The position numbers were made by a program, and so were the translations under genes. Positions 1 through 64,000 of a stretch of 64,000 nt of DNA are shown piece after piece. Below the pieces are notes generated by a model. That model was not told the origin of the DNA. It saw nothing but the letters and a program-made list of their open reading frames with translations, and did no database searches. Source of the stretch: Cellulosimicrobium cellulans (GTDB lineage: Bacteria; Actinomycetota; Actinomycetes; Actinomycetales; Cellulomonadaceae); assembly GCF_024124905.1 (NCBI RefSeq), contig NZ_JAMXST010000003.1, positions 124,001-188,000 of the forward strand, given 5' to 3'. Numbering within the stretch: position 1 is the first letter of the stretch; every line of letters starts with the position of its first letter.

Positions 1-203
1 AGCTCGAGGTGTGGGACTCCCCGAACTCCGCCGGCATCATCATCGACGCCGTGCGCGCCGCGAAGATCGCCAAGGACCGCGGCGTCGGCGGCCCGATCCT
101 CTCGGCCTCGACCTACTTCATGAAGTCCCCGCCGGTCCAGATGGAGGACACGAAGGGCCGTGCGCAGCTGGAGGCCTTCATCGCCGGTGAGGTCGAGCGC
201 TGA
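1..203 (+). CDS. ino1: Inositol-3-phosphate synthase, C-terminal end (partial)
   Basis: The reading frame is open from the left edge and ends at TGA 201-203, giving about 67 residues. The block WDSPNSAG, the stretch [16 protein letters not shown] and the motif YFMKSPPVQ match the conserved C-terminal part of myo-inositol-1-phosphate synthase. That enzyme converts glucose-6-phosphate to inositol-3-phosphate, the first step towards phosphatidylinositol and mycothiol in Actinobacteria. The N-terminal NAD-binding part lies outside the window. The last codons and stop are duplicated 100 bp downstream (see the direct repeat), but the duplicate copy is not coding. Identity rests on remembered family motifs. 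Confidence 0.85.
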
Positions 204-322
204 TCCGGAGCGCAGCGAAGGTTGATGGCCCGGCACGCTTTTCGCCGGGCCCTCGGCCGTAGCGGAGCGCAGGACCAGCGCGACCAGCAGAGTCGAGCGC
301 TGATCCGGAGCGCAGCGAAGGT
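192..322. repeat. 31-bp direct repeat, period exactly 100 bp
   Basis: Positions 192-222 and 292-322 are identical over 31 bases. The first copy contains the last codons and TGA stop of ino1; the second lies in noncoding DNA just before the terminator. It looks like a short segmental duplication of the gene end. Confidence 0.8.
227..251 (+). terminator. Hairpin downstream of ino1
   Basis: GGCCCGGC (227-234) pairs with GCCGGGCC (244-251) across a 9-nt loop containing TTTT. This is a compact GC hairpin 24 bases after the ino1 stop. It is probably a first terminator, backed up by the stronger one at 331-370. Confidence 0.5.
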
Positions 323-330
323 GGAGATCC

Positions 331-370
331 GGGCGAGGCCCCTGCCGGTGATCGGCAGGGGCCTTGCCCG
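331..370. terminator. Strong bidirectional terminator between ino1 and chitinase
   Basis: An 18-base left arm starting GGGC at 331 pairs almost perfectly with 353-370 around a short loop. It lies between the convergent ino1 (plus) and chitinase (minus) genes, so it can serve both. Confidence 0.75.
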
Positions 371-390
371 TGTGCTCGTCGTGCGGTGCG

Positions 391-2109
391 TCAGGCGCAG
401 GGGCTGCCCGCGTCCCAGGCGCCGTGGACGTCGGTGCCGGGCTGGGAGCCGGTGGTCCACCACTGCGCGGTGTAGTTCACGCCCGCGCGGGTCACGACGT
501 CGCCCGCGGTGTAGGTGCGCCCGGCGTCCCAGGCGTCGCCGCAGGCGGGTGCCGCTCCCGCCGGGGCGGTGCCGGGACCGCCGATGGCGCGCCAGGGCCC
601 GTTCGGCTGGCCGGGCTCCTGGTTCCGGGTCCACCAGGCGGCGCGGTACTCGACGCCGTCGTGGTAGACGACGTCGCCCGTGGCGTACACGCCGGAGGCG
701 TACCAGGGGGCGGCCGCGTCGGCGGGGACGAGCGGTCCCGGGGTGGCGGTCTCGAACGTGCCGCGCAGGGTCCCGAGGAGCTCGTTGTCGAGGTCACCCG
801 CGAGGTCCCAGAAGTAGCCGCCGCCGTAGCCGTTGACGGCGAGGTACTCGGCCTTGGCCGTCACGGAGCGCGGGGTGTCCGCGGTCCACCACTCGCCGTC
901 GCCGTAGAAGTACCCCTGCCCGGCGACCTCGTCGTAGTACTCCGGGAGGCCCTTGGCCTTGATCTCGGAGTAGTAGGTGAACGGGAGGGCGCCGTCGGCG
1001 GCGGCACCGGGCGTCGGGTCGGTGACGTTCTTCCAGCCGTAGCCGTACGCGGCCATGCCGAGGACGAGCTTCTCCTTGGGCCACCCGGCCGCGTGGTAGG
1101 CACCGAGGACGCCGTCCGCGGCGAGGCCCCAGTTGGCGGGCTCGCCGGTGGTCGGGTCGTCGTAGACGTGCAGGTTGCCCTGGTGCCCGGTGCGGGTGGT
1201 GTTCCAGTCGCCGTGGTAGTCGTAGCCCTGGACGTTGATGAAGTCGAGCGCGTCGACGAAGCGCGGGTCGAGCCAGCCACCGTACGTGCGCGGGGCCCAG
1301 CCGGCCGGTGCGAAGCCGGTGATGAGGTAGTCCTCGCCGGTCTCGGTGCCGAGCTCGTCGAGCTCGGCGCGCAGGAGCTGCGCGAACTGGACGAAGTTCT
1401 CCGCGTCCTCCTCCGGTCGCGGCGTGGGGTGCTCACCGGTCGCGCCGGGCCACTCCCAGTCGAGGTCGACGCCGTCGAAGATGCCGGCGGCGACGCCGTC
1501 GCCGCCCTTGGTGCCGTTCTCCGAGTCCTGGACGACGGGAAGGTTGCCGCGGAAGTACACGTCGAGGCAGGACTCGACGAGCCGCTCGCGGTTCTCCGGC
1601 GTGGACACGGCGTCGGAGAAGTTGTCCGACCAGGTCCAGCCGCCGAGCGAGATGAGGACCTTCAGGCCCGGGTTGGCCTCCTTGAGCTTCTTGAGCTGGT
1701 TGAAGTTGCCCGCGAGCGCCTGGTCGGCGGTGTCCGCGACGCCGTCGACGGCCTGCCCGGCCGGCTTGAGCTGGACGTAGTCGTTGAGGGGGTCGCCCTC
1801 GAGGCCGCCGTCGACGGGGTCCTCGCGGTCGGTGATGTCGCAGACCAGGTCGGTCGTGACGTTGCCGAACGCGTAGTTGAGGTGCGTCAGGTCCGACGCC
1901 GCCCCGGTCCTCTGGAGGTCGGCGACCTGGTAGCCGTCCTCGTTGCCGGCGTCCCACGCGGGGTAGTAGCCGACGGTCTTGTAGCCGTTGGCGCCGTCTC
2001 CGCCGGCCGTCGCGGGTGCGGCGTGCGCCGCCCCGACCGTGCCGGCGACGAGCGCTGCCGTCGCTGCGAAGGCGAGCCCTGCGGCCGCCGTCCTGGGGGT
2101 TCGTGTCAT
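391..2109 (-). CDS. Secreted GH18 chitinase with two C-terminal chitin-binding modules
   Basis: The product is 572 residues from ATG at 2109. Residues 1-31 form a signal peptide (MTRTPRT, hydrophobic core, cleavage after AHA). A glycoside hydrolase family 18 barrel follows from about 43 (KTVGYYPAW). The active-site motif DGVDLDWE lies at 212-219, with Glu219 the expected acid. SLGGW at about 154 is another family motif. The C-terminus carries two CBM5/12-like modules, each with an AWW/QWW aromatic signature (YRAAWWTRN and YTAQWWTTG). The enzyme should hydrolyse chitin outside the cell. The open frame continues far upstream, but only this start gives a signal peptide. A palindrome in the promoter region (2169-2187) may be an operator. 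Confidence 0.9.
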   Translation of the reverse strand: MTRTPRTAAAGLAFAATAALVAGTVGAAHAAPATAGGDGANGYKTVGYYPAWDAGNEDGYQVADLQRTGAASDLTHLNYAFGNVTTDLVCDITDREDPVDGGLEGDPLNDYVQLKPAGQAVDGVADTADQALAGNFNQLKKLKEANPGLKVLISLGGWTWSDNFSDAVSTPENRERLVESCLDVYFRGNLPVVQDSENGTKGGDGVAAGIFDGVDLDWEWPGATGEHPTPRPEEDAENFVQFAQLLRAELDELGTETGEDYLITGFAPAGWAPRTYGGWLDPRFVDALDFINVQGYDYHGDWNTTRTGHQGNLHVYDDPTTGEPANWGLAADGVLGAYHAAGWPKEKLVLGMAAYGYGWKNVTDPTPGAAADGALPFTYYSEIKAKGLPEYYDEVAGQGYFYGDGEWWTADTPRSVTAKAEYLAVNGYGGGYFWDLAGDLDNELLGTLRGTFETATPGPLVPADAAAPWYASGVYATGDVVYHDGVEYRAAWWTRNQEPGQPNGPWRAIGGPGTAPAGAAPACGDAWDAGRTYTAGDVVTRAGVNYTAQWWTTGSQPGTDVHGAWDAGSPCA

Positions 2110-2168
2110 TCGAGAATGCCTCGCTGCTTCTCCGGGCCCGGCCACTGCGGCGGGTCGTGACGAAAACG

Positions 2169-2187
2169 AAAAGGTAACCTTCCTAAG
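2169..2187. promoter_or_regulatory. Palindromic element in the chitinase/MFS intergenic region
   Basis: AAGGTAACCTT (2171-2181) is a perfect 11-base palindrome inside a longer AT-rich element. Read on the minus strand it begins TTAGGAAGG, about 60 bases before the chitinase start. It resembles palindromes seen before secreted polysaccharide hydrolases, but assignment to a regulator family is a guess. Confidence 0.3.
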
Positions 2188-2277
2188 CATTCTTGGCCAG
2201 GGGGTTCCCAGGATGCGAGAACGGCAGGTCCCAGCCCGGGTCTGCCTGCGGCGGCTCGGTGGGCCGTGACGACCGCC

Positions 2278-2290
2278 TAGGGTTGGAGGG
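2278..2290 (+). promoter_or_regulatory. Likely leaderless promoter of the first MFS gene
   Basis: TAGGGT (2278-2283) fits the actinobacterial -10 pattern TAnnnT and lies 6 bases before the GTG start at 2290. A purine-rich GGAGG is present but abuts the start codon, too close for a normal ribosome binding site. A leaderless transcript is the simplest reading. Confidence 0.4.
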
Positions 2291-3621
2291 TGAGTGTCGT
2301 CGCCGAGCTGCGAGCGCTGCTGCGGCTGCGCGGGTTCCGCAGGCTGTTCGCCGTCCGCCTCGTCTCGCAGGCCGGGGACGGCATGTTCCAGGTGGGCCTG
2401 GCGTCGCTGCTGTTCTTCTCGCCCGAGTCGCAGGGCACGGCCGCGGCGATCGCGGGCGCGTTCGCGGTGATGCTGGCGCCGTTCACGATCGTGGGCCCGT
2501 TCGCGGGGGTGTTCCTCGACCGCTGGCAGCGCCGGCAGGTGCTCGCGTGGGGCAACGCCGTGCGCGTGGTCATCACGCTCGGCATGGCGGCCCTCATGCT
2601 CTCGGGCGGCGTCAGCGGGTGGATCTACGCGCTCGGCCTCGCGGCGCTGTCGGTGAACCGCTTCCTCCTCGCGGGCCTGTCCGCGGGCCTCCCCCGCGTC
2701 GTGGACGGCCCGCTGCTGCTCACGGCGAACTCCCTGACCCCGACGCTCGGCGCCGGCGCGGCGTTCGTCGGGGGCGGGATCGGGTTGGTCCTGGGTCTCG
2801 CGTTCGAGCCGGGCCGGGTCAAGGACTCGTCCGCGCTCGTGTGCGCGGCGCTCGTCTTCGGGGTCGCGTCGCTGCTCGCGCTGCGGCTCGGCCGCACGGA
2901 GCTCGGCCCGGAGCGGCCCGCCGAGGCGGCGATCCGGTCGGAGATCGTCAAGGTCGCACGCGGGCTGGCCGACGGCGCCCGGTACCTCGTCGCGCGGCGC
3001 ACCCCGGGCCAGGCGCTGCTCGCGATGGCGACGCACCGCTTCCTCTACGGCGTGGTCTTCATCGCGTCGATCCTCATCGCCCGGAACCTCCTCGACGCGG
3101 GGAGCCAGACGGCGGGCATGGCGACCTTCGCGATCGTCGTGGGGCTCACGGGCGCGGGTGGCGCGGGCGCGATGGTGCTGACCCCCACGCTCTCGCGGTA
3201 CACGGGTCCGCAGGTGTGGATCGCGATCATGCTGCTGCTCGCCGCGGCGAGCCAGCTCCTGCTCGTGACGACGCCGTCGCGCGCGGTCGTGTACACGGGC
3301 GCCGCCCTGCTCGGGCTGGCCGCGCAGGGCACCAAGATCGCCGTGGACACGATCGTCCAGCGCGACACCGACGACGAGTTCCGCGGCCGGGCGTTCGCGT
3401 TCTACGACGTCCTGTACAACGCGGCGTTCGTCGGTGCGGCCGCGCTGGCGGCGTTCACGCTCCCCGACACGGGCTGGTCGCGCGGCGTGTTCGTCGCCCT
3501 CGCGGTCGCGTACGCGCTCGCCGCGCTGGTGATGTGGACGCGCGGGGCGCGGACCCCGGCCGGGGCGGGGGACGCCGTCGTGCCCGACGCCGAGGCGGCG
3601 TCGCGGACCACGCCCGCCTGA
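2290..3621 (+). CDS. MFS transporter (putative efflux)
   Basis: The product is 443 residues with about 12 hydrophobic segments and no signal peptide. The N-terminus (LRGFRRLFAVRLVSQAGDGMFQVGLASLLFF) and the loop FLDRWQRRQVL after helix 2 are typical of the MFS_3/enterobactin-exporter-like branch of the major facilitator family. Substrate cannot be read from sequence. GTG 2290 is chosen because the open frame in this phase starts there and a -10-like hexamer sits just upstream. The gene diverges from the chitinase and is followed by a second, unrelated MFS gene about 320 bp downstream. Confidence 0.8.
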   Translation: MSVVAELRALLRLRGFRRLFAVRLVSQAGDGMFQVGLASLLFFSPESQGTAAAIAGAFAVMLAPFTIVGPFAGVFLDRWQRRQVLAWGNAVRVVITLGMAALMLSGGVSGWIYALGLAALSVNRFLLAGLSAGLPRVVDGPLLLTANSLTPTLGAGAAFVGGGIGLVLGLAFEPGRVKDSSALVCAALVFGVASLLALRLGRTELGPERPAEAAIRSEIVKVARGLADGARYLVARRTPGQALLAMATHRFLYGVVFIASILIARNLLDAGSQTAGMATFAIVVGLTGAGGAGAMVLTPTLSRYTGPQVWIAIMLLLAAASQLLLVTTPSRAVVYTGAALLGLAAQGTKIAVDTIVQRDTDDEFRGRAFAFYDVLYNAAFVGAAALAAFTLPDTGWSRGVFVALAVAYALAALVMWTRGARTPAGAGDAVVPDAEAASRTTPA

Positions 3622-3942
3622 TCGAAGCGCACCGCTCCGGCGCCGTTCCGGCACCGGTTCTGCCGTCGGCGCACCGATGAGTCCGGGGCGGAAAAGAAGT
3701 CGTCACCGTCGGCGGGAATAACGCAGGATGGTGAATGGTCGTACAGGGTACGGATCGTCGTGGCCGACCGCGTCGATCGTCCCGGGTCACCCACCCTCCA
3801 CCGTGGCCCCGCCGACCGAGAACCGACACCGACGTCGCGTGCACCGCACGCGAGCCCGTGCTGCCCCCGCGCAGCCCGCCCTGCCCCGAACCGGGTCCGA
3901 ACCGGAGCCCGGGCCGCCACCGACGCGAGCGGAGACACCCCC
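3622..3942. other. Intergenic region with small inverted repeat
   Basis: This 321-bp gap between the two MFS genes has no convincing gene. An in-frame upstream extension of the second MFS gene exists, but its residues (Arg/Pro/Thr-rich) look noncoding. CGTAC-AGG-GTACG at 3740-3752 is a perfect 5+5 inverted repeat that could be an operator for the downstream exporter, since drug exporters of this type are often repressed by TetR or MarR proteins. No such regulator gene is adjacent. Confidence 0.35.
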
Positions 3943-5481
3943 GTGACAGCCTCCCCCACCCATGACACCTCGGCACCCGTCGACCGGCTACCCCGGGCGG
4001 ACTTCCTCGTCATCGCGCTGCTGCTGGGCTCCGCGTTCGTCGTGATCCTCAACGAGACGACCATGAGCGTCGCGCTGGCGCCGCTCATGGCCGACCTCGG
4101 CATCACGGCCAGCACGGGTCAGTGGCTCACGACGGCGTTCATGCTGACGATGGCCGTCGTCATCCCGGCGACCGGCTTCCTGCTGCAGCGCCTGGGGACC
4201 CGCGGCGCCTACCTGCTCGCGATGTCGCTGTTCAGTGCGGGCACGCTGCTCGCCGCCGTCTCCCCCGGGTTCGCGTGGCTGCTGGTCGGCCGCGTCGTGC
4301 AGGCGTCGGGCACGGCGATCATGATGCCGCTGCTCATGACGACGATCATGACCCTCGTCCCACCGACGATCCGCGGCAAGGTCATGGGCAACATCTCGAT
4401 CGTCATGGCCGCCGCGCCCGCGCTCGGCCCGTCGCTCTCGGGCCTCATCCTCAACTCCCTGAGCTGGCGGTGGGTGTTCGGGATCGTGCTCCCGATCGCG
4501 CTCGTCGCGCTCGTCCTCGGCTTCCTGTACATCCGGGACGTCGCCGACCGTACGCACTCGCGCCTCGACCCGTTCTCGCTGGTCCTCGCGGCGTTCGCGT
4601 TCGGCGGCCTGGTCTACGGGCTGTCGAGCATCGGCGAGGCCGCGCGCCACACCCCGGTCGTCCCGCCGGCGGTGCCCATCGCGTTCGGGGCCCTCGCGCT
4701 CGGCGCGTTCGTGTGGCGCCAGATCGTGCTGCAGCGCGAGGACCGCGCGCTCCTCGACCTCCGCGTGTTCACGCACCGTGGGTTCAGCGTGCCCCTCGGC
4801 ATCATGGCGGTCGGCATGGTCGCCATGTTCGGCTCTCTCATCCTCCTGCCGCTGTTCCTGCAGGACGCGATGGGCCTCGAGCCGCTCGCGACCGGCCTCA
4901 TCGTGCTCCCGGGCGGGCTCCTCATGGGTCTGCTCGGCCCGACCGTCGGCCGGCTCTACGACCGGGTGGGACCGCGTCCGCTCGTCATCCCCGGCGTGAG
5001 CGTCGTCGCCGTCGCCCTCGCGGCGTTCACGACGATCCACGCGAGCTCGTCGCCGTGGTTCGTCCTCGCGCTGCACGTCACGCTGAGCCTGGGCCTCGCG
5101 TTCATGTTCACGCCGCTGTTCACGTCCGCGCTCTCGGCGCTCGAGCCGCACCAGTACTCGCACGGGTCCGCGTCGATCGGCACCGTGCAGCAGCTCGCGG
5201 GCGCCGCCGGCACGGCCATGTTCGTCGCCGTCATGACGACCCGCTCCATCGCCTACGGCGAGGCGGGCGCGTCACCGCAGGCGGCGCTCGCCGAGGGCGT
5301 CGGCGACGCGTTCGTCTGGGGCACGGCCGTCATGCTCGTGGCCGTGGGCCTCTCGTTCCTCCTGCGCCGCCCCGCGCCGCAGGACCACGGCCCGGGCCAC
5401 GGCCCCGCGCAGGACCGGACGCAGGACGCACCGGTCGACGACGTCAAGGTCGAAGCCGCACTGGCCACCGACGACGTCTGA
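3943..5481 (+). CDS. DHA2-family MFS multidrug exporter
   Basis: The product is 512 residues from GTG 3943 with about 14 predicted membrane helices. ILNETTMSVALAPLMADLG in helix 1 and QWLTTAFMLTMAVVIPATGF in helix 2 match the EmrB/QacA 14-helix drug:H+ antiporters. The start is placed at GTG 3943 because GGAG at 3931-3934 is correctly spaced and the hydrophobic protein begins soon after. A longer frame from 3760 is open but compositionally odd. The C-terminal tail after about residue 480 is hydrophilic and acidic. It probably exports drugs or toxic lipids; substrate unknown. Transcription meets the CCA gene at the 5520-5574 hairpin. Confidence 0.85.
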   Translation: MTASPTHDTSAPVDRLPRADFLVIALLLGSAFVVILNETTMSVALAPLMADLGITASTGQWLTTAFMLTMAVVIPATGFLLQRLGTRGAYLLAMSLFSAGTLLAAVSPGFAWLLVGRVVQASGTAIMMPLLMTTIMTLVPPTIRGKVMGNISIVMAAAPALGPSLSGLILNSLSWRWVFGIVLPIALVALVLGFLYIRDVADRTHSRLDPFSLVLAAFAFGGLVYGLSSIGEAARHTPVVPPAVPIAFGALALGAFVWRQIVLQREDRALLDLRVFTHRGFSVPLGIMAVGMVAMFGSLILLPLFLQDAMGLEPLATGLIVLPGGLLMGLLGPTVGRLYDRVGPRPLVIPGVSVVAVALAAFTTIHASSSPWFVLALHVTLSLGLAFMFTPLFTSALSALEPHQYSHGSASIGTVQQLAGAAGTAMFVAVMTTRSIAYGEAGASPQAALAEGVGDAFVWGTAVMLVAVGLSFLLRRPAPQDHGPGHGPAQDRTQDAPVDDVKVEAALATDDV

Positions 5482-5519
5482 ACCGTCACCGCGGCGTCGA
5501 CCACGACGTCATGCGCCCT

Positions 5520-5574
5520 CGAACACGACATGGGTGCCGTTATCAGCCCGATAACGGCACCCATGTCGTGTTCG
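5520..5574. terminator. Perfect 25-bp inverted repeat between convergent genes
   Basis: A 25-base arm (5520-5544, starting CGAACACGACATGGG) is perfectly complementary to 5550-5574 around a 5-nt loop. It sits between the MFS gene (plus) and the CCA gene (minus). There is no U tract. The arm is longer and less GC-rich than the other terminators in this window, so it could be a dispersed palindromic element used as a bidirectional terminator. Confidence 0.65.
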
Positions 5575-5592
5575 GCCCAGCGCAGACCAACC

Positions 5593-7116
5593 TCAGGAAG
5601 TCGACGACTCCGGTTGGTTGGCCCACCAGGCCAGGAGGTCCGCGCGCGCGGTCTCCTCGTCGACCGGCCCGCGGTCGAGACGGAGCTCCAGCAGGTGCTT
5701 GTACGCCTTCCCCACCACCGGTCCCGGCCGGATGCCGAGGATCGCCATGATCTGCTGGCCGTCGAGGTCCGGGCGGACGGCGTCGAGCTCCTCCTTCTCC
5801 TGGAGGGCGGCGATGCGGCGCTCGAGGTCGTCGTACGACTCGCGCAGCCGCTGCGCCTTGCGCCGGTTCCGTGTGGTGCAGTCGGCGCGCGTGAGGCGGT
5901 GCAGCCGCTCGAGCAGCGGGCCGGCGTCGGTCACGTAGCGGCGCACGGCGGAGTCGGTCCAGGCGCCGTCGCCGTACCCGTGGAAGCGCAGGTGCAGCTC
6001 GACGAGCCGTGCGACGTCCTTGACGACCTGCTTGTCGTAGCGCAGGGCCTTGAGGCGCTTGGCGACCATCTTGGCCCCGACGACCTCGTGGTGGTGGAAG
6101 CTCACGCCGCCCCCCGGCTCGAAGCGCCGCGTCGGCGGCTTGCCGACGTCGTGCAGCAGCGCCGCGAGGCGGAGCACGAGGTCGGGGGCCGGGACCGCGC
6201 CGTCAGGCCCGGTCTCCTGGGCGATCGCCTGGTCGAGCACCGTGAGCGAGTGCTCGTAGACGTCCTTGTGCCGGTGGTGCTCGTCGATCTCGAGCTTGAG
6301 CGCGGGCAGCTCGGGCAGCACGTGGTCGGCGAGGCCGGTGTCCACGAGCACCTCGAGCCCGCGGCGCGGCGACGCCGCGCACAGCAGCTTCGAGAGCTCG
6401 TCCCGCACGCGCTCGGCGGACACGATCTCGATGCGCTCGGTCATGAGGACGAGCGCGGCGAGCGTCCCGCCGTCGACGTCGAACCCCAGCTGGGCCGCGA
6501 AGCGCGCGGCGCGCATCATGCGCAGCGGGTCGTCGTCGAACGACCGCTCGGGGGCGATCGGCGTGCGCAGCACGCGGCGCGCGAGGTCGTCGAGGCCGTC
6601 GAAGGGGTCGACGAACGTCATCTCCGGCACCCGGACCGCCATCGCGTTGACGGTGAAGTCCCGGCGCGACAGGTCTCCCTCGAGCGTGTCGCCGAACGCG
6701 ACGGCCGGCTTGCGCGACGTCGGGTCGTACTCGTCCGTGCGGTACGTCGTCACCTCGACGACGAGGTCGTCGGCGGCTCCCCCCCGGCCGAACCGCTTGG
6801 CGCCGATCGTGCCGAACTCCTTGCCGATGTCCCAGTGCGCGTCGCCCCAGCGCGCGAGGAGCGCCTCGGTCTCGTCGGGCGACGCGGACGTGGCGAAGTC
6901 GAGGTCGTTGCTCGCCCGTCCGAGGAACGCGTCGCGGACGGGTCCGCCGACGAGCGCGAGCTCGTGACCGGCGGCGCGGAACGCCTCGCCGAGCTCGATC
7001 GCCGCGGGTGCCATCTCGGTGAGGACGGCGAGGGCGCGGCGCTGCAGGTCGAGCGACTGCGGCGTCGGCTGAGATGCCGGCGGGGGCGACGGCTGGGACG
7101 ACGAAGGCTGGGGCAC
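5593..7116 (-). CDS. cca: CCA tRNA nucleotidyltransferase
   Basis: The product is 507 residues. The nucleotidyltransferase head has the class II signature LVGGPVRD at 56-62 and catalytic DLD at 71-73. A central RNA-binding region and an HD domain (LLHDVGKP, about residue 320) follow, as in actinobacterial CCA-adding enzymes. It adds or repairs the 3' CCA end of tRNAs. The GTG start at 7116 is preferred: it opens a Pro/Ser/Gln-rich leader before the conserved fold. A much longer frame is open upstream but lies antisense to the NUDIX gene. Divergent from the NUDIX gene, with a short shared promoter region. The order cca-NUDIX-DUF6049-murJ is common in Actinobacteria. Confidence 0.9.
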   Translation of the reverse strand: MPQPSSSQPSPPPASQPTPQSLDLQRRALAVLTEMAPAAIELGEAFRAAGHELALVGGPVRDAFLGRASNDLDFATSASPDETEALLARWGDAHWDIGKEFGTIGAKRFGRGGAADDLVVEVTTYRTDEYDPTSRKPAVAFGDTLEGDLSRRDFTVNAMAVRVPEMTFVDPFDGLDDLARRVLRTPIAPERSFDDDPLRMMRAARFAAQLGFDVDGGTLAALVLMTERIEIVSAERVRDELSKLLCAASPRRGLEVLVDTGLADHVLPELPALKLEIDEHHRHKDVYEHSLTVLDQAIAQETGPDGAVPAPDLVLRLAALLHDVGKPPTRRFEPGGGVSFHHHEVVGAKMVAKRLKALRYDKQVVKDVARLVELHLRFHGYGDGAWTDSAVRRYVTDAGPLLERLHRLTRADCTTRNRRKAQRLRESYDDLERRIAALQEKEELDAVRPDLDGQQIMAILGIRPGPVVGKAYKHLLELRLDRGPVDEETARADLLAWWANQPESSTS

Positions 7117-7185
7117 GACACCCAAGCCTGCCAGATGCGAGGCCCGCACCGGGGAGCCGGTCCCGGGGAGCCGACGTCCACTCGG

Positions 7186-7200
7186 TAAAGTTGGGACATG
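7186..7200 (+). promoter_or_regulatory. Leaderless promoter of NUDIX gene
   Basis: TAAAGT at 7186-7191 is a good -10 hexamer, and the ATG follows after only 6 bases with no Shine-Dalgarno sequence. This is the classic layout of a leaderless actinobacterial mRNA. Confidence 0.5.
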
Positions 7201-7917
7201 TCCACCCCTGCGCACGCCGACGAGCCCCGGAGGGATCCGGCGGGCGGGCGTGGCAACGGTCGCGGGCAGCCCCTCCCGGTCCCCGCCCCGCCCGGCGGGC
7301 ACGCGCTGCGCATCGACCCGCGCTCGCGCCCGGCCCCCGCGCCCCCACCGCTGCCCGTGGTCGACGAGGTCTCGGCCGGCGGGCTCGTCGTCACGATCGC
7401 CGGCGGCGACGTGTGCGCGGCGATCATCGCGCGACGCAACCGGGGCGGACGCCTCGAGTGGTGCCTGCCCAAGGGTCACCTCGAGGGCGACGAGACGCCA
7501 GAGCAGGCCGCGGTCCGCGAGATCGCGGAGGAGACGGGCATCCACGGAGCGGTGCAGGAGCCGCTCGGCGTCATCGACTACTGGTTCACCGGCGACGACC
7601 GCCGCGTGCACAAGGTCGTCCACCACTTCCTCCTGCGCGCGACGGGCGGCTACCTCACGGTCGAGGGTGACCCGGACGGGGAGGCCGAGGACGTCGCGTG
7701 GATCCCCGTGGCGGACCTGCCCGACCGCCTCGCCTACCCGAACGAGCGCAGGATCGCCGCCGTCGCGCAGAGCGTCCTGGAGGGCAGGCCGGCGCGGTTC
7801 CACGGGGTGGTCGAGAGTAGGGTGACCCGGACGATCGTCCGCTCGCCCGGCCGTCCGCACGACGGCCGCGGCGGCCAGGCACCGCCCGCCCCACGGAGCT
7901 CGACCGACCACTCATGA
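7198..7917 (+). CDS. NUDIX hydrolase
   Basis: The product is 239 residues. A complete NUDIX box runs from Gly93 to Ile115 (GHLEGDE, then REIAEETGI), giving the metal-binding Glu residues for hydrolysis of a nucleoside diphosphate linked to another group. The first 50 residues are Pro/Arg-rich and probably disordered, and the C-terminal 40 are also low complexity. The KVVHHFLLRATGG segment is usual for the MutT-like proteins found next to murJ in Actinobacteria. Substrate unknown. The stop overlaps the next start (ATGA at 7914-7917), so it is translationally coupled to the DUF6049 gene. Confidence 0.85.
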   Translation: MSTPAHADEPRRDPAGGRGNGRGQPLPVPAPPGGHALRIDPRSRPAPAPPPLPVVDEVSAGGLVVTIAGGDVCAAIIARRNRGGRLEWCLPKGHLEGDETPEQAAVREIAEETGIHGAVQEPLGVIDYWFTGDDRRVHKVVHHFLLRATGGYLTVEGDPDGEAEDVAWIPVADLPDRLAYPNERRIAAVAQSVLEGRPARFHGVVESRVTRTIVRSPGRPHDGRGGQAPPAPRSSTDHS

Positions 7918-10220
7918 CGCCCTCCCCCAGCAGCGGCGCGCGCCCCGCAGGCGCCGCGTCGGTCCCGCTCCTCGGCAGGTCCGCTCGGCTCCTCGTCGCC
8001 CTGGTCGTCCTCCTGGTCCTGACCGTCGGCGTCGTGCTCGGCGGATCCCTCACCGCGGCGGGCGCGGCCGCCGGGACGACGGCGACCACCGCCACGGAGA
8101 CCGAGGACGCGGTGACGCTCGAGGTGTCGTCGCTGCAGCCGACCGTCCTCGGCCCGGGCGCCACGCTCACCGTCACCGCGCGCGTGACCAACGGGACCGC
8201 GGAGACGCTCGGGTCGCCGGAGGTGGCGCTCGGCATCGACCGGCGCGTGCTGAGCACCCGGTCGGCTCTCGAGAGCTGGGCCACGACCGGGCCCGACGGC
8301 CGCGTCGGCGTCGGCGTCACGACCCAGGACCTCGGAGCACCGCTCGCACCGGGCGCGAGCGCGGACGTGACGCTCACGGTCCCGGTCGCGGAGCTCAACC
8401 TGAACGCCGGCAGCGACTGGGGCCCGCGCGGCATCTCCCTCACGGTGTCCGACGGCGGCGCACGCCTGGCCGTGCAGCGCACCTTCGTCCTCTGGGAGCC
8501 GTCGAGCGAGGTGACGCCGCTGCGCCTGAGCGTGGTCGCCGCCATGACCGGTCCGCCGGTGGACCCGGACCCCCAGGCGTACGACGACGCGCTCTCCACC
8601 GCGACGGGGACGGACGGTCGCCTCGGGCGGCTGCTCGCGGCGACCGGCGGGGCGCCGGAGGTCGCGTGGGTCGCCGACCCGGCCCTGCTCGCCGCGGCGA
8701 CGGGCGCGACCGACCCGGCGGTGAACGCCTGGGCCGACGCCGTGGGTGCCGCCGCCGCGGGCCGGTCCACGTTCGCCCTGCGCGCCTACGACCCGGACGT
8801 CGCGGCGTTCGCGCACGCGGGACTCGCGCTGCCGGAGGGGACCCCGCTCCCCACCGACCCGACGACCGACGGGCCGTCGCCCGACGACGCGACGGCAGAC
8901 GGCACGACGACGGACGACGCGACGGCAGGCGACACGGCCGGCACGGACGAGGTGGCCGACGGCGCGGACGCTTCCACCACCGGCCTGACCGCCGGGTGGC
9001 GGACCGACCTCGCCTGGCCGGGCGACGCCGTCCCCGACCTGGCCACGACGACGCTCGCCGCGGCGTCGGGCGCGACCGCGACGGTCGTCGGTCCCGGCGG
9101 GCTCGTCCCGGACGAGTCGCTGACGTACACGCCCTCCGGGGTCGCCGACGTGTCGACCGCCGCCGGGCCCGTGAAGGCGCTCGTCGCCGACCCGGTGCTC
9201 ACCGCCCTGCTGTCCGCCGGTGACGGCTCGGGGGTCACGGCGACGCAGCGGATCCTCGCCGAGACCGCGGTGATCGCCCGCGAGCGGCCGGCCGAGCAGC
9301 GCCACGTCCTCGTCGCGCTGCCCCGGAGCTGGGAGGCCGAGCCGGCCGTCTTCACGGCACGGCTCGACGCCCTCCGGGCCGCCCCGTGGGTCGACCTGGC
9401 CCCCGTGGACGACCTCCTCGCGGCCGCGCCGCCCGCGGTCGAGCGCGCGCCGCTCCCGGACTCCGGCGCGTCCGAGGGCGAGATCACCGTCGCCCAGCTC
9501 CGCGCTCTCGACCGGTCGCGCACCGACCTCGCCGCGTTCGCGACGGTCGCCACCGACCCCGCGACGATCACACGGCCGCTCGAGCCCGGCTTCGTGACGC
9601 CGACCGCCGTCGCGTTCCGTGCCGCGCAACCGTCGCGCGTGCTCGCCGTCCAGCACGCCGAGCAGCAGTCCGCCGCCGTCCGGGGCACGCTCTCCGTGGA
9701 GACGCGCACCCCGTTCCTCTTCGTGGCCGAGCAGGAGGACCTCCCGGTCCGGGTGCGCAGCACCCTGGCGCAGGACGCGACCGTCGAGGTCGTGCTCCGG
9801 CCCGACGATCCGCGGCTGCGCGCCCCGGAGCGCAGGACGGTGACGATCCCGGCGGCCACGCGGGACGCCGACGGCGACCTGGTCGCGACCGAGACGAGCG
9901 TCGGCGTGCCCGTCGAGGGGTTCGGGAGCGGGAACGTCACGGTGGAGGTCGAGCTCGTCAGCGCGGCGCAGCCCCAGGTCCGCGTCGCGGAGCCGCAGGA
10001 GTTCGTCGTGCGCGTCCGAGCGGACTGGGAGTCGGTCGGTACGGTGGTGGTGGCCGTGCTCCTGGCTCTCGCCCTGGTCGCGGGGATCTGGCGCACCGTG
10101 CGGCGCGGCCGCTCGCCCCGCCGTCTGGCGGGCGCCACCGTGGACCAGCCGGCACCGCCCGCGCAGGACCCGGCGCCGGCAGCGCAGCCCGGCCGGCGGG
10201 ACGAGGAGCGCGTCGAGTGA
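7914..10220 (+). CDS. DUF6049 family membrane-anchored extracytoplasmic protein
   Basis: The product is 768 residues. A hydrophobic segment at about 24-52 acts as a signal/anchor. A large extracytoplasmic region follows, and a second helix lies near the C-terminus (VGTVVVAVLLALALVAGIW) before a basic cytoplasmic tail. The order of domains and the position directly before murJ match the DUF6049 proteins of Actinobacteria, whose function is not established. A Thr/Asp-rich linker (about 325-355) is locally repetitive (TTDDATAGD-like units). It overlaps NUDIX upstream and murJ downstream (GTGA at 10217-10220), so a role with the lipid II flippase is inferred from context only. Confidence 0.75.
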   Translation: MTPSPSSGARPAGAASVPLLGRSARLLVALVVLLVLTVGVVLGGSLTAAGAAAGTTATTATETEDAVTLEVSSLQPTVLGPGATLTVTARVTNGTAETLGSPEVALGIDRRVLSTRSALESWATTGPDGRVGVGVTTQDLGAPLAPGASADVTLTVPVAELNLNAGSDWGPRGISLTVSDGGARLAVQRTFVLWEPSSEVTPLRLSVVAAMTGPPVDPDPQAYDDALSTATGTDGRLGRLLAATGGAPEVAWVADPALLAAATGATDPAVNAWADAVGAAAAGRSTFALRAYDPDVAAFAHAGLALPEGTPLPTDPTTDGPSPDDATADGTTTDDATAGDTAGTDEVADGADASTTGLTAGWRTDLAWPGDAVPDLATTTLAAASGATATVVGPGGLVPDESLTYTPSGVADVSTAAGPVKALVADPVLTALLSAGDGSGVTATQRILAETAVIARERPAEQRHVLVALPRSWEAEPAVFTARLDALRAAPWVDLAPVDDLLAAAPPAVERAPLPDSGASEGEITVAQLRALDRSRTDLAAFATVATDPATITRPLEPGFVTPTAVAFRAAQPSRVLAVQHAEQQSAAVRGTLSVETRTPFLFVAEQEDLPVRVRSTLAQDATVEVVLRPDDPRLRAPERRTVTIPAATRDADGDLVATETSVGVPVEGFGSGNVTVEVELVSAAQPQVRVAEPQEFVVRVRADWESVGTVVVAVLLALALVAGIWRTVRRGRSPRRLAGATVDQPAPPAQDPAPAAQPGRRDEERVE

Positions 10221-12133
10221 GCCCGGACCAGCCCCGGCACGTCCGGCCCGCCGGCGCCGGGCACGGCACGCGGCCCGGCACGACGCGCGACGTCGTCCCG
10301 TCCGGGGCGCTCCCGGGCGACCCCGCGGCGTCGGGCACCCCGGACGAGACCGCGGAGGCCGGGGCCACCGCGGCGCCCTCCCCCCGTTCGGGCGGGCTCG
10401 GCCGCTCGTCCGCGCTCATGGCGTCGGGCACCTTCGTCTCGCGCGGGCTCGGTCTCGTGCGCAACGTCCTCCTGGTCGCCGCGATCGGGACCACCGGCCT
10501 GGTCGCCGACGCGTTCGACGTCGCGAACAAGATCCCCAACGTCCTCTTCGCGATCCTCGCGGGCGGCGTCCTCAACGCCGTCCTCGTGCCGCAGATCGTC
10601 CGTGCCTACCGCGCGCACAACACCCAGGAGCGGCTCGACAAGCTGCTCACGCTCTCGGGCGTCGTGCTGATCGCCCTCTCGGCGCTGCTCACGGCCGGGT
10701 CGAGCATCCTCGTCGCGCTCTACACCGGGCCGGGGTGGACCGCGCCGCAGACGTCGCTCGCGGTCGCCTTCGCGTTCTGGTGCACGCCACAGCTCTTCTT
10801 CTACGGGCTGTACACGCTGCTCGGGCAGGTGCTCAACGCGCGGGGCCAGTTCGGCCCGTTCATGTGGGCGCCCGTGCTCAACAACGTGGTGTCGATCGTC
10901 GGGTTCGGCGCGTTCATCGCGATCTACGGCCCCGCCGCGGTGGGCAACGTCGACGACCTCACGCAGTGGGACGGGCCCAAGATCGCGCTGCTCGCGGGGA
11001 CCGCGACGCTCGGGGTCGCGGCGCAGGCGCTCATCCTCGTCGTCCCCCTGTGGCGGGCGGGCTTCCGCTGGCACCTGCGGTTCGGGCTCCACGGGATCGG
11101 GCTGCGCTCCGCGGGCCAGGTCGCGCTCTGGACGTTCGCCGCCGTCCTCCTCGAGCAGGTGGGCGTCCTGTTCACCACGCGCTTCGCGAGCGAGGCGCCG
11201 CGCGCGGCGCTCGCGCAGACGTTCGGGCCCTACCGCGACGACCCCGGGACCCTCGGCGCCGTCACCGGACTCGTCACCGGCGCCCCGGACGCCTTCTCCG
11301 GCGCGCTCGCGGTCGCGGGCAACGCGGCCTACACGCAGGCGCTCATGATCTACCTGCTGCCGCACTCGCTCGTGACGGTGTCGATCGCGACGGCGCTCTT
11401 CACGGGCATGAGCGCAGCCGCGCACGCGGGCGACCTCGCGCGCGTCCGGCACGACCTCTCGCGCGGCGTGCGCACCGTCGGGGTCTTCACGGTCTTCGCG
11501 ACCGTCGTCCTGGTCGTCCTCGCCCTGCCGATCACCAAGCTCCTCGTCCCCTCCGTCGACGCCGCGTCCGGCGAGGCGGTCTCCGAGGTGCTGCGGGCCA
11601 TGGCGCTCGGGCTCGTGCCGCTCGGCGGCATGGTGCTCATGAAGTGGGTGTACTACGCGTTCGAGGACGGCCGGACGGTCTTCTGGATCCAGGTCCCGGG
11701 CACGCTCGTGCTCGTCGGCGTGTCCTGGCTCGCGACCCAGGTCCTGGCGCCCCAGCTCTGGGTCGTGGGGATCGGCCTCGCGATGAGCGTGTCCAACCTC
11801 GTGGCCGTCGCGCTGCGCACCGTCGGGCTGCGGCGCACGCTGCGCGGGCTCGACGGCGCCCGGATCCTGCGGCTCCACGTCAAGGCCGGCCTCGCCGCGG
11901 TCGTCAGCGCCGTCGCGGGCTGGGGCGTGCTGCGGGGGTTCGTCGTCCTCACCGGAGACGGCCCGGACGGCATCTACGGGCTCTCGTGGTGGCAGGCCGT
12001 CGTCGTGGTGGCCGCCGCCGGGGCCGTCATGACGGCCGTCTACGCGGGCGGGCTCAAGCTCATGCGGGTGCGTGAGCTCGACCAGCTCGCCGGGCCCGTC
12101 GTGGGCCGCGTCCGACGGCTCGTGCGCCGGTGA
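10217..12133 (+). CDS. murJ: Lipid II flippase MurJ (MviN)
   Basis: The product is 638 residues with about 14 membrane helices. The first ~60 residues are a disordered cytoplasmic leader. The core starts at LMASGTFVSRGLGLVRNVLL and continues with ADAFDVANKIPNVLFAILAGG, both characteristic of MviN/MurJ of the MOP exporter superfamily. It flips lipid-linked peptidoglycan precursor across the membrane. Start GTG 10217 overlaps the DUF6049 stop. In mycobacteria the flippase is fused to a pseudokinase; here that part is the separate next gene. Confidence 0.92.
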   Translation: MSPDQPRHVRPAGAGHGTRPGTTRDVVPSGALPGDPAASGTPDETAEAGATAAPSPRSGGLGRSSALMASGTFVSRGLGLVRNVLLVAAIGTTGLVADAFDVANKIPNVLFAILAGGVLNAVLVPQIVRAYRAHNTQERLDKLLTLSGVVLIALSALLTAGSSILVALYTGPGWTAPQTSLAVAFAFWCTPQLFFYGLYTLLGQVLNARGQFGPFMWAPVLNNVVSIVGFGAFIAIYGPAAVGNVDDLTQWDGPKIALLAGTATLGVAAQALILVVPLWRAGFRWHLRFGLHGIGLRSAGQVALWTFAAVLLEQVGVLFTTRFASEAPRAALAQTFGPYRDDPGTLGAVTGLVTGAPDAFSGALAVAGNAAYTQALMIYLLPHSLVTVSIATALFTGMSAAAHAGDLARVRHDLSRGVRTVGVFTVFATVVLVVLALPITKLLVPSVDAASGEAVSEVLRAMALGLVPLGGMVLMKWVYYAFEDGRTVFWIQVPGTLVLVGVSWLATQVLAPQLWVVGIGLAMSVSNLVAVALRTVGLRRTLRGLDGARILRLHVKAGLAAVVSAVAGWGVLRGFVVLTGDGPDGIYGLSWWQAVVVVAAAGAVMTAVYAGGLKLMRVRELDQLAGPVVGRVRRLVRR

Positions 12134-12166
12134 GCGCGGCCCGACCGCCCGGAACCAATCGGGTGA

Positions 12167-12191
12167 TACGCGGGCAATCAGGGCCCGCGTA
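12167..12191. promoter_or_regulatory. 9+9 inverted repeat before the pseudokinase gene
   Basis: TACGCGGGC (12167-12175) pairs perfectly with GCCCGCGTA (12183-12191) across 7 bases. TACCAT overlapping its right end (12190-12195) could be a -10 hexamer for the downstream gene. The repeat may therefore be the murJ terminator, an operator, or both. Confidence 0.4.
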
Positions 12192-12230
12192 CCATGGTGT
12201 GTCGACCACGAGTCCCACGGAGGAGGTCCG

Positions 12231-14099
12231 GTGAACGGCGTGGCCCCAGGAACACTGCTCGTCGCGCGCTACCGGCTCGACGAGCAGCTCGCGTCCGACC
12301 TGTCGGACGTCACCGCATGGTCGGCGCACGACCAGATCCTCGACCGGCCCGTCCGGATCTCGCTGGTCTCCGGCGCGCACGTCGCCGACGCCCTCGACTC
12401 CGCCCGGCGCGCCGCGCTCGTCGTCGACCCGCGCCTGACCCGCGTCCTCGACGTCGGGACGGAGGACGGCGTCGCGTACGTCGTGACCGAGCGGTACACG
12501 GGCATCACGCTGAGCGAGGTCGTCGCGGGCGGCATCGTCGACCCGCAGCAGGCCCGCGCGATCGTCGGCGAGGCCGCGGCCGCGCTCGAGGTCGCCCGCC
12601 GACGGGGGGTCCACCACCTCGCGCTGCGACCCGACGCGGTCCGCGTCGACGGCAGCCGCGTCCTCCTCACCGGCCTCGGCCTCGACGCGGGAGTGGCCGG
12701 GCACGACCAGCACGACGCCGACCTGACGTCGCGCACCGACGCCGTCGGGCTCGTCGCCCTCCTCTACTACGCGATGACCGCGCGCTGGGCCGGGCCGTCC
12801 CTCGACGTGCCCTGGATCGCCCCCGACGCCATCCACCCGCTGCCCGCGCAGCGCGCGGGCGACGAGATCCTGCCGCTCTCCGCCGTCCGCCCCGACGTCC
12901 CGGCCGAGCTCGACGCGCTCTGCGCGCGTGCCTTCGCCGGCACGCAGGGCACGGCGGAGGAGTGGACGGCACCGCCTGCGGGCGACGTGCCCCGCTCCCC
13001 CGCGGACGTCGTCGGCGCGGTCGAGCCCTGGGGCGAGGTCTCGGTCGTCGCCGCCCTGCCGTCCTTCGTGCAGCCCGCGACGGCGGGCGTGAGCCGCCAG
13101 TCCGTCCGCACGGCGTTCGACGGCGCGACGAGCGCCCCCCCGGGCACGCCTCCCCCCGCACCCCCGGTCCGACGACCGACCACCGGACGCATCCACCGCG
13201 TGGGGGACGTGCCCGGGTCCGCCGGTCCGGGCGTCGCGTACGCCGCCGGGGCCGCCACGGGTGCGACCGCCGCGGTCCCGCCGCCGGCACCGGACCCGGC
13301 GACCGCGGCCTACGCGGTCCCCCCGCCGCCCGTCGGGTACGACGCCGGCGCAACGCCCGTCCAGTACGCGGCCGCGCCGCCGCCCGTGCCCCCGGTCACG
13401 GAGGAGCCGCAGGCCTGGAGCGAGCCGGCACCCCGCCGACGCGGTCCCCGCCGCTTCAACGCGACCCCGATCGTCCTCGTCCTCGTCCTCGGCCTCGTGG
13501 TCTGGGGTGTCGTGTGGGCGGTCGGCACGGCGTTCGACGGCTTCGGGCCTGCTCTGCAGACGAGCGAGGAGGAGCCCACGGGCGAGGGGTCGCAGGCCCC
13601 GTCCGAGGGTGACGGAGAGACCGCGGAGGGGGAGCAGGCGCCCCCGGCGACGGAGGTCCGTCCCGTGATCGCCTCGGGCCAGGCCCTGGACCCCGAGGGC
13701 GACGCCTCCGGGAACAACGACGGGGAGCACCCCGAGCTCGCCCCGCTCGCCTACGACCAGCAGCCCGACACCACGTGGTTCTCGCGCCGGTACAACGCCG
13801 CCAACTTCGCCGGCCTGCGCACCGGGATCGGGTTCGCGGTCACGCTCGAGGAGAAGGCGCCGGTCTCGACGGTCGTACTCGACACGGCCGTCACCGGCGG
13901 CAACGTCGAGATCCGTGCCACGAGCCCGGACGCCCCCACGGAGGGCCCGGTCCTCGCCTCCGGGCCGCTCGCCCCCGGTGCGGAGTTCACGTTCGACCAG
14001 CCCGTCGAGGCGGAGTCGATCGTGCTGTGGTTCACCGAGCTGCCGCAGAACCCGTCCGGGGAGTTCCGCGCGGAGATCAACGAGATCCTCATCTCCTGA
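12231..14099 (+). CDS. MurJ-associated pseudokinase with extracellular domain
   Basis: The product is 622 residues from GTG 12231, behind the strong site GGAGGAGGT. The N-terminal ~270 residues resemble a Ser/Thr kinase fold, but the catalytic loop reads VHHLALRPDAVRV (around 128) with no HRD aspartate, so it is a pseudokinase. A Pro-rich linker leads to one membrane helix at about 411-436. The C-terminal ~150 residues (ASGQALDPEGD, then YDQQPDTTWFS) look like an extracellular galactose-binding/discoidin-like fold. This is the architecture fused to MviN in mycobacteria, where it recruits an FHA protein when phosphorylated; here it follows murJ as a separate gene. Likely regulates the flippase under PknB/FhaA control (inference). 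Confidence 0.8.
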   Translation: MNGVAPGTLLVARYRLDEQLASDLSDVTAWSAHDQILDRPVRISLVSGAHVADALDSARRAALVVDPRLTRVLDVGTEDGVAYVVTERYTGITLSEVVAGGIVDPQQARAIVGEAAAALEVARRRGVHHLALRPDAVRVDGSRVLLTGLGLDAGVAGHDQHDADLTSRTDAVGLVALLYYAMTARWAGPSLDVPWIAPDAIHPLPAQRAGDEILPLSAVRPDVPAELDALCARAFAGTQGTAEEWTAPPAGDVPRSPADVVGAVEPWGEVSVVAALPSFVQPATAGVSRQSVRTAFDGATSAPPGTPPPAPPVRRPTTGRIHRVGDVPGSAGPGVAYAAGAATGATAAVPPPAPDPATAAYAVPPPPVGYDAGATPVQYAAAPPPVPPVTEEPQAWSEPAPRRRGPRRFNATPIVLVLVLGLVVWGVVWAVGTAFDGFGPALQTSEEEPTGEGSQAPSEGDGETAEGEQAPPATEVRPVIASGQALDPEGDASGNNDGEHPELAPLAYDQQPDTTWFSRRYNAANFAGLRTGIGFAVTLEEKAPVSTVVLDTAVTGGNVEIRATSPDAPTEGPVLASGPLAPGAEFTFDQPVEAESIVLWFTELPQNPSGEFRAEINEILIS

Positions 14100-14211
14100 C
14101 CTCCGGTCGCCGGAGGACCTGACCCCGGTCCGGCCGTCACCCACCCACGGTGCGTGGACGGCCCGCGCGCCGTGCGCCCGGTCCCCGTAGCGTGCCGAAC
14201 ACCCGTACCGT

Positions 14212-14237
14212 GGAACAGAAGCCGCCCCAGCGGCGTT
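14212..14237 (+). promoter_or_regulatory. SigR/SigH-type oxidative-stress promoter of trxB
   Basis: GGAAC at 14212-14216, an 18-base spacer, then GTT at 14235-14237 match the actinobacterial SigR/SigH consensus (GGAAY-N18-GTT). It lies 50 bases before the trxB start. Thioredoxin operons are classic targets of this thiol-stress sigma factor. Confidence 0.7.
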
Positions 14238-14286
14238 CACACTCTCGCGTGGTCGGCCGCCACGCACCGAGCATCGAGGAGAGCAC

Positions 14287-15315
14287 GTGACCGAGCAGTC
14301 TGCCGTCCAGAACCTGATCGTCGTCGGGTCCGGTCCCGCGGGGTACACCGCGGCGATCTACGCGGCGCGCGCGGGGCTGGCCCCGCTCGTGCTCGCGGGC
14401 TCGGTCACCGCCGGTGGCGCGCTGATGAACACGACGGACGTCGAGAACTTCCCCGGGTTCCCCGACGGGATCATGGGCCCCGACCTCATGGAGAACATGC
14501 GCAAGCAGGCCGAGCGGTTCGGCGCGCGCATCGAGTGGGACGACGCCACGCTGCTGGACCTCGAGGGCCCGGTCAAGACCGTCGTGACGGGCAACGGCGA
14601 CACCTACCGTGCCCGCGCCGTCATCCTCGCGACCGGGTCCGCGTACCGCGAGCTCGGCCTGGACGACGAGAAGCGCCTGTCCGGCCGCGGCGTCTCGTGG
14701 TGCGCGACGTGCGACGGGTTCTTCTTCCGCGACCAGCACATCGCCGTCGTCGGCGGCGGGGACTCCGCGATGGAGGAGGCCACGTTCCTCACCCGCTTCG
14801 CCGAGAAGGTGACCGTGGTGCACCGTCGCGACGAGCTGCGCGCCTCGAAGATCATGGCCGACCGAGCCCTGAACGACCCGAAGATCGAGTTCGCCTGGAA
14901 CAGCGAGGTCACCGGGATCGACGGCGAGAACAAGGTCGAGGGCGTGACCCTGCGCGACACCGTCACCGGCGAGGAGCGCGAGCTCCCCGCGACGGGCCTG
15001 TTCGTCGCGATCGGGCACGAGCCCCGCACCGAGCTCGTCAAGGGACAGATCGACCTGGACGACGAGGGCTACATCCAGGTCGTCGGGCGCACCACCGCGA
15101 CCAACCTCGAGGGCGTGTTCGCGTGCGGCGACGCCGTCGACCACACCTACCGCCAGGCCATCACGGCGGCGGGCTCCGGCTGCGCGGCCGCGCTCGACGC
15201 ACAGCGCTACCTCACCGAGCTCGCCGACGCCGCCGGCCTGGAGGACCTCGCCGGCACGCCGACCACGCCGAACCCCGACGAGCTGCCCGAGGCGCTCGCC
15301 GAGCTGCAGGCCTGA
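14287..15315 (+). CDS. trxB: Thioredoxin reductase
   Basis: The product is 342 residues, the normal size. FAD-binding GSGPAG lies at 14-19, the redox-active CATC at 139-142, and the NADPH-binding GGGDS at 156-160. [10 protein letters not shown] is the second FAD motif. The enzyme passes electrons from NADPH to thioredoxin in the cytosol. The GTG start follows GAGGAGAGC. It is followed after 39 bases by trxA in the same direction, forming the usual trxBA operon, and is preceded by a SigR-type promoter, so induction by disulphide stress is expected. Confidence 0.95.
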
Positions 15316-15354
15316 GCGTCCCTCACCCACCGAGTCCTACCGCAGGAGGTCACC

Positions 15355-15687
15355 ATGCCGACCGTTCCGGTCACCGACGACACGTTCCGTGCCGAGGTCC
15401 TCGAGTCCGAAGTCCCCGTCCTCGTCGACTTCTGGGCGACGTGGTGCGGCCCGTGCCGCCAGGTCGCGCCGATCCTCGAAGAGCTCGCCGAGGAGTACGA
15501 CGGCAAGATCAAGATCGCCAAGCTCGACACGGACGCCAACCCCGAGACGACCGGTGCCTACGGGATCGTGTCGATCCCGACGCTCAACGTCTACGTGGGC
15601 GGCGAGCTGCAGAAGTCGATCATCGGGGCGCGCCCCAAGCGCGCGCTCACCGAGGAGATCGACGCCGTGCTCGCCACGGCGGTCTGA
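15355..15687 (+). CDS. trxA: Thioredoxin
   Basis: The product is 110 residues with the active site WCGPC (30-34), VDFWATW before it and the cis-proline motif SIPT. This is a standard cytosolic thioredoxin that reduces protein disulphides and is recycled by the upstream TrxB. Start ATG 15355 follows a strong GCAGGAGGT site. A long perfect hairpin terminates the operon right after. Confidence 0.97.
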
Positions 15688-15705
15688 GCCGCACCCGATC
15701 ACTGC

Positions 15706-15744
15706 CCGGAGGGCGGACCGCGCGCACCGCGGTCCGCCCTCCGG
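15706..15744 (+). terminator. Strong terminator of trxBA
   Basis: A 17-base arm (15706-15722) is perfectly complementary to 15728-15744 with a 5-nt loop, 18 bases past the trxA stop. Confidence 0.85.
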
Positions 15745-15788
15745 CGTCTTCACGGGATCCCCCGATGCACCGTGCGACACTGGGGGTC

Positions 15789-17117
15789 GTGACTGGACCG
15801 ACGACTCCCCCGCAGCAGCCCGCTCCCGGCGGCACCCGCCTCGACCCGTGGTTCGGTGCCTACGCAGAGCGAGCGCACGGGATGCGAGCGTCGGAGATCC
15901 GGGCGCTGTTCGCCGTGGCGAACCGCCCCGAGGTCGTGTCGCTCGCCGGCGGGATGCCGTACCTCGAAGGACTCCCGCTCGACCAGATCGCCGACACCAT
16001 GCAGCGGCTCGTCGCGACGCGCGGCGCGACCGCGCTCCAGTACGGGTCCGGGCAGGGCGACGAGACGCTCCGCGAGCAGATCCTCGACGTGGTCCGGCTC
16101 GAGGGGATCGAGTGCCACCCCGACGACGTGGTCGTGACGACGGGCTCGCAGCAGGCCCTGGACCTCGTGACCCGGATCTTCGTCGACCCCGGTGACGTCG
16201 TCGTCGCCGAGGCACCGAGCTACGTCGGCGCCCTCGGCGTGTTCCGGTCGTACCAGGCCGACGTCGTACACGTGCCCCTCGACGAGCACGGCCTCGTCCC
16301 CGAGGCGCTGGAGGAGACGCTCGCCCGTCTCGCCGCCGACGGCCGACGCGTCAAGCTGCTCTACACCGTGCCCAACTTCCACAACCCTGCCGGTGTGACC
16401 CTCACCGCGGAGCGCCGCCCGCGCATCCTGGAGATCGCGCAGCGCTACGGCGTCCTCGTCATCGAGGACAACCCCTACGGGCTCCTCGGCTTCGACGGCC
16501 AGACGCTCCCCGCGCTGCGGTCGCTCGACGAGGACGGCGTCCTCTATCTCGGGTCCTTCTCCAAGACCTTCGCCCCCGGGTACCGGGTCGGCTGGGTGGT
16601 CGCGCCGCACGCGGTGCGCGAGAAGCTCGTGCTCGCGAGCGAGTCGGCGATCCTGTGCCCCTCCAACGCGTCACAGCTCGCGATCGCCGCCTACCTCGAC
16701 ACGTGCGACTGGAAGGGCCAGATCAAGCAGTTCCGCGAGCTCTACCGGGAGCGGCGCGACGCGATGATCGGTGCGCTCTCGGAGCATCTCCCGTCGGCCC
16801 GCTGGACCGTCCCGGACGGTGGCTTCTACACGTGGGTGCAGCTCCCCGAGGGCCTCGACGCCCGATCGATGCTGCCGCGCGCCGTGACGGCCCGCGTCGC
16901 CTACGTCCCCGGCACGGCGTTCTACGCGGACGGCACGGGCTCGAGCCACGTGCGCCTCTCGTACTGCTTCCCGACCCCCGAGCGGATCCGTGAGGGAGTT
17001 CGGCGCCTCGCCGGCGTCGTCAACGCCGAGCAGGAGCTCGTCGAGATCTTCGGGACGAACGCCGAGCTCGACCCTGACGTCACGGACGTCGAGAACCCGT
17101 CGCCCGACCTGGCCTGA
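15789..17117 (+). CDS. PLP-dependent class I/II aminotransferase
   Basis: The product is 442 residues. SLAGGMPY, TTGSQQALDL, PNFHNPAG and the pyridoxal lysine in GSFSKTFAPGYRVGW (around residue 259) identify the family of 2-aminoadipate/aromatic/branched-chain-type aminotransferases. There is no N-terminal GntR domain, so it is not a MocR regulator. The exact amino donor is not readable. GTG 15789 is chosen because GACACT (15776-15781) sits 7 bases upstream as a -10 hexamer with no ribosome binding site, suggesting another leaderless mRNA. An ATG at 15765 is in frame but would include the promoter. The Ddl-like gene follows 69 bases later. Confidence 0.85.
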   Translation: MTGPTTPPQQPAPGGTRLDPWFGAYAERAHGMRASEIRALFAVANRPEVVSLAGGMPYLEGLPLDQIADTMQRLVATRGATALQYGSGQGDETLREQILDVVRLEGIECHPDDVVVTTGSQQALDLVTRIFVDPGDVVVAEAPSYVGALGVFRSYQADVVHVPLDEHGLVPEALEETLARLAADGRRVKLLYTVPNFHNPAGVTLTAERRPRILEIAQRYGVLVIEDNPYGLLGFDGQTLPALRSLDEDGVLYLGSFSKTFAPGYRVGWVVAPHAVREKLVLASESAILCPSNASQLAIAAYLDTCDWKGQIKQFRELYRERRDAMIGALSEHLPSARWTVPDGGFYTWVQLPEGLDARSMLPRAVTARVAYVPGTAFYADGTGSSHVRLSYCFPTPERIREGVRRLAGVVNAEQELVEIFGTNAELDPDVTDVENPSPDLA

Positions 17118-17186
17118 AGCTCTTACACCACGACGCCGAGCGGACCCTACCGGGCGACGCCGGCACCGAACAGGAGTCCGTCAACA

Positions 17187-18242
17187 GTGGACACGACCAC
17201 GAGCACCCCGACGACGGCGGACGAGGCCGGTGGCGCGGCCGAGACCGACGCGCAACGCCCTGACCAGCACCTTCGCCTTCTCCGGCCCGATGACGAGGTG
17301 CCCGCGGGCAACCACGTGGTCATTCTCGCGGGCGGGCTGTCCCACGAGCGCGACGTCTCGTTGCGGTCCGGACGCCGCGTCGCCGAGAGCCTGCGCGCTG
17401 CCGGCCTCGAGGTGACGGTCCACGACGTCGACGCGGACCTCCTCCCGTTCCTCGATGCGACCCGCCCTGATGTCGTGTGGCCGCTCCTGCACGGCGCGAG
17501 CGGCGAGGACGGCTCCATCCGCGACGTGCTCGAGCTCGTCGGCGTGCCCTACGTGGGGACCGGACCGCGGGAGAGCCGCTCGGCGTGGAGCAAGCCCGTC
17601 GCGAAGAGCGTCGTGCTCGGCGCGGGCCTGTGCACGCCCGAGTACGTGACCCTCCCCCAGAGCCTCTTCCGCGAGCTCGGCGCCCAGCCCGTCCTGGACG
17701 CGGTCGTGGCCCGGCTCGGCCTCCCCCTCGTCGTCAAGCCGACCCATGGCGGTTCGGCGCTCGGTGTCACCCTGGTCGAGCGAGCGGACCAGCTCCCGCG
17801 CGCCATGGTCGACTGCTTCGCCTACGGGGACGTCGCCCTGATCGAGCGCGCGGTGCGTGGCGTCGAGCTCGCGGTCAGCGTCGTCGACGTCGGCACCGGT
17901 CCCGAAGCGCTGCCCCCGGTCGAGATCGTCACGACGGGCACGTACGACTTCGACGCGCGGTACAACCCCGGGCGGACCGAGTACTTCGCCCCCGCACGTC
18001 TGGACGACGACGTGCTGGACATCGTCCGCGAGGTCGCGGTGCGTGCGCACGCCGCGCTCGGGCTGCGCGACCTCTCCCGCACGGACGTCATCCTCGACCC
18101 CGACGGAGTGGTGCAGTTCCTCGAGGTCAACGTCGCACCGGGCATGACCGAGACGTCGCTCCTCCCCCAGGCCGCGCGTGCCGCCGGCCTCGATCTGGGT
18201 CACCTCTACCGCTCGCTCGTCCACACCCACGTGCGCCGCTGA
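17187..18242 (+). CDS. D-alanine--D-alanine ligase family protein (ATP-grasp)
   Basis: The product is 351 residues. VILAGGLSHERDVSLRSG is the Ddl N-terminal block; LLHGASGEDG, VVKPTHGGSALGV and FLEVNVAPGMTETSLLPQ are the ATP-grasp and substrate-loop motifs. The first ~38 residues are a hydrophilic leader. Members of this branch occur near parAB in Actinobacteria, and their substrate may not be strictly D-Ala-D-Ala. Start GTG 17187 follows AGGAG at an 11-base distance. It is the last intact gene before a 2.9-kb decayed segment. Confidence 0.85.
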   Translation: MDTTTSTPTTADEAGGAAETDAQRPDQHLRLLRPDDEVPAGNHVVILAGGLSHERDVSLRSGRRVAESLRAAGLEVTVHDVDADLLPFLDATRPDVVWPLLHGASGEDGSIRDVLELVGVPYVGTGPRESRSAWSKPVAKSVVLGAGLCTPEYVTLPQSLFRELGAQPVLDAVVARLGLPLVVKPTHGGSALGVTLVERADQLPRAMVDCFAYGDVALIERAVRGVELAVSVVDVGTGPEALPPVEIVTTGTYDFDARYNPGRTEYFAPARLDDDVLDIVREVAVRAHAALGLRDLSRTDVILDPDGVVQFLEVNVAPGMTETSLLPQAARAAGLDLGHLYRSLVHTHVRR

Positions 18243-18279
18243 GCGTCCTCGACCGCCCCGTGCGCCCCGTGCGCCCCGT

Positions 18280-18293
18280 ATTTCACGTGGAAC
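18280..18293. promoter_or_regulatory. parS: parS-like site (2 mismatches)
   Basis: ATTTCACGTGGAAC differs at two positions from the 14-base parS core GTTTCACGTGAAAC. It is the outermost member of the cluster on the side away from oriC, 37 bases after the Ddl-like gene. Confidence 0.5.
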
Positions 18294-18469
18294 GTCGAGT
18301 GTCGATGGGCTCTCGCCGGCGCCGGACCGTCCTCGCCGCCGTCCTCGCCCCCGACCTCGAGGCTTTCCGATCCGGTGCTCGGCGGACGATGCGCCTCTCG
18401 TCACGGGGCGATGGCGGGATCGATCCGTGGTGGGGCTCAGGCCCTCGGGCAGTGAGCGGCGGCGGCGAG

Positions 18470-18670
18470 GTCCGGGACGACCCGCGGAGGACTGGGCTGC
18501 TGAGCTCTGCGAGCTCGAGCGGTAGCTGAGTCCGGGCCACGAGCTCGCGGGACGGATCGCACGCGTCGAGCCTCCCTCCTGGCGCTCGGACGACGTCGTC
18601 GTCCTGGACGACGGTACGTTCGACCTCGTCGACCCGACGTGGTCGTGTCGTGTCGAGTCCCCACCGTGGC
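18470..18670 (+). pseudogene. Possible short gene remnant with in-frame TAG
   Basis: One frame reads AEDWAAELCELER, a TAG stop at 18523-18525, then LSPGHELAGRIARVEP and continues DDVVVLDDGTFDLVDP. Both sides of the stop have strongly coding-like composition (G or C in most third positions). The family is not recognised. It may be the tail of a decayed gene. Confidence 0.3.
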
Positions 18671-19124
18671 CGAAGTCGACCTCTCGGTGATGCGACGGCG
18701 CCTCGGTCGCGATCGCGACATGGGTCGGGTGCCGTTGAGTCCGCTCCGACGCTCCCGGCTCAGCACACGGTCGATGCTCGCTTCGACAGAACGCTCGGAC
18801 ACGGTCGACGCTCGCTCCCGTTGGGCGCTCGCGCGGACGACCGGCGGGTGCGTGCCGGCGAGGGCCCATGCTCGAGGCAGGCACTCGTCGGTGTGCCGCC
18901 GCTCTTCGCGCGACGCTGTACGTCCGACACCGTCACCTGCTGAGTCGGAGATCCCTGCGCGCGGCGGATCTCCGCGCCACCGCCTGGTTGGGATCGAGAA
19001 TCGAGCCTGCTTCTGTGCACAGCGATCTCGCCCGCTCGCCGACGGGAGCGACAGTTACCTCTCCTGGCGCGTGGAGTCCGTCGCCCCGTCGGAGTCCGCT
19101 TCTCGGCAGCTGTGGCTGTCAGTG

Positions 19125-19218
19125 TCGGGCCTCGGGCCTCGGGCCTCGGGCCTCGGGCCTCGGGCCTCGGGCCTCGGGCCTCGGGCCTCGGGCCTCGGGC
19201 CTCGGGCCTCGGGCCTCG
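19125..19218. repeat. Tandem heptamer array, (TCGGGCC)13
   Basis: Thirteen and a half uninterrupted perfect copies of TCGGGCC fill 19125-19218. Because seven is not a multiple of three, every frame gives a 7-residue repeat (for example ASGLGPR), which explains the long false open frames here. No CRISPR-like spacers are present. Confidence 0.95.
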
Positions 19219-19598
19219 ACGCAGGATATCGACCAGGACGGACTCCGGCGCCCCCGCCGTGCGGGAACAGGAGAGATGCGAGCACTCCGGAGCTGTCGTT
19301 GCCCAAGCTCATGGACGCTTCGCGTCGTCCGCGCCTCAGCGGCCGGCCCGTCGCCCCGGGGCCATCCGCTCACCGTCGTCCCGGGCCCCTCTGTTTCGGT
19401 GACGCTGCGTTGGGGTCCCGGTGGGGACCTCTGCACGCCGGTGTGCGATCCCCCTCAGGGGGAATCCGCTCCCTGCTGCCGCGCCAAAGCGCTGGACTGG
19501 TCTCACCAGGACGATATGGAACGAGTGCCGCAGACGCTTCGCGGGCTCGGTGAATGGACGACGGTTCCCGATCGATCGCCACGCGGCGCTGGAACTCC

Positions 19599-19612
19599 GT
19601 TTCACGTGAAAC
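19599..19612. promoter_or_regulatory. parS: parS site
   Basis: GTTTCACGTGAAAC, a perfect 14-base ParB-binding core, in noncoding DNA. Confidence 0.9.
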
Positions 19613-19686
19613 AGAGATCCATCCCTCCCCTGCCAGGCGCATCCCGCGCTACCTGAGGCGTCGTCCCGCACGAGGCTGGGGCCGGG

Positions 19687-19700
19687 GTTTCACGTGAAAC
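19687..19700. promoter_or_regulatory. parS: parS site
   Basis: Perfect core GTTTCACGTGAAAC, 88 bases from the previous site, in noncoding DNA. Confidence 0.9.
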
Positions 19701-19985
19701 GACGCCAGGGAACCGCGCAGCGACCGTTGTGCCACGCGAAGTGCCGACGCCATGCCGGCGACCGCTGGTCGAGGCCAGGTTCTCGGCAAGCGGTGGCGCG
19801 CCGTCCCTTGGAATCTCGCGTCCCACGCGGGCCGCGCGGCGAGTGGCCCTGATCCGCGCGTGCTCGTCGCTGCCGACCAGCCATCGCGAGCAGCACGGCG
19901 AGGGCCCGTTGCCGAACCGGCCGATGCGCTGCCGGACGAGGAGCTGATCTGTGCGGCCCCCCCCCGCGGTGCTCGGGTACGCGAT

Positions 19986-19999
19986 GTTCCACGTGAAAC
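19986..19999. promoter_or_regulatory. parS: parS site (1 mismatch)
   Basis: GTTCCACGTGAAAC, one base from the core. The same variant recurs at 20610, so it is probably functional. Confidence 0.75.
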
Positions 20000-20049
20000 G
20001 ACGGAGCAGGTCGCCGCCCCCGAGCTGCTGCACCGCTCCGATCGCGACA

Positions 20050-20560
20050 CGCTGGACCCACGTGCGACGAGACGCTGCCCCCGCCCGGGCACGCTCGCAC
20101 GCCTGCCTGCGGCGGCGCCGGACGCAGGAGTGCTCGTCGTCGACGACGCGAGCCCTGACGGGACGGGCGACCTCGCGACGACGGCGGGGCCGCCGCGGAC
20201 CCGGGCGTGCACGTGCGGCAACCCCGCGGGCAAGGAGGGGCTGGGTGCTGCGTACGTCGGGGGTTCGGGCGAGCTCCCGCGGCGCGCGCGGGCATCGTTC
20301 GAGCTCGCGCGGCGCGCGGACGTTGTTGTCGCGTGGCAACGTTCCGGCCAGCCCGCCTTGTCGCGCCACGGCGGCGTTCCGGCGAGACCCAGCGTCTCGG
20401 CTCGGCCGTGCGCTCAGAGCGTGCAAGGGCGCGGTCATCTTCCGGCGATGCCCGTGCGAGGTACCACGTGCTCGGCGACGGGGGCACCGACGAGCCAGTT
20501 CTCTCGGACGAGCCTTGCTCGACCGATCCGGCGAAGGTGGCTCGACAGGAACTCGGCCGA
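20050..20560 (+). pseudogene. Decayed family 2 glycosyltransferase (polyprenol-phosphate mannosyltransferase-like)
   Basis: The frames together spell a GT2 enzyme: GPTCDETLP (20070s), then after a shift PGTLARL, PDAGVLVVDDASPDGTGDLA in one frame, ADPGVHVRQP in another, then back to GKEGLGAAYVGG and ADVVV. VVDDASPDGT and GLGAAYVGG are the signature blocks of dolichol/polyprenol-phosphate mannosyltransferases. The expected DADGSH metal-binding block is absent. At least three frame changes are needed, so the gene is dead. The remnant after 20340 is faint and its end is approximate. Confidence 0.65.
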
Positions 20561-20609
20561 CCCAGTGAGGGCGGGTCGACACGCTTCTCGAATCCCTCTC
20601 TCGCCGCCT

Positions 20610-20623
20610 GTTCCACGTGAAAC
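20610..20623. promoter_or_regulatory. parS: parS site (1 mismatch)
   Basis: GTTCCACGTGAAAC. A weaker relative, GTTTCACGCGGACC (20656-20669, three mismatches), lies 46 bases further and may be a decayed duplicate. Confidence 0.75.
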
Positions 20624-21078
20624 GTCCAAGCCCTCAGGAACCGCGACGGCTAGGAGTTTCACGCGGACCGCTGTGTAGAAGGTTGTGCCGGCGTCGCGAC
20701 GGGCACCCGGGCGCCACTGGTGCTCCCAGACACCGCACCTCGAAGCGCAACCGCAGACACTCTCTCAACGTCGTTCGGGGGCGAGGCACTCCCCTCCCCC
20801 ACGATGATGGGCCAGGGCGCGCCCGCCGACGCGAGACGACGGATCTGCGGGAACTCCTCATCTGCGCCAGCGACGTGGCGCAAGGCCAGCGCACGGACCC
20901 GACTCCGCCACTGTCGCCCGCAGCGTCGTGAGAAAGGCCGATCTGGACATCCCCCGCCTGCCGCGGCGCGGTTGGGCCGGTCGGGAGCCTCCGACGCTGA
21001 GCCAACTCCGAAGAGGGCTAGACCCAGCGCGGGCCCAAGCCAGGGCCAGCCGAGGCCCAGGGCCAGCCGAGGCCGAGG

Positions 21079-21150
21079 CCCAGACCCAGACCCAGACCCA
21101 GACCCAGACCCAGACCCAGACCCAGACCCAGACCCAGACCCAGACCCAGA
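21079..21150. repeat. Tandem hexamer array, (CCCAGA)12
   Basis: Twelve perfect copies of CCCAGA end 14 bases from the parB stop codon. Degenerate related units (GGCCCAG, GGCCAGCCGAG) precede it from about 21010. Read in plus frames it encodes alternating two-residue repeats, which are not believed to be a protein. Confidence 0.95.
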
Positions 21151-21164
21151 CGAATGCTCCCCGA

Positions 21165-22562
21165 CTACTTGCGCAGGAGGCCCGGGTCGTCCGGTGCCAT
21201 GACGTCCAGGATCCGGTTGAGGTCCTCTACCGACGCGAACTCGACGGTCAGGCGCCCCTTGTTCTTGCCGAGGTCGACCTTGACCCGCGTCTCGAAGCGG
21301 TCCGAGAGCCGGTGAGCGAGCTCGTCGATCGCGGCGGATCGTTGACCAGCCCGCGGGGCACGGGGAGCTCGACGCTCACCGTCCAGACCACCCATCGCGA
21401 CGATCTCCTCGGTCGCACGCACGGAGAGCCCCTCGGCGACGATGCGCTGAGCGAGACGCTCGATCTCAGCCCCGTCGGTCAGACCGAGCAGGGCGCGGGC
21501 ATGTCCGGCGGAGAGGACTCCGGCCGCGACACGACGCTGCACGAGCGGCGGGAGCCGCAGGAGTCGCAGCGTGTTCGAGATCTGGGGACGACTGCGGGAG
21601 ATCCGCTCTGCGAGCTCCTCGTGGGTGCACCCGAAGTCGTCGAGCAGCTGGCGATACGCCGCGGCCTCTTCCAACGGGTTGAGGGCGCTCCGGTGCAGGT
21701 TCTCGAGGAGCGCGTCGCGCAGCAGGTCCGCGTCATCTGTCTCGCGGATGATCGCGGGGATCACGTCGAGCCCGGCCGCCTGCGTCGCGCGCCAGCGCCG
21801 CTCGCCCATGATCAGCTCGAAGGAGCCGTCCTCCCCCGGAACAGGCCGGACGACGATCGGCTGAAGGACACCGATCTCTCGGATCGATCCCACCAGCTCG
21901 TCGAGGTCGCCCTCGTCGAAGACCGTGCGCGGCTGACGAGGGTTCGGCCGGATGGACGCCGTCGGCACCTCAGCGAACCTTGCCCCGGGGACCGGAACGA
22001 GGTCGTCCGCGGCGCCCCCTGTCCACTCCTCGGAGACGGCGGTGTCCTCGCCGGCAGGGACCTCCGATGCCGACTCGACGACAGGACGTCGCGTCGTTTC
22101 CTCACCCGTCGCGGTCTCCGTCACCGTTTCACGTGAAACAGCGTCGGAAGCCTCGCCGTCGTGCACCGCGGTGTCGTCGTCCGCATCGCGCGCGGACGGC
22201 GAGTTCCCGACCTCGGGGACGCTCACGGGCAGAGACTCCACGCTCAACGCGTCCAGCTCGGCGAGGTCGTGGGGAGAGAGCGAGGTCAGCGAGTCCACGT
22301 CAGCGGGCCCCGAACCGGACTCGGCGACCAGGGTCACGACGGGTGTGGCGCCCGCGCTGCTCTCCGCGGCGCCCTGCTCGTCTGCCGCCGCAGCAGCGGC
22401 CGTGGCCGTGGCCGTGGCCGCACCGTCACTCGATGCCTCATCGGTCCGCGGCTCGTCCGTCGTCGGGCTCGGGAAGAACACGTCGACGGGACGCTTCCCC
22501 TCCGAGCTCGTCGGGATGAGAGCCCCGAGCCCCCGACCGAGCCCTCGACGCTTCTCGCTCAT
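21165..22562 (-). CDS. parB: Chromosome partitioning protein ParB
   Basis: The product is 465 residues, longer than the usual 330-390 because of an acidic Ala/Thr-rich region at about 35-185 between the N-terminal basic box ([14 protein letters not shown], 4-17) and the nuclease-like CTP-binding domain. Conserved blocks are IRPNPRQPR (205-213), the CTPase motif GERRWRA (253-259) and ENLHR (287-291), followed by the parS-binding helix-turn-helix (about 300-350) and a C-terminal dimer domain. ParB loads on parS and spreads to segregate origins. A perfect parS lies in its own coding sequence and reads as VSRET (142-146). The start overlaps the parA stop (ATGA). Confidence 0.95.
22126..22139. promoter_or_regulatory. 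parS: parS site inside parB
   Basis: Perfect core GTTTCACGTGAAAC within parB; on the coding strand it is translated V-S-R-E-T in the disordered acidic region, where the protein can tolerate it. Confidence 0.9.
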
Positions 22563-23746
22563 CGCAGTTCCTCCTGCCGCAGGCCGGGACCACCGATGGT
22601 GCCGGCGAACTCGTGTTCCGTTCGGACCGTCTGTGTCTCGCTGCCGGGCCCGGCTGCGACACCTTGCTCCCGCTTCGGCTCGTGCTGCGGGAGCGCATCA
22701 AGATCGCGATCCTCCGGCCGGTTGGCACCCCGTTGCGTCAGCTCGCGCGCGGCCTCGAGATAGGCGAGCGCACCCGTCGAGCCGGGATCGTAGGTCATCA
22801 CCGTCTGCCCGTGACTTGGCGCTTCCGAGATGCGGACCGAGCGCGGGACAGTCGTCCTCAGCGTCTGGTCGGGGAAGTGCTCGCGGACCTCCGCCGCCAC
22901 CTGCTGCGCGAGATTAGTGCGGCCGTCGTACATCGTGAGAAGGATCGTCGACACGTGCAGGCCAGGATTGAGGTGCGACTTGATGAGCTCGATCGTCTTC
23001 AGGAGCTGGCTCAGTCCTTCGAGCGCGTAGTACTCGCACTGGATCGGGATGAGCACCTCCCGACCGACGACGAACGCATTGACCGTGAGGAGGCCCAGGC
23101 TCGGAGGGCAGTCCACCAGGACGTAGTCGATCGGTGCCAGGCCCTCACGTTCGCGCTCTGCCAGGTACTCGTCGAGGGCACGTCGAAGCCGTGTTTCACG
23201 TGAAACGAGGGAGACCAGCTCGATCTCGGCCCCGGACAGGTCGATCGTCGCGGGCACGCACCAGAGCGTCGGGATGTCGGGGCACTGTTGCACGGCGCTG
23301 GCCAACGGGTCGCCGTCGACCAGGACCTCGTAGACGGACGGCGTCCCGGCGCGATGCTCGACCCCGAGCGCTGTGGAGGCGTTTCCCTGGGGGTCGTTGT
23401 CGATGACGAGAACGTTCAATCCCGCCAGCGCGAGGCCGGCGGCGAGATTCACCGTCGTGGTGGTCTTCCCCACGCCGCCCTTCTGATTCGCCACGGTGAT
23501 GATGCGCGTCGATGTGGGGCGTGGGAAACGTCGACCCTGGAGGTCGATGCGACGACGGGCATCCTCGGCGAGTTGAGCAGCGAGGGGCGTCGAATCGTCC
23601 GTGATCGGCAGGCTTGCCATGAGCGCCGCTCTCCGGTCCTCCTCGCTCCCGGAACTCCGAGCCCCTCCGCCGTCGGGGGAGAGTGAGGTCGCCGACCGAT
23701 CCTGAAGCTCCCCAGGGTCGACAGGGCTTTCCGTCACGCGTCTCAT
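22559..23746 (-). CDS. parA: Chromosome partitioning ATPase ParA (Soj)
   Basis: The product is 395 residues. The deviant Walker A motif KGGVGKT is at 89-95, followed by [13 protein letters not shown] and [12 protein letters not shown]. It is preceded by ~80 residues of disordered N-terminus, as in mycobacterial ParA. It is an ATP-dependent DNA-binding switch that moves ParB-parS complexes. Two starts are possible: ATG 23746, which abuts GGAGAGG, and GTG 23737, which has better spacing from it. A perfect parS is embedded in the gene and encodes VSRET at 181-185. It is translationally coupled to parB and follows rsmG after about 110 bases. Confidence 0.93.
23193..23206. promoter_or_regulatory. 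parS: parS site inside parA
   Basis: Perfect core GTTTCACGTGAAAC within the ParA core fold, coding V-S-R-E-T in the same frame as the site in parB. Confidence 0.9.
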
Positions 23747-23858
23747 CCTCTCCGTCGTCGCTTCCCAGCATGCGCCGTCCGGTCCACTCATCGGTGGAGG
23801 TCGAGCGCGGGTCGTCCCCGTGTCGTCGCACCAGCCGTGCCGGCGCACAGGGACAGGT

Positions 23859-24521
23859 TCAGCGTGACCCAGTCTGCCGCACGATCCGCACGACAGTCGT
23901 GGTCTCCACACCGGGGATCGTCGGTGCGTCCACGATCTCGGGTTCACTTCCCTTGAGTCGGCGCAGTACCTTGCGGGCGGGCTCGATCTCTCGGATGACG
24001 TTTCGACCCTTGAGGACGATCATCTCCCCGCCCGGTCGGACGAGCGGTAGCGAGAGCCGCACCAGCTTGTCCAACGCGGCCACGGCGCGCGACGTCACGG
24101 CATCGCACTCGAACGCATCGTGGTACTCCTCGGCGCGCCCCCGCTTGACCTCGATGTTCGCGAGGTTCAGGTCCGTCGCGATCTCCGACAACCAGGCACA
24201 CCGACGCTCCATCGGCTCGATCAGGTAGACGGTGGCCTCTGGACGCATCGCGGCGATCACCACCCCCGGGAGACCTGCGCCTGACCCGATGTCCGCGATA
24301 AGACCGGACTCTGGGAGGAACGGGACGACCGCGGCGGAGTTCAGGATGTGCCGGTCCCAGATGCGGGGGACCTCGCGGGGCCCGATGAGCCCGCGTAGCT
24401 CACCCTCGTCACGCAGCCGGTCCGCGAACCGCTCGACGGTCGGGAACGACGCACCGAAGTACTCGGCCATTGCCTCCCGCGAGATCTCCGGCTCTGCGTT
24501 GCCGTCAGCCTGGTCGTGCAT
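23859..24521 (-). CDS. rsmG: 16S rRNA (guanine-N7) methyltransferase RsmG (GidB)
   Basis: The product is 220 residues from ATG 24521, behind GAGGAGG. AEYFG at the N-terminus, IWDRHILNSA (54-63), the SAM-binding DIGSGAGLPG (77-86) and IEPMERRCAWL are diagnostic of RsmG. It methylates G527 (E. coli numbering) of 16S rRNA in the 530 loop; its loss gives low-level streptomycin resistance. The open frame extends upstream through a parS site (where it would read FHVK), but the ribosome binding site and family length favour the shorter start. Standard neighbour of parA. Confidence 0.93.
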   Translation of the reverse strand: MHDQADGNAEPEISREAMAEYFGASFPTVERFADRLRDEGELRGLIGPREVPRIWDRHILNSAAVVPFLPESGLIADIGSGAGLPGVVIAAMRPEATVYLIEPMERRCAWLSEIATDLNLANIEVKRGRAEEYHDAFECDAVTSRAVAALDKLVRLSLPLVRPGGEMIVLKGRNVIREIEPARKVLRRLKGSEPEIVDAPTIPGVETTTVVRIVRQTGSR

Positions 24522-24559
24522 CGGCTCTTCTGCCTCCTCGTCAATGGGCACGCCACATC

Positions 24560-24573
24560 GTTTCACGTGAAAC
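24560..24573. promoter_or_regulatory. parS: parS site upstream of rsmG
   Basis: Perfect core GTTTCACGTGAAAC, 38 bases upstream of the rsmG start, close enough that ParB binding could affect transcription of rsmG-parAB. Confidence 0.9.
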
Positions 24574-24783
24574 GCCCGGCGGCGTTCCCGCTCAGCAGGT
24601 GACCCTCCATACTCCGCGAGGTCGACCAGGCACGACGTCGATCCCGGCATGAGCCGCCCAGGAATGCGGAGGCGCTTGATTGCGGAGGTCGTACCGTCAC
24701 GCCCCGACCGCATCCCAGAGCACGACGACGCCATGCTCACGACCACCCGTCCGGGCCGACATCCGGGGATATGGTCGCCACGA

Positions 24784-24827
24784 CGACGTTCGCCCCTCGT
24801 TTCACGTGAAACGAGGGGCGAACGTCG
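24784..24827. promoter_or_regulatory. parS: 44-bp perfect palindrome centred on a parS site
   Basis: Positions 24784-24805 are exactly complementary to 24806-24827, with no loop. The perfect parS core (24799-24812) is the centre, and the arms extend it by 15 bases on each side (outer arm starts CGACGTTCGCCCC). It lies 18 bases past the jag stop, so the RNA form could act as the terminator of the jag operon. Confidence 0.9.
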
Positions 24828-24845
24828 AGCACGGAGAGAGCGGCG

Positions 24846-25373
24846 TCAGTCCGCGGGGTAGATCACCACGTAGCGCTGCGGCTCGACGCCCTCGGAGTCG
24901 CTCCGCAGGCCGGCTGCGGCGACGGCGTCGTGAATCACCTTGCGCTCGAACGCGTTCAGCGGCTCCAACGAGACCTTCGCACCGCCCGACTGGACGCGGG
25001 AGATGGCCTCCTCGGCCCGTGCGGTGAGCTCACGTCGACGGTCCGCGCGGAAACCGGCGACATCGAGCATCAGACGGCTGCGCTCCCCGGTCCGCGCCTG
25101 CACGGCAAGACGCGTCAGCTCCTGAAGAGCGTCGAGAACCTCCCCGCCGTCACCCACGAGGGAACGCAACGCCGCAGGGTCGTCGGCGACGATCTCGACC
25201 GCTGCACGGTCGTGCTCGACGTCGATGTCGATGTCACCGTCGAGGTCGGCGATATCGAGCAGTTCCTCGAGGTAGTCCGCGGCGATCTCGCCCTCCTCCT
25301 CCAGGCGGGTGGTCTCGCGCGACGACTCGTCGGTTGCGGCCTCTTCGGGCGCGGGGGTCTCGGTAGGCGTCAT
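24846..25373 (-). CDS. jag: Jag/KhpB-like RNA-binding protein (R3H domain)
   Basis: The product is 175 residues from ATG 25373 behind GAGGAG. An acidic N-terminus leads into a KH-type domain (YLEELLDIADLDGDIDIDVE onwards) and a C-terminal R3H domain with AFERKVIHDAVAA and YVVIYPAD. The KH-R3H pair, and the position between yidC and rsmG, define the SpoIIIJ-associated protein Jag/KhpB, a cytosolic RNA-binding regulator tied to cell-wall growth in other Gram-positives. A GTG at 25388 is in frame but overlaps the ribosome binding site. Confidence 0.9.
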   Translation of the reverse strand: MTPTETPAPEEAATDESSRETTRLEEEGEIAADYLEELLDIADLDGDIDIDVEHDRAAVEIVADDPAALRSLVGDGGEVLDALQELTRLAVQARTGERSRLMLDVAGFRADRRRELTARAEEAISRVQSGGAKVSLEPLNAFERKVIHDAVAAAGLRSDSEGVEPQRYVVIYPAD

Positions 25374-25411
25374 GACGGTGCTCCTCACGGCGGGCGCGCT
25401 CGGGCGCGGGT

Positions 25412-26506
25412 CTACTTCTGCTTCTTCTTCTTGGGCGCGGGCTTCGGCGTCGCGGGAGACGACGAGCCCTTCGCGCCGTTGTCCGTCACAGGGCCGTCCT
25501 CAACCACGGGCGCGTCCTCCACCGGTGCGTCCTCAGAGCGCGTCGACGACGACGCCGCGGGCCGCGCCGGAGCGGCACCCTTCTGCCGATCCTTGCGCTT
25601 CGGCTGCTGACGCTGGCCGCGCGGCTGCTCGATCACGGGCGTCGCATCCTCGACGATGCCCTTCGCGGCACGCTTGCGGGCCTGACGCTCCTTGAGCAGG
25701 CGCTCGGCCTCGGAGCCCGGCGCAGGCATGCGCCGGATCGTGTAGAACTGCTGCCCCATCGACCAGAGGTTCGTCGTCGTCCAGTAGACGAGGACGCCGA
25801 CCGGGAAGTTGACGCCCGAGACCGCGAAGATGAACGGGAAGACGTAGAGCATCATCTTCTGCGTCGACGCCATCGGGCCCTCGAGGGCGGCCTTCGGCAT
25901 GTTCTTCATGGTGAGCTGGCGCTGCGTGAAGAACGTGGTGGCGCACATCGCGACGATGAGCACGGCGATGACGATCTTGGTCTGCAGGTCGTCGGTCCGC
26001 AGGAAGACGTCGGAGAGCTGGGCCCCGAACACGGACGAGCTCTCGATGTCGGACGCGACCGACGCGTCGATCGGGCCGATCGGCTTGGCGGAACCGTCGG
26101 AGATCGGCACGAGCCCGTTCAGCACGCGGAAGAGCGCAAAGAAGATCGGCGACTGCAGCAGGATCGGCATGCACGACGCGAACGGGTTCGTCCCGTGCTT
26201 CCGGTAGAGCTCCATCGTCTCGCGGCTCATCGCCTCACGGGACGCCGGGTCCGTCTTCCCCTTGTACTTCTTCTGGATCGCCTGCATCTCGGGCTGCAGC
26301 ATCTGCATGCCGCGCGACGCCTTGATCTGCTTGAAGAACAGCGGGATCAGCAGGATGCGGATGATGATGACGAGCCCGACGATCGACAGGACCCACGCGG
26401 GGCCCGGGCCGTCGGAGAACCCGAGGAACACCAGACCCTGGTGACACAGGTACATGATCCACGCCACGACCCACTCGATCGGGGCGAGGAACGCGAAGAA
26501 GTCCAT
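25412..26506 (-). CDS. yidC: Membrane protein insertase YidC
   Basis: The product is 364 residues from ATG 26506 (GGGAG upstream). The 60-kDa insertase fold is clear: VLSIVGLVIIIRILLIPLFFKQ holds the conserved groove arginine, then KYKGKTDPASREAM, CMPILLQSPIFFALF and VLVYWTTTNLWS. There is no large periplasmic domain, as expected for Gram-positives, and no lipobox. The C-terminal ~95 residues are Lys/Arg-rich and end PKKKKQK, suited to ribosome binding. It inserts membrane proteins with or without Sec. Neighbours yidD and jag are the usual ones. Confidence 0.95.
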   Translation of the reverse strand: MDFFAFLAPIEWVVAWIMYLCHQGLVFLGFSDGPGPAWVLSIVGLVIIIRILLIPLFFKQIKASRGMQMLQPEMQAIQKKYKGKTDPASREAMSRETMELYRKHGTNPFASCMPILLQSPIFFALFRVLNGLVPISDGSAKPIGPIDASVASDIESSSVFGAQLSDVFLRTDDLQTKIVIAVLIVAMCATTFFTQRQLTMKNMPKAALEGPMASTQKMMLYVFPFIFAVSGVNFPVGVLVYWTTTNLWSMGQQFYTIRRMPAPGSEAERLLKERQARKRAAKGIVEDATPVIEQPRGQRQQPKRKDRQKGAAPARPAASSSTRSEDAPVEDAPVVEDGPVTDNGAKGSSSPATPKPAPKKKKQK

Positions 26507-26566
26507 CAGTGACTGCTCCCTCAACTTCGGACAAAGCTTGTGAATCGCCCGCTACGGGGCTCGGGA

Positions 26567-26899
26567 CTAGTGCGTGTGTCGTGCCGGCGGAACGTCGTCG
26601 ACCCCACCGAGGCTCCAGGGGTTGCAGCGCAGCAGCCGCCAGAGGGCGAGGCCCGTTCCGCGCAGGGCGCCGTGACGACGCACCGCCGTGAGGGCGTACT
26701 GGGAGCAGGACGGGTAGTACTTGCACGTGGGACCCGTCATCGGCGAGATCACCGACTGGTAGGCCCGGATCATGCCGATGAGGGTGAGCGCCGGGACGCG
26801 ACGCAGCACGGCGACGACGCGACGCACGATGCCGGGAGCTCCGCCGGCGTCCTCGGGGGACTCCACGCCGGGAGCGTCGACCGGGTGCGTGGTCGTCAT
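26567..26899 (-). CDS. yidD: Membrane protein insertion efficiency factor YidD
   Basis: The product is 110 residues. The core [27 protein letters not shown] (shown here in part: YQSVISP and [11 protein letters not shown]) plus RLLRCNPW is the conserved YidD signature with paired cysteines. A ~40-residue hydrophilic N-terminal extension precedes it. YidD assists YidC-dependent insertion at the inner face of the membrane. ATG 26899 overlaps the rnpA stop by 4 bases. Confidence 0.92.
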
Positions 26900-27264
26900 C
26901 GATCCACGCCCGAGCGTTCGTGGAGTCGCCGGACCGCGTTCTGGAGGCCGCGGTCGAGGTCGGCGCTCAGGGCGTCGAAGGACGACGACGCCGAGGCGGG
27001 AAGCGCTCGGACGACAGCACGTCCGTGCGCGGGCAGCACGTCGAGGCGTGCCGCGGCCGCGGCACGCAGACGACGCTTCACGAGGTTGCGGTGCACCGCG
27101 TTCCCCACTGCCTTGGAGACGACGAAGCCGACCTGTGGCTGCGCATCCCCCTCGAGATCCTCCGAGAGGTGCACGACCACGGTCGACCTACCCGCACGCA
27201 CGCCGCGGCGCACCGCCCGCTCGAAATCGACGGAACGGCGCAGTCGGTGCGCCGCGGGGAGCAC
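26896..27264 (-). CDS. rnpA: Ribonuclease P protein component
   Basis: The product is 122 residues with GTG start at 27264. [31 protein letters not shown] and the RNR-like motif [10 protein letters not shown] mark the RNase P protein that helps the catalytic RNA trim tRNA 5' ends. It lies just downstream of rpmH and overlaps yidD, in the near-universal rpmH-rnpA-yidD-yidC order. Confidence 0.93.
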
Positions 27265-27270
27265 GTGGGA

Positions 27271-27408
27271 TCAGGCAGAGAGCTCGGTGCGGCCCTTGCG
27301 ACGGCGGGCAGCCAGGATGGCGCGGCCGGCACGGGTCCGCATGCGCAGCCGGAAGCCGTGGGTCTTCGCCCGGCGCCGGTTGTTCGGCTGGAAGGTCCGC
27401 TTGCTCAC
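27271..27408 (-). CDS. rpmH: 50S ribosomal protein bL34
   Basis: The product is 45 residues starting [19 protein letters not shown], an unmistakable bL34. The start is GTG 27408, with GGAG seven to eight bases upstream on the minus strand; the protein is entirely conserved from this point. It is transcribed away from dnaA. Confidence 0.97.
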
Positions 27409-27954
27409 GAGGTACTCCAAGAACGTCGGGGAGGTACACCGTCTATGTCCTCGACGATGCAGTGACAGGTCCCGGTTGGAGCCTGTCGGTGGTTCAGGTG
27501 GTGCATCGTGCGGTCTCCCGCACGCACGCCGTCCAGGCACGCAGATCGAGTGGGCCATTGCTGGGGGCACCGGATCCGTGCAGTCAGCTCACGACGCGAG
27601 GCCTCGTGTCGAGTCTCCTCCACGCGGGCGCGCCAAGAACACCTGGAACGGCTGTCTGACGTTACGCTGCGCGACCCCACCGGGTCAAACCAGGAGACGT
27701 GAGATACCTCGCGGCGCGGGGTGCCGCACCGTCGCGGTCGCCACGGCATCCTCCGGGCGCTGAGAGCAGGCTCACCCTACAACCCACAGCCTGTGGACAA
27801 CTATGTGGACGAGGGGTTCCCATGGCACGATCGACCTCAGCATCACCACACCCGTGACCTTCCTTCGTCGGCGCACCCCGCCCGGCCCGTCAGCGCGCGC
27901 TCGACGGTCGGCTCCGCGCGCCGACGCACACCCTCGACCTGTGAGGAACTGCCC
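27409..27954. promoter_or_regulatory. rpmH-dnaA divergent intergenic region with a DnaA box
   Basis: 546 bp separate rpmH (minus) and dnaA (plus), with no credible gene. TGTGGACAA at 27792-27800 is a perfect actinobacterial DnaA box (TTGTCCACA on the other strand), followed at once by a second partial box (ATGTGGACG). The pair lies about 155 bases before the dnaA start, in position for autoregulation. No clear -10/-35 was assigned. Confidence 0.6.
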
Positions 27955-29373
27955 GTGGCCAACCCGGACGAGAACATCGCCGACGTCTGGGTGCAGACCC
28001 TGAGCATCCTCGAGGCGAGCCCGGACATCACGCCACGGCAGATCGCCTTCATCCGCCTCGCCAAGCCTCTCGCGATCCTGGACGACACGGTCTTCATCGC
28101 GGTGCCGCACGAGCAGACCCGCACCTATCTCGAGACCCGCGTGCGCGACGAGCTCGTGACGGCGATGTCGTCGTGCCTCGGCCGCGACGTCCGCTTCGGG
28201 ATCACGGTGGACCCGGAGCTCAGCTCGGACCCGGTCGTCGCTCCCGCGTCCCGCCCCGCCGTCGAGCGGCCGTACATCGAGCCGGACGACGGCCTGCCCG
28301 ACCTCCCGCCCCCTCCCCCGCCCCGACCGCAGGCCGAGCCGAGCAGGCTCAACCCCAAGTACGTCTTCGAGACGTTCGTCATCGGGTCGTCGAACCGGTT
28401 CGCGCACGCCGCGGCCGTCGCGGTGGCGGAGGCACCCGCCAAGGCCTACAACCCGCTGTTCATCTACGGAGACTCGGGTCTCGGCAAGACGCACCTGCTG
28501 CACGCGATCGGCCACTACGCGCACAACCTGTACCCCAACGTCCGCGTGCGCTACGTGAACTCGGAGGAGTTCACCAACGACTTCATCAACTCCATCGGCG
28601 AGGGCAAGGCCGGCGCGTTCCAGCGCCGCTACCGGGACGTCGACGTGCTGCTCATCGACGACATCCAGTTCCTCCAGGGCAAGGAACAGACGATGGAGGA
28701 GTTCTTCCACACCTTCAACGCCCTGCACAACGCCAACAAGCAGGTCGTCATCACGTCCGACCTCCCGCCCAAGCAGCTCAACGGGTTCGAGGACCGGCTC
28801 CGTTCCCGGTTCGAGTGGGGTCTCATCACCGACGTCCAGCCGCCGGACCTCGAGACCCGCATCGCGATCCTGCGGAAGAAGGCGTCGAGCGAGCGGCTCG
28901 CCGCCCCGGACGACGTGCTCTCCTACATCGGGTCTCGCATCTCGACGAACATCCGCGAGCTCGAGGGCGCGCTGATCCGCGTGACCGCCTTCGCGAACCT
29001 GAACCGGCAGCAGGTGGACCTCCCGCTCGCCGAGATCGTCCTCAAGGACCTCATCACCGACGAGGACAGCGCCGAGATCACCCCTGCCGCGATCATCGCG
29101 CAGACGGCCGCGTACTTCGGCCTGACGATCGACGACCTCTGCGGGAGCTCGCGCTCGCGCGTCCTGGTCACGGCACGGCAGATCGCCATGTACCTGTGCC
29201 GCGAGCTGACCGACCTGTCCCTGCCGAAGATCGGGCAGCAGTTCGGCGGCCGCGACCACACGACGGTCATGCACGCGAACCGCAAGATCACCGAGCAGAT
29301 GGCCGAGCGACGGTCGACCTACAACCAGGTCACGGAGCTGACGAGCAGGATCAAGCAGCAGCACCGAGGCTGA
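27955..29373 (+). CDS. dnaA: Chromosomal replication initiator DnaA
   Basis: The product is 472 residues from GTG 27955 (GAGGA seven bases upstream). Domain I is the helicase/DnaA interaction region (about 1-80). Domain II is a short Pro-rich linker (PPPPPPRPQ). The AAA+ domain has Walker [10 protein letters not shown] at about 172-180 and Walker [10 protein letters not shown]. Domain IV carries the DnaA signature [12 protein letters not shown]. It binds DnaA boxes in the oriC just downstream and opens DNA with ATP. The linker is much shorter than in Streptomyces DnaA. Confidence 0.98.
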
Positions 29374-29459
29374 GACGCGATGCCGGGCCCGGCCGCGCAT
29401 CCCGTGGTCCGGGCCGTGGTCCACCGCGCTCCGGGACGCCCGCTCGTCGCCGTCCCGAG

Positions 29460-30010
29460 CGACCCCCACAGATCCACAGAGATGCCCACCGGGGTGCATC
29501 ATCCTGTGGATACAGCCCTCCCGAACGACACCACGAGGCCCGCGACGCCCTTCGCACGCCTTCGTACACAGCGTGTGGGTCGAGTTGTCCACAGTCATCC
29601 ACAGGCCACCTGTGCGTTGTGACATCCGCGTGATCTGGCGATCTTCGGTCGACCACACGGCGCAGCGGCGCCCCACGATCGGCGCAGTATCGTGCGTTTT
29701 CCCCGGTACTGCTGTGGAAACGGCACGTCGTGCACAGACTGTGGACGGCACCCGGACCACTCCGCTGTGCACGCTTCTGTGGATAACTGTGGACGACAGG
29801 CCCTACGGTGTGGACGACGAGGCGCCGATCGGTGGACGGCGTGTGGGGACAGATCGTCCACCCACAGGCCGTGCGACTTTCCCACAGCGGGGCCACGGGT
29901 TCGTCCACACGCATTTCTGCCGCTTGACCTGCGACGACACCCGTTTTCCACGCATTCCACAACCCCTATGACGACGACGAAGGTTTGATCTAGGGGGAAA
30001 TTCCACACGC
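29460..30010. other. oriC: Chromosomal origin of replication, oriC
   Basis: The dnaA-dnaN spacer carries a dense set of DnaA boxes. Perfect ones are TTGTCCACA 29585-29593 and TGTGGATAA 29778-29786. Near matches lie at 29505-29513, 29595-29603, 29713-29721, 29740-29748, 29788-29796, 29809-29817, 29842-29850, 29878-29886 and 29901-29909. The right end (29965-30005, CCCCTATGACGACG then GGTTTGATCTAGGGGG) is the least GC-rich part and may be the unwinding element. Placement between dnaA and dnaN is the rule in Actinobacteria. 30011-30379 holds the dnaN leader and nothing else recognised. Confidence 0.9.
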
Positions 30011-30379
30011 CTTCATCAGGCTCCGGCGGCCGACCCGCGCCTCCGCCCGACCACCGACCCGACCACGATGCCGCACCCACCACCAGACGGCCGTCGACGA
30101 GCGTCGGGACGCACGGCGCGACGCCACGACGCGATCAGCGCACGGGACCATCCACAGGCCCGTCGTTCCAGTTCCTCCCGACCGGCTCCTCGCGTAGGGT
30201 TCATGCACGACACGTGTGCGCGGACCTGCGACCCGAGCTCCTCGCGTCCACCGCCCACGGGCCTTCCCGCGAGCGGCCAGGACGCGCCCGGCCCGACGAC
30301 GGTCCGGGCGCCGAGGCGGGGCCGGACGGCACATGTGAAGATCGAGTCCGATCAGGACGTTGGGACGAGAGGGTGTGGG

Positions 30380-31510
30380 ATGAAGTTCCGGGTTGAGCGT
30401 GATGTCCTGGCCGACGCGGTGACCTGGACGGCGCGGACCCTGCCGACCCGCCCACCGGCCCCGGTGCTCGCCGGCGTGCGGCTCGAGGCGGACGCGTCCG
30501 GGACGATCGGCCTGTCGAGCTTCGACTACGAGGTCTCGGCCCGCTCGGAGATCCCCGCCGAGGTGAGCGAGCCCGGCACGGTGCTCGTGTCGGGCCGTCT
30601 GCTCGCCGAGATCTCCCGCGCGCTCCCCGCGAAGCCGGTCGACGTCGTCCTCGAGGGCAACAAGGTCACGGTGACGTGCGGCGCGAGCCGCTTCACGCTC
30701 CTCACCATGCCTGTGGACGAGTACCCGGCGCTGCCCGCCATGCCCGAGCTCTCCGGCACCGTCTCCGGCGACGAGCTGACGAACGCCGTCGCGCAGGTCA
30801 CGGTGGCGGCGAGCCGCGACGACACGCTCCCCCTGCTCACCGGCGTACGGGTGGAGATCGAGGGCGAGAAGATCACGCTCCTCGCCACGGACCGCTACCG
30901 CCTGGCGCTCCGCGAGCTCACGTGGACCCCGGTCACCCCCAGCTACTCGGCGGTCGCCCTCGTCCGTGCCCGCACGCTCAACGACGTGGCGAAGTCTCTC
31001 GGCAGCTCGGGTCTCGTGAACGTCGGCCTGAACACGGGCGCCGGGGTCGACCTCATCGGCTTCGAGGCCGGAGGCCGCCACACCACGTCGCAGCTCGTCG
31101 ACGGGGACTACCCGGCGGTCCGCCGGCTGTTCCCCGACGAGACCCCGATCCACGCGGTCGTCCCGACGGCCCCGCTCATCGACGCGGCCAAGCGCGTGTC
31201 GCTCGTCGCCGAGCGCAACACGCCGATCCGGCTGTCGTTCACGGACGGGCAGGTCGTGCTCGACGCGGGCCAGGGAGACGACGCGCAGGCGTCCGAGGCG
31301 CTGGAGGCGGTGCTCGTGGGCGAGGACATCTCGGTGGCGTTCAACCCGCAGTTCCTCCTCGACGGTCTCGGAGCCCTCGGCACGGACTTCGTGCGCCTGA
31401 GCTTCACACACCCGAACAAGCCCGTGGAGTTCACCGGGCAGGACTCGCTCGACGGCGAGGACTCGTCGCACTACCGCTACCTGCTCGTGCCGATCCGCTT
31501 CGCGGGCTGA
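30380..31510 (+). CDS. dnaN: DNA polymerase III beta subunit (sliding clamp)
   Basis: The product is 376 residues beginning MKFRVERDVLADAVTW, the usual length and start for the clamp. Blocks such as PVLAGVRLEA, LLTGVRVEIEG, ATDRYRLA and the C-terminal YRYLLVPIRF are characteristic. It forms the ring that holds polymerase on DNA. A long open frame exists upstream, but the ATG at 30380 is conserved. The following gene gnd begins 61 bases on. Confidence 0.97.
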   Translation: MKFRVERDVLADAVTWTARTLPTRPPAPVLAGVRLEADASGTIGLSSFDYEVSARSEIPAEVSEPGTVLVSGRLLAEISRALPAKPVDVVLEGNKVTVTCGASRFTLLTMPVDEYPALPAMPELSGTVSGDELTNAVAQVTVAASRDDTLPLLTGVRVEIEGEKITLLATDRYRLALRELTWTPVTPSYSAVALVRARTLNDVAKSLGSSGLVNVGLNTGAGVDLIGFEAGGRHTTSQLVDGDYPAVRRLFPDETPIHAVVPTAPLIDAAKRVSLVAERNTPIRLSFTDGQVVLDAGQGDDAQASEALEAVLVGEDISVAFNPQFLLDGLGALGTDFVRLSFTHPNKPVEFTGQDSLDGEDSSHYRYLLVPIRFAG

Positions 31511-31571
31511 CCCGCGAGGACCGCTCTCGCACCACCGCCCCGACCGCATCACCGCACCCCGGAGGACTCGC

Positions 31572-32477
31572 ATGGTCACGCGCATCGGACTCGTCGGCCT
31601 CGGCAAGATGGGCAACAACATGCGGGCGCGCATCCGCGCCGCCGGCATCGAGGTGGTGGGTTACGACCCGCGGCCCGAGGTGTCGGACGTCGCGACCCTC
31701 GCCGAGCTCGTCGCGGCCCTGCCCGACGACGGCCCGCGGATCGTGTGGGTCATGGTCCCGGCGGGCGAGCCGACCCGGAGCGTCGTGACCGAGCTGGGCG
31801 GCCTGCTCGGCGCGGGCGACTTCGTCATCGAGGGCGGCAACTCGTACTACGCCGAGGACCAGGCGCGTGCCGCCGAGCTGAGCGAGAAGGGCGTCGGCTA
31901 CCTCGACGTCGGCGTCTCCGGCGGGGTCTGGGGGCTCGAGAACGGCTACGGCCTCATGGTGGGCGGCGACCGCACGCACGTCGAGGCCGCCATGCCGGTG
32001 TTCGACGCCCTGCGCCCGGAGGGGCCGCGCGAGGAGGGCTTCGTCCACGCGGGCGAGGTCGGCGCCGGGCACTTCGCGAAGATGGTCCACAACGGCATCG
32101 AGTACGGCCTCATGCAGGCCTACGCGGAGGGCTACGAGCTCCTCGCCGCGAAGAGCGGGCTGGTCAAGGACGTGCACGGCACGATGAAGGCGTGGACGCG
32201 CGGGACGGTCGTGCGGTCCTGGCTCCTCGACCTCTTCGTGAAGGCGCTCGAGGAGGACCCGCAGCTCGCCGCGATCGACGACTGGGTCGACGACTCGGGC
32301 GAGGGCCGCTGGACGGTCGACGAGGCCATCGACAACGCCGTTCCGCTGCCCGTGATCTCGGCGGCGCTGTTCGCGCGCTTCGCCTCGCGCCAGGAGCAGT
32401 CCCCTGCCCTCAAGGCCGTCGCCGCGCTGCGCCAGCAGTTCGGCGGGCACGCCGTGAAGGCCGCCGACCCGGCCTGA
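31572..32477 (+). CDS. gnd: 6-phosphogluconate dehydrogenase, decarboxylating, short (GndA-like) form
   Basis: The product is 301 residues, the short type. The Rossmann motif GLVGLGKMGNNM is at 6-17. VIEGGNSYY, VGVSGGVWGLENGYGLMVGG and the catalytic GHFAKMVHNGIEYG follow. It oxidises 6-phosphogluconate to ribulose-5-phosphate with release of CO2 in the pentose phosphate pathway. A good GGAGG site precedes the ATG. Insertion of gnd between dnaN and recF is an actinobacterial habit, not a sign of transfer. Confidence 0.93.
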   Translation: MVTRIGLVGLGKMGNNMRARIRAAGIEVVGYDPRPEVSDVATLAELVAALPDDGPRIVWVMVPAGEPTRSVVTELGGLLGAGDFVIEGGNSYYAEDQARAAELSEKGVGYLDVGVSGGVWGLENGYGLMVGGDRTHVEAAMPVFDALRPEGPREEGFVHAGEVGAGHFAKMVHNGIEYGLMQAYAEGYELLAAKSGLVKDVHGTMKAWTRGTVVRSWLLDLFVKALEEDPQLAAIDDWVDDSGEGRWTVDEAIDNAVPLPVISAALFARFASRQEQSPALKAVAALRQQFGGHAVKAADPA

Positions 32478-32507
32478 CCGGTCGGCCGTCCCCGGCACGT
32501 CCTCGCG

Positions 32508-33818
32508 ATGTACGTCTCCCACCTGTCCCTCGTCGACTTCCGCTCCTACGAGTCCGTCGACGTGGAGCTCGCCCCGGGCGTGAACGCCCTCGTCGGGCAG
32601 AACGGTCAGGGCAAGACGAACCTCGTCGAGGCGATCGGGTACGTGGCGACGCTCGCGAGCCATCGGGTCGCCGGGGACGCGGCGCTCGTGCGCGCGGGGG
32701 CCACGCGCGCCGTCGTCCGGACGCGGGTCGTCCGGGGCGACCGGGCGAGCACCGTCGAGCTGGAGATCGCCTCCGGCCGGGCGAACCGGGCGCGGATCAA
32801 CCGGTCGCCCGCGAAGCGGCCGCGCGACGTCCTCGGCATCGTGCGGACCGTCCTCTTCGCGCCCGAGGACCTCGCGCTCGTCAAGGGCGACCCGGACGGT
32901 CGTCGCCGGTTCCTCGACCAGCTCGCCGTGCTCCTGGTCCCGCGGGTCGCCGCGCTCCTCGCGGACTACGAGCGCGTGCTGCGCCAGCGCGGGGCGCTCC
33001 TCAAGTCCGCGACCGCGCTCCGGGGGCGCGGCCGCGGGGCGCGCCGTCCCGCGGCCGCGGAGCCACCGCCCGACGACGACGCGCCCGAGGGCGCGCCCTC
33101 CCCCCTCGCGACGCTCGAGGTCTGGGACGCGCGGCTCGCGAGCCTCGGTGCCGAGATCACGGCGCTGCGCCTCCAGCTCGTCGCGGCCCTGACGCCGTAC
33201 GTCGCGGAGGCGTACGAGCAGGTCAGCGCCGGGCAGGGCGAGGCGCGGATCGCCTACCGGTCCTCGGTCGACGAGGCGCTCGACCCGGACGGGGCCGTCA
33301 GCGGCACGCCCGCCCCGGGCGAGCCGGACCGGGACGGCGACGGACCGCCGTCGGGGCTCCCCGACGCACCGACGCTCGAGAAGCGCATGCTGGATGCCAT
33401 GCGGGCGGTGCGGGCGAAGGAGATCGAGCGCGGGGTGAACCTCGTGGGACCTCACCGGGACGACGTCGTCCTCACCCTCGGCGGGCTTCCCGCGAAGGGC
33501 TACGCGAGCCACGGCGAGTCCTGGTCGTTCGCCCTCGCGCTGCGTCTCGCGTCGTACCGGCTCCTCCGGGACGGGGCACCGGCGGGACTGGACTCCCTCC
33601 TGTGGGCGGACCAGTGGGGTCCCGACGGCGAGCCTGTCCTCGTGCTCGACGACGTGTTCGCCGAGCTCGACGTCCGGCGCCGCGAACGGCTGGCCGAGCT
33701 CGTCGCGGACGCGGGCCAGGTCATCATCACGGCGGCGGTGCCCGACGACGTGCCCGCCCTCCTGGACGGGGCGCGGTTCGTCGTGCAGGACGGGACGGTG
33801 AGCCGTGCCGAACCGTGA
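32508..33818 (+). CDS. recF: DNA repair/recombination ATPase RecF
   Basis: The product is 436 residues, longer than the usual ~370. Walker [10 protein letters not shown] lies at 30-38; [15 protein letters not shown] and the ABC-type signature ([15 protein letters not shown]) plus Walker [12 protein letters not shown] complete the SMC-like ATPase. RecF loads RecA at single-strand gaps with RecO and RecR. Two low-complexity insertions, Arg/Pro/Asp-rich at about 171-199 and Asp/Pro/Gly-rich at 258-288, account for the extra length. The end overlaps the next gene by 14 bases. Confidence 0.95.
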
Positions 33819-34407
33819 CGCGACGCCGGGCGCCGAGCCGTCGGACGCCGTGGAGGACCGGGACGGCGTGGAGCCTCGCGCCACGGGGCTGCCCGTGGGG
33901 GACGTCGTGGAGCTGACCCCGCCGGCGGAGGTGGCGCGGCAGGCGCTCAACCGGGCGAAGGCGGCGGCCCGGGCCAAGGGCCTGCGGCCCGGCCAGGAGC
34001 CGCGGCGTCGGATCCTGGCCGACCCGTCGACGTCGGGCGCTCGACCGGGTGGTCGCGACCCGCAGCTCCTGGGCGACGTCGTCGCGCGCCTGCTGCGCGA
34101 GCGCGACTGGGTCGCCGACGTGTCGGTGGGCGGCGTCGTCGGGCGGTGGCGCGAGGTGGTCGGGGACCAGGTCGCGGACCACTGCGAGCCCGAGACCTTC
34201 GAGGACAAGGTGCTCGTCGTCCGGGCGGACTCGACGGCCTGGGCGACGCAGGTGCGCCTGCTCGCACCACAGCTCCTCGAGCGGCTCGCGCACGAGGTCG
34301 GTGAGGGCGTCGTGGAGACGGTCACGGTCCTCGGGCCCGCGGGCCCGAGCTTCCGGCGGGGGAAGAAGTCCGTCCGCGGGCCGGGCCCGCGCGACACCTG
34401 GGGCTGA
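33805..34407 (+). CDS. DUF721/DciA family protein
   Basis: The product is 200 residues. The C-terminal ~100 carry the DUF721 fold ([37 protein letters not shown]), with an Arg/Ala-rich disordered N-terminus. DUF721 is related to DciA, the ancestral loader of the replicative helicase. In Actinobacteria it always sits between recF and gyrB. It probably binds DNA and helicase near the origin (inference). GTG 33805 overlaps recF. A separate surface-protein gene on the other strand interrupts the usual direct link to gyrB. Confidence 0.85.
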
Positions 34408-34472
34408 GTGCCCGACGGCGCGTCCTCACACCGTCCTGCGGGCCGCGTCCGGGCGTGGGTCGCCGGAGACGA

Positions 34473-34508
34473 CGAGGCCCGCCGTGACCGGGGGCACGGC
34501 GGGCCTCG
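34473..34508. terminator. Bidirectional terminator between DUF721 gene and surface protein gene
   Basis: CGAGGCCCGCCGTG (34473-34486) pairs perfectly with 34495-34508 across an 8-nt loop, between convergent genes. Confidence 0.8.
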
Positions 34509-34541
34509 CGGGGGGGACCGGGTCAGGTCACCGCGTCGGCG

Positions 34542-36089
34542 TCAGGACTGCACGCGGCGACGCAGCCAGAACACCAGGGCACCGCCGCCGACGAGCAGGG
34601 CGGCGAACGCCGCGGCACCGGCGACGGTCGCGCCCGTCGTGGCGAGCGCGGGGCCGGCCGGCTCGGCGGGGCCGGCGACGTTCTCGACCGCCACCGGGGC
34701 GACCGGCGGGTTGGCGCAGGCGCTCGTCGTCGGCGGGTAGGAGACGACCTTCGAGTAGGACGGGTTCACCTCGAAGAGGACCTCCACGCCGTCACGTGTC
34801 CACGCGTAGTTGCCCTCGGTCTCGGTGTACGACCCGTCATCGTTGCGCACGAAACCGGGCCACTGCCGGGGCTCCTCGGCGGAGGCGCCCGGCCACAGGA
34901 TCGTGCCGCTCAGCGGCTGGTCCGTCATGACGTAGCTCTCGCCGCCGCTGGGGTGCAGGAACGTGATCGTGAGCGGGTTCTCGTCGTCGACGGTGACCCC
35001 GGCGGGCAGCGCGACCTCGTAGCCGAGGTACGGGACGTCGCCCTGGCAGACCGCCTCGATCGTGCCCGGCACGAGGGCGCACGCCTCGTCGCCGGGCTGC
35101 AGCTTCTCGAGCGGGAAGACTGCGGAGCGCCCGTCCGGTGCCACGACGTAGCCGAGCTGCGCGGTATCCGGGGAGAAGGTGAGGTTGTCGTCCGTCAGCT
35201 CGGCGAGCACGCCGTCAGCGGTCGGGCTGTAGACGATCTCTGCGGAGTCGGACGGCAGGTTGTCCTCCGTGAGCTCGGCCTCGCACGTGGTGAGCGCGTC
35301 CGGGACCGTCGGGGTCGCGGTCTTCCCCGGCGTGGGGCCGGGCGTGGGGCGGTCGTCGCACGATCCGGCGGGGAGCAGGTCCACGAGCTCCGCGTGGTCC
35401 CATTCGATGAGCGTGCCCTCGGGGAACGGGTTGAGGTGCTTCCCGTCCTTCGAGTACTGGACCTCGCGAGGCACGTCCTCCAGGCCACCCGGAAGGTCGA
35501 CCAGGTCCTGCTGCACGCCCCAGGCGGTGCAGAGCTCGTCGAGCTCCACCTGGGGAACGGCCTGCAGCACGGTCTCCAGCGTGAGGGGCTGGACGAGCCA
35601 GCCGGCCTTGTCCCTGGGGTTCGCCGGCCGATCGATCTCGGCGCTCGTGACGATCCGCTGCAGCCCGGAGTTCTCCCAGGCCGCGGGCTGGTCCGCGCGG
35701 AGCTTGGGGTACACGTACACCGCGACCTGGACGGAGTCGTCGTCGGGGACGTCGCAGGCCTCGGTCGTGCCGGACTTCGTGACGTCGTACTGGGTCCCGT
35801 CCTTGCCGTCCGGCGCGTCGACGGCCACGCTCCACGTGTGGCTCGTCGTCCCGTCGAGCGGGTACGACTTCTCGAACCGGCCGGTGAACTGCGCCTTCTC
35901 GAGGATCTTGCCGTCGACCGTGACGGTGACGTCGTTGCTCTTGGCGGGGTACTGCGTGAGCTTGACGGAGAGCGTGGAGCACGACGCCGAGATCTGCGGC
36001 GTGTGGGCGGAGGCGGGGGCAGCGGTGGCCACGAGCAGGCCACCGAGCGCGAGCGCTGTCGCCGCAGCGCTCGCGAGGAGTCTCTTCAC
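34542..36089 (-). CDS. Sortase-anchored surface protein with LATTG sorting signal
   Basis: The product is 515 residues. A signal peptide (about 1-29, KRLLASAAATALALGG, cleavage after ASA) leads to an extracellular region with Cys pairs, a Pro/Thr linker around 253-268 (RPTPGPTPGKTATP) and several Ig-like beta segments. The C-terminus is a textbook cell-wall sorting signal: LATTG at 482-486, a hydrophobic helix, then WLRRRVQS. LAxTG is the motif used by class E sortases, and a class E sortase lies at 48404-49183. The ligand is unknown. GTG 36089 is chosen because it gives the signal peptide. The gene is inserted between DUF721 and gyrB on the opposite strand. Confidence 0.8.
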   Translation of the reverse strand: MKRLLASAAATALALGGLLVATAAPASAHTPQISASCSTLSVKLTQYPAKSNDVTVTVDGKILEKAQFTGRFEKSYPLDGTTSHTWSVAVDAPDGKDGTQYDVTKSGTTEACDVPDDDSVQVAVYVYPKLRADQPAAWENSGLQRIVTSAEIDRPANPRDKAGWLVQPLTLETVLQAVPQVELDELCTAWGVQQDLVDLPGGLEDVPREVQYSKDGKHLNPFPEGTLIEWDHAELVDLLPAGSCDDRPTPGPTPGKTATPTVPDALTTCEAELTEDNLPSDSAEIVYSPTADGVLAELTDDNLTFSPDTAQLGYVVAPDGRSAVFPLEKLQPGDEACALVPGTIEAVCQGDVPYLGYEVALPAGVTVDDENPLTITFLHPSGGESYVMTDQPLSGTILWPGASAEEPRQWPGFVRNDDGSYTETEGNYAWTRDGVEVLFEVNPSYSKVVSYPPTTSACANPPVAPVAVENVAGPAEPAGPALATTGATVAGAAAFAALLVGGGALVFWLRRRVQS

Positions 36090-36627
36090 GAGGTGAGGGT
36101 CCCTTCGGAGTGAGGCCGCCCGCACGCGGATCACTCCTGCGCGGACGACGCGCGAATCATGATGGTGTGTGGTATTAGACCACTTTCAGCGCGAAATGCC
36201 GATTCCCGACTTGTCCCGAAGGGAGCGTTCCCACACCCCGGCCGTAAGAGCGTTCCGCCAGGGCTCCGGCGGCCGTGCGGGGGCATCGCTCCCCCCGGTG
36301 GACAAAGGCTGTGGACAACTGTGTGGAGGAATCTCGACGGCGACGCGCGGATCACGTCGGGAATGCCGGTTCAGCCGCCCCCAGGAGGGCCACAATCCGC
36401 GGAATTCGGCTCGTGGCGGGTAGACTGGGGAGGTCATTCCGGGTCTGTTCACCACCCGTGCGCGCAGCCCTTCCGAGGAGGTGCGGCCGGCCGTCCACGG
36501 CCGGTCGTCCCCCGTGGCGGAGGAGCCGACGTCGACCGTGGTACGGGCCCGGAACCCTTGAGCAGCGGCGACCGCTTCCGCACGAACGCGGGCGCAGCGT
36601 GCACGACGACGAGGAGCAGTCCTGCCC
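36090..36627. promoter_or_regulatory. Divergent promoter region, surface protein gene / gyrB
   Basis: 538 bp without a gene. GTGGT-ATTAG-ACCAC (36169-36183) is a perfect 5+5 inverted repeat near the surface gene; it resembles GntR-family sites but has one base more than the DasR consensus. TGTGGACAA (36310-36318) is a perfect DnaA box, and the following TGTGTGGAGG is a weak one. TAGACT (36421-36426) is a good -10 for gyrB, though no matching -35 was seen. Confidence 0.5.
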
Positions 36628-38724
36628 GTGGCAGACCACACCGACACCGCCATCTCCGACCCGACGGCGTCCGCGGAGGCGGCACCCTCGGCGGACGGCG
36701 GCTACGACGCGAGCAACATCACCGTCCTCGAGGGCCTCGAGGCGGTCCGCAAGCGTCCGGGCATGTACATCGGCTCGACCGGCGAGCGGGGCCTCCACCA
36801 CCTTGTGTACGAGATTGTGGATAACTCTGTGGACGAGGCCCTCGCCGGGCACGCGGACACGATCGACGTGACGCTCCTGGCCGACGGCGGCGTCCGCGTC
36901 GTCGACAACGGCCGCGGCATCCCCGTCGCGATCCACCCGACCGAGGGCAAGCCGACGCTCGAGGTCGTCATGACGATCCTCCACGCGGGCGGCAAGTTCG
37001 GTGGCGGCGGGTACGCCGTCTCCGGCGGTCTGCACGGCGTCGGCATGTCCGTCGTCAACGCGCTCTCGACGCGCATGGTGTCCGAGGTCCGTCGCGACGG
37101 GTACTCGTGGCGCCAGGAGTTCACCGAGGGCGGCAACCCGGTGACGCCCGTCGAGCGGCTCGAGCCGTCGGACGAGACGGGCACCACGCAGACGTTCTGG
37201 GCCGACCCGGAGATCTTCGAGACGACCGAGTACGACTTCGAGACCCTGCGGGCCCGCTTCCAGCAGATGGCCTTCCTCAACAAGGGCCTGCGCATCACGC
37301 TGACGGACGAGCGTCCCGCCCACCTCGACACGGGTGACGAGGTCACCGGCGGCGACGGCGCGGCCGACGCGGACGGCGTCTCCGAGGCGGACGACGCGAC
37401 CCCGGGCGCGTCCACGCCTGCTCGCACCGTCTCGTACAAGTACGACGGCGGCCTCGTGGACTACGTCACCCACCTCAACGCGGCGAAGAAGGTCGAGCTC
37501 GTCCACCCCGACGTCATCGACTTCGAGTCGGAGGACACCGAGAAGCGCATCTCCGTGGAGATCGCGATGCAGTGGACCAGCTCGTACTCCGAGTCCGTCC
37601 ACACGTACGCGAACACGATCTCCACGACGGAGGGCGGCACGCACGAGGAGGGCTTCCGCGCGGCGATGACCTCGCTGGTCAACCGGTACGCGCGCGACAA
37701 GGGCATCCTCAAGGAGAAGGACGACAACCTCACGGGCGACGACATCCGCGAAGGCCTGACCGCCGTCGTCTCCGTCAAGCTCGGCGAGCCCCAGTTCGAG
37801 GGCCAGACCAAGACGAAGCTCGGCAACACCGAGGCGAAGACGTTCGTCCAGCGCGTCGTCCACGAGCAGCTCACGGACTGGTTCGACTCGCACCCGAACG
37901 AGGGGCGCGACGTCATCCGCAAGGCGATCCAGGCGTCGCAGGCGCGGCTCGCCGCCCGCAAGGCGCGCGAGGCGACCCGGCGCAAGGGCCTGCTGGAGTC
38001 GGGCGGCATGCCCGGCAAGCTGCGCGACTGCCAGTCGAACCGCGCCGAGGAGTGCGAGATCTTCATCGTCGAGGGCGACTCCGCCGGTGGTTCCGCCGTC
38101 CGCGGTCGCAACCCGCGGACGCAGGCGATCCTCCCGATCCGCGGCAAGATCCTCAACGTCGAGCGCGCGCGCCTCGACCGGGCCCTGTCCAACCAGGAGG
38201 TCCAGTCGATCATCACCGCGTTCGGCACGGGCATCGGCGAGGACTTCGACCTCACCAAGCTCCGCTACCACAAGATCGTGCTCATGGCCGACGCCGACGT
38301 CGACGGCCAGCACATCGCGACGCTCCTGCTCACGCTGCTCTTCCGGTACATGCGCCCCCTCATCGAGAACGGGCACGTGTACCTCGCACAGCCGCCGCTG
38401 TACCGGCTCAAGTGGTCGAACGCCCCGCACGACTACGTCTACTCGGACAAGGAGCGCGACGCGTTCCTCGCGTCCGGGCAGGCCGCGGGCAAGCGGATCC
38501 CCAAGGAGAACGGGATCCAGCGCTACAAGGGTCTGGGCGAGATGGACTACTCGGAGCTGTGGGACACGACCATGGACCCGGAGCACCGCACGCTCAACCA
38601 GGTCACCCTGGACGACGCCGCGGCCGCGGACGAGATCTTCTCCGTCCTCATGGGCGAGGACGTCGAGTCCCGCCGCAGCTTCATCCAGCGCAACGCGAAG
38701 GACGTGCGGTTCCTTGACATCTGA
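36628..38724 (+). CDS. gyrB: DNA gyrase subunit B
   Basis: The product is 698 residues. [20 protein letters not shown] and [14 protein letters not shown] form the GHKL ATP site. [19 protein letters not shown] is the lid. The TOPRIM motifs EGDSAGGSA and [10 protein letters not shown] follow, and the C-terminus is complete. With GyrA it introduces negative supercoils. An acidic low-complexity insert (about 233-270, [15 protein letters not shown]) breaks the transducer domain. GTG 36628 follows GAGGAGCAG. Two DnaA-box sequences lie in the coding region at 36816-36836, written with codons (ATT, GAT, TCT) otherwise avoided in this gene. Confidence 0.97.
36816..36836. promoter_or_regulatory. Two DnaA boxes inside the gyrB coding sequence
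   Basis: TGTGGATAA (36816-36824, perfect) and TGTGGACGA (36828-36836, one mismatch) are in the same orientation with a 12-base period, as in oriC (29778-29796 shows nearly the same pair). They encode IVDNSVDE, a conserved GyrB motif. Confidence 0.6.
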
Positions 38725-38847
38725 GCAGCCGGTGCCCGCGCCCCGCGGGCGACCGGCCCTCGGACGCGCCCCGGCGTCGTCCGCGGCAGACACAGAGCCA
38801 GCCACCGAGCGCAGCGAGCACGCAGAGACGAACGAGCGAGGTAGACC

Positions 38848-41543
<2,696 letters not shown>

Positions 41544-41547
<4 letters not shown>

Positions 41548-42485
41548 GCAGCGAGAACAACGCACCGCCGACGATCACGCCCCGGCTGACCGTGCCGCGT
41601 CCCGACACGGACCCGGCCTCGCGCGCCGGGGGTGCGCCCGCGCCGAGCAAGCACGGGGAGTCGAACGGCGCGTCGAACGGTGCGGCGTCGGGCGCCGTCC
41701 CGCCGCCTCCCCCGCCCCCGCCGCCGGGCCAGTCTGCGGGCCGGGCCCCGAGCCAGGCCGCCCCGGAGCGCGGGGTCGACGACGACGGCATGGAGCGCGC
41801 GTCCGGCGAGAGTCGCGTCGCGGTCGCCCGCGCCGGCGCCGTGAAGGCTGCCGCCGCGGCCATCGCCGCGGCGAAGAGCGCGGCCAAGAAGGTCTCGGCG
41901 GCGGTCCCGGCCGCTCCCGCGGAGACCGACCCCCAGCCCGGCCACGACGAGATCGACGACGAGACGGTGAGGCGCGTGCCCACGACCAGCGCGGCAGCGC
42001 CGAGCGCCCCAGCGGCGTCCACGAACACCCCGGCGCCGGCGGCGATGCACTACTCCGCCGCGGGCGTCTCCGGATCGGCGACCCCCCTCACCGGTGCGAC
42101 GCCCACGGTGCGGCACGACGGCGGCCCGCGCCGCGTCCGGCTCGCGGTCTCGCGCATCGACCCCTGGTCCGCGATGAAGCTCGGCTTCCTGCTCGCCGTC
42201 GCGATCGGCATCATGACGGTCGTCGCGACGGCCGTGGTCTGGTACGTCCTCGACGGGATGATGGTCTTCGCGAAGATCGAGGACCTGTTCACGCAGATCG
42301 TCGGGACCGAGACGGACGTGGACATCCAGCAGTACGTCGCGTTCGGGCGTGTGATCTCCATCGCCACGCTGCTCGGCGTGGTGAACGTGGTGATCATCAC
42401 CGCGCTCTCGACGATCATGGCGTTCCTGTACAACATCGTCGCCGCGCTGGTGGGCGGCGTGCACCTCACGCTCACCGACGACTGA
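41544..42485 (+). CDS. DUF3566 family membrane protein
   Basis: The product is 313 residues. The first ~190 are a disordered Pro/Ala/Ser-rich cytoplasmic region (run of Pro at about 53-61, an Ala/Lys helix near 95-120). The C-terminal third holds [27 protein letters not shown] and a second membrane segment, the DUF3566 pattern. The family always follows gyrA in Actinobacteria (the CwsA-like neighbourhood); function unknown. Translationally coupled to gyrA. Confidence 0.85.
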
Positions 42486-42549
42486 CCGAGGACGGCTCCC
42501 GGACCGGGGGCCACGGGCCCTCGGTTTGGGTCTGCGGCTCCCGGTGGGG

Positions 42550-42555
42550 TAACCT
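42550..42555 (+). promoter_or_regulatory. Likely -10 of tRNA-Ile promoter
   Basis: TAACCT at 42550-42555 lies about 55 bases before the tRNA-Ile 5' end, and GTTTGG about 20 bases upstream may be the -35. Confidence 0.35.
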
Positions 42556-42610
42556 CAATCGCTGCCTGCGAGCGGAGCGGCCCCCCGGGGCTGTCCGGCG
42601 AGGCGCGTAC

Positions 42611-42684
42611 GGGCCTATAGCTCAGACGGTTAGAGCGCTTCCCTGATAAGGAAGAGGTCAGAGGTTCAAGTCCTCTTAGGCCCA
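42611..42684 (+). tRNA. trnI: tRNA-Ile (anticodon GAT)
   Basis: 74 nt. Acceptor GGGCCTA pairs with TAGGCCC (42677-42683). The anticodon stem CTTCC/GGAAG encloses loop CTGATAA with anticodon GAT. The T-loop TTCAAGT is present. CCA is not encoded. Placement after gyrA is common. Confidence 0.97.
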
Positions 42685-42712
42685 CTGCCGAACCCACTCG
42701 AGGGGGAACGTC

Positions 42713-42832
42713 ATGAAGAAGCTTCTCGTCCTGCTCCTCGCCGCCGGCGCCGGATATCTCCTGTGGCGCAAGTACACGGAGGACAACGCCGAGCGTGACC
42801 TCTGGGCAGAGGTCACCGACACCTTCGAGTGA
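42713..42832 (+). CDS. DLW-39 family small membrane protein
   Basis: The product is 39 residues: MKKLLVLLLAAGAGYLLWRK, then YTEDNAERDLWAEVTD and a short end. It has one membrane helix and the Asp-Leu-Trp motif, and is exactly 39 residues, which is what the DLW-39 family is named for. It lies between tRNA-Ile and tRNA-Ala, downstream of gyrA, as in other Actinobacteria. The ribosome binding site AGGGGGAA precedes the ATG. Function unknown. Confidence 0.88.
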   Translation: MKKLLVLLLAAGAGYLLWRKYTEDNAERDLWAEVTDTFE

Positions 42833-42871
42833 GCACGTCTCACTCCTGACCGGCCCCTGGCCGCGTCACCT

Positions 42872-42944
42872 GGGGCCATGGCGCAATTGGTAGCGCACCT
42901 GCTTTGCAAGCAGGGGGTTGGGGGTTCGAGTCCCCCTGGCTCCA
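42872..42944 (+). tRNA. trnA: tRNA-Ala (anticodon TGC)
   Basis: 73 nt. Acceptor GGGGCCA pairs with TGGCTCC (42937-42943, one G-T wobble). Anticodon arm CCTGC/GCAGG encloses TTTGCAA with anticodon TGC. CCA is not encoded. Confidence 0.97.
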
Positions 42945-42951
42945 CTCCGTC

Positions 42952-42990
42952 GACCAGCATCGAGAACTTCGATGCTGGTCGTCTTCGTCT
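42952..42990 (+). terminator. Terminator after tRNA-Ala
   Basis: GACCAGCATCGA (42952-42963) pairs perfectly with 42969-42980 over a 5-nt loop, followed by a T-rich tract. Confidence 0.8.
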
Positions 42991-43065
42991 GACACCTCTC
43001 TTCGCGAGTGCGCGGCTCCGGCGCGTGCGGCGTGCTCCTCGATGGCGTCGTGGCAAGCTCTCGAC

Positions 43066-44058
43066 GTGGAGAAGCTCGGCCGGCGGCGCGCATGGTTGCT
43101 CATGGCCGCGGGAGAGAACCGCGGCCACGGTGGTCATTCGGGCTACGACGATCAGTACGACGCGTACTACTCCTGGGACAGCAACGTGCCCAACCACAAG
43201 AACCTTCGGGTGGGCGACCCGATCGCCCTGTGGGACAAGGTGCGCCTCCTCGGCATCTCGGTCATCGAGCAGATCGACACCTCACCGGGCCAGAAGGTGC
43301 TCAACAGGTGCCCGGAGTGCGGGACGACGCGAATCTCCCTCCGCAAGAGGGCTACGCCGCGCTATCGGTGCATGAAGTGCGGTGCAGCGTTCGAGGCTGC
43401 GAGAGCCGACGTCGCCGAGGTCGAGCTCTACACGGCCCGGTACGACGCTGCGTGGACCTCGCTCGAGGGAGTCCTGGACGAGCACGAGGTCCGCGCGGTC
43501 CAGACGAATGCCGTGGACATCAACGCGATGCGTCCGTTGGACTGGGACGCGTTCCGCGACGCGCTCGCCCGCAAGGACGCCGACCGTGCCCTGAGCCGCG
43601 TGCAGGGCCGACTCCCGGATGCCGTGTGGAGCGACGGCGCGGGTGTGACGCTGGAGCTCTCGGGTGGGTTTCGCCGTTCGCTCGTGCGCGTCAGACGCGG
43701 GCAACGTCAGTTCCGGGCGCATCTCCTGTCGAGCCAGGGAAGCACCTGCGCGTTCACCGGCGGTGCGCCGGAACGAGTCCTCGACGCGGGACACCTCTAC
43801 AGCTATGCGCGGCTCGGCGAGCACCACGCGCACGGTGGGCTCATGCTTCGCCGTGATATCCACAGGCTGTTCGACGACGGGATGCTCGCCGTCGATCCCA
43901 CCACCCTGAGGATCGACGTCGACAGCGAGCTCGCGGCGTTCCCGCAGTACGCGTGCCTCGATGGCAGGCCGTTGCAGCTCGACCTCCGAGAACAGCAGGT
44001 CGACTGGCTCGGCAAGCACTGGGGCGAGCATCGTGCGACGGCCTCGAGGGCGCCGTAG
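43066..44058 (+). CDS. HNH nuclease with putative PUA/EVE-like reader and zinc ribbon
   Basis: The product is 330 residues from GTG 43066 (an ATG at 43042 is also in frame). Residues 8-70 (RRAWLLMAAGEN, YYSWDSNVPNH, RVGDPIALWD, LLGISVIEQI) follow the W/GD/W/GxxxI rhythm of EVE/PUA-like domains that read modified bases. Four cysteines at 82, 85, 102 and 105 form a zinc ribbon. The C-terminal HNH module runs from DAGHLYS (H243) to RRDIHRLFDDGM (H266), with His256 where Asn is common. No methyltransferase is near, so a stand-alone modification-dependent restriction nuclease is plausible but unproven. Third-position composition is a little more relaxed than in flanking genes. Confidence 0.6.
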   Translation: MEKLGRRRAWLLMAAGENRGHGGHSGYDDQYDAYYSWDSNVPNHKNLRVGDPIALWDKVRLLGISVIEQIDTSPGQKVLNRCPECGTTRISLRKRATPRYRCMKCGAAFEAARADVAEVELYTARYDAAWTSLEGVLDEHEVRAVQTNAVDINAMRPLDWDAFRDALARKDADRALSRVQGRLPDAVWSDGAGVTLELSGGFRRSLVRVRRGQRQFRAHLLSSQGSTCAFTGGAPERVLDAGHLYSYARLGEHHAHGGLMLRRDIHRLFDDGMLAVDPTTLRIDVDSELAAFPQYACLDGRPLQLDLREQQVDWLGKHWGEHRATASRAP

Positions 44059-44100
44059 GACACGCCACTCGGTGACCGGGAGCCCCATCGTCCCGAGACG

Positions 44101-44132
44101 ACGCCGGGCCCACCTTGCGGTGGGCCCGGCGT
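44101..44132. terminator. Bidirectional terminator, HNH gene / Ala-rich gene
   Basis: ACGCCGGGCCCACC (44101-44114) and its perfect complement 44119-44132 flank a TTGC loop, between convergent genes. Confidence 0.85.
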
Positions 44133-44167
44133 CGTGCGTGCGTGTCCAGCGTGCCGCTCTGGCGGGG

Positions 44168-45301
44168 TCAGACGTCGTCGGCCTTCTTGGCCGCGTCCTC
44201 CGCGGCGTCCTCGGCCGCCTCGCGGGCCTTCTTGGCGGCGTCGCCCAGGTCGTCCTTCGCGTCCGCGGCGGCGTCCTTGGCGGACGAGGCCGCGCTGCGG
44301 GTCGTGCTGCGGGCGCGGCTGGTGGCCTTCTTGGCCGCGTCCTTGGCGTCCGAGACGGCGTCGCTGACGCGGTCGCTGACGTCGTCGCGCACCTCGGCGG
44401 CGCGCTCGGCGAGCTTGTCAGTTGCCTCGCGGCCCTTCGCGACGGCGACGCCCGCGGCCTCGCCCAGCGACTCGGCGGCGTCCCCGACGGCGTGCCGGGC
44501 GTCGCCGACCACGTCGTCGAAGTGGACCTGCTGCTCCTCCTGCTCCCACGGCTCGGCCCAGGGGTCGGTCGTGGGCTGTGCGCGCCGGTAGAGGACGTAG
44601 CCGACGCCCGCGGCCGTGACGCCGCCAGCGATCCACCAGAGGGTGCGGCCCTTGCCCTTCGACGCGTCGGCCTCGGCGGCCTTCGCCGCGGCCTTGTCGG
44701 CTGCGGCAGCGAGCTTCGCCGCGGCCTTCTCGGCTGCCTTGTCGGCATGCTTCGCGGCCTTCTTGCCCGCCTTGCCCGCGGTCTTCTGCGCCTGCTTCGC
44801 CGCCTCCGCGGCGGCCTTCTGCGCCTCCTTGGCGAGCTTGCGGGCCTTCTTGCCGGTCGCCGCTGCCGTGGCCGCGGACGCGGCGGCGGTCGCCTCGGCC
44901 GCGTTGTCGGCCGCGCGCTGGGCGGAGTCGGCGGCGCTGGCGGCGGCGGCGTTGAAGCTGGCGACGATCTTGGGCAGCACCTCGTCGACGAGCTTGTCGT
45001 GCGCGGTGTCGATGGCGGGCGCGGCCTTGCCCGCCGCCTTCTCGACGCGCGGTGCGGCGGCCTGGATGCTGTCCTGCCACGCCTTCTCGACGCGCGGCTG
45101 GAGCCACTCGAGGAACGCCTCCACCTTGGGCGTCCCCCACTCCTTGGCCTGCACCGCGGCGTCCTTGGCCTGGTCGGCGAGCTGGCTCGCCGCGCTCTGC
45201 GCGGTCGCGGCGGCCTGCGCGGCCTGGTCCTTGAGCTTCTCGGTGTCGATCGACTCGAGCGTGTCCTTGACGGAGTCGCTCGCTGAGCGAGAACGGGTCA
45301 T
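44168..45301 (-). CDS. Ala/Lys-rich helical membrane-anchored protein
   Basis: The product is 377 residues, not assigned to a named family. It is dominated by long amphipathic Ala/Lys/Asp/Glu helices (AAQAAATAQSAASQLADQAK, KKAAKHADKAAEK) with one membrane helix in the middle (TLWWIAGGVTAAGVGYVLY, around residue 236). The first half is basic towards the membrane; the second half is acidic-basic with 11-residue-like periodicity reminiscent of LEA or apolipoprotein repeats. It may bind nucleic acid, lipid or the cell envelope; no function can be assigned. It diverges from the cyclophilin gene. Confidence 0.7.
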   Translation of the reverse strand: MTRSRSASDSVKDTLESIDTEKLKDQAAQAAATAQSAASQLADQAKDAAVQAKEWGTPKVEAFLEWLQPRVEKAWQDSIQAAAPRVEKAAGKAAPAIDTAHDKLVDEVLPKIVASFNAAAASAADSAQRAADNAAEATAAASAATAAATGKKARKLAKEAQKAAAEAAKQAQKTAGKAGKKAAKHADKAAEKAAAKLAAAADKAAAKAAEADASKGKGRTLWWIAGGVTAAGVGYVLYRRAQPTTDPWAEPWEQEEQQVHFDDVVGDARHAVGDAAESLGEAAGVAVAKGREATDKLAERAAEVRDDVSDRVSDAVSDAKDAAKKATSRARSTTRSAASSAKDAAADAKDDLGDAAKKAREAAEDAAEDAAKKADDV

Positions 45302-45443
45302 GCGTGCTCCCCGGGGTCGTCGTCCGACGGGACGAAAGTGCGGATGCGATGGGCGTTTCCGACCACTCTGCCACCACCGTGCCCGCCCCGCGAGACATCG
45401 CGTCGGACGGGTCGCGCGCGGGTCTCGTGGGAGGATGGTGCCC

Positions 45444-45983
45444 ATGTTCGCAACCCTCCACACGACCGCAGGTGACATCCGGATCGAGCTCCTGCCGAAC
45501 CACGCCCCGAAGACGGTGGCGAACTTCGTCGGGCTCGCGCAGGGCACCACGACGTGGTCCGACCCCCGCACCGGTGCAGAGCGCACCGAGCCCTTCTACG
45601 ACGGCCTGATCTTCCACCGCGTGATCCAGGACTTCATGATCCAGGGCGGCTGCCCGCTGGGCACCGGCACGGGCGGTCCGGGCTACACGTTCAACGACGA
45701 GATCCACCCCGAGCTGCAGTTCGACCGCCCCTACCTCCTGGCGATGGCGAACGCGGGACTGCGCCGCAACCCGGTCACGGGCGAGGCCGAGGGCACCAAC
45801 GGGTCCCAGTTCTTCATCTCGACGGTGCCGACGCCTTGGCTCAACGGCAAGCACACGATCTTCGGCGAGGTCGCGGACGACGCGTCCCGCGCGGTCGTCG
45901 ACGCGATCAACGCGACGCCGACCCGCCCGGGCGACCGCCCGCAGGAGGACATCGTCATCACGTCCGTCACGATCGAGGACTGA
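45444..45983 (+). CDS. ppiA: Peptidyl-prolyl cis-trans isomerase (cyclophilin)
   Basis: The product is 179 residues. The cyclophilin signature is present: FYDGLIFHRVIQDFMIQGGCP with catalytic Arg and Phe, then NGSQFFIST and HTIFGEV. There is no signal peptide, so it is cytosolic. It speeds proline isomerisation in folding. ATG 45444 is chosen because GGGAGG lies nine bases upstream; ATG 45435 is in frame but abuts that site. The rhomboid gene follows directly. Confidence 0.93.
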   Translation: MFATLHTTAGDIRIELLPNHAPKTVANFVGLAQGTTTWSDPRTGAERTEPFYDGLIFHRVIQDFMIQGGCPLGTGTGGPGYTFNDEIHPELQFDRPYLLAMANAGLRRNPVTGEAEGTNGSQFFISTVPTPWLNGKHTIFGEVADDASRAVVDAINATPTRPGDRPQEDIVITSVTIED

Positions 45984-46066
45984 CCATCTCGACGACACCT
46001 CCCGGGCCGCCCGGCCCGCCGGCGTACGGGACGGCAGGACCGCACGACGGTCCTGCCGTCCCGCCC

Positions 46067-46903
46067 GTGTGCCCGCGGCACCCGGACCGGGTGTCGTACG
46101 TGCGCTGCCAACGGTGCGGGCGCCCCGCGTGCCCCGAGTGCCAGCGCCCGGCCGCCGTCGGCGTGCAGTGCGTCGACTGCGTGCGCGACGCCGCCCGGCA
46201 GGCGCCGACGCAGCGCACCGCGCTCGGAGGCAAGGTCCGCGGGGGCCCGCCGGTCGTGACGTTCACGATCATCGGCCTGTGCGTGGTGAGCTGGATCCTG
46301 CAGCTCGTGATGGGCAGGGCATGGACCGAGATGTGGTGGTTCGCGCCTGTGGATGCTGAGGGGGAGGCCTATCGATTCCTCACCTCGGCATTCCTGCACT
46401 CGACGAGCCCCGTCCACATCCTCTTCAACATGTACGCCTTGTGGGTCACAGGTCCGTTCCTGGAGCAGATGCTGGGTCGCTGGCGTTTCGTCGCGCTCTA
46501 CGTGCTCTCGGCGATCGGCGGCTCGGTCGGCTATCTCCTGCTCGCCGGAGGCCCGCTGAACCCAATGTGGTGCCAAGCTGTCGTCGGCGCGTCGGGGGCT
46601 GTGTTCGGCCTGTTCGGCGCCATCCTCCTCGTCCTTCGGAGGACGGGGCGCAATGCGATGCAGATCATCGTGCTCATCGGCATCAACTTCGCGATCGGAC
46701 TCTATTTCCCAGGAATCGCCTGGCAGGCGCACCTCGGGGGTCTAGTCGTCGGTCTTGCCCTGGGTGCGGCGTACGCATACGCGCCCAAGGACCGGCGCGC
46801 GATCGTCTCCGGCGTCGCCACGATCGTCATGGCTGCCGTGCTCGCTGTAGCGGCATGGATCACGTACGCGAACGCGGGGCCGGTCTCCATCTGCTTCTCG
46901 TGA
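46067..46903 (+). CDS. Rhomboid family intramembrane serine protease with N-terminal zinc finger
   Basis: The product is 278 residues from GTG 46067, the first usual start codon. A Cys/His zinc-binding B-box-like segment (CPRHPDRVSYVRCQRCGRP, CPECQRP, CVDC) precedes six or more helices. The rhomboid residues are Asn121 (HILFNMYAL), catalytic Ser176 in GASG and His222 in AHLGG. Substrate unknown. Coding-like sequence extends upstream in frame to 45986, where ATC sits seven bases after GAGG; homologues usually have a longer Pro-rich N-terminus, so the true start may be that unusual codon. From about 46340 the third-position GC drops relative to the first part of the gene. Confidence 0.85.
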   Translation: MCPRHPDRVSYVRCQRCGRPACPECQRPAAVGVQCVDCVRDAARQAPTQRTALGGKVRGGPPVVTFTIIGLCVVSWILQLVMGRAWTEMWWFAPVDAEGEAYRFLTSAFLHSTSPVHILFNMYALWVTGPFLEQMLGRWRFVALYVLSAIGGSVGYLLLAGGPLNPMWCQAVVGASGAVFGLFGAILLVLRRTGRNAMQIIVLIGINFAIGLYFPGIAWQAHLGGLVVGLALGAAYAYAPKDRRAIVSGVATIVMAAVLAVAAWITYANAGPVSICFS

Positions 46904-46952
46904 CGCCGACTCCGTCTTCCAGCGATTCCACCGGGTTATCCCCAGGGTTACT

Positions 46953-46976
46953 CACAGGTGTGGAACTACACCTGTG
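46953..46976. terminator. Inverted repeat after rhomboid gene
   Basis: CACAGGTGT (46953-46961) pairs perfectly with 46968-46976 across 6 bases, about 50 bases after the stop. A GGTTATCCCCAGG motif, similar to a DnaA box, lies just before it. Terminator role is likely. Confidence 0.5.
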
Positions 46977-47059
46977 TCGTCGTGCTCTCGGGGAAGCCGG
47001 TCGCCGTCCGGGGCGCAGGAAACCGCCCGCGGCCCGGACGGCCGACGTCGTCGGGACGG

Positions 47060-47311
47060 CTACTTCCAGCGCGTGGTGAGCGCGAAGCCCGCGATGATGA
47101 ACGCGAAGCCGACGCCGAGGTTCCAGGCGCCCAGCGGCGGGATCGGAAGCTGCTTGGGCCCGCTGAGGTAGAACAGCACGATCCACGCCAGCCCGAGGAG
47201 CATCAGCCCGAGCATCGTGGGCACGAGCCAGCGCGGGTTGCCCGACTCGGGCTTGGGCACGCTCGGCGGGCGCTGCGGCTTGGGCTTCTTGCGCGACTTC
47301 GACTCGGGCAC
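47060..47311 (-). CDS. crgA: Cell division protein CrgA
   Basis: The product is 83 residues from GTG 47311. A Lys/Pro-rich N-terminus (PESKSRKKPKPQRPP) precedes two membrane helices with WLVPTMLGLMLLGLAWIVLFYL and LGVGFAFIIAGFALTTRWK. This is the CrgA pattern. CrgA helps recruit division proteins and tunes FtsZ-ring and peptidoglycan assembly at the septum. It diverges from the DUF881-sortase-pabA operon, as in many Actinobacteria near pknAB. Confidence 0.92.
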   Translation of the reverse strand: MPESKSRKKPKPQRPPSVPKPESGNPRWLVPTMLGLMLLGLAWIVLFYLSGPKQLPIPPLGAWNLGVGFAFIIAGFALTTRWK

Positions 47312-47630
47312 GAGGGTGGGCTCCTGTCCTGGTGGGGTCCGCTGCGGCGGCGTCGGGACGCACCGCGGGAGCGGACGCCTGCCGTCGTCGTGCAGGAACC
47401 GTGCATGGCTCGGGCGAAGGTCGTCGACGCGCCGCGGGGCTCCGTGAGAGCACGGGTCCGTCACGATCGTGGACGACGTTCGTCGACTAGCGTAGTGGGC
47501 GCACACAATAGGCAGGGACACCGCGCGCGGGCAACGGCCCGGTCGCGGCGACGACGACACGACAGACGCGCGGCCGAGACACGTCGGAGAGACGGTCGAC
47601 GCCCTCGTCCGCCCAGGAAGGAGACGGTCC
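47312..47630. other. Divergent promoter region crgA / DUF881 gene
   Basis: 319 bp with no gene. TAGCGT (47489-47494) reads as a -10-like hexamer on both strands (TACGCT... on the other), so the crgA and DUF881 promoters may overlap there. Nothing else recognised. Confidence 0.3.
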
Positions 47631-48407
47631 GTGAGCGGCACCGACCCCGCCTCCGCGACGCCGGACGAGCCCGCCGCGCCCCCGCGCTCGCGCCGGGTCC
47701 GGTCCGCCGTGACGGTCGCCCTCGTCCTCGCGCTCGCCGGCGTCATGTTCACCGCCAACGCGCGCCTCGCCCGAGGCGAGGACTCGCGTCACCCCGAGAA
47801 CCTCGCCCAGCTCGTCGACCGCGAGTCGGACCGCGTGGCGGACCTCTCGGCCCAGGTCGACGCGCTCACGGAGGAGATCGCGGGACTGTCGCAGACCGGC
47901 GACGCGCCGGCCGGCGTCGACCCCGACCTCGCGTCGCGCACCGCCGTCGCGGCGGGCACGACGCCGGTCAGCGGCACGGGCCTGACCGTCACGCTCGACG
48001 ACGCCCCGCCCGAGGGCAACTACCCGCCGCAGATCCGTCCGGACGACCTCGTCGTGCACCAGCAGGACATCCAGTCCGTCGTCAACGCCCTGTGGGCCGG
48101 CGGCGCGGAGGCGATGACGCTCCAGGGGCAGCGGGTGACCGCGACGTCGGCGTTCCGGTGCGCGGGCAACATCCTCCTGCTGCACGGACGCGTGTACTCG
48201 CCGCCCTACGTCGTGGAGGCCGTGGGCGACCCGGACGCGTTGCGCGACGCCCTGGAGCGCTCGCCGGGCGTCCAGGTGTACCAGGAGTACGTCGACGCGG
48301 TGAACCTGGGCTGGTCGGTCGAGGACACGTCCGACCTCGAGCTCCCCGGCTACGAGGGCGCGCTCGAGCTCCGCTACGCGCGCCCGTCCGACGCGGTGGC
48401 GTCGTGA
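47631..48407 (+). CDS. DUF881 family membrane-anchored protein
   Basis: The product is 258 residues from GTG 47631 (AAGGAG upstream). One N-terminal membrane helix (SAVTVALVLALAGVMFTANA), a coiled-coil stretch (ENLAQLVDRESDRVADLSAQVDALTEEI) and a globular extracytoplasmic domain with GTGLTVTLDDAP and VVNALWAGGAEAMTLQGQR are the DUF881 hallmarks. In Actinobacteria the family is linked to division or envelope genes, without a defined role. The stop overlaps the sortase start (GTGA). Confidence 0.85.
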   Translation: MSGTDPASATPDEPAAPPRSRRVRSAVTVALVLALAGVMFTANARLARGEDSRHPENLAQLVDRESDRVADLSAQVDALTEEIAGLSQTGDAPAGVDPDLASRTAVAAGTTPVSGTGLTVTLDDAPPEGNYPPQIRPDDLVVHQQDIQSVVNALWAGGAEAMTLQGQRVTATSAFRCAGNILLLHGRVYSPPYVVEAVGDPDALRDALERSPGVQVYQEYVDAVNLGWSVEDTSDLELPGYEGALELRYARPSDAVAS

Positions 48408-49183
48408 CGGCCACCACGTCCACGCCGGTGCGGCACGCGGGCCGCCGTGCCTCGGGGCGCGGCCCCGTGTCCACGGTCGTCGGCGTCGTCGGGGAGCTGC
48501 TCATCACGCTCGGCATCCTGCTGGGGCTCTACGTGGTGTGGCAGCTCTGGTGGACGGACGTGCAGGCCGACCGTGTGCAGGCGCAGGTCCTGGAGGAGAT
48601 GGACGCGCCCACGCCGGACGCCGGGGACGTCGCGACGGCCGTGCGCCGGGACGAGCCGCCGGTCATGGAGGCGCCCGCGCTGGGCGAGGTGTGGGGCACG
48701 CTCTACGTGCCGCGGTGGGACGGCAAGATGATGCCGATCGCGGAGGGGACGGACAAGCGCTCGATCCTCGACCAGGCGATGGCCGGGCACTACCCGGAGA
48801 CGGTCATGCCGGGCGCGGTCGGGAACTTCTCGGTCGCGGGGCACCGGCAGACGTACGGCAAGATCTTCCACGACGTGGAGGAGCTCGAGATCGGCGACCC
48901 GATCGTCGTGGAAGCCGGCGGGGTCTGGTACGTGTACCGCGTGGACCACATGCAGGCGGTGAAGCCGGACCAGGTGGAGGCCGTGGCGCCCGTCCCGTGG
49001 CAGCCCGGCGTCCAGCCGACGGAGCGGTACCTCACCCTGACGACGTGCCACCCGATCGGGCTGAACTCGCTCGTGGCGCGGTTCATCGTCAACGCGAAGC
49101 TGGACTACTGGATGCCCGTCGAGGACGGCACGCCGCCGGACCTCGTCGGCCAGACGGCTCCTGCCGCTGAAGGGAGCGCGTGA
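48404..49183 (+). CDS. srtE: Class E sortase
   Basis: The product is 259 residues. A membrane anchor lies at about 24-50, followed by the sortase barrel: catalytic His147 (SVAGHRQTYG), Cys215 (TLTTCHP) and Arg226. GHRQTYG and TTCHP, together with the actinobacterial neighbourhood with pabA and DUF881, indicate class E, which recognises LAxTG. The only such substrate in this window is the LATTG protein at 34542-36089. It links surface proteins to peptidoglycan outside the membrane. The end overlaps the next small gene (TGATG). Confidence 0.9.
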   Translation: MTATTSTPVRHAGRRASGRGPVSTVVGVVGELLITLGILLGLYVVWQLWWTDVQADRVQAQVLEEMDAPTPDAGDVATAVRRDEPPVMEAPALGEVWGTLYVPRWDGKMMPIAEGTDKRSILDQAMAGHYPETVMPGAVGNFSVAGHRQTYGKIFHDVEELEIGDPIVVEAGGVWYVYRVDHMQAVKPDQVEAVAPVPWQPGVQPTERYLTLTTCHPIGLNSLVARFIVNAKLDYWMPVEDGTPPDLVGQTAPAAEGSA

Positions 49184-49377
49184 TGTACGGGGCGCTGTGG
49201 CGCGTGCTGCCCGGGCCCGCGTGGGTCCGGGTGCTGATCCTGCTCGTCCTCGCGGCCGCCGTCGTGCTCGCGTGCTTCGAGTGGCTGTTCCCGATCGTGT
49301 CCGAGTACATGCCGTTCAACGACCCCAACATCCAGACCGACGCCGCCGGCGCAGTGTCCGTGGAGGCCCCGCGATGA
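49183..49377 (+). CDS. Small single-pass membrane protein
   Basis: The product is 64 residues from ATG 49183, eight bases after GAAGGGA. One long hydrophobic helix (WVRVLILLVLAAAVVLACFEWLF) with PGPAWVRV before it and an acidic C-terminus. Small proteins of this pattern sit between sortase E and pabA in many Actinobacteria; function unknown. Coupled to both neighbours by overlapping stop/start codons. Confidence 0.75.
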   Translation: MYGALWRVLPGPAWVRVLILLVLAAAVVLACFEWLFPIVSEYMPFNDPNIQTDAAGAVSVEAPR

Positions 49378-50033
49378 CCCACCCGACCCGCATCCTCGTC
49401 GTGGACAACTACGACTCGTTCGTCTACACGATCGTGGGCTACCTCGACCAGCTCGGCGCCCAGACCGTCGTCGTGCGCAACGACGCCGTGCCCGAGCCCG
49501 ACGCCGAGGGCCGGTTCCACGACGCCGACGGGACCGTCTTCGACGGCGTCCTCGTCTCGCCCGGGCCCGGGACGCCCAAGGAGGCCGGCCAGAGCGAGCA
49601 GGTCATCCGTGCGTGCGCGACCTCGCGCACGCCGATGCTCGGCGTGTGCCTCGGCCACCAGGCGCTCGCCGAGGTGTACGGCGCGACGGTCACGCACGCG
49701 CCCGAGCTCATGCACGGCAAGACGAGCCTCGTCGAGCACGAGGGCGAGGGCGTCCTCGCCGGGCTCCCCGACCCGTTCACCGCGACGCGCTACCACTCGC
49801 TCGCCGTCGTGAGCGACACGGTGCCCGCCGAGCTCGAGGTGACCGCCTCGACCGCCGGCGGCGTCATCATGGGCCTGCAGCACCGCGACCTGCCCCTGCA
49901 CGGCGTCCAGTTCCACCCGGAGTCCGTGCTCACCGAGGGCGGCCACCGCCTGCTCGCGAACTGGCTCGAGGCCTGCGGGCTCGACGGCGCCGTCGAGCGC
50001 TCGGCGGGCATGGCACCGCTGGTCCGCCAGTAG
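49374..50033 (+). CDS. pabA: Aminodeoxychorismate/anthranilate synthase glutaminase subunit
   Basis: The product is 219 residues. ILVVDNYDSFVYTIVGYL, SPGPGTP, the nucleophile Cys92 in GVCLGHQA and the HPESV dyad block mark the class I glutamine amidotransferase TrpG/PabA. It supplies ammonia for 4-amino-4-deoxychorismate (folate) or anthranilate (tryptophan); genome context cannot decide. The position after sortase E is typical of actinobacterial pabA. The start overlaps the preceding stop. Confidence 0.88.
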   Translation: MTHPTRILVVDNYDSFVYTIVGYLDQLGAQTVVVRNDAVPEPDAEGRFHDADGTVFDGVLVSPGPGTPKEAGQSEQVIRACATSRTPMLGVCLGHQALAEVYGATVTHAPELMHGKTSLVEHEGEGVLAGLPDPFTATRYHSLAVVSDTVPAELEVTASTAGGVIMGLQHRDLPLHGVQFHPESVLTEGGHRLLANWLEACGLDGAVERSAGMAPLVRQ

Positions 50034-50126
50034 ACCCGGGAGCCGACCCGTCCGCGGGCCACGGCACGGGCCCAGGACTCCGGCGCCGCTGGTCCCGGCT
50101 GCTGACCGCTCGTCCTCCGGACGACG

Positions 50127-50158
50127 ACGGGCCCCCACCTCGCGAGGTGGGGGCCCGT
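50127..50158. terminator. Perfect 32-bp palindromic terminator, pabA / pknB
   Basis: A perfect palindrome (core CGGGCCCCCACCTCG and its complement, 50128-50157) lies between the convergent pabA and pknB genes. Confidence 0.85.
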
Positions 50159-50183
50159 TCGTCATGCCGAGCCTGGCGGCGCG

Positions 50184-52247
50184 TCAGCCGTCGTTGTTCC
50201 CGCCGCCGCCTCCGCCGCCCCCACCGCCGGGGCCGCCGCCGTTGTCGCCACCGGTCGACGGGCCGGGGCCGGTCGAGACGATGAGCGAGACCTCGGTGCC
50301 GACGGGGACCTCAGCACCCCCTCGCGGGTCGGAGCCGATGACCGTGCCGGCGGGCCACTGGTCGGACTCCTGCGTCTGGCGGGTGCCCATGTTGAGCTCG
50401 GCGCCGTGCAGCGCCTCCTCTGCCTGCGCCTCGGTCATCCCGACGAGGTTGGACGGGACCGTCGTCGTCTCCGCGGCACGCGGGATCGCGACCTTGAGGG
50501 TCACGCGCGACCCCTGGGGCACGCTCCCGGCGTTGGGCTGCTGCGAGAGGACCTGGTTCTCGGCCTCGTCGGACTCCTCGTCGCTACGGTCGACCCCGAG
50601 ACCGAGGGCCTCGATCGTCGCCTTCGCGGCGTCGAACTGCTGACCGGTGACGTCAGGCAGGGTGACGAGCCCGCTCGACACGAACAGGTTGACCGTCGAC
50701 CCTGCGGGCACGGACTGGCCCGCGCCCGGGTCCGTCCGCGTCACGGACCCCTTCGCGACGTCCGGGGAGTCCTCCGTGGCGACGTCGCCGACGTTGAGAC
50801 CGTTGTCCGCGAGGTACTGCCGGGCCTCCTCCTGGGTCTTGCCCTTGAGGTCCTGCAGCGTGACGGCGTCCGGTCCGGCGGAGAAGAACGCCGTGACCGT
50901 CACGCCGAGCTCCTGGGTGGTGCCTCCCGCCGGGTCGGTCTTCGTGAACGTCCCCTCGGGCTCGGTCGACTCCTGGTCGATGGCCTGCGCGTACTCGAAG
51001 CCGGCGTCGGTGATCGCCTTCTCGGCCTCCTCGGGCGTGATCGGCGCCGAGAGCGTCGGGACCGTGCCCGTCGTCGGCTCCTCCTCGCCCTGGCTGTTGA
51101 TGACGAGCATCGTGATGATCGCCGCGAGGGCGAGCACGCCGATCGCGATGAGGGTCCACATGAGGCCCTTGCGGCTCTTGGGCTCCTCCTCGTCGTCCCC
51201 CGGGACCTCCTCGCCGGGTGGGACGGCCGGCGCCACGCTCGTCGCCCACGGGTTCGGGGCGGCCGCTGCGGGCGCCATGACCTGCGTCGCGGACTCGACC
51301 ATCGTCGGCTGGAGGTCGGCGGCCGCGGCGGCGGCACCGAGGCCCGCCGCGGCGGCGGCGACCCCGAGCGCAGGGGCCGTGATCGCCCCGCCGCGCACGG
51401 CGTTCTCGAGGTCGGCGCGGAACTCGGCCGCGTTCGAGTAGCGGGCCGTGCGGTCCTTGGCGAGCGCCTTGAGCGTGATGCGGTCCAGCACCTCGGGGAC
51501 GTCCGGCGCGACGGCGCTCGGCGTCGCCGGGGCCTCGCGCACGTGCTGGTAGGCCACCGCGACGGGCGAGTCGCCGATGAACGGCGGGCGGCCGGTGAGC
51601 AGCTCGTAGAGCAGGCAGCCGGTGGAGTACAGGTCGGAGCGCGCGTCGACCGTCTCGCCGCGCGCCTGCTCCGGCGAGAGGTACTGGGCGGTGCCGATGA
51701 CGGCCTGCGTCTGCGTCATCGTCGCGGCCGAGTCCGCCATCGCGCGGGCGATGCCGAAGTCCATGACCTTGACCGCGCCCGTGGGCGTGATCATGACGTT
51801 CGCGGGCTTGATGTCGCGGTGCACGATCCCGGCGTGGTGTGAGTACTCGAGCGCCGCGAGCACGCCCGCCGTGATCTCGACGGCCTCGTCGATGGGGACG
51901 GCCTGGCCGTCGCGCAGGATGTCGCGGACCGTGTGGCCCTCGACGTACTCCATGACGATGAACGGGACGTGCACCGAGTTGCCGGTGGCGTCCGCGTGGA
52001 CGTCCTCGCCCGTGTCGTACACCGCGACGATCGCCGGGTGGTTGAGGGACGCCGCGGCCTGGGCCTCGCGGCGGAAGCGCGCGAGGAAGGTGGGGTCGCG
52101 GGCGAGGTCGGACCGCAGGATCTTGATCGCGACCGTGCGACCGAGGCGGTTGTCGTGCCCGATGTGCACCTCGGCCATGCCACCACGGCCGATGAGCTCA
52201 CCGACCTGGTAGCGCCCGGCAAGCACTCGGGGAGCGTTGTCCACCAC
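50184..52247 (-). CDS. pknB: Ser/Thr protein kinase PknB with four PASTA domains
   Basis: The product is 687 residues. The kinase domain (about 11-280) has the Gly loop IGRGGMAEV, Lys42, HRDIKPAN (143-150) and DFG (163-165), with a Thr-rich activation loop. A membrane helix at about 358-380 leads to four extracellular PASTA repeats that bind peptidoglycan fragments, then a Gly/Asn-rich tail ([14 protein letters not shown]). It senses wall status and phosphorylates growth and division proteins. GTG 52247 has AAGGA eight bases upstream. It is the last gene of the operon that starts at fhaA, with pstP as its phosphatase. Confidence 0.95.
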   Translation of the reverse strand: MVDNAPRVLAGRYQVGELIGRGGMAEVHIGHDNRLGRTVAIKILRSDLARDPTFLARFRREAQAAASLNHPAIVAVYDTGEDVHADATGNSVHVPFIVMEYVEGHTVRDILRDGQAVPIDEAVEITAGVLAALEYSHHAGIVHRDIKPANVMITPTGAVKVMDFGIARAMADSAATMTQTQAVIGTAQYLSPEQARGETVDARSDLYSTGCLLYELLTGRPPFIGDSPVAVAYQHVREAPATPSAVAPDVPEVLDRITLKALAKDRTARYSNAAEFRADLENAVRGGAITAPALGVAAAAAGLGAAAAAADLQPTMVESATQVMAPAAAAPNPWATSVAPAVPPGEEVPGDDEEEPKSRKGLMWTLIAIGVLALAAIITMLVINSQGEEEPTTGTVPTLSAPITPEEAEKAITDAGFEYAQAIDQESTEPEGTFTKTDPAGGTTQELGVTVTAFFSAGPDAVTLQDLKGKTQEEARQYLADNGLNVGDVATEDSPDVAKGSVTRTDPGAGQSVPAGSTVNLFVSSGLVTLPDVTGQQFDAAKATIEALGLGVDRSDEESDEAENQVLSQQPNAGSVPQGSRVTLKVAIPRAAETTTVPSNLVGMTEAQAEEALHGAELNMGTRQTQESDQWPAGTVIGSDPRGGAEVPVGTEVSLIVSTGPGPSTGGDNGGGPGGGGGGGGGGNNDG

Positions 52248-52357
52248 TCATTCGTCCTTCGGTGTCGTCGGAGCCGCGGGCGCGTCCGCGCGCGGCACAT
52301 CTGGCGCAATCATCCCACTGGAGGGCGTCCGGGAAAGCCGGGAACACAACGATGTCG

Positions 52358-53959
52358 TCACGATGTCACCCGTCCGGAGGCGGCCGGGGAGCCCGGCGCG
52401 GCGTCGTCGGGGACCGTCCCGACGACGGCCGCGGGAGCCGCGTCGGCGTCGCCCCCGTCCCGGTCCCCGAGGGAGGCGATGGTGGCGATCACGAGCACGA
52501 GCAGGAGGCCGAGGAGGGCCACCAGGGGCCACGTCAGGCCGTTCGGGAGCCCGCCGAGGCGTCGCCCCGTCGTGGTGGACGTGCGGCGCCCGGAGGACGA
52601 CCGGGACGGGGCGGCCTGCGACTGCCGCCGGGCCTCGGCCCGCGTGGCCGGTGCCGGCGGCGGGGTGCTCGCGGCCGACCCGGAGCCCGGCCGCGTGCCG
52701 CCGCGAGCGGGCTGGGGGCGCCGCGACGAGCGGGTGCCGCCGTGCATCTCGCGGCGCGGCGGGTAGGCGCGGGGACCGGCCGGGTCGTCGCCCGCGGTCG
52801 TGGGGACGGGGCGCTCCCACGGCAGGGCGGGCCCGGGCGCGGGCGGCGTGTCGGACGGCGGAGCGGCCGCCCGCCCGACGGGCTCGGCGTCGCTCTCGGC
52901 GAGGTGGCCACCTGCGGGCTCGGTCGCGTGGGCGCCTGGTCGGGCCTCCGGGGCGATCCACGGCGTCGCGGGGTCGACCGGGTGCGGGTCGCGCACGGCG
53001 GCCGGGATGACGAGCGGCGTGATGACGGGCGCGGGGTCGGGCTCGGGTGCGCGGGGGGCGTCGTCCGCCGTCGTGCGGGCGCGCCGGCCGCGCCGGGTGT
53101 TGGCGGCGGCGCCGGCCCGGGCGGACCACGGGTCGGCCGCGAGGCGGGCCTGGATCTCCTCGAAGACGCGCGCGAGGGCGTCGGCCGGGTGCGGCCGGGC
53201 CAAAGGGTCCTTGGCGAGCATGACCATGACGAGCTCGGCGAGCTCCGGGTCGACCGACGACGGGAGCGGCGGCACGGGCTCGTTGACGTGCGCGACCGCG
53301 ATGTCGACCGGGGTGGACCCGGTGAACGGCCGGTTCCCGACGATCGACTCGTACGCCACGATGCCCAGCGCGTAGATGTCCGACGCCCCGGTGGCCGCCT
53401 GCCCGACGGCCTGCTCGGGCGAGAGGTACTGGGCCGTGCCCATCACCATGCCCGTCGCGGTCATGGGGACCTGGTTGGCCGCGAGCGAGACGCCGAAGTC
53501 GGTGATCTTCACGGTGCCGGAGCGGTCGATGAGGATGTTGCCCGGCTTGACGTCACGGTGCACGACGCCGGACAGGTGCGCGGCGTGCAGCGCGCGGGCG
53601 GTCTGCGCGAGGATCGGCAGGAGCCGCGCGGGCGGGAGCACGGGCTCGCGCTCCAGCAGGTCCGCCATGGGCTCGCCCACGACGAGCTCCATGACGAGGT
53701 ACCCGGAGCCGTTCGTCTCGCCGTAGTCGTACATCTGCGCGATGTTCGGGTGCGAGAGCGCGGCGCTGTTGCGGGCCTCGGTCCGCAGGCGGTTGAGGAA
53801 GTCCTCGTTGCCCGCGTACTCGGTCCGCAGGACCTTGACGGCCACCTCGCGCCCGAGCGCGTCGTCGGCCGCGACCCAGACCTCGCCCATGCCGCCGACG
53901 GCGATGCGCCGCACGAGGCGGTAGCGGTTGCCGAGCGTCAGCCCCCTCACGGGCTTCAT
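52358..53959 (-). CDS. pknA: Ser/Thr protein kinase (PknA-like)
   Basis: The product is 533 residues. The kinase domain has VGGMGEVW, Lys42, HRDVKPGN (134-141) and DFG (154-156). A long Pro/Ala/Arg-rich linker (about 290-470) leads to one helix near 475-497, with only a short outer tail and no PASTA. This is the PknA arrangement; in mycobacteria it controls growth and division with PknB. The ATG overlaps the pbpA stop (ATGA). 110 bases separate it from pknB. Confidence 0.92.
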   Translation of the reverse strand: MKPVRGLTLGNRYRLVRRIAVGGMGEVWVAADDALGREVAVKVLRTEYAGNEDFLNRLRTEARNSAALSHPNIAQMYDYGETNGSGYLVMELVVGEPMADLLEREPVLPPARLLPILAQTARALHAAHLSGVVHRDVKPGNILIDRSGTVKITDFGVSLAANQVPMTATGMVMGTAQYLSPEQAVGQAATGASDIYALGIVAYESIVGNRPFTGSTPVDIAVAHVNEPVPPLPSSVDPELAELVMVMLAKDPLARPHPADALARVFEEIQARLAADPWSARAGAAANTRRGRRARTTADDAPRAPEPDPAPVITPLVIPAAVRDPHPVDPATPWIAPEARPGAHATEPAGGHLAESDAEPVGRAAAPPSDTPPAPGPALPWERPVPTTAGDDPAGPRAYPPRREMHGGTRSSRRPQPARGGTRPGSGSAASTPPPAPATRAEARRQSQAAPSRSSSGRRTSTTTGRRLGGLPNGLTWPLVALLGLLLVLVIATIASLGDRDGGDADAAPAAVVGTVPDDAAPGSPAASGRVTS

Positions 53960-55422
53960 CCGTTCAACACCGCCTCCATGACGGCGCGCGCGATCGGCGC
54001 GGCGATCGCGCCGCCCGTCGCCTCGTTGCCGAGCGAGCCGCCGTTCTCGACGATGACCGCGACGGCGACCTGCGGGTCGTCGGCGGGCGCGAAGCTCGTG
54101 AACCACGCGTGCGGGGCGGCCTCGCCGCCCGTCTCGGCGGTGCCCGTCTTGCCCGCGACCTGCACGCCCGGGATCTGCGCCGCCTTCCCGGAGCCGTTCT
54201 GCACGACGCCGAGCATCATCTGCGTGAGCTGCTCGGCGGTCGACGGCGACACCGAGGTGCGCAGGCGGCGCGGCTCGGACTGGCGGACGACGTCGAGGTC
54301 GGGGTTGCGGATCGTCTCCACCGTGTACGGCGCCATCTGCACGCCGTCGTTCGCGATCGCGGCGGCGACCATCGCCATCTGGAGCGGGGTGACCTTGACC
54401 TCGCCCTGCCCGATGCCCGCGCGCGCGATGCCCGCCGGGTCGGCGCCCGGGGTGCCCTCGGCGGGGAACTGGCTCGGCGTGACGTCCATCGGGATCTCGA
54501 GCGGGGCGTCGAAGCCGAAGTCCTCGGCCTGGTCCCGCATCGCGTCCTCGCCGAGCGTCATGGCCAGGTCGCCGAAGGCGGTGTTGCAGGAGATGCGGAG
54601 GGCGTCGGCGAGCGTCATCTCGCCCGTCGGCGAGCAGCGGGTGCCGCCGAAGTTCTTCATCGTCTGCGTCGACTGCGGGTACGGGAGCTCGTCCGGGGCC
54701 GGGATCACGGTCTCGGCCGTGTACTGCCCGCTCTCGAGCGCCGCGGCCGAGGTGACGATCTTGAACGTCGAGCCCGGCGGGTACGTGTTGCCCCGGATGG
54801 CCCGGTTCGACATCGGGTTGCCGTCGGCGTTGAGCAGCTCCTGGTAGCGCTCGCGCGCGAGGGCGGTGTCGTGCGTCGCGAGCTCGTTGGGGTCGTAGCT
54901 CGGCTTGGACACGAGCGCGAGGACGCGGCCGGTCTTCGGCTCGATCGCCACGACGGCGCCGCGCTGGTCTCCCAGGGCGTCCCAGGCGGCCTGCTGCGCT
55001 GCGGGGTCGATCGTCAGCTCGACGGACGCGCCCTGGGGCTGCTTGCCGGTGAACAGCGCGCTGAGGCGGTCGAGCCACAGCGAGCTCGCCTCGCCGTTGA
55101 GGTAGTCGTTCTCCTTGTCCTCGATCTCCGTGCGCCCGTTGGTGAGCGAGAGGAACCCCGAGACCGGCGCGTACAGCGGGCCGTTCGCGTACTGGCGCTG
55201 GAAGCCGAACGCGTCGTCCACCGGGGTCGAGGAGGCGATCGCGTCGCCCGCGACGACGATCGGGCCGCGGAACTTGTTGTACTCGCGGTAGATCGTGCGG
55301 GCGTTGCGCGAATCGTTGTTGAGCGAGTCCGCCTGGACGAACTGGATGTACGTCGTCGACACCATGAGCGCGAGGAACATGACGAGGACGACCGTCGCGA
55401 CGCGACGCAGGGGGACGTTCAC
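53956..55422 (-). CDS. pbpA: Class B penicillin-binding protein (PbpA)
   Basis: The product is 488 residues with one N-terminal anchor (about 8-29). The transpeptidase domain has STFK (218-221, catalytic Ser218), SCN (278-280) and KTGTAE. No PASTA domain. It crosslinks peptidoglycan and should work with the RodA-type polymerase encoded just upstream. The start is GTG 55422, with GGGGAGGAG before it; it overlaps rodA by four bases and pknA by four. Confidence 0.93.
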   Translation of the reverse strand: MNVPLRRVATVVLVMFLALMVSTTYIQFVQADSLNNDSRNARTIYREYNKFRGPIVVAGDAIASSTPVDDAFGFQRQYANGPLYAPVSGFLSLTNGRTEIEDKENDYLNGEASSLWLDRLSALFTGKQPQGASVELTIDPAAQQAAWDALGDQRGAVVAIEPKTGRVLALVSKPSYDPNELATHDTALARERYQELLNADGNPMSNRAIRGNTYPPGSTFKIVTSAAALESGQYTAETVIPAPDELPYPQSTQTMKNFGGTRCSPTGEMTLADALRISCNTAFGDLAMTLGEDAMRDQAEDFGFDAPLEIPMDVTPSQFPAEGTPGADPAGIARAGIGQGEVKVTPLQMAMVAAAIANDGVQMAPYTVETIRNPDLDVVRQSEPRRLRTSVSPSTAEQLTQMMLGVVQNGSGKAAQIPGVQVAGKTGTAETGGEAAPHAWFTSFAPADDPQVAVAVIVENGGSLGNEATGGAIAAPIARAVMEAVLNG

Positions 55423-57074
55423 CGGGCTCCTCCCCAGGGGTCGGTCTCGGGGTGGGTGCCGTCGGGACCGGGGCGCCGCACGACCTCGGTGCGCAGCTCG
55501 TCGGGGTGGGCCGAGACGTCGCCGGCCTGTCCGACGGCGGGCTGCACGCCCGTCGTCGCGCGCGTCGGACCTGTGACGGGTCCCGCCGAGGCGCCCGCGG
55601 CGGGCGCCCCGACCGTGGTGGGCGCGTCGTCGGGCCGGGCACCGACGGCGGGAGCCCCGCCGCCCACGACCTCGACCGGCTCCGAGTCGGGGCGCGTGCG
55701 CGCCCCGCCGGGGGCCACCTGCCCGCGCACGGGCAGGGACGACGGCCGCCGCGCGTCGTCGGAGATGCGCAGCAGCAAGCCCACGACCAGCCAGTTCGCG
55801 AGGAGCGACGACCCGCCCTGGGCGACGAACGGCATGGTGAGGCCCGTCAGCGGGATGATGCGCGTGATCCCGCCGACGACGACGAAGAGCTGCCACGCCA
55901 TGACGAACGCGAGGCCGCCCGCGAGGAGCTTGCCGAACCCGTCGCGCACGCCGATCGCGGTGCGCAGGCCGCGCTCCACGAGGATGAGGTAGGCGAGCAG
56001 GATGCCGATGAGGCCCGTGAGCCCGAGCTCCTCGCCGAGCGAGGCGTAGATGAAGTCGGAGAACGCGTACGGGACCGTCCGCGGGTAGCCCGCGCCCCAG
56101 CCGGTGCCGAACAGCCCGCCGTTGCCGAGCGAGAACAGGCCGCCCACGAGCTGGCCCGAGCCGCCGGGGCTGCGGCCGAAGATCTCCGGGTCGAACGGAT
56201 GGAGCCACACGTCGACGCGCGCCTGGACGTGGCCGAACGTCGACGCCGCGAGCACCGCGCCGACCGCGATGAGCAGGAGGCCGATGACGACCCAGCTCAC
56301 GCGCTCGGTCGCGATGTAGAGCATCGCGACGAAGAGCCCGAAGAAGAGGAGCGACGTGCCGAGGTCGCGCTCGAACACGAGGATCGCGAGCGAGACGAGC
56401 CAGACGATGATGATCGGCCCGAGGTCGCGCAGGCGCGGGAGCTGGAGCCCGAGCACCTTGGGCCCGGCGAGCGCGAGCGTGTCCCGGTTCGTCACGAGGT
56501 AGCCGGCGAAGAAGATCGCGAACGCGATCTTCGCGAACTCCGCGGGCTGGAGCGAGAAGCCGAAGACGTTGATCCAGATCTGCGCGCCGTTGATGCGCGT
56601 CCCCAGGCCCGGGACGAGCGGCAGCGCGACGAGCACGATGCCCGCGATCATCGCGGTGTATGTGTAGCGCCGCAGGGTCCGGTGGTCGCGCAGGAACCAG
56701 ATCACGGCGAACGCGCAGAGGATGCCCAGCGCGGTCCACTGGAGCTGGCGCGGCGCGAGGTCCTGGGTCCCGCCCGTGACCTGCGAGCCGAGGTCGAGGC
56801 GGAAGATCATCGCGAGGCCGATGCCGTTGAGCGCGACGGCGATCGGCAGGATCACCGGGTCCGCGTACGGCGCCTTGAAGCGCAGCAGCAGGTGCGCGGC
56901 GCCCGCGAGCACCACGGTGCCGATGCTGTACACGTAGAAGCGGCCCGGGAGCTCGCCCGTGAGCTGGAGGCCCACGAGCGCGTACGCCCCGATGCCCAGC
57001 GCGAGCGCGAGGACGAGCAGACCGAGCTCCGCGCCCCGGCCGGGGCGCACCTCGGTGGTCTCCACCGTGGCCAT
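55419..57074 (-). CDS. rodA: SEDS peptidoglycan polymerase (RodA/FtsW family)
   Basis: The product is 551 residues with about 12 helices. QPAEFAKIAFAIFFAGYL, LVFERDLGTSLLFFGLF, the GSGQLVGGLFSLGNGGLFGTGWG loop and the essential QGGSSLLANW block identify the SEDS glycosyltransferases that polymerise lipid II. The C-terminal ~110 residues are a disordered Pro/Gly/Thr tail, a likely kinase substrate. It pairs with pbpA downstream and overlaps pstP by one base. FtsW proper is usually in the dcw cluster, so RodA is favoured. Confidence 0.92.
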   Translation of the reverse strand: MATVETTEVRPGRGAELGLLVLALALGIGAYALVGLQLTGELPGRFYVYSIGTVVLAGAAHLLLRFKAPYADPVILPIAVALNGIGLAMIFRLDLGSQVTGGTQDLAPRQLQWTALGILCAFAVIWFLRDHRTLRRYTYTAMIAGIVLVALPLVPGLGTRINGAQIWINVFGFSLQPAEFAKIAFAIFFAGYLVTNRDTLALAGPKVLGLQLPRLRDLGPIIIVWLVSLAILVFERDLGTSLLFFGLFVAMLYIATERVSWVVIGLLLIAVGAVLAASTFGHVQARVDVWLHPFDPEIFGRSPGGSGQLVGGLFSLGNGGLFGTGWGAGYPRTVPYAFSDFIYASLGEELGLTGLIGILLAYLILVERGLRTAIGVRDGFGKLLAGGLAFVMAWQLFVVVGGITRIIPLTGLTMPFVAQGGSSLLANWLVVGLLLRISDDARRPSSLPVRGQVAPGGARTRPDSEPVEVVGGGAPAVGARPDDAPTTVGAPAAGASAGPVTGPTRATTGVQPAVGQAGDVSAHPDELRTEVVRRPGPDGTHPETDPWGGAR

Positions 57075-58489
57075 CAGGCCCCCGAGCCGGCGCCGTCGGT
57101 GGGTGCCGGGGTCACGTCGGGCGCCCCGGCCTCCGGGGTCTCGGTGGCGCCCTCGGTGGGAGCCTCCGTGGTGTCGTCGGTCGCGGGCGCGTCGGTGGAC
57201 TCCTCCGCGGCCTCGGCGACGAGGCGCTCCGCCCGCGCGCGGGCGTCCTCGAGCGACTCCGCGGGGATCGTGGTCTCCAGGCGGTCGACGACGTAGCCCG
57301 GCAGGTCCGTGACGCGCGTCCCCGTGAGCTCGATCGGCGTCGACAGCGTCACCGGGCCCGCGTTCTCCGGGATGCCGCGGAACACGGCGACCTGGCCGTC
57401 GGCGACGCCGACGTAGTACTGCGTCTGCGTCCAGCGGTAGCCCGCCCAGCCGGCCACGCCCAGGCCCGCGACGACGAGGAGGATCGCGACGACCGTGATC
57501 CAGCGGCGGGGCGCGCGGCCGGGCCGCACGTCGTCGTCGCCGTCCCCCGGGGTCTCGGCCGGGCCTTCGGCCCCCTGCGCGGGATCCGCCGCGCCGTCCG
57601 CCGCGGGCTCCTCGGCCGCGGCGGGTGCGTTCGCGCTCGCCATGAGGGCCGCCGCCCGGGCGGCGGGGCCGTCCGCGGCCGACGTCGGGGCGTCGCGGTC
57701 GATCGCGGCCGACCCGACGACCTGGGCCCCGGTGCCGGGCGCCGTGCCGTCGGGCAGCGTGTCGAGGTCCACGATGTCGGCCACCACGACCGTCACGTTG
57801 TCCGTGCTACCGGCGCGCAGCGCGAGCTGCAGCAGGTGGTCGGCGCACTCGTCGACGTCGGGGGTGTCCGAGAGCGACTGGGCGATCGTCTCGGGGCTGA
57901 CGAAGCCCGAGAGCCCGTCGGAGCACAGGAGCCAGCGGTCGCCCGGCTTCGCCTCGCGCACCGACATGTCGGGCGTGAGGTCGATGTCGAAGTCGCCGAG
58001 CACGCGCATGACGACGTTGCGCTGCGGGTGGGTCTCCGCCTCGTCGGGCGAGATCCGGCCCGTGTCCACGAGGTGCTGCACGAACGTGTGGTCGGTCGTG
58101 ACCTGGGTGAGCTCGCCGTCGCGCAGCAGGTACGCGCGCGAGTCGCCGAGGTGCGCCATCGCGAGCTTGTTGCCCGCGCGCAGGATCGCGGTGACGGTCG
58201 TGCCCATGCCGACCAGCTCGGGGTCGGTCACGCTGCGGTCCACGAGGTCCTGGCGCGCGTGGTCGATCGAGCGCTCGAGCTCGGCGAGCGCGTCGTCCGG
58301 GCCGTGCGACTCGCCGTCGAGCGGTGCGAGCGCCGCGATGGCGATCGACGAGGCGACGTCTCCCCCGGCGTGGCCGCCCATGCCGTCGGCGACGACGAGC
58401 AGGTGCGGGCCGGCGTAGCCGGAGTCCTGGTTGTTGGAGCGCACGAGCCCGACGTCGGAGCGCGCGGCGTAGCGCAGGGCGATGTTCAC
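57074..58489 (-). CDS. pstP: PP2C-family Ser/Thr protein phosphatase PstP
   Basis: The product is 471 residues. The metal-dependent phosphatase domain has SDVGLVRSNNQDSG (Asp22), VVADGMGGHAGGD (33-44), GDSRAYL and GSTDNVTVVV. A linker, one membrane helix (about 333-355) and an extracytoplasmic tail rich in Thr/Glu/Ala follow. It reverses PknA/PknB phosphorylation. The start GTG 58489 lies seven bases from the fhaB stop, so the operon is tightly packed. Confidence 0.95.
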   Translation of the reverse strand: MNIALRYAARSDVGLVRSNNQDSGYAGPHLLVVADGMGGHAGGDVASSIAIAALAPLDGESHGPDDALAELERSIDHARQDLVDRSVTDPELVGMGTTVTAILRAGNKLAMAHLGDSRAYLLRDGELTQVTTDHTFVQHLVDTGRISPDEAETHPQRNVVMRVLGDFDIDLTPDMSVREAKPGDRWLLCSDGLSGFVSPETIAQSLSDTPDVDECADHLLQLALRAGSTDNVTVVVADIVDLDTLPDGTAPGTGAQVVGSAAIDRDAPTSAADGPAARAAALMASANAPAAAEEPAADGAADPAQGAEGPAETPGDGDDDVRPGRAPRRWITVVAILLVVAGLGVAGWAGYRWTQTQYYVGVADGQVAVFRGIPENAGPVTLSTPIELTGTRVTDLPGYVVDRLETTIPAESLEDARARAERLVAEAAEESTDAPATDDTTEAPTEGATETPEAGAPDVTPAPTDGAGSGA

Positions 58490-58495
58490 TGCGGG

Positions 58496-58999
58496 CTACC
58501 TCTGCAGCTCGACGACGGACTGACCGATCCGCACCCGCGTGCCCGGACCCAGCGGCGTCACCTGGCCGATGCGCTGGTCCTCGACGTAGGTGCCGTTGGT
58601 GGAGCCGAGGTCCTCGACGAACCAGGACCCGTGCTGCGGGAAGATGCGCGCGTGGCGCGACGAGGAGTAGTCGTCGTCGAGCACGAGCGTGCAGCTCGGT
58701 GCCCGCCCGATGAGGATCGACGACGTCGTGAGGGGGATCGTCGTGCCCGTCAGCGGGCCGGCGGTGACGACGAGCCGCGACGGCCCGGCCGGTGCGGCAG
58801 GACGCGCGGGCTCGGGCGCCGCGGCGGGGGTGGGGCCCGACGTCGGGCGCGCGGCCTGCGCGGTGCCCTTGCGGCCCCGGCGCGGCGTGATCCTGGTGCC
58901 GTACAGGTCCCGACGCAGCACCCCGATCGCGGAGAGCACGAACACCCAGAGCAGCACCAGGTAGCCCAGCCGCAGCAGGGTGAACGTGAGGTCGGTCAT
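58496..58999 (-). CDS. fhaB: FHA-domain protein FhaB (FipA-like)
   Basis: The product is 167 residues. An N-terminal membrane segment (LLRLGYLVLLWVFVLSAIGVL, 9-29) is followed by a Pro/Ala linker and a C-terminal forkhead-associated domain with IGRAPSCTLVL, SSRHARIF and LGSTNGTYV. FHA domains bind phospho-threonine, here presumably on kinase or SEDS/PBP partners. Second gene of the fhaA-fhaB-pstP-rodA-pbpA-pknA-pknB operon. Confidence 0.93.
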   Translation of the reverse strand: MTDLTFTLLRLGYLVLLWVFVLSAIGVLRRDLYGTRITPRRGRKGTAQAARPTSGPTPAAAPEPARPAAPAGPSRLVVTAGPLTGTTIPLTTSSILIGRAPSCTLVLDDDYSSSRHARIFPQHGSWFVEDLGSTNGTYVEDQRIGQVTPLGPGTRVRIGQSVVELQR

Positions 59000-59009
59000 G
59001 CGGGCCGGA

Positions 59010-59717
59010 TCACCACTCCTCGTTGTCGGACGCGCCGGTCCAGAACATGATGCGGGTACGGCCGATCGTCAGGGAGTTGCCGTCCAGCAGCGTCGCGGCC
59101 GGCACCTGGTGACCCTCGACGAACAGGCCGTTGGTCGAGCCGAGGTCCGTCGCGATGACCCCCTCCGGCGTCACGCGGATCTCCAGGTGGCGGCGCGAGA
59201 CCCCCGGGTCGTCGACGACGATGTCGGCCTCCGAGCCGCGGCCGATGACCGTGACCGGGCCCGTGAGCAGGTAGCGCTGCCCGTCGATGTCGACGAGCGG
59301 GTGCCGCGTGCTCGGGGACGCGGACGTCGCGGGCGCCACGTTGCCCCGCACGCTCGCCGAGCGGAGCTGGAAGCGGCCGACGTCGAGCGCGTCGTTCTGC
59401 TCGAAGCTCACGCTCACCGGGCCGACGAACGCGTAGTGCTGCGACGCCGCGTACTGCGTGACGTTCGACGCCAGCTCGTCGGCGAGCGTCTCCGCGCCCC
59501 ACCCCTCGACCTGGCCGAAGTCGTCCACCGACAGCTCGATGGTGAACTCGTTGGGCACGACCGTGCGCTCGCGGTCCACGACGGCGGCGCGGTCGTCGAC
59601 CTCGCGCCGCAGCGCGCTCGCGAGCTCGACGGGCTTGACCTCGCTGCGCCCGACCTTGGCGAACGCGTTGTTCACCACGCGCTCCACGCCCTTCTCGAAG
59701 CGGTCCAGGACTCCCAT
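59010..59717 (-). CDS. fhaA: FHA-domain protein FhaA with DUF3662
   Basis: The product is 235 residues. MGVLDRFEKGVERVVNNAFAK starts the DUF3662 domain; the C-terminal FHA domain has IGRGSEADIVV, SRRHLEI and LGSTNGLFV. The linker is short compared with mycobacterial FhaA (~500 residues). In mycobacteria FhaA binds the phosphorylated MviN pseudokinase and restrains peptidoglycan synthesis; the partner here would be the product of 12231-14099. First gene of the operon. Confidence 0.93.
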   Translation of the reverse strand: MGVLDRFEKGVERVVNNAFAKVGRSEVKPVELASALRREVDDRAAVVDRERTVVPNEFTIELSVDDFGQVEGWGAETLADELASNVTQYAASQHYAFVGPVSVSFEQNDALDVGRFQLRSASVRGNVAPATSASPSTRHPLVDIDGQRYLLTGPVTVIGRGSEADIVVDDPGVSRRHLEIRVTPEGVIATDLGSTNGLFVEGHQVPAATLLDGNSLTIGRTRIMFWTGASDNEEW

Positions 59718-60043
59718 GCCACCTCCTCCCTCGTGCTCGCTCGTGCCGCGGCTCGCGCCGCGCGGTCGTCGTCTGCTCCTCCGGACGTGCTCCTGGTGGC
59801 CCCCTCGTGCATACCCGCGTCCCGGGCAGACTACCTAGATCGTATCGATCACGTCTGCGCCGGAGGCCCGATTCGTCGCACGATCTCCGGACGGATGTGG
59901 CGCGTTCGGGGCGGAGCGTGTGAACGTCGGGCGCCCGGCCGTCGGGGCTCCTCGTCGTCCGTGACGACCGGCACGTGGCGGCCGTCACGTCGGGCCGAGC
60001 GGTTCCAGGCGCCGTCGTGCGTCGTGCTAGTCTTCTGCGGCAC
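59718..60043. other. Promoter region of the fhaA operon and tRNA-Leu
   Basis: 326 bp with no gene. CTAGATCGTATCGATC (59835-59850) is the least GC-rich part; on the minus strand TAGTCT (59829-59834) could be a -10 for fhaA, but no -35 is clear. CTAGTCT at 60028-60034 may be the -10 of the tRNA-Leu promoter. Confidence 0.3.
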
Positions 60044-60126
60044 GCGCGAGTGGCGGAATGGCAGACGCGCTGGCTTCAGGTGCCAGTGTCCGAAAGGGCG
60101 TGGGGGTTCAAGTCCCCCCTCGCGCA
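60044..60126 (+). tRNA. trnL: tRNA-Leu (anticodon CAG)
   Basis: 83 nt with a long variable arm. Acceptor GCGCGAG pairs with CTCGCGC (60119-60125). Anticodon stem CTGGC/GCCAG encloses TTCAGGT with anticodon CAG. T-loop TTCAAGT is present. CCA is not encoded. Confidence 0.97.
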
Positions 60127-60166
60127 CGTGACGAGGTTCCGACTGGTGCAGTCGGAAGACCCTCGA

Positions 60167-60200
60167 GAAGTCCCGGTCAGGTTCTCCTGGCCGGGACTTC
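60167..60200. terminator. Terminator after tRNA-Leu
   Basis: A 15-base arm (60167-60181) pairs with 60186-60200, one G-T mismatch, over a TTCT loop. It follows a smaller hairpin at 60139-60155. It can serve both the tRNA and the convergent glycosyltransferase gene. Confidence 0.75.
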
Positions 60201-60275
60201 GTGCATCCCCGGGACGGTGCGGTCCGGCCATGGCCGGGGACGGGGTCGCGCCCTCGCGTCGCGGCGTCCGTCGGG

Positions 60276-61559
60276 TCAGCGTGACGGTCGTGGGTCGCCC
60301 TCGGGCCCGAGGTCCTCGAGCTCGGCGACGAGCGTGCTGTGCTGGGCGTCACGCCGGACGGCGGCGCCGAGCGCGGCGGCCCGGCGCCGGTACGCGGGGT
60401 CGCCGAGGACCTGCCCGACGGCCCGCGCGACCCGTTCTGCTGAGGCCTTCCGCGACAGCGTGACGCCCGCACCCCGCAGCGTGACGCGCACCGCGTTGTC
60501 GCCCTGGTCGCGCCCGTGCGGCAGGACGACGACGGGGCAGCCCGCCGCGAACGCCTTGAGGAGCGTGCCGTGCCCGCCGTGCGTGACGACGAGCGCGGCG
60601 TCGCGCAGCACCTCGTGGTGGGGAGCGGCGGAGACCACGGAGACGTTCGCCGCGCCCGGCACCGCGTCGGGCGCGAGCCCCTGCCCGGTCGTGACGACGC
60701 CGCGCACGGGCAGCGTCGCGAGCGCGGCGACGATGCGCCGCAGGAGCGCGGCCTGGTCCTGGAACGTCGACGACAGCGCGACGAGGACGAGCGGGGCGTC
60801 GCCCGGCGGCGCGGCCCACGGGACGTCGTCGGCCCACGCCGGGTCGTCGAGCACGGGCCCCACGTACCGGGCGTTCGCCGGGAGCGGGCCGGGGAGGTCG
60901 AACGCCGGGCTCGTCATGACGAGCTGGCGGCGCGCGGCGCTCATCTGCTCCCACGAGCGCCCGAGCGGGTCGAGGCCCAGGTCGGCGCGCAGGGCGTTGA
61001 GCCGGTCGCGCGTGTACCGGTCGAACACGCGCGTCGAGAGACCGGTGATCGCGCGGTCGCGCAGCCGGCCGAGCGGCCCGCGCGCGGGCGTGAGCCCCGC
61101 ACCGAACGGCGTGCGGCCGGGCGTGGGCAGGGCGTAGACGTTGGGGATCAGGACGTCGAACGGGATCCCGCGCGACTGCGCCGCGATCATCGCGCCGAAC
61201 GCGAAGACGGACGTCACGACGAGGTCGGGACGCTCGTCGTCGACGGCCGCGAGCACGTCGCGCGCGTAGTCCGGCGCGGGCCCCGCGATGAGGTGGTCGC
61301 CCATGTCGCGCGCCTGCGCGAGCAGGCTGGGCGCCGCCCAGTCCTGGAGAGGGTCGTGCGCCGGGTCGCGGTCGGGGCGGTTCGGCGCGGTGCGCCACGG
61401 GACGAGCGTCGCACCCGTCGCGCGGACCTCGGGAGCCATCGAGTCCTCGGCGAGCACGCGCACGCGGTGCCCGCGCTCCACGAGCCGCCGCACGGCCCCC
61501 ACCTCCGGCGGGACCGTCCCGCCGCCGTCGGTCAGGGCGAAGAGGTACGTGCGAGGCAT
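60276..61559 (-). CDS. UGT/MGT-type glycosyltransferase
   Basis: The product is 427 residues from ATG 61559. The two-domain GT-B fold is clear: an N-terminal acceptor domain (YLFALTDGGGTVPPEVGAVRRL) and a C-terminal donor domain with VLVALSSTFQ and the HGGHGTLLKAFAAGCPVVVLP block of the UDP-glycosyltransferase family that modifies macrolides and other natural products. No signal peptide. It could inactivate an antibiotic or decorate a glycolipid; substrate unknown. Longer frames exist upstream but run through the promoter. It diverges from a PadR regulator whose operators lie between the two genes, so co-regulation is possible. Confidence 0.82.
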   Translation of the reverse strand: MPRTYLFALTDGGGTVPPEVGAVRRLVERGHRVRVLAEDSMAPEVRATGATLVPWRTAPNRPDRDPAHDPLQDWAAPSLLAQARDMGDHLIAGPAPDYARDVLAAVDDERPDLVVTSVFAFGAMIAAQSRGIPFDVLIPNVYALPTPGRTPFGAGLTPARGPLGRLRDRAITGLSTRVFDRYTRDRLNALRADLGLDPLGRSWEQMSAARRQLVMTSPAFDLPGPLPANARYVGPVLDDPAWADDVPWAAPPGDAPLVLVALSSTFQDQAALLRRIVAALATLPVRGVVTTGQGLAPDAVPGAANVSVVSAAPHHEVLRDAALVVTHGGHGTLLKAFAAGCPVVVLPHGRDQGDNAVRVTLRGAGVTLSRKASAERVARAVGQVLGDPAYRRRAAALGAAVRRDAQHSTLVAELEDLGPEGDPRPSR

Positions 61560-61655
61560 GGCCCACCCCCCGGTCGCGGCCGGCGAGGGGCGTCCCGCTC
61601 GCGACGTGACGACCGCGTCGCAGGACCACGCTAGCCCCCAGGGCCGCTCCGCCAA

Positions 61656-61695
61656 CCCTAGATCTGCTAGGGTCTGTATCCCTAGAAGAACTAGG
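61656..61695. promoter_or_regulatory. Two matching inverted repeats: likely PadR operators
   Basis: CCCTAG-N5-CTAGGG (61656-61672) and CCTAG-N5-CTAGG (61681-61695) share the same half-site, with centres 24 bases apart. They lie just upstream of the padR ATG (61708) and about 100 bases from the divergent glycosyltransferase start. A vegetative -10 may sit between them (TGTATC). Autorepression by the PadR protein is the simplest explanation. Confidence 0.65.
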
Positions 61696-61707
61696 CATAG
61701 GAGTGCC

Positions 61708-62082
61708 ATGCGTATCGACAAGGACCTCGTGGCCGCGTCGGCCACCCCGCTCGTCCTCGGGATCCTCGCGGACGGCGAGTCGTACGGGTACGCGATCCTC
61801 AAGCGCGTCGACGAGCTCTCGGGCGGCCGCATGCAGTGGACCGACGGCATGCTCTACCCGCTCCTGCACAGGCTGGAGCGGCTCGGTCTCGTCGAGGCGT
61901 CGTGGGGCACGTCCGACGTCGGGCGGCGCCGCAAGCACTACGCGATCACCGCCGCGGGGCGCGAGGCGCTCGTCGAGCGCCAGGCGCAGTGGGACGTCGT
62001 CGCGCACGCGCTCCACCAGGTCTGGCGCGCGGCGCAGGACGGGCTGCCGACCCCGCCGCGCGTCGCGGAGGGGTGGGCCTGA
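61708..62082 (+). CDS. PadR family transcriptional regulator
   Basis: The product is 124 residues. LVLGILADGESYGYAILKRVDELSGG and DGMLYPLLHRLERLGLVEASW followed by RRRKHYAITAAGREAL are the PadR winged-helix motifs. There is a short C-terminal dimer helix. The ATG follows AGGAG closely. Its stop overlaps the start of the membrane protein gene (TGATG), the common PadR / permease-prefix pair that controls its own transporter-like partner. Binding sites are the repeats at 61656-61695. Confidence 0.92.
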   Translation: MRIDKDLVAASATPLVLGILADGESYGYAILKRVDELSGGRMQWTDGMLYPLLHRLERLGLVEASWGTSDVGRRRKHYAITAAGREALVERQAQWDVVAHALHQVWRAAQDGLPTPPRVAEGWA

Positions 62083-63461
62083 TGGGCGCCACGACCGCTC
62101 CCGCGGGCGGGGCGAGCCCGGGCCCGCACGCCGCGCTCGAGGCCCAGATCGACCAGTGGCGCGGCTACGTCCGCCGCCGCGAGGCCATCTCCGGCGCGGA
62201 CGTCGACGAGATGGAGGACCACCTGCGCGAGCGGGTCGAGGACCTCCGCGCGACCGGGCTCGACGACGACGAGGCGTTCCTCGTCGCGGTGAAGCGCATG
62301 GGCACGCTCGACGACCTCTCGCGCGAGTTCGCGCAGGAGCACTCCGAGCGGCTGTGGAAGCAGCTCGTCCTCGTCGGCGAGCAGCCGACCGGCCGCACGC
62401 GGTCGTGGCGCGAGCTCGCGGTGGTGCTCGCGCTCGCCGTCGCGGTGGGCGTCACCGTGAAGGTCGCGACCGTGCTCCTCCCGTGGGAGACGGTCGGCCT
62501 CAACGTCGGGCTCCTCGTGCTGCCGTTCCTCACGGCCTACCTCGCGTGGAAGCGGCAGGTCACGGCGCGCGTGGTCGGCGCGCTCGTCGTGCCGTTCGTC
62601 GCGCTGGGCCTCGTCCTCAACCTGTACCCGTTCCAGCCCACGGACTCGACGTTCGTCCTCGCGGCGCTCGCCGCGCCCGTGACGCTGTGGTCCGTCGTCG
62701 GGCTCGCGTACGTCGGCGGGCGGTGGCGCTCGGACGCACGACGCATGGACTTCGTGCGGTTCACGGGCGAGCTCGCCGTGTACTACACGCTCATCGCGCT
62801 CGGCGGCGGCGTCCTGCTCGGCCTGACGATCGGGGTCTTCTCGCTCGCCGGCGTCGACCTCGAGCCCTACCTCGACGCCTGGATCCTGACCCTGTGCGTC
62901 CCGGCGGCGCTCATCGTGGCCGCGTGGCTCGTCGAGGCCAAGCAGAACGTCGTCGAGAACATCGCGCCCGTGCTGACGCGCGTCTTCACGCCGCTGACGC
63001 TCGTCATGCTCCTCGCCGCGTTCGTCGTCCTCGCGACCGCGGGGAACCTCGCCGCCGTCGACCGCGAGCTGCTCATCCTCATGGACGCGATCCTCGTGCT
63101 CGTCCTGTGCCTGCTCCTCTACTCGGTCTCGGCACGCGACCCGCTCGCGCCCGGGTCGTTCTTCGACGGCCTCCAGGTCGTCCTCGTCGTCGCGGCGCTC
63201 GCGGTCGACGCCGTCGCGCTCACCGCGATGCTCACGCGCATCGCCGAGTTCGGCGTCAGCCCCAACAAGGCCGCCGCGCTCGGGCTCAACCTGCTCCTGC
63301 TCGTGCACCTCGTGTGGTCCGCCGTCCTCGCGACGGCGTTCCTGCGCGGGCGGCGCCCGTTCGCCGACCTCGTCGCCTGGCAGACCCGGTTCCTGCCCGT
63401 GTACGCGGCGTGGGCCGCGATCGTGGCCGTCGTCTTCCCGCCCGTGTTCGGCTTCGTCTGA
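62082..63461 (+). CDS. Permease prefix domain 1 membrane protein
   Basis: The product is 459 residues. Residues about 22-95 (LEAQIDQWRGYVRRREAI, VDEMEDHLRERVEDLRATGLDDDEAFLVAVKRMG) form the permease prefix domain that usually precedes FtsX-like ABC permeases. Here it is joined to about ten membrane helices and no MacB-like outer domain. There is no ABC ATPase next to it. It is coupled to padR and probably senses or answers envelope stress or an antimicrobial (inference). Confidence 0.82.
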   Translation: MGATTAPAGGASPGPHAALEAQIDQWRGYVRRREAISGADVDEMEDHLRERVEDLRATGLDDDEAFLVAVKRMGTLDDLSREFAQEHSERLWKQLVLVGEQPTGRTRSWRELAVVLALAVAVGVTVKVATVLLPWETVGLNVGLLVLPFLTAYLAWKRQVTARVVGALVVPFVALGLVLNLYPFQPTDSTFVLAALAAPVTLWSVVGLAYVGGRWRSDARRMDFVRFTGELAVYYTLIALGGGVLLGLTIGVFSLAGVDLEPYLDAWILTLCVPAALIVAAWLVEAKQNVVENIAPVLTRVFTPLTLVMLLAAFVVLATAGNLAAVDRELLILMDAILVLVLCLLLYSVSARDPLAPGSFFDGLQVVLVVAALAVDAVALTAMLTRIAEFGVSPNKAAALGLNLLLLVHLVWSAVLATAFLRGRRPFADLVAWQTRFLPVYAAWAAIVAVVFPPVFGFV

Positions 63462-63468
63462 CGACCCG

Positions 63469-63499
63469 CCGTGCCGGGCCCGCGGCGGGCCCGGCACGG
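63469..63499. terminator. Bidirectional terminator
   Basis: CCGTGCCGGGCC (63469-63480) pairs with GGCCCGGCACGG on the right side (ending 63499) around a GC loop. It separates the permease-prefix gene from the convergent FAD gene. Confidence 0.8.
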
Positions 63500-63507
63500 A
63501 CGCGCGA

Positions 63508-64000
63508 TCAGCGGACGGGCTGCGGCGCCGCGTCGGTCGCCGGGAGCGACGGCGCATCGCCACCCGCCCGGAACATGCGCCGCACCAGCGGGCGCAGCGC
63601 GCGCGACAGCATGACGCCGGTGGTCGCGCGCAGCACCGCCGCCTCCAGCCGGCTCCCCGGCACCATGCGGGCGATGCCCCCGCCGGGGATCTTCTTCCCC
63701 GCCTCGACGAACGGGGCGACGTCGGCCGCGTACCGCCGCGCCGCGCCGGCGGGGTCGTCGGGGGTCGCCCCCAGCCGCGTGGCGAGGAGGTAGGCGCCGA
63801 CCAGGGCGGTCGCGGTGCCCTGGCCCGTCATGGGCGAGCCGCACGACGCCGCGTCCCCCGGGAGCACCACCCGGCCGGCGACCGGATCGGGGACGTCGAG
63901 AACGCCGCGTAGCCGCCGAGGTAGGTCACGAACTGCTCCTCCGGCCCGAACGCGAGCCGACGCGTCGCGGAGTGGACGCCGTCGGCCCCGATGACGAGGT
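63508..64000 (-). pseudogene. FAD-dependent monooxygenase, disrupted and cut by window edge
   Basis: The minus-strand frame entering from 64000 reads LVIGADGVHSATRRLAFG and LGGYAAFST, typical of the middle of PHBH-type FAD monooxygenases. It then runs out of register and stops at 63828. A second frame gives DPVAGRVVLPGDAASCGSP, TGQGTATALVGAYLLA and the normal C-terminus ending at 63508. Between GGYAAF and GRVVLPGDAA homologues have roughly 90 further residues, so an internal deletion with frameshift (junction about 63880-63905) has removed them. The FAD GD motif remains but the enzyme should be dead. The N-terminus lies outside the window. Confidence 0.65.

What the first reader, a model, noticed from the sequence alone, without database searches (positions are those of the whole stretch)
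43066..44058. Solitary HNH nuclease with a putative base-reader domain and zinc ribbon
Seen: an N-terminal ~65-residue segment with the W...YSWD...GD.I.LWD...LGIS.I rhythm, four Cys as a zinc ribbon (82, 85, 102, 105), and a C-terminal HNH module (H243, H256, H266) in one 330-residue protein. Known: EVE/PUA-like and SRA domains fused to HNH nucleases form modification-dependent restriction enzymes. Inferred: this could be a stand-alone defence nuclease acting on modified phage DNA; no methyltransferase or partner gene is nearby. The third HNH residue is His instead of the common Asn.
Basis: partly seen in the sequence, partly recalled or inferred. Interest (0 to 1): 0.6.

Follow-up and report, generated by a model that had tools for sequence, protein, structure and literature searches.

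The report
Lone EVE-like zinc-ribbon HNH nuclease
A single bacterial gene, inserted beside a tRNA gene, encodes a predicted DNA-cutting enzyme with a built-in reader domain of the kind that senses chemically modified bases, so it is probably a small stand-alone anti-phage restriction enzyme.

Summary
The gene is real: window 43066-44058 (+), 330 aa, intact, with conserved relatives. AlphaFold models it well (pLDDT 85). VIA-align's 50 listed matches are EVE, ASCH, YTH, McrB-N and DrmA-N domains, headed by the EVE domain of the 5mC/5hmC-dependent endonuclease VcaM4I (Z 9.5); sequence comparison alone does not show this. The four-Cys zinc ribbon is inserted inside this domain.
The gene is a ~1.1-kb one-gene insertion between two hairpins downstream of tRNA-Ala. 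Within the genus that site is empty in nine genomes, holds a 65% relative in reverse orientation in one and a restriction-modification island in another. Relatives occur patchily in Actinobacteria, on plasmids, and in the defence hotspot of P2-like phages.
Best explanation: a solitary modification-dependent (type IV) restriction nuclease. The target base is unknown; broad 5mC targeting is not supported (18 of 26 carrier genomes also have an m5C methyltransferase match). A new variant of a known kind, with no activity data.

The parts
43066..44058 (+). gene for the 330-aa EVE-like / zinc-ribbon / HNH nuclease (GTG start fits the N-terminal length of relatives)
   Evidence: codon-position divergence
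43084..43614 (+). residues 7-183: PUA-superfamily, EVE-like predicted reader domain
   Evidence: AlphaFold mean pLDDT 85, pTM 0.77 for residues 1-190, with 1-4 and 20-24 under 50; VIA-align top rows VcaM4I EVE Z 9.5, rmsd 3.0, 122 aligned; DrmA N-term; Atu2648; PH1033; MJECL36; ASCH; YTH
43303..43401 (+). zinc ribbon (residues 80-112; Cys82, 85, 102, 105) inserted between strands 69-81 and 113-125 of the reader domain
   Evidence: strand positions; weak zinc-ribbon hits below cut-off; C82, C85, C102 in 49 of 49 rows, C105 in 44 of 49
43672..44031 (+). HNH (beta-beta-alpha-Me) nuclease domain, residues 203-322; H243 (43792-43794), G257 at the Asn position (43834-43836), H266 (43861-43863), D270 (43873-43875)
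   Evidence: HNH_2 1.1e-7; 6yex 8.9e-6; hhalign to VcaM4I-like proteins, probability 97.5
42994..44088 (.). approximate limits of the single-gene insertion relative to the empty site of a same-genus genome (G113); no terminal repeats found
42872..42945 (+). tRNA-Ala(TGC), upstream edge of the variable site
42951..42981 (+). terminator-like hairpin after tRNA-Ala, kept in the empty site
44098..44135 (.). 17-bp perfect hairpin between the HNH gene and the convergent gene; a similar hairpin is in the empty site
44168..45301 (-). conserved convergent neighbour (Ala/Lys-rich protein, no family above cut-off), right edge of the variable site

Best explanation
The gene encodes a solitary, NTP-independent, modification-dependent (type IV) restriction nuclease built like the EVE-HNH enzyme VcaM4I. 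The EVE-like N-terminal domain is expected to flip out and bind a modified base in invading DNA; the zinc ribbon inserted in that domain probably shapes the reading face or grips DNA. The C-terminal HNH domains, probably paired as in VcaM4I, then cut near the site using H243 as water activator and H266 plus D270 as metal ligands. The gene moves alone into variable spots (beside tRNA/tmRNA genes, on plasmids, in the P2-phage defence hotspot) and protects its host against phages with modified DNA. Shown here: gene, domain order, predicted fold, residue conservation, single-gene insertion and patchy distribution. Inferred: base flipping, dimerisation, cleavage, anti-phage function. Unknown: which base is read; general 5mC is the less likely choice.
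For: HNH relation to VcaM4I. Reader fold; VcaM4I, the closest solved enzyme by HNH sequence, is also top or tied top by VIA-align of the N-domain. Catalytic residues H243, H266, D270 in 49 of 49 rows match VcaM4I H224, D250, D254, whose alanine exchanges drastically impair it (PMC7897488 section 21); there Asn241 is structural and its exchange mild, so Gly257 need not abolish activity. Zinc site: four Cys in 44 of 49 rows; in the 3 phage rows probably Cys-Cys-Cys-His. Solitary: 44 of 49 rows show no m5C methyltransferase motif in the fetched flanks, up to 8 kb. In 16 loci clustered (membership listed) no neighbour family is general: the shared ones are confined to two same-genus pairs (L010/L014, L007/L011), a generic ABC ATPase (4 loci), an m5C methyltransferase (2), a SIR2 protein (2) and an antisense frame (3). 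Mobile and defence-like: clean insertion; inverted relative and an R-M island at the same site; 26 of 221 family genomes, in 12 of 25 genera; SEN8 relative between gpQ and gpA, the antiviral hotspot of P2-like phages (PMC9122126 passages).
Against: No sequence-level link of the N-domain to EVE: profile search of PDB found nothing, and hhalign to VcaM4I-like proteins gave probability 2%. Foldseek itself gives no match at E <= 0.001 for either model (best 1.7e-3 and 0.15, VcaM4I first both times), and its lists mix ASCH and DrmA with unrelated proteins such as mitoribosomal ones at similar E. Z 9.5 is only moderately above the 7-8 typical of models without a clear match (note), and VIA-align re-scores Foldseek's own candidates. 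Residues of VcaM4I's base pocket (P24, W82, Y130) could not be aligned. An m5C methyltransferase is the close neighbour in 5 of 49 rows, or 6 counting one beside a broken copy, so some members might be part of R-M pairs. In two near-identical distant rows (G050, G070) the fourth Cys is Asp. The HNH half of the AlphaFold model is poor. No activity data.
Confidence: 0.72

Rival explanations
1. It is an ordinary type II restriction endonuclease whose cognate m5C methyltransferase sits nearby or elsewhere; the N-domain plus ribbon reads a sequence, not a modification.
For: m5C methyltransferase motif 77-325 bp away in 4 rows and 1.8 kb away in a fifth, of 49; a rough expectation gives P ~2e-5. Related HNH_2 nucleases with other N-domains sit beside m5C methyltransferases, e.g. 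G119. A PADLOC type II HNH model hits the HNH half (PDLC03546, 5.7e-4).
Against: 44 of 49 rows lack the motif in the fetched flanks, and 8 of 26 carrier genomes have no PF00145 match at all; an unprotected sequence-specific enzyme should be lethal there. The methyltransferase neighbours differ in distance and orientation. Other methyltransferase classes (m6A, m4C) were not surveyed.
Confidence: 0.14
2. It is a free-standing homing-type endonuclease: a selfish gene that spreads by cutting empty sites near tRNA genes.
For: Single-gene insertion without partners; tRNA/tmRNA within 250 bp in 7 of 49 rows, about 6 independent, against 5 of 291 distant ORFs in the fetched loci; two relatives at the same tRNA-Ala site in opposite orientations.
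Against: 42 of 49 rows are not within 250 bp of a tRNA and contexts differ; in the window itself 3 of 43 ORFs lie that near a tRNA, so the enrichment is less sure than 5 of 291 suggests. The same tRNA-Ala site takes unrelated cargo, including an R-M island and biosynthetic genes, so it is a general insertion site. EVE-type readers fused to HNH are known or predicted restriction enzymes (PMC7897488, PMC7641849).
Confidence: 0.06
3. It is a nuclease of modified or damaged DNA with a housekeeping role (repair or DNA uptake control), not phage defence.
For: EVE-like readers also occur outside defence systems (PMC7641849, title and passages seen).
Against: Patchy presence (26 of 221 genomes), different neighbours, decayed copies (G086, second copy of G048, G113, G195), and phage-hotspot and plasmid carriage.
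Confidence: 0.05

Closest known systems
VcaM4I (EVE-HNH modification-dependent endonuclease, PDB 6yex)
   Same: Order reader-HNH, PUA-superfamily N-domain, matching catalytic residues, size (309 vs 330 aa), single gene (PMC7897488)
   Different: A zinc ribbon is inserted in the reader domain (the VcaM4I paper's main text has 0 mentions of zinc); Asn replaced by Gly257; last metal ligand His, not Asp; no significant N-domain sequence match; target base unknown
EVE-HNH architecture class of Bell, Wolf and Koonin 2020 (PMC7641849)
   Same: Predicted EVE-type reader plus HNH in putative type IV restriction enzymes (section 9)
   Different: The main text mentions HNH once and 'ribbon' never; whether their census includes this family could not be checked (supplements not available)
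SRA-HNH (TagI, ScoA3IV) and SBD-HNH/ScoMcrA enzymes
   Same: Modified-DNA reader fused to an HNH (search listings); the NCBIfam PT-DNA restriction model hits the HNH half weakly (E 0.015)
   Different: Different reader domain by name; the score, 14.4 bits, is far below that model's cut-off of 180
PHROG 21425 (phage protein of unknown function; SEN8 gp02)
   Same: Matched at 1.9e-27 over two stretches; SEN8 gp02 aligns over the whole length, with ribbon and HNH. That SEN8 gp02 belongs to this PHROG is inferred
   Different: Phage-borne, ~27% identity; keeps the HNH Asn; fourth zinc ligand probably His

Membership tests
EVE-HNH modification-dependent restriction endonuclease | N-terminal PUA-superfamily (EVE-like) domain | tested here: met
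   Predicted fold only; Foldseek alone is weak and sequence comparison did not show it
EVE-HNH modification-dependent restriction endonuclease | EVE rather than YTH/ASCH subclass (extra strand next to strand 1, downstream of the core) | tested here: inconclusive
   Best EVE, ASCH, YTH and DrmA-N rows lie within ~2 Z of each other; strand pairing could not be inspected, no coordinates given
EVE-HNH modification-dependent restriction endonuclease | C-terminal HNH with first His, last metal ligand and the extra Asp | tested here: met
   H243, H266, D270 in 49 of 49 rows, aligned to VcaM4I H224, D250, D254
EVE-HNH modification-dependent restriction endonuclease | Middle Asn of the HNH motif | tested here: not met
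   Gly257 in 46 of 46 actinobacterial rows, Asn in the 3 phage rows. In VcaM4I this Asn is structural and its exchange mild, so it does not exclude function
EVE-HNH modification-dependent restriction endonuclease | Hydrophobic base pocket (VcaM4I P24, W82, Y130) | tested here: inconclusive
   hhalign aligned only 19 columns around the GD motif. By eye, the W82 loop falls where the ribbon is inserted; Y27, Y35, W/Y37 and D38 are conserved
EVE-HNH modification-dependent restriction endonuclease | Cleaves modified but not plain DNA | not testable with these tools
   needs an enzyme assay
Type IV (solitary, no cognate methyltransferase) | Gene stands without a partner methyltransferase | tested here: inconclusive
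   Window: housekeeping neighbours and no m5C motif within 8 kb; likewise 43 further of 49 rows in the flanks fetched; 8 of 26 carrier genomes lack PF00145. But 5 of 49 rows have one nearby, and m6A/m4C methyltransferases elsewhere in the genomes were not surveyed
Type II R-M pair with m5C methyltransferase | Linked cognate methyltransferase | tested here: not met
   Window: none within 8 kb. The genome's only PF00145 match is on another contig, covers profile positions 2-117 of 324 and is listed with one TGA inside; whether that gene works was not checked

The most novel reading that the evidence does not exclude
The ribbon-inserted EVE-like domain is a distinct class of modified-base reader, with a pocket unlike VcaM4I's, tuned to a modification other than plain 5mC (for example 5hmC or a hypermodified base). 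It defines a family of one-gene mobile type IV nucleases shared between Actinobacteria, their plasmids and P2-like phages.
Probability: 0.35. Interest if true: 0.6.

Novelty: new variant of a known kind. Interest (0 to 1): 0.42.

Why it matters
It would extend EVE-HNH restriction enzymes to a ribbon-inserted reader with an Asn-less HNH, and to Actinobacteria. It would give a testable function to PHROG 21425 and to genes annotated only as 'HNH endonuclease'. Single-gene enzymes that read modified bases are also useful tools for mapping DNA modifications.

Tried and rejected
Rejected: ribbon as a separate linker domain (both models place it between two strands of the sheet domain). Transposon or integron cassette: no terminal inverted or flanking direct repeats at the insertion limits, no Rfam family at its cut-off other than the two tRNAs. 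Conserved operon partner: none general in 16 loci (crude gene caller). 5mC avoidance: predicted that carriers would lack m5C methyltransferases; found 18 of 26 with, against 108 of 195 non-carriers, Fisher P 0.21, wrong direction.

Led nowhere: viral-contig scans with A1, P0004 and P0003 found no relatives; profile search of PDB with the N-domain found nothing; hhalign of the N-domain to VcaM4I-like proteins was not significant; Foldseek against viral models gave no match at E <= 0.001, a 38-column match first and weak ASCH hits. Families absent from the fold lists (e.g. SRA) are not excluded. Left out of A1 and A3: L014, L015, L016 (broken or gapped). Left out of the 49 rows: broken or partial copies (L120, L121, L134, L135, L014-L016), duplicates, and most phage relatives (3 of them used). 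L147 was left out of A6 because its N-terminus differs.

Limits of counts: the 49 rows (a different set from the 49) include one same-species pair and one contig fetched twice; some rows are close relatives; several rows have flanks shorter than 8 kb. The m5C scan was a motif scan of my own; in G113 (broken copy) it missed a PF00145 gene that one search places ~1.1 kb away. The tRNA background (5 of 291) comes from distant ORFs of the fetched loci; the same call gives 3 of 43 for the window; its binomial used 6 of 46. The methyltransferase expectation rests on an assumed 1.5 genes per genome and 48 loci.

Full report
OBSERVATION. The frame 43066-44058 (+) encodes 330 aa. It is a selected gene: of the 26 genomes of the family with a close relative (E <= 1e-70), 25 have a full-length open copy (the exception is G086, broken), and against the nearest relative from another genus the three codon positions differ by 0.18, 0.15 and 0.46. 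Pfam HNH_2 matches at 1.1e-7; several zinc-ribbon models match weakly, below their cut-offs, around residues 80-112. PHROG 21425, of unknown function, matches at 1.9e-27 in two stretches.

ANATOMY. AlphaFold with 21 aligned sequences modelled residues ~10-183 mostly well and the HNH half poorly. Residues 1-190 alone with 25 sequences gave pLDDT 85 and pTM 0.77, with residues 1-4 and 20-24 under 50. In both models the Cys82-Cys105 ribbon lies between strand 69-81 and strand 113-125, so it is an insertion within the domain. VIA-align, which re-scores Foldseek's candidates, ranks the EVE domain of VcaM4I first (Z 9.5, rmsd 3.0, 122 residues), then DrmA N-terminus, Atu2648, PH1033, MJECL36, ASCH and YTH domains and McrB-N (similar, where DrmA and VcaM4I tie). 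The titles name ASCH, YTH, McrB and VcaM4I; that Atu2648, PH1033, MJECL36 and the Leishmania protein 2ar1 are EVE proteins is recalled. DrmA's N-domain is called EVE-like in PMC12458937 (passages). Foldseek alone is weak: no match at E <= 0.001, VcaM4I first at 1.7e-3 (full model) and 0.15 (domain), with unrelated proteins such as mitoribosomal ones close behind. Sequence profiles of the N-domain show no significant link. The assignment rests on predicted fold plus the shared HNH partner.

HNH. The best PDB relative is 6yex, VcaM4I (8.9e-6; alignment; hhalign to four VcaM4I-like proteins 97.5% over 118 columns; one of them matches 6yex over residues 2-309 at 1.8e-93). H243, H266 and D270 correspond to VcaM4I H224, D250 and D254; G257 corresponds to N241. 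PMC7897488 section 21 reports that alanine exchanges of H224, D250 and D254 drastically impair the enzyme, while N241 is thought structural and its exchange is mild. Across 49 family rows H243, H266 and D270 are invariant; position 257 is Gly in all 46 actinobacterial rows (3 of them on plasmids) and Asn in the 3 phage rows. The fourth Cys of the ribbon is missing in 5 rows: Asp in G050 and G070, and in the 3 phage rows a nearby Gly-His or Asn-His that may supply a His ligand (inference).

CONTEXT IN THE WINDOW. The gene lies between tRNA-Ala and a convergent conserved gene. Nearby are gyrB, gyrA and DUF3566 upstream and cyclophilin, rhomboid, CrgA, DUF881, sortase and glutamine amidotransferase genes downstream. 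Aligned with the same site in G113, it is an insertion of about 1.1 kb (42994-44088) between two hairpins that have counterparts in the empty site. The site in 17 genomes of the genus: the gene in G000 and G116; an intact relative of 65% identity in opposite orientation plus an AAA_14/DUF4143 gene in G121; an island with Z1/MzaC-like, m5C methyltransferase, HNH_2 and Vsr genes in G119; biosynthesis-like genes in G118 (by eye); other genes in G111, G114 and G123; and only 65-278 bases between the tRNA and the conserved gene's end in the other nine. The window's protein groups with G061 of another genus (support 98/92), not with G121 of its own genus, whose own place is unresolved. This fits horizontal transfer.

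DISTRIBUTION. In the family, 26 of 221 genomes, from 12 of 25 genera, have a close relative (E <= 1e-70); 67 of 221 have any match, many only to the HNH part. Named carriers include Cellulomonas, Georgenia, Demequina, Oerskovia, Xylanimonas, Isoptericola, Ornithinimicrobium and Serinicoccus. Of 9 plasmid records where one place covers 80% of the query (1 Paenarthrobacter, 8 Rhodococcus), the 3 read carry extra N-terminal residues or domains. Salmonella phage SEN8 and several viral contigs carry full-length relatives. In SEN8 the gene lies beside cos between gpQ and gpA, the hotspot described for antiviral genes in P2-like phages (PMC9122126 passages). Of 13 viral contigs compared with SEN8's proteins, 4 have an open copy directly beside gpQ (L050, L051, L053, L055) and L093 a broken one; 7 show no SEN8-like gpQ in the stretch held and L054 has one about 450 bases away. 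12 of 5426 E. coli genomes carry the SEN8-type gene, with two annotated features under the match in all 12 (one inspected).

METHYLTRANSFERASES. In 5 of 49 rows an m5C methyltransferase motif lies within 2 kb (G169 325 bp, G215 105 bp, Serinicoccus 131 bp, G018 77 bp, G081 1.8 kb); a sixth, beside the broken copy of G113, was missed by the motif but found by Pfam. In 44 rows the motif scan finds none in the fetched flanks. Of the 26 close-relative genomes 18 have a PF00145 match and 8 do not; of the 195 others 108 do (Fisher P 0.21). So the enzyme does not need an m5C methyltransferase and is not excluded by one. This argues against broad 5mC cleavage and against an obligate m5C R-M pair, and leaves 5hmC, other modifications or a restricted context. 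VcaM4I itself cut 5hmC DNA faster than 5mC DNA (passage).

INTERPRETATION. The best reading is a solitary modification-dependent nuclease of the EVE-HNH kind with a ribbon-inserted reader. What works as in VcaM4I: reader plus HNH, matching catalytic residues, one gene. What differs: the inserted ribbon, the missing Asn, a pocket that does not align, and a different host range. No paper describing this architecture showed up in the listings of the searches made (zinc ribbon, HNH, EVE, PUA, restriction, at least 4 of 5 terms, 12 of 41 papers listed; EVE-HNH, all 10 papers listed). Lutz et al. 2019, a main screen of such enzymes, was not in the listing and was not read, so prior mention there is not excluded.

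PAPERS. PMC7897488: abstract, outline, sections 18 and 21, passages. PMC7641849: passages and section 9. PMC9122126, PMC12458937, PMC12707154: passages. PMC12923530: abstract and outline (a GIY-YIG enzyme, a different kind). All others: search listings only.

Noticed in passing
L139 (G119:C1:52500-72324), reverse strand 1756-9975: At the same tRNA-Ala site in a same-genus genome lies an R-M island: Z1/MzaC-like protein, a PD-Lambda-5_A-like protein, m5C methyltransferase, HNH_2 nuclease and Vsr.
   Followed up: partly
L140 (G121:C1:457000-476869), 16941-18260 (-): AAA_14/DUF4143 ATPase (PADLOC candidate PDC-S01) between the inverted HNH relative and the conserved convergent gene.
   Followed up: partly
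L008:7032-8717 and L012:9090-10745: A SIR2-type protein (the L008 one SIR2_2, ThsA-like) lies next to or near the HNH gene in two genera; a possible defence neighbour.
   Followed up: partly
L088, L089, L090, L092, L095: Viral contigs carry related HNH nucleases with quite different N-terminal parts, possibly other DNA readers.
   Followed up: no
G035, G102, G009, G034, G143, G072, G119: Distant HNH_2 relatives lie within ~1 kb of a PF00145 methyltransferase in these genomes (coordinates), suggesting a set of HNH type II R-M pairs.
   Followed up: no
L048:7710-8948, L049:7707-8924, L047:7716-8954: Plasmid versions carry additional N-terminal sequence (about 95 residues in Rhodococcus; annotated helix-turn-helix in Paenarthrobacter). 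The Rhodococcus one tested, P0004, has no Pfam match there.
   Followed up: no
L146:224-634 and L149:1-365: VcaM4I-like genes on two plasmids (Sphingomonas, Priestia) have a (deoxy)nucleoside triphosphate pyrophosphohydrolase as neighbour.
   Followed up: no
L151:4487-5460 (E. coli LA3): The SEN8-type gene has two annotated features under it in all 12 E. coli genomes that carry it and looks broken in the one inspected.
   Followed up: partly
G000:C2:359975-360328: The window genome's only m5C methyltransferase match is partial and listed with one TGA inside; the other genome of the species (G116) has no match.
   Followed up: no
L126, L128 (G050, G070): Two near-identical distant relatives have Asp in place of the ribbon's fourth Cys.
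   Followed up: no
window 36352-41565 (-): A 1737-codon open frame antisense to the gyrase genes; probably a high-GC artefact.
   Followed up: no
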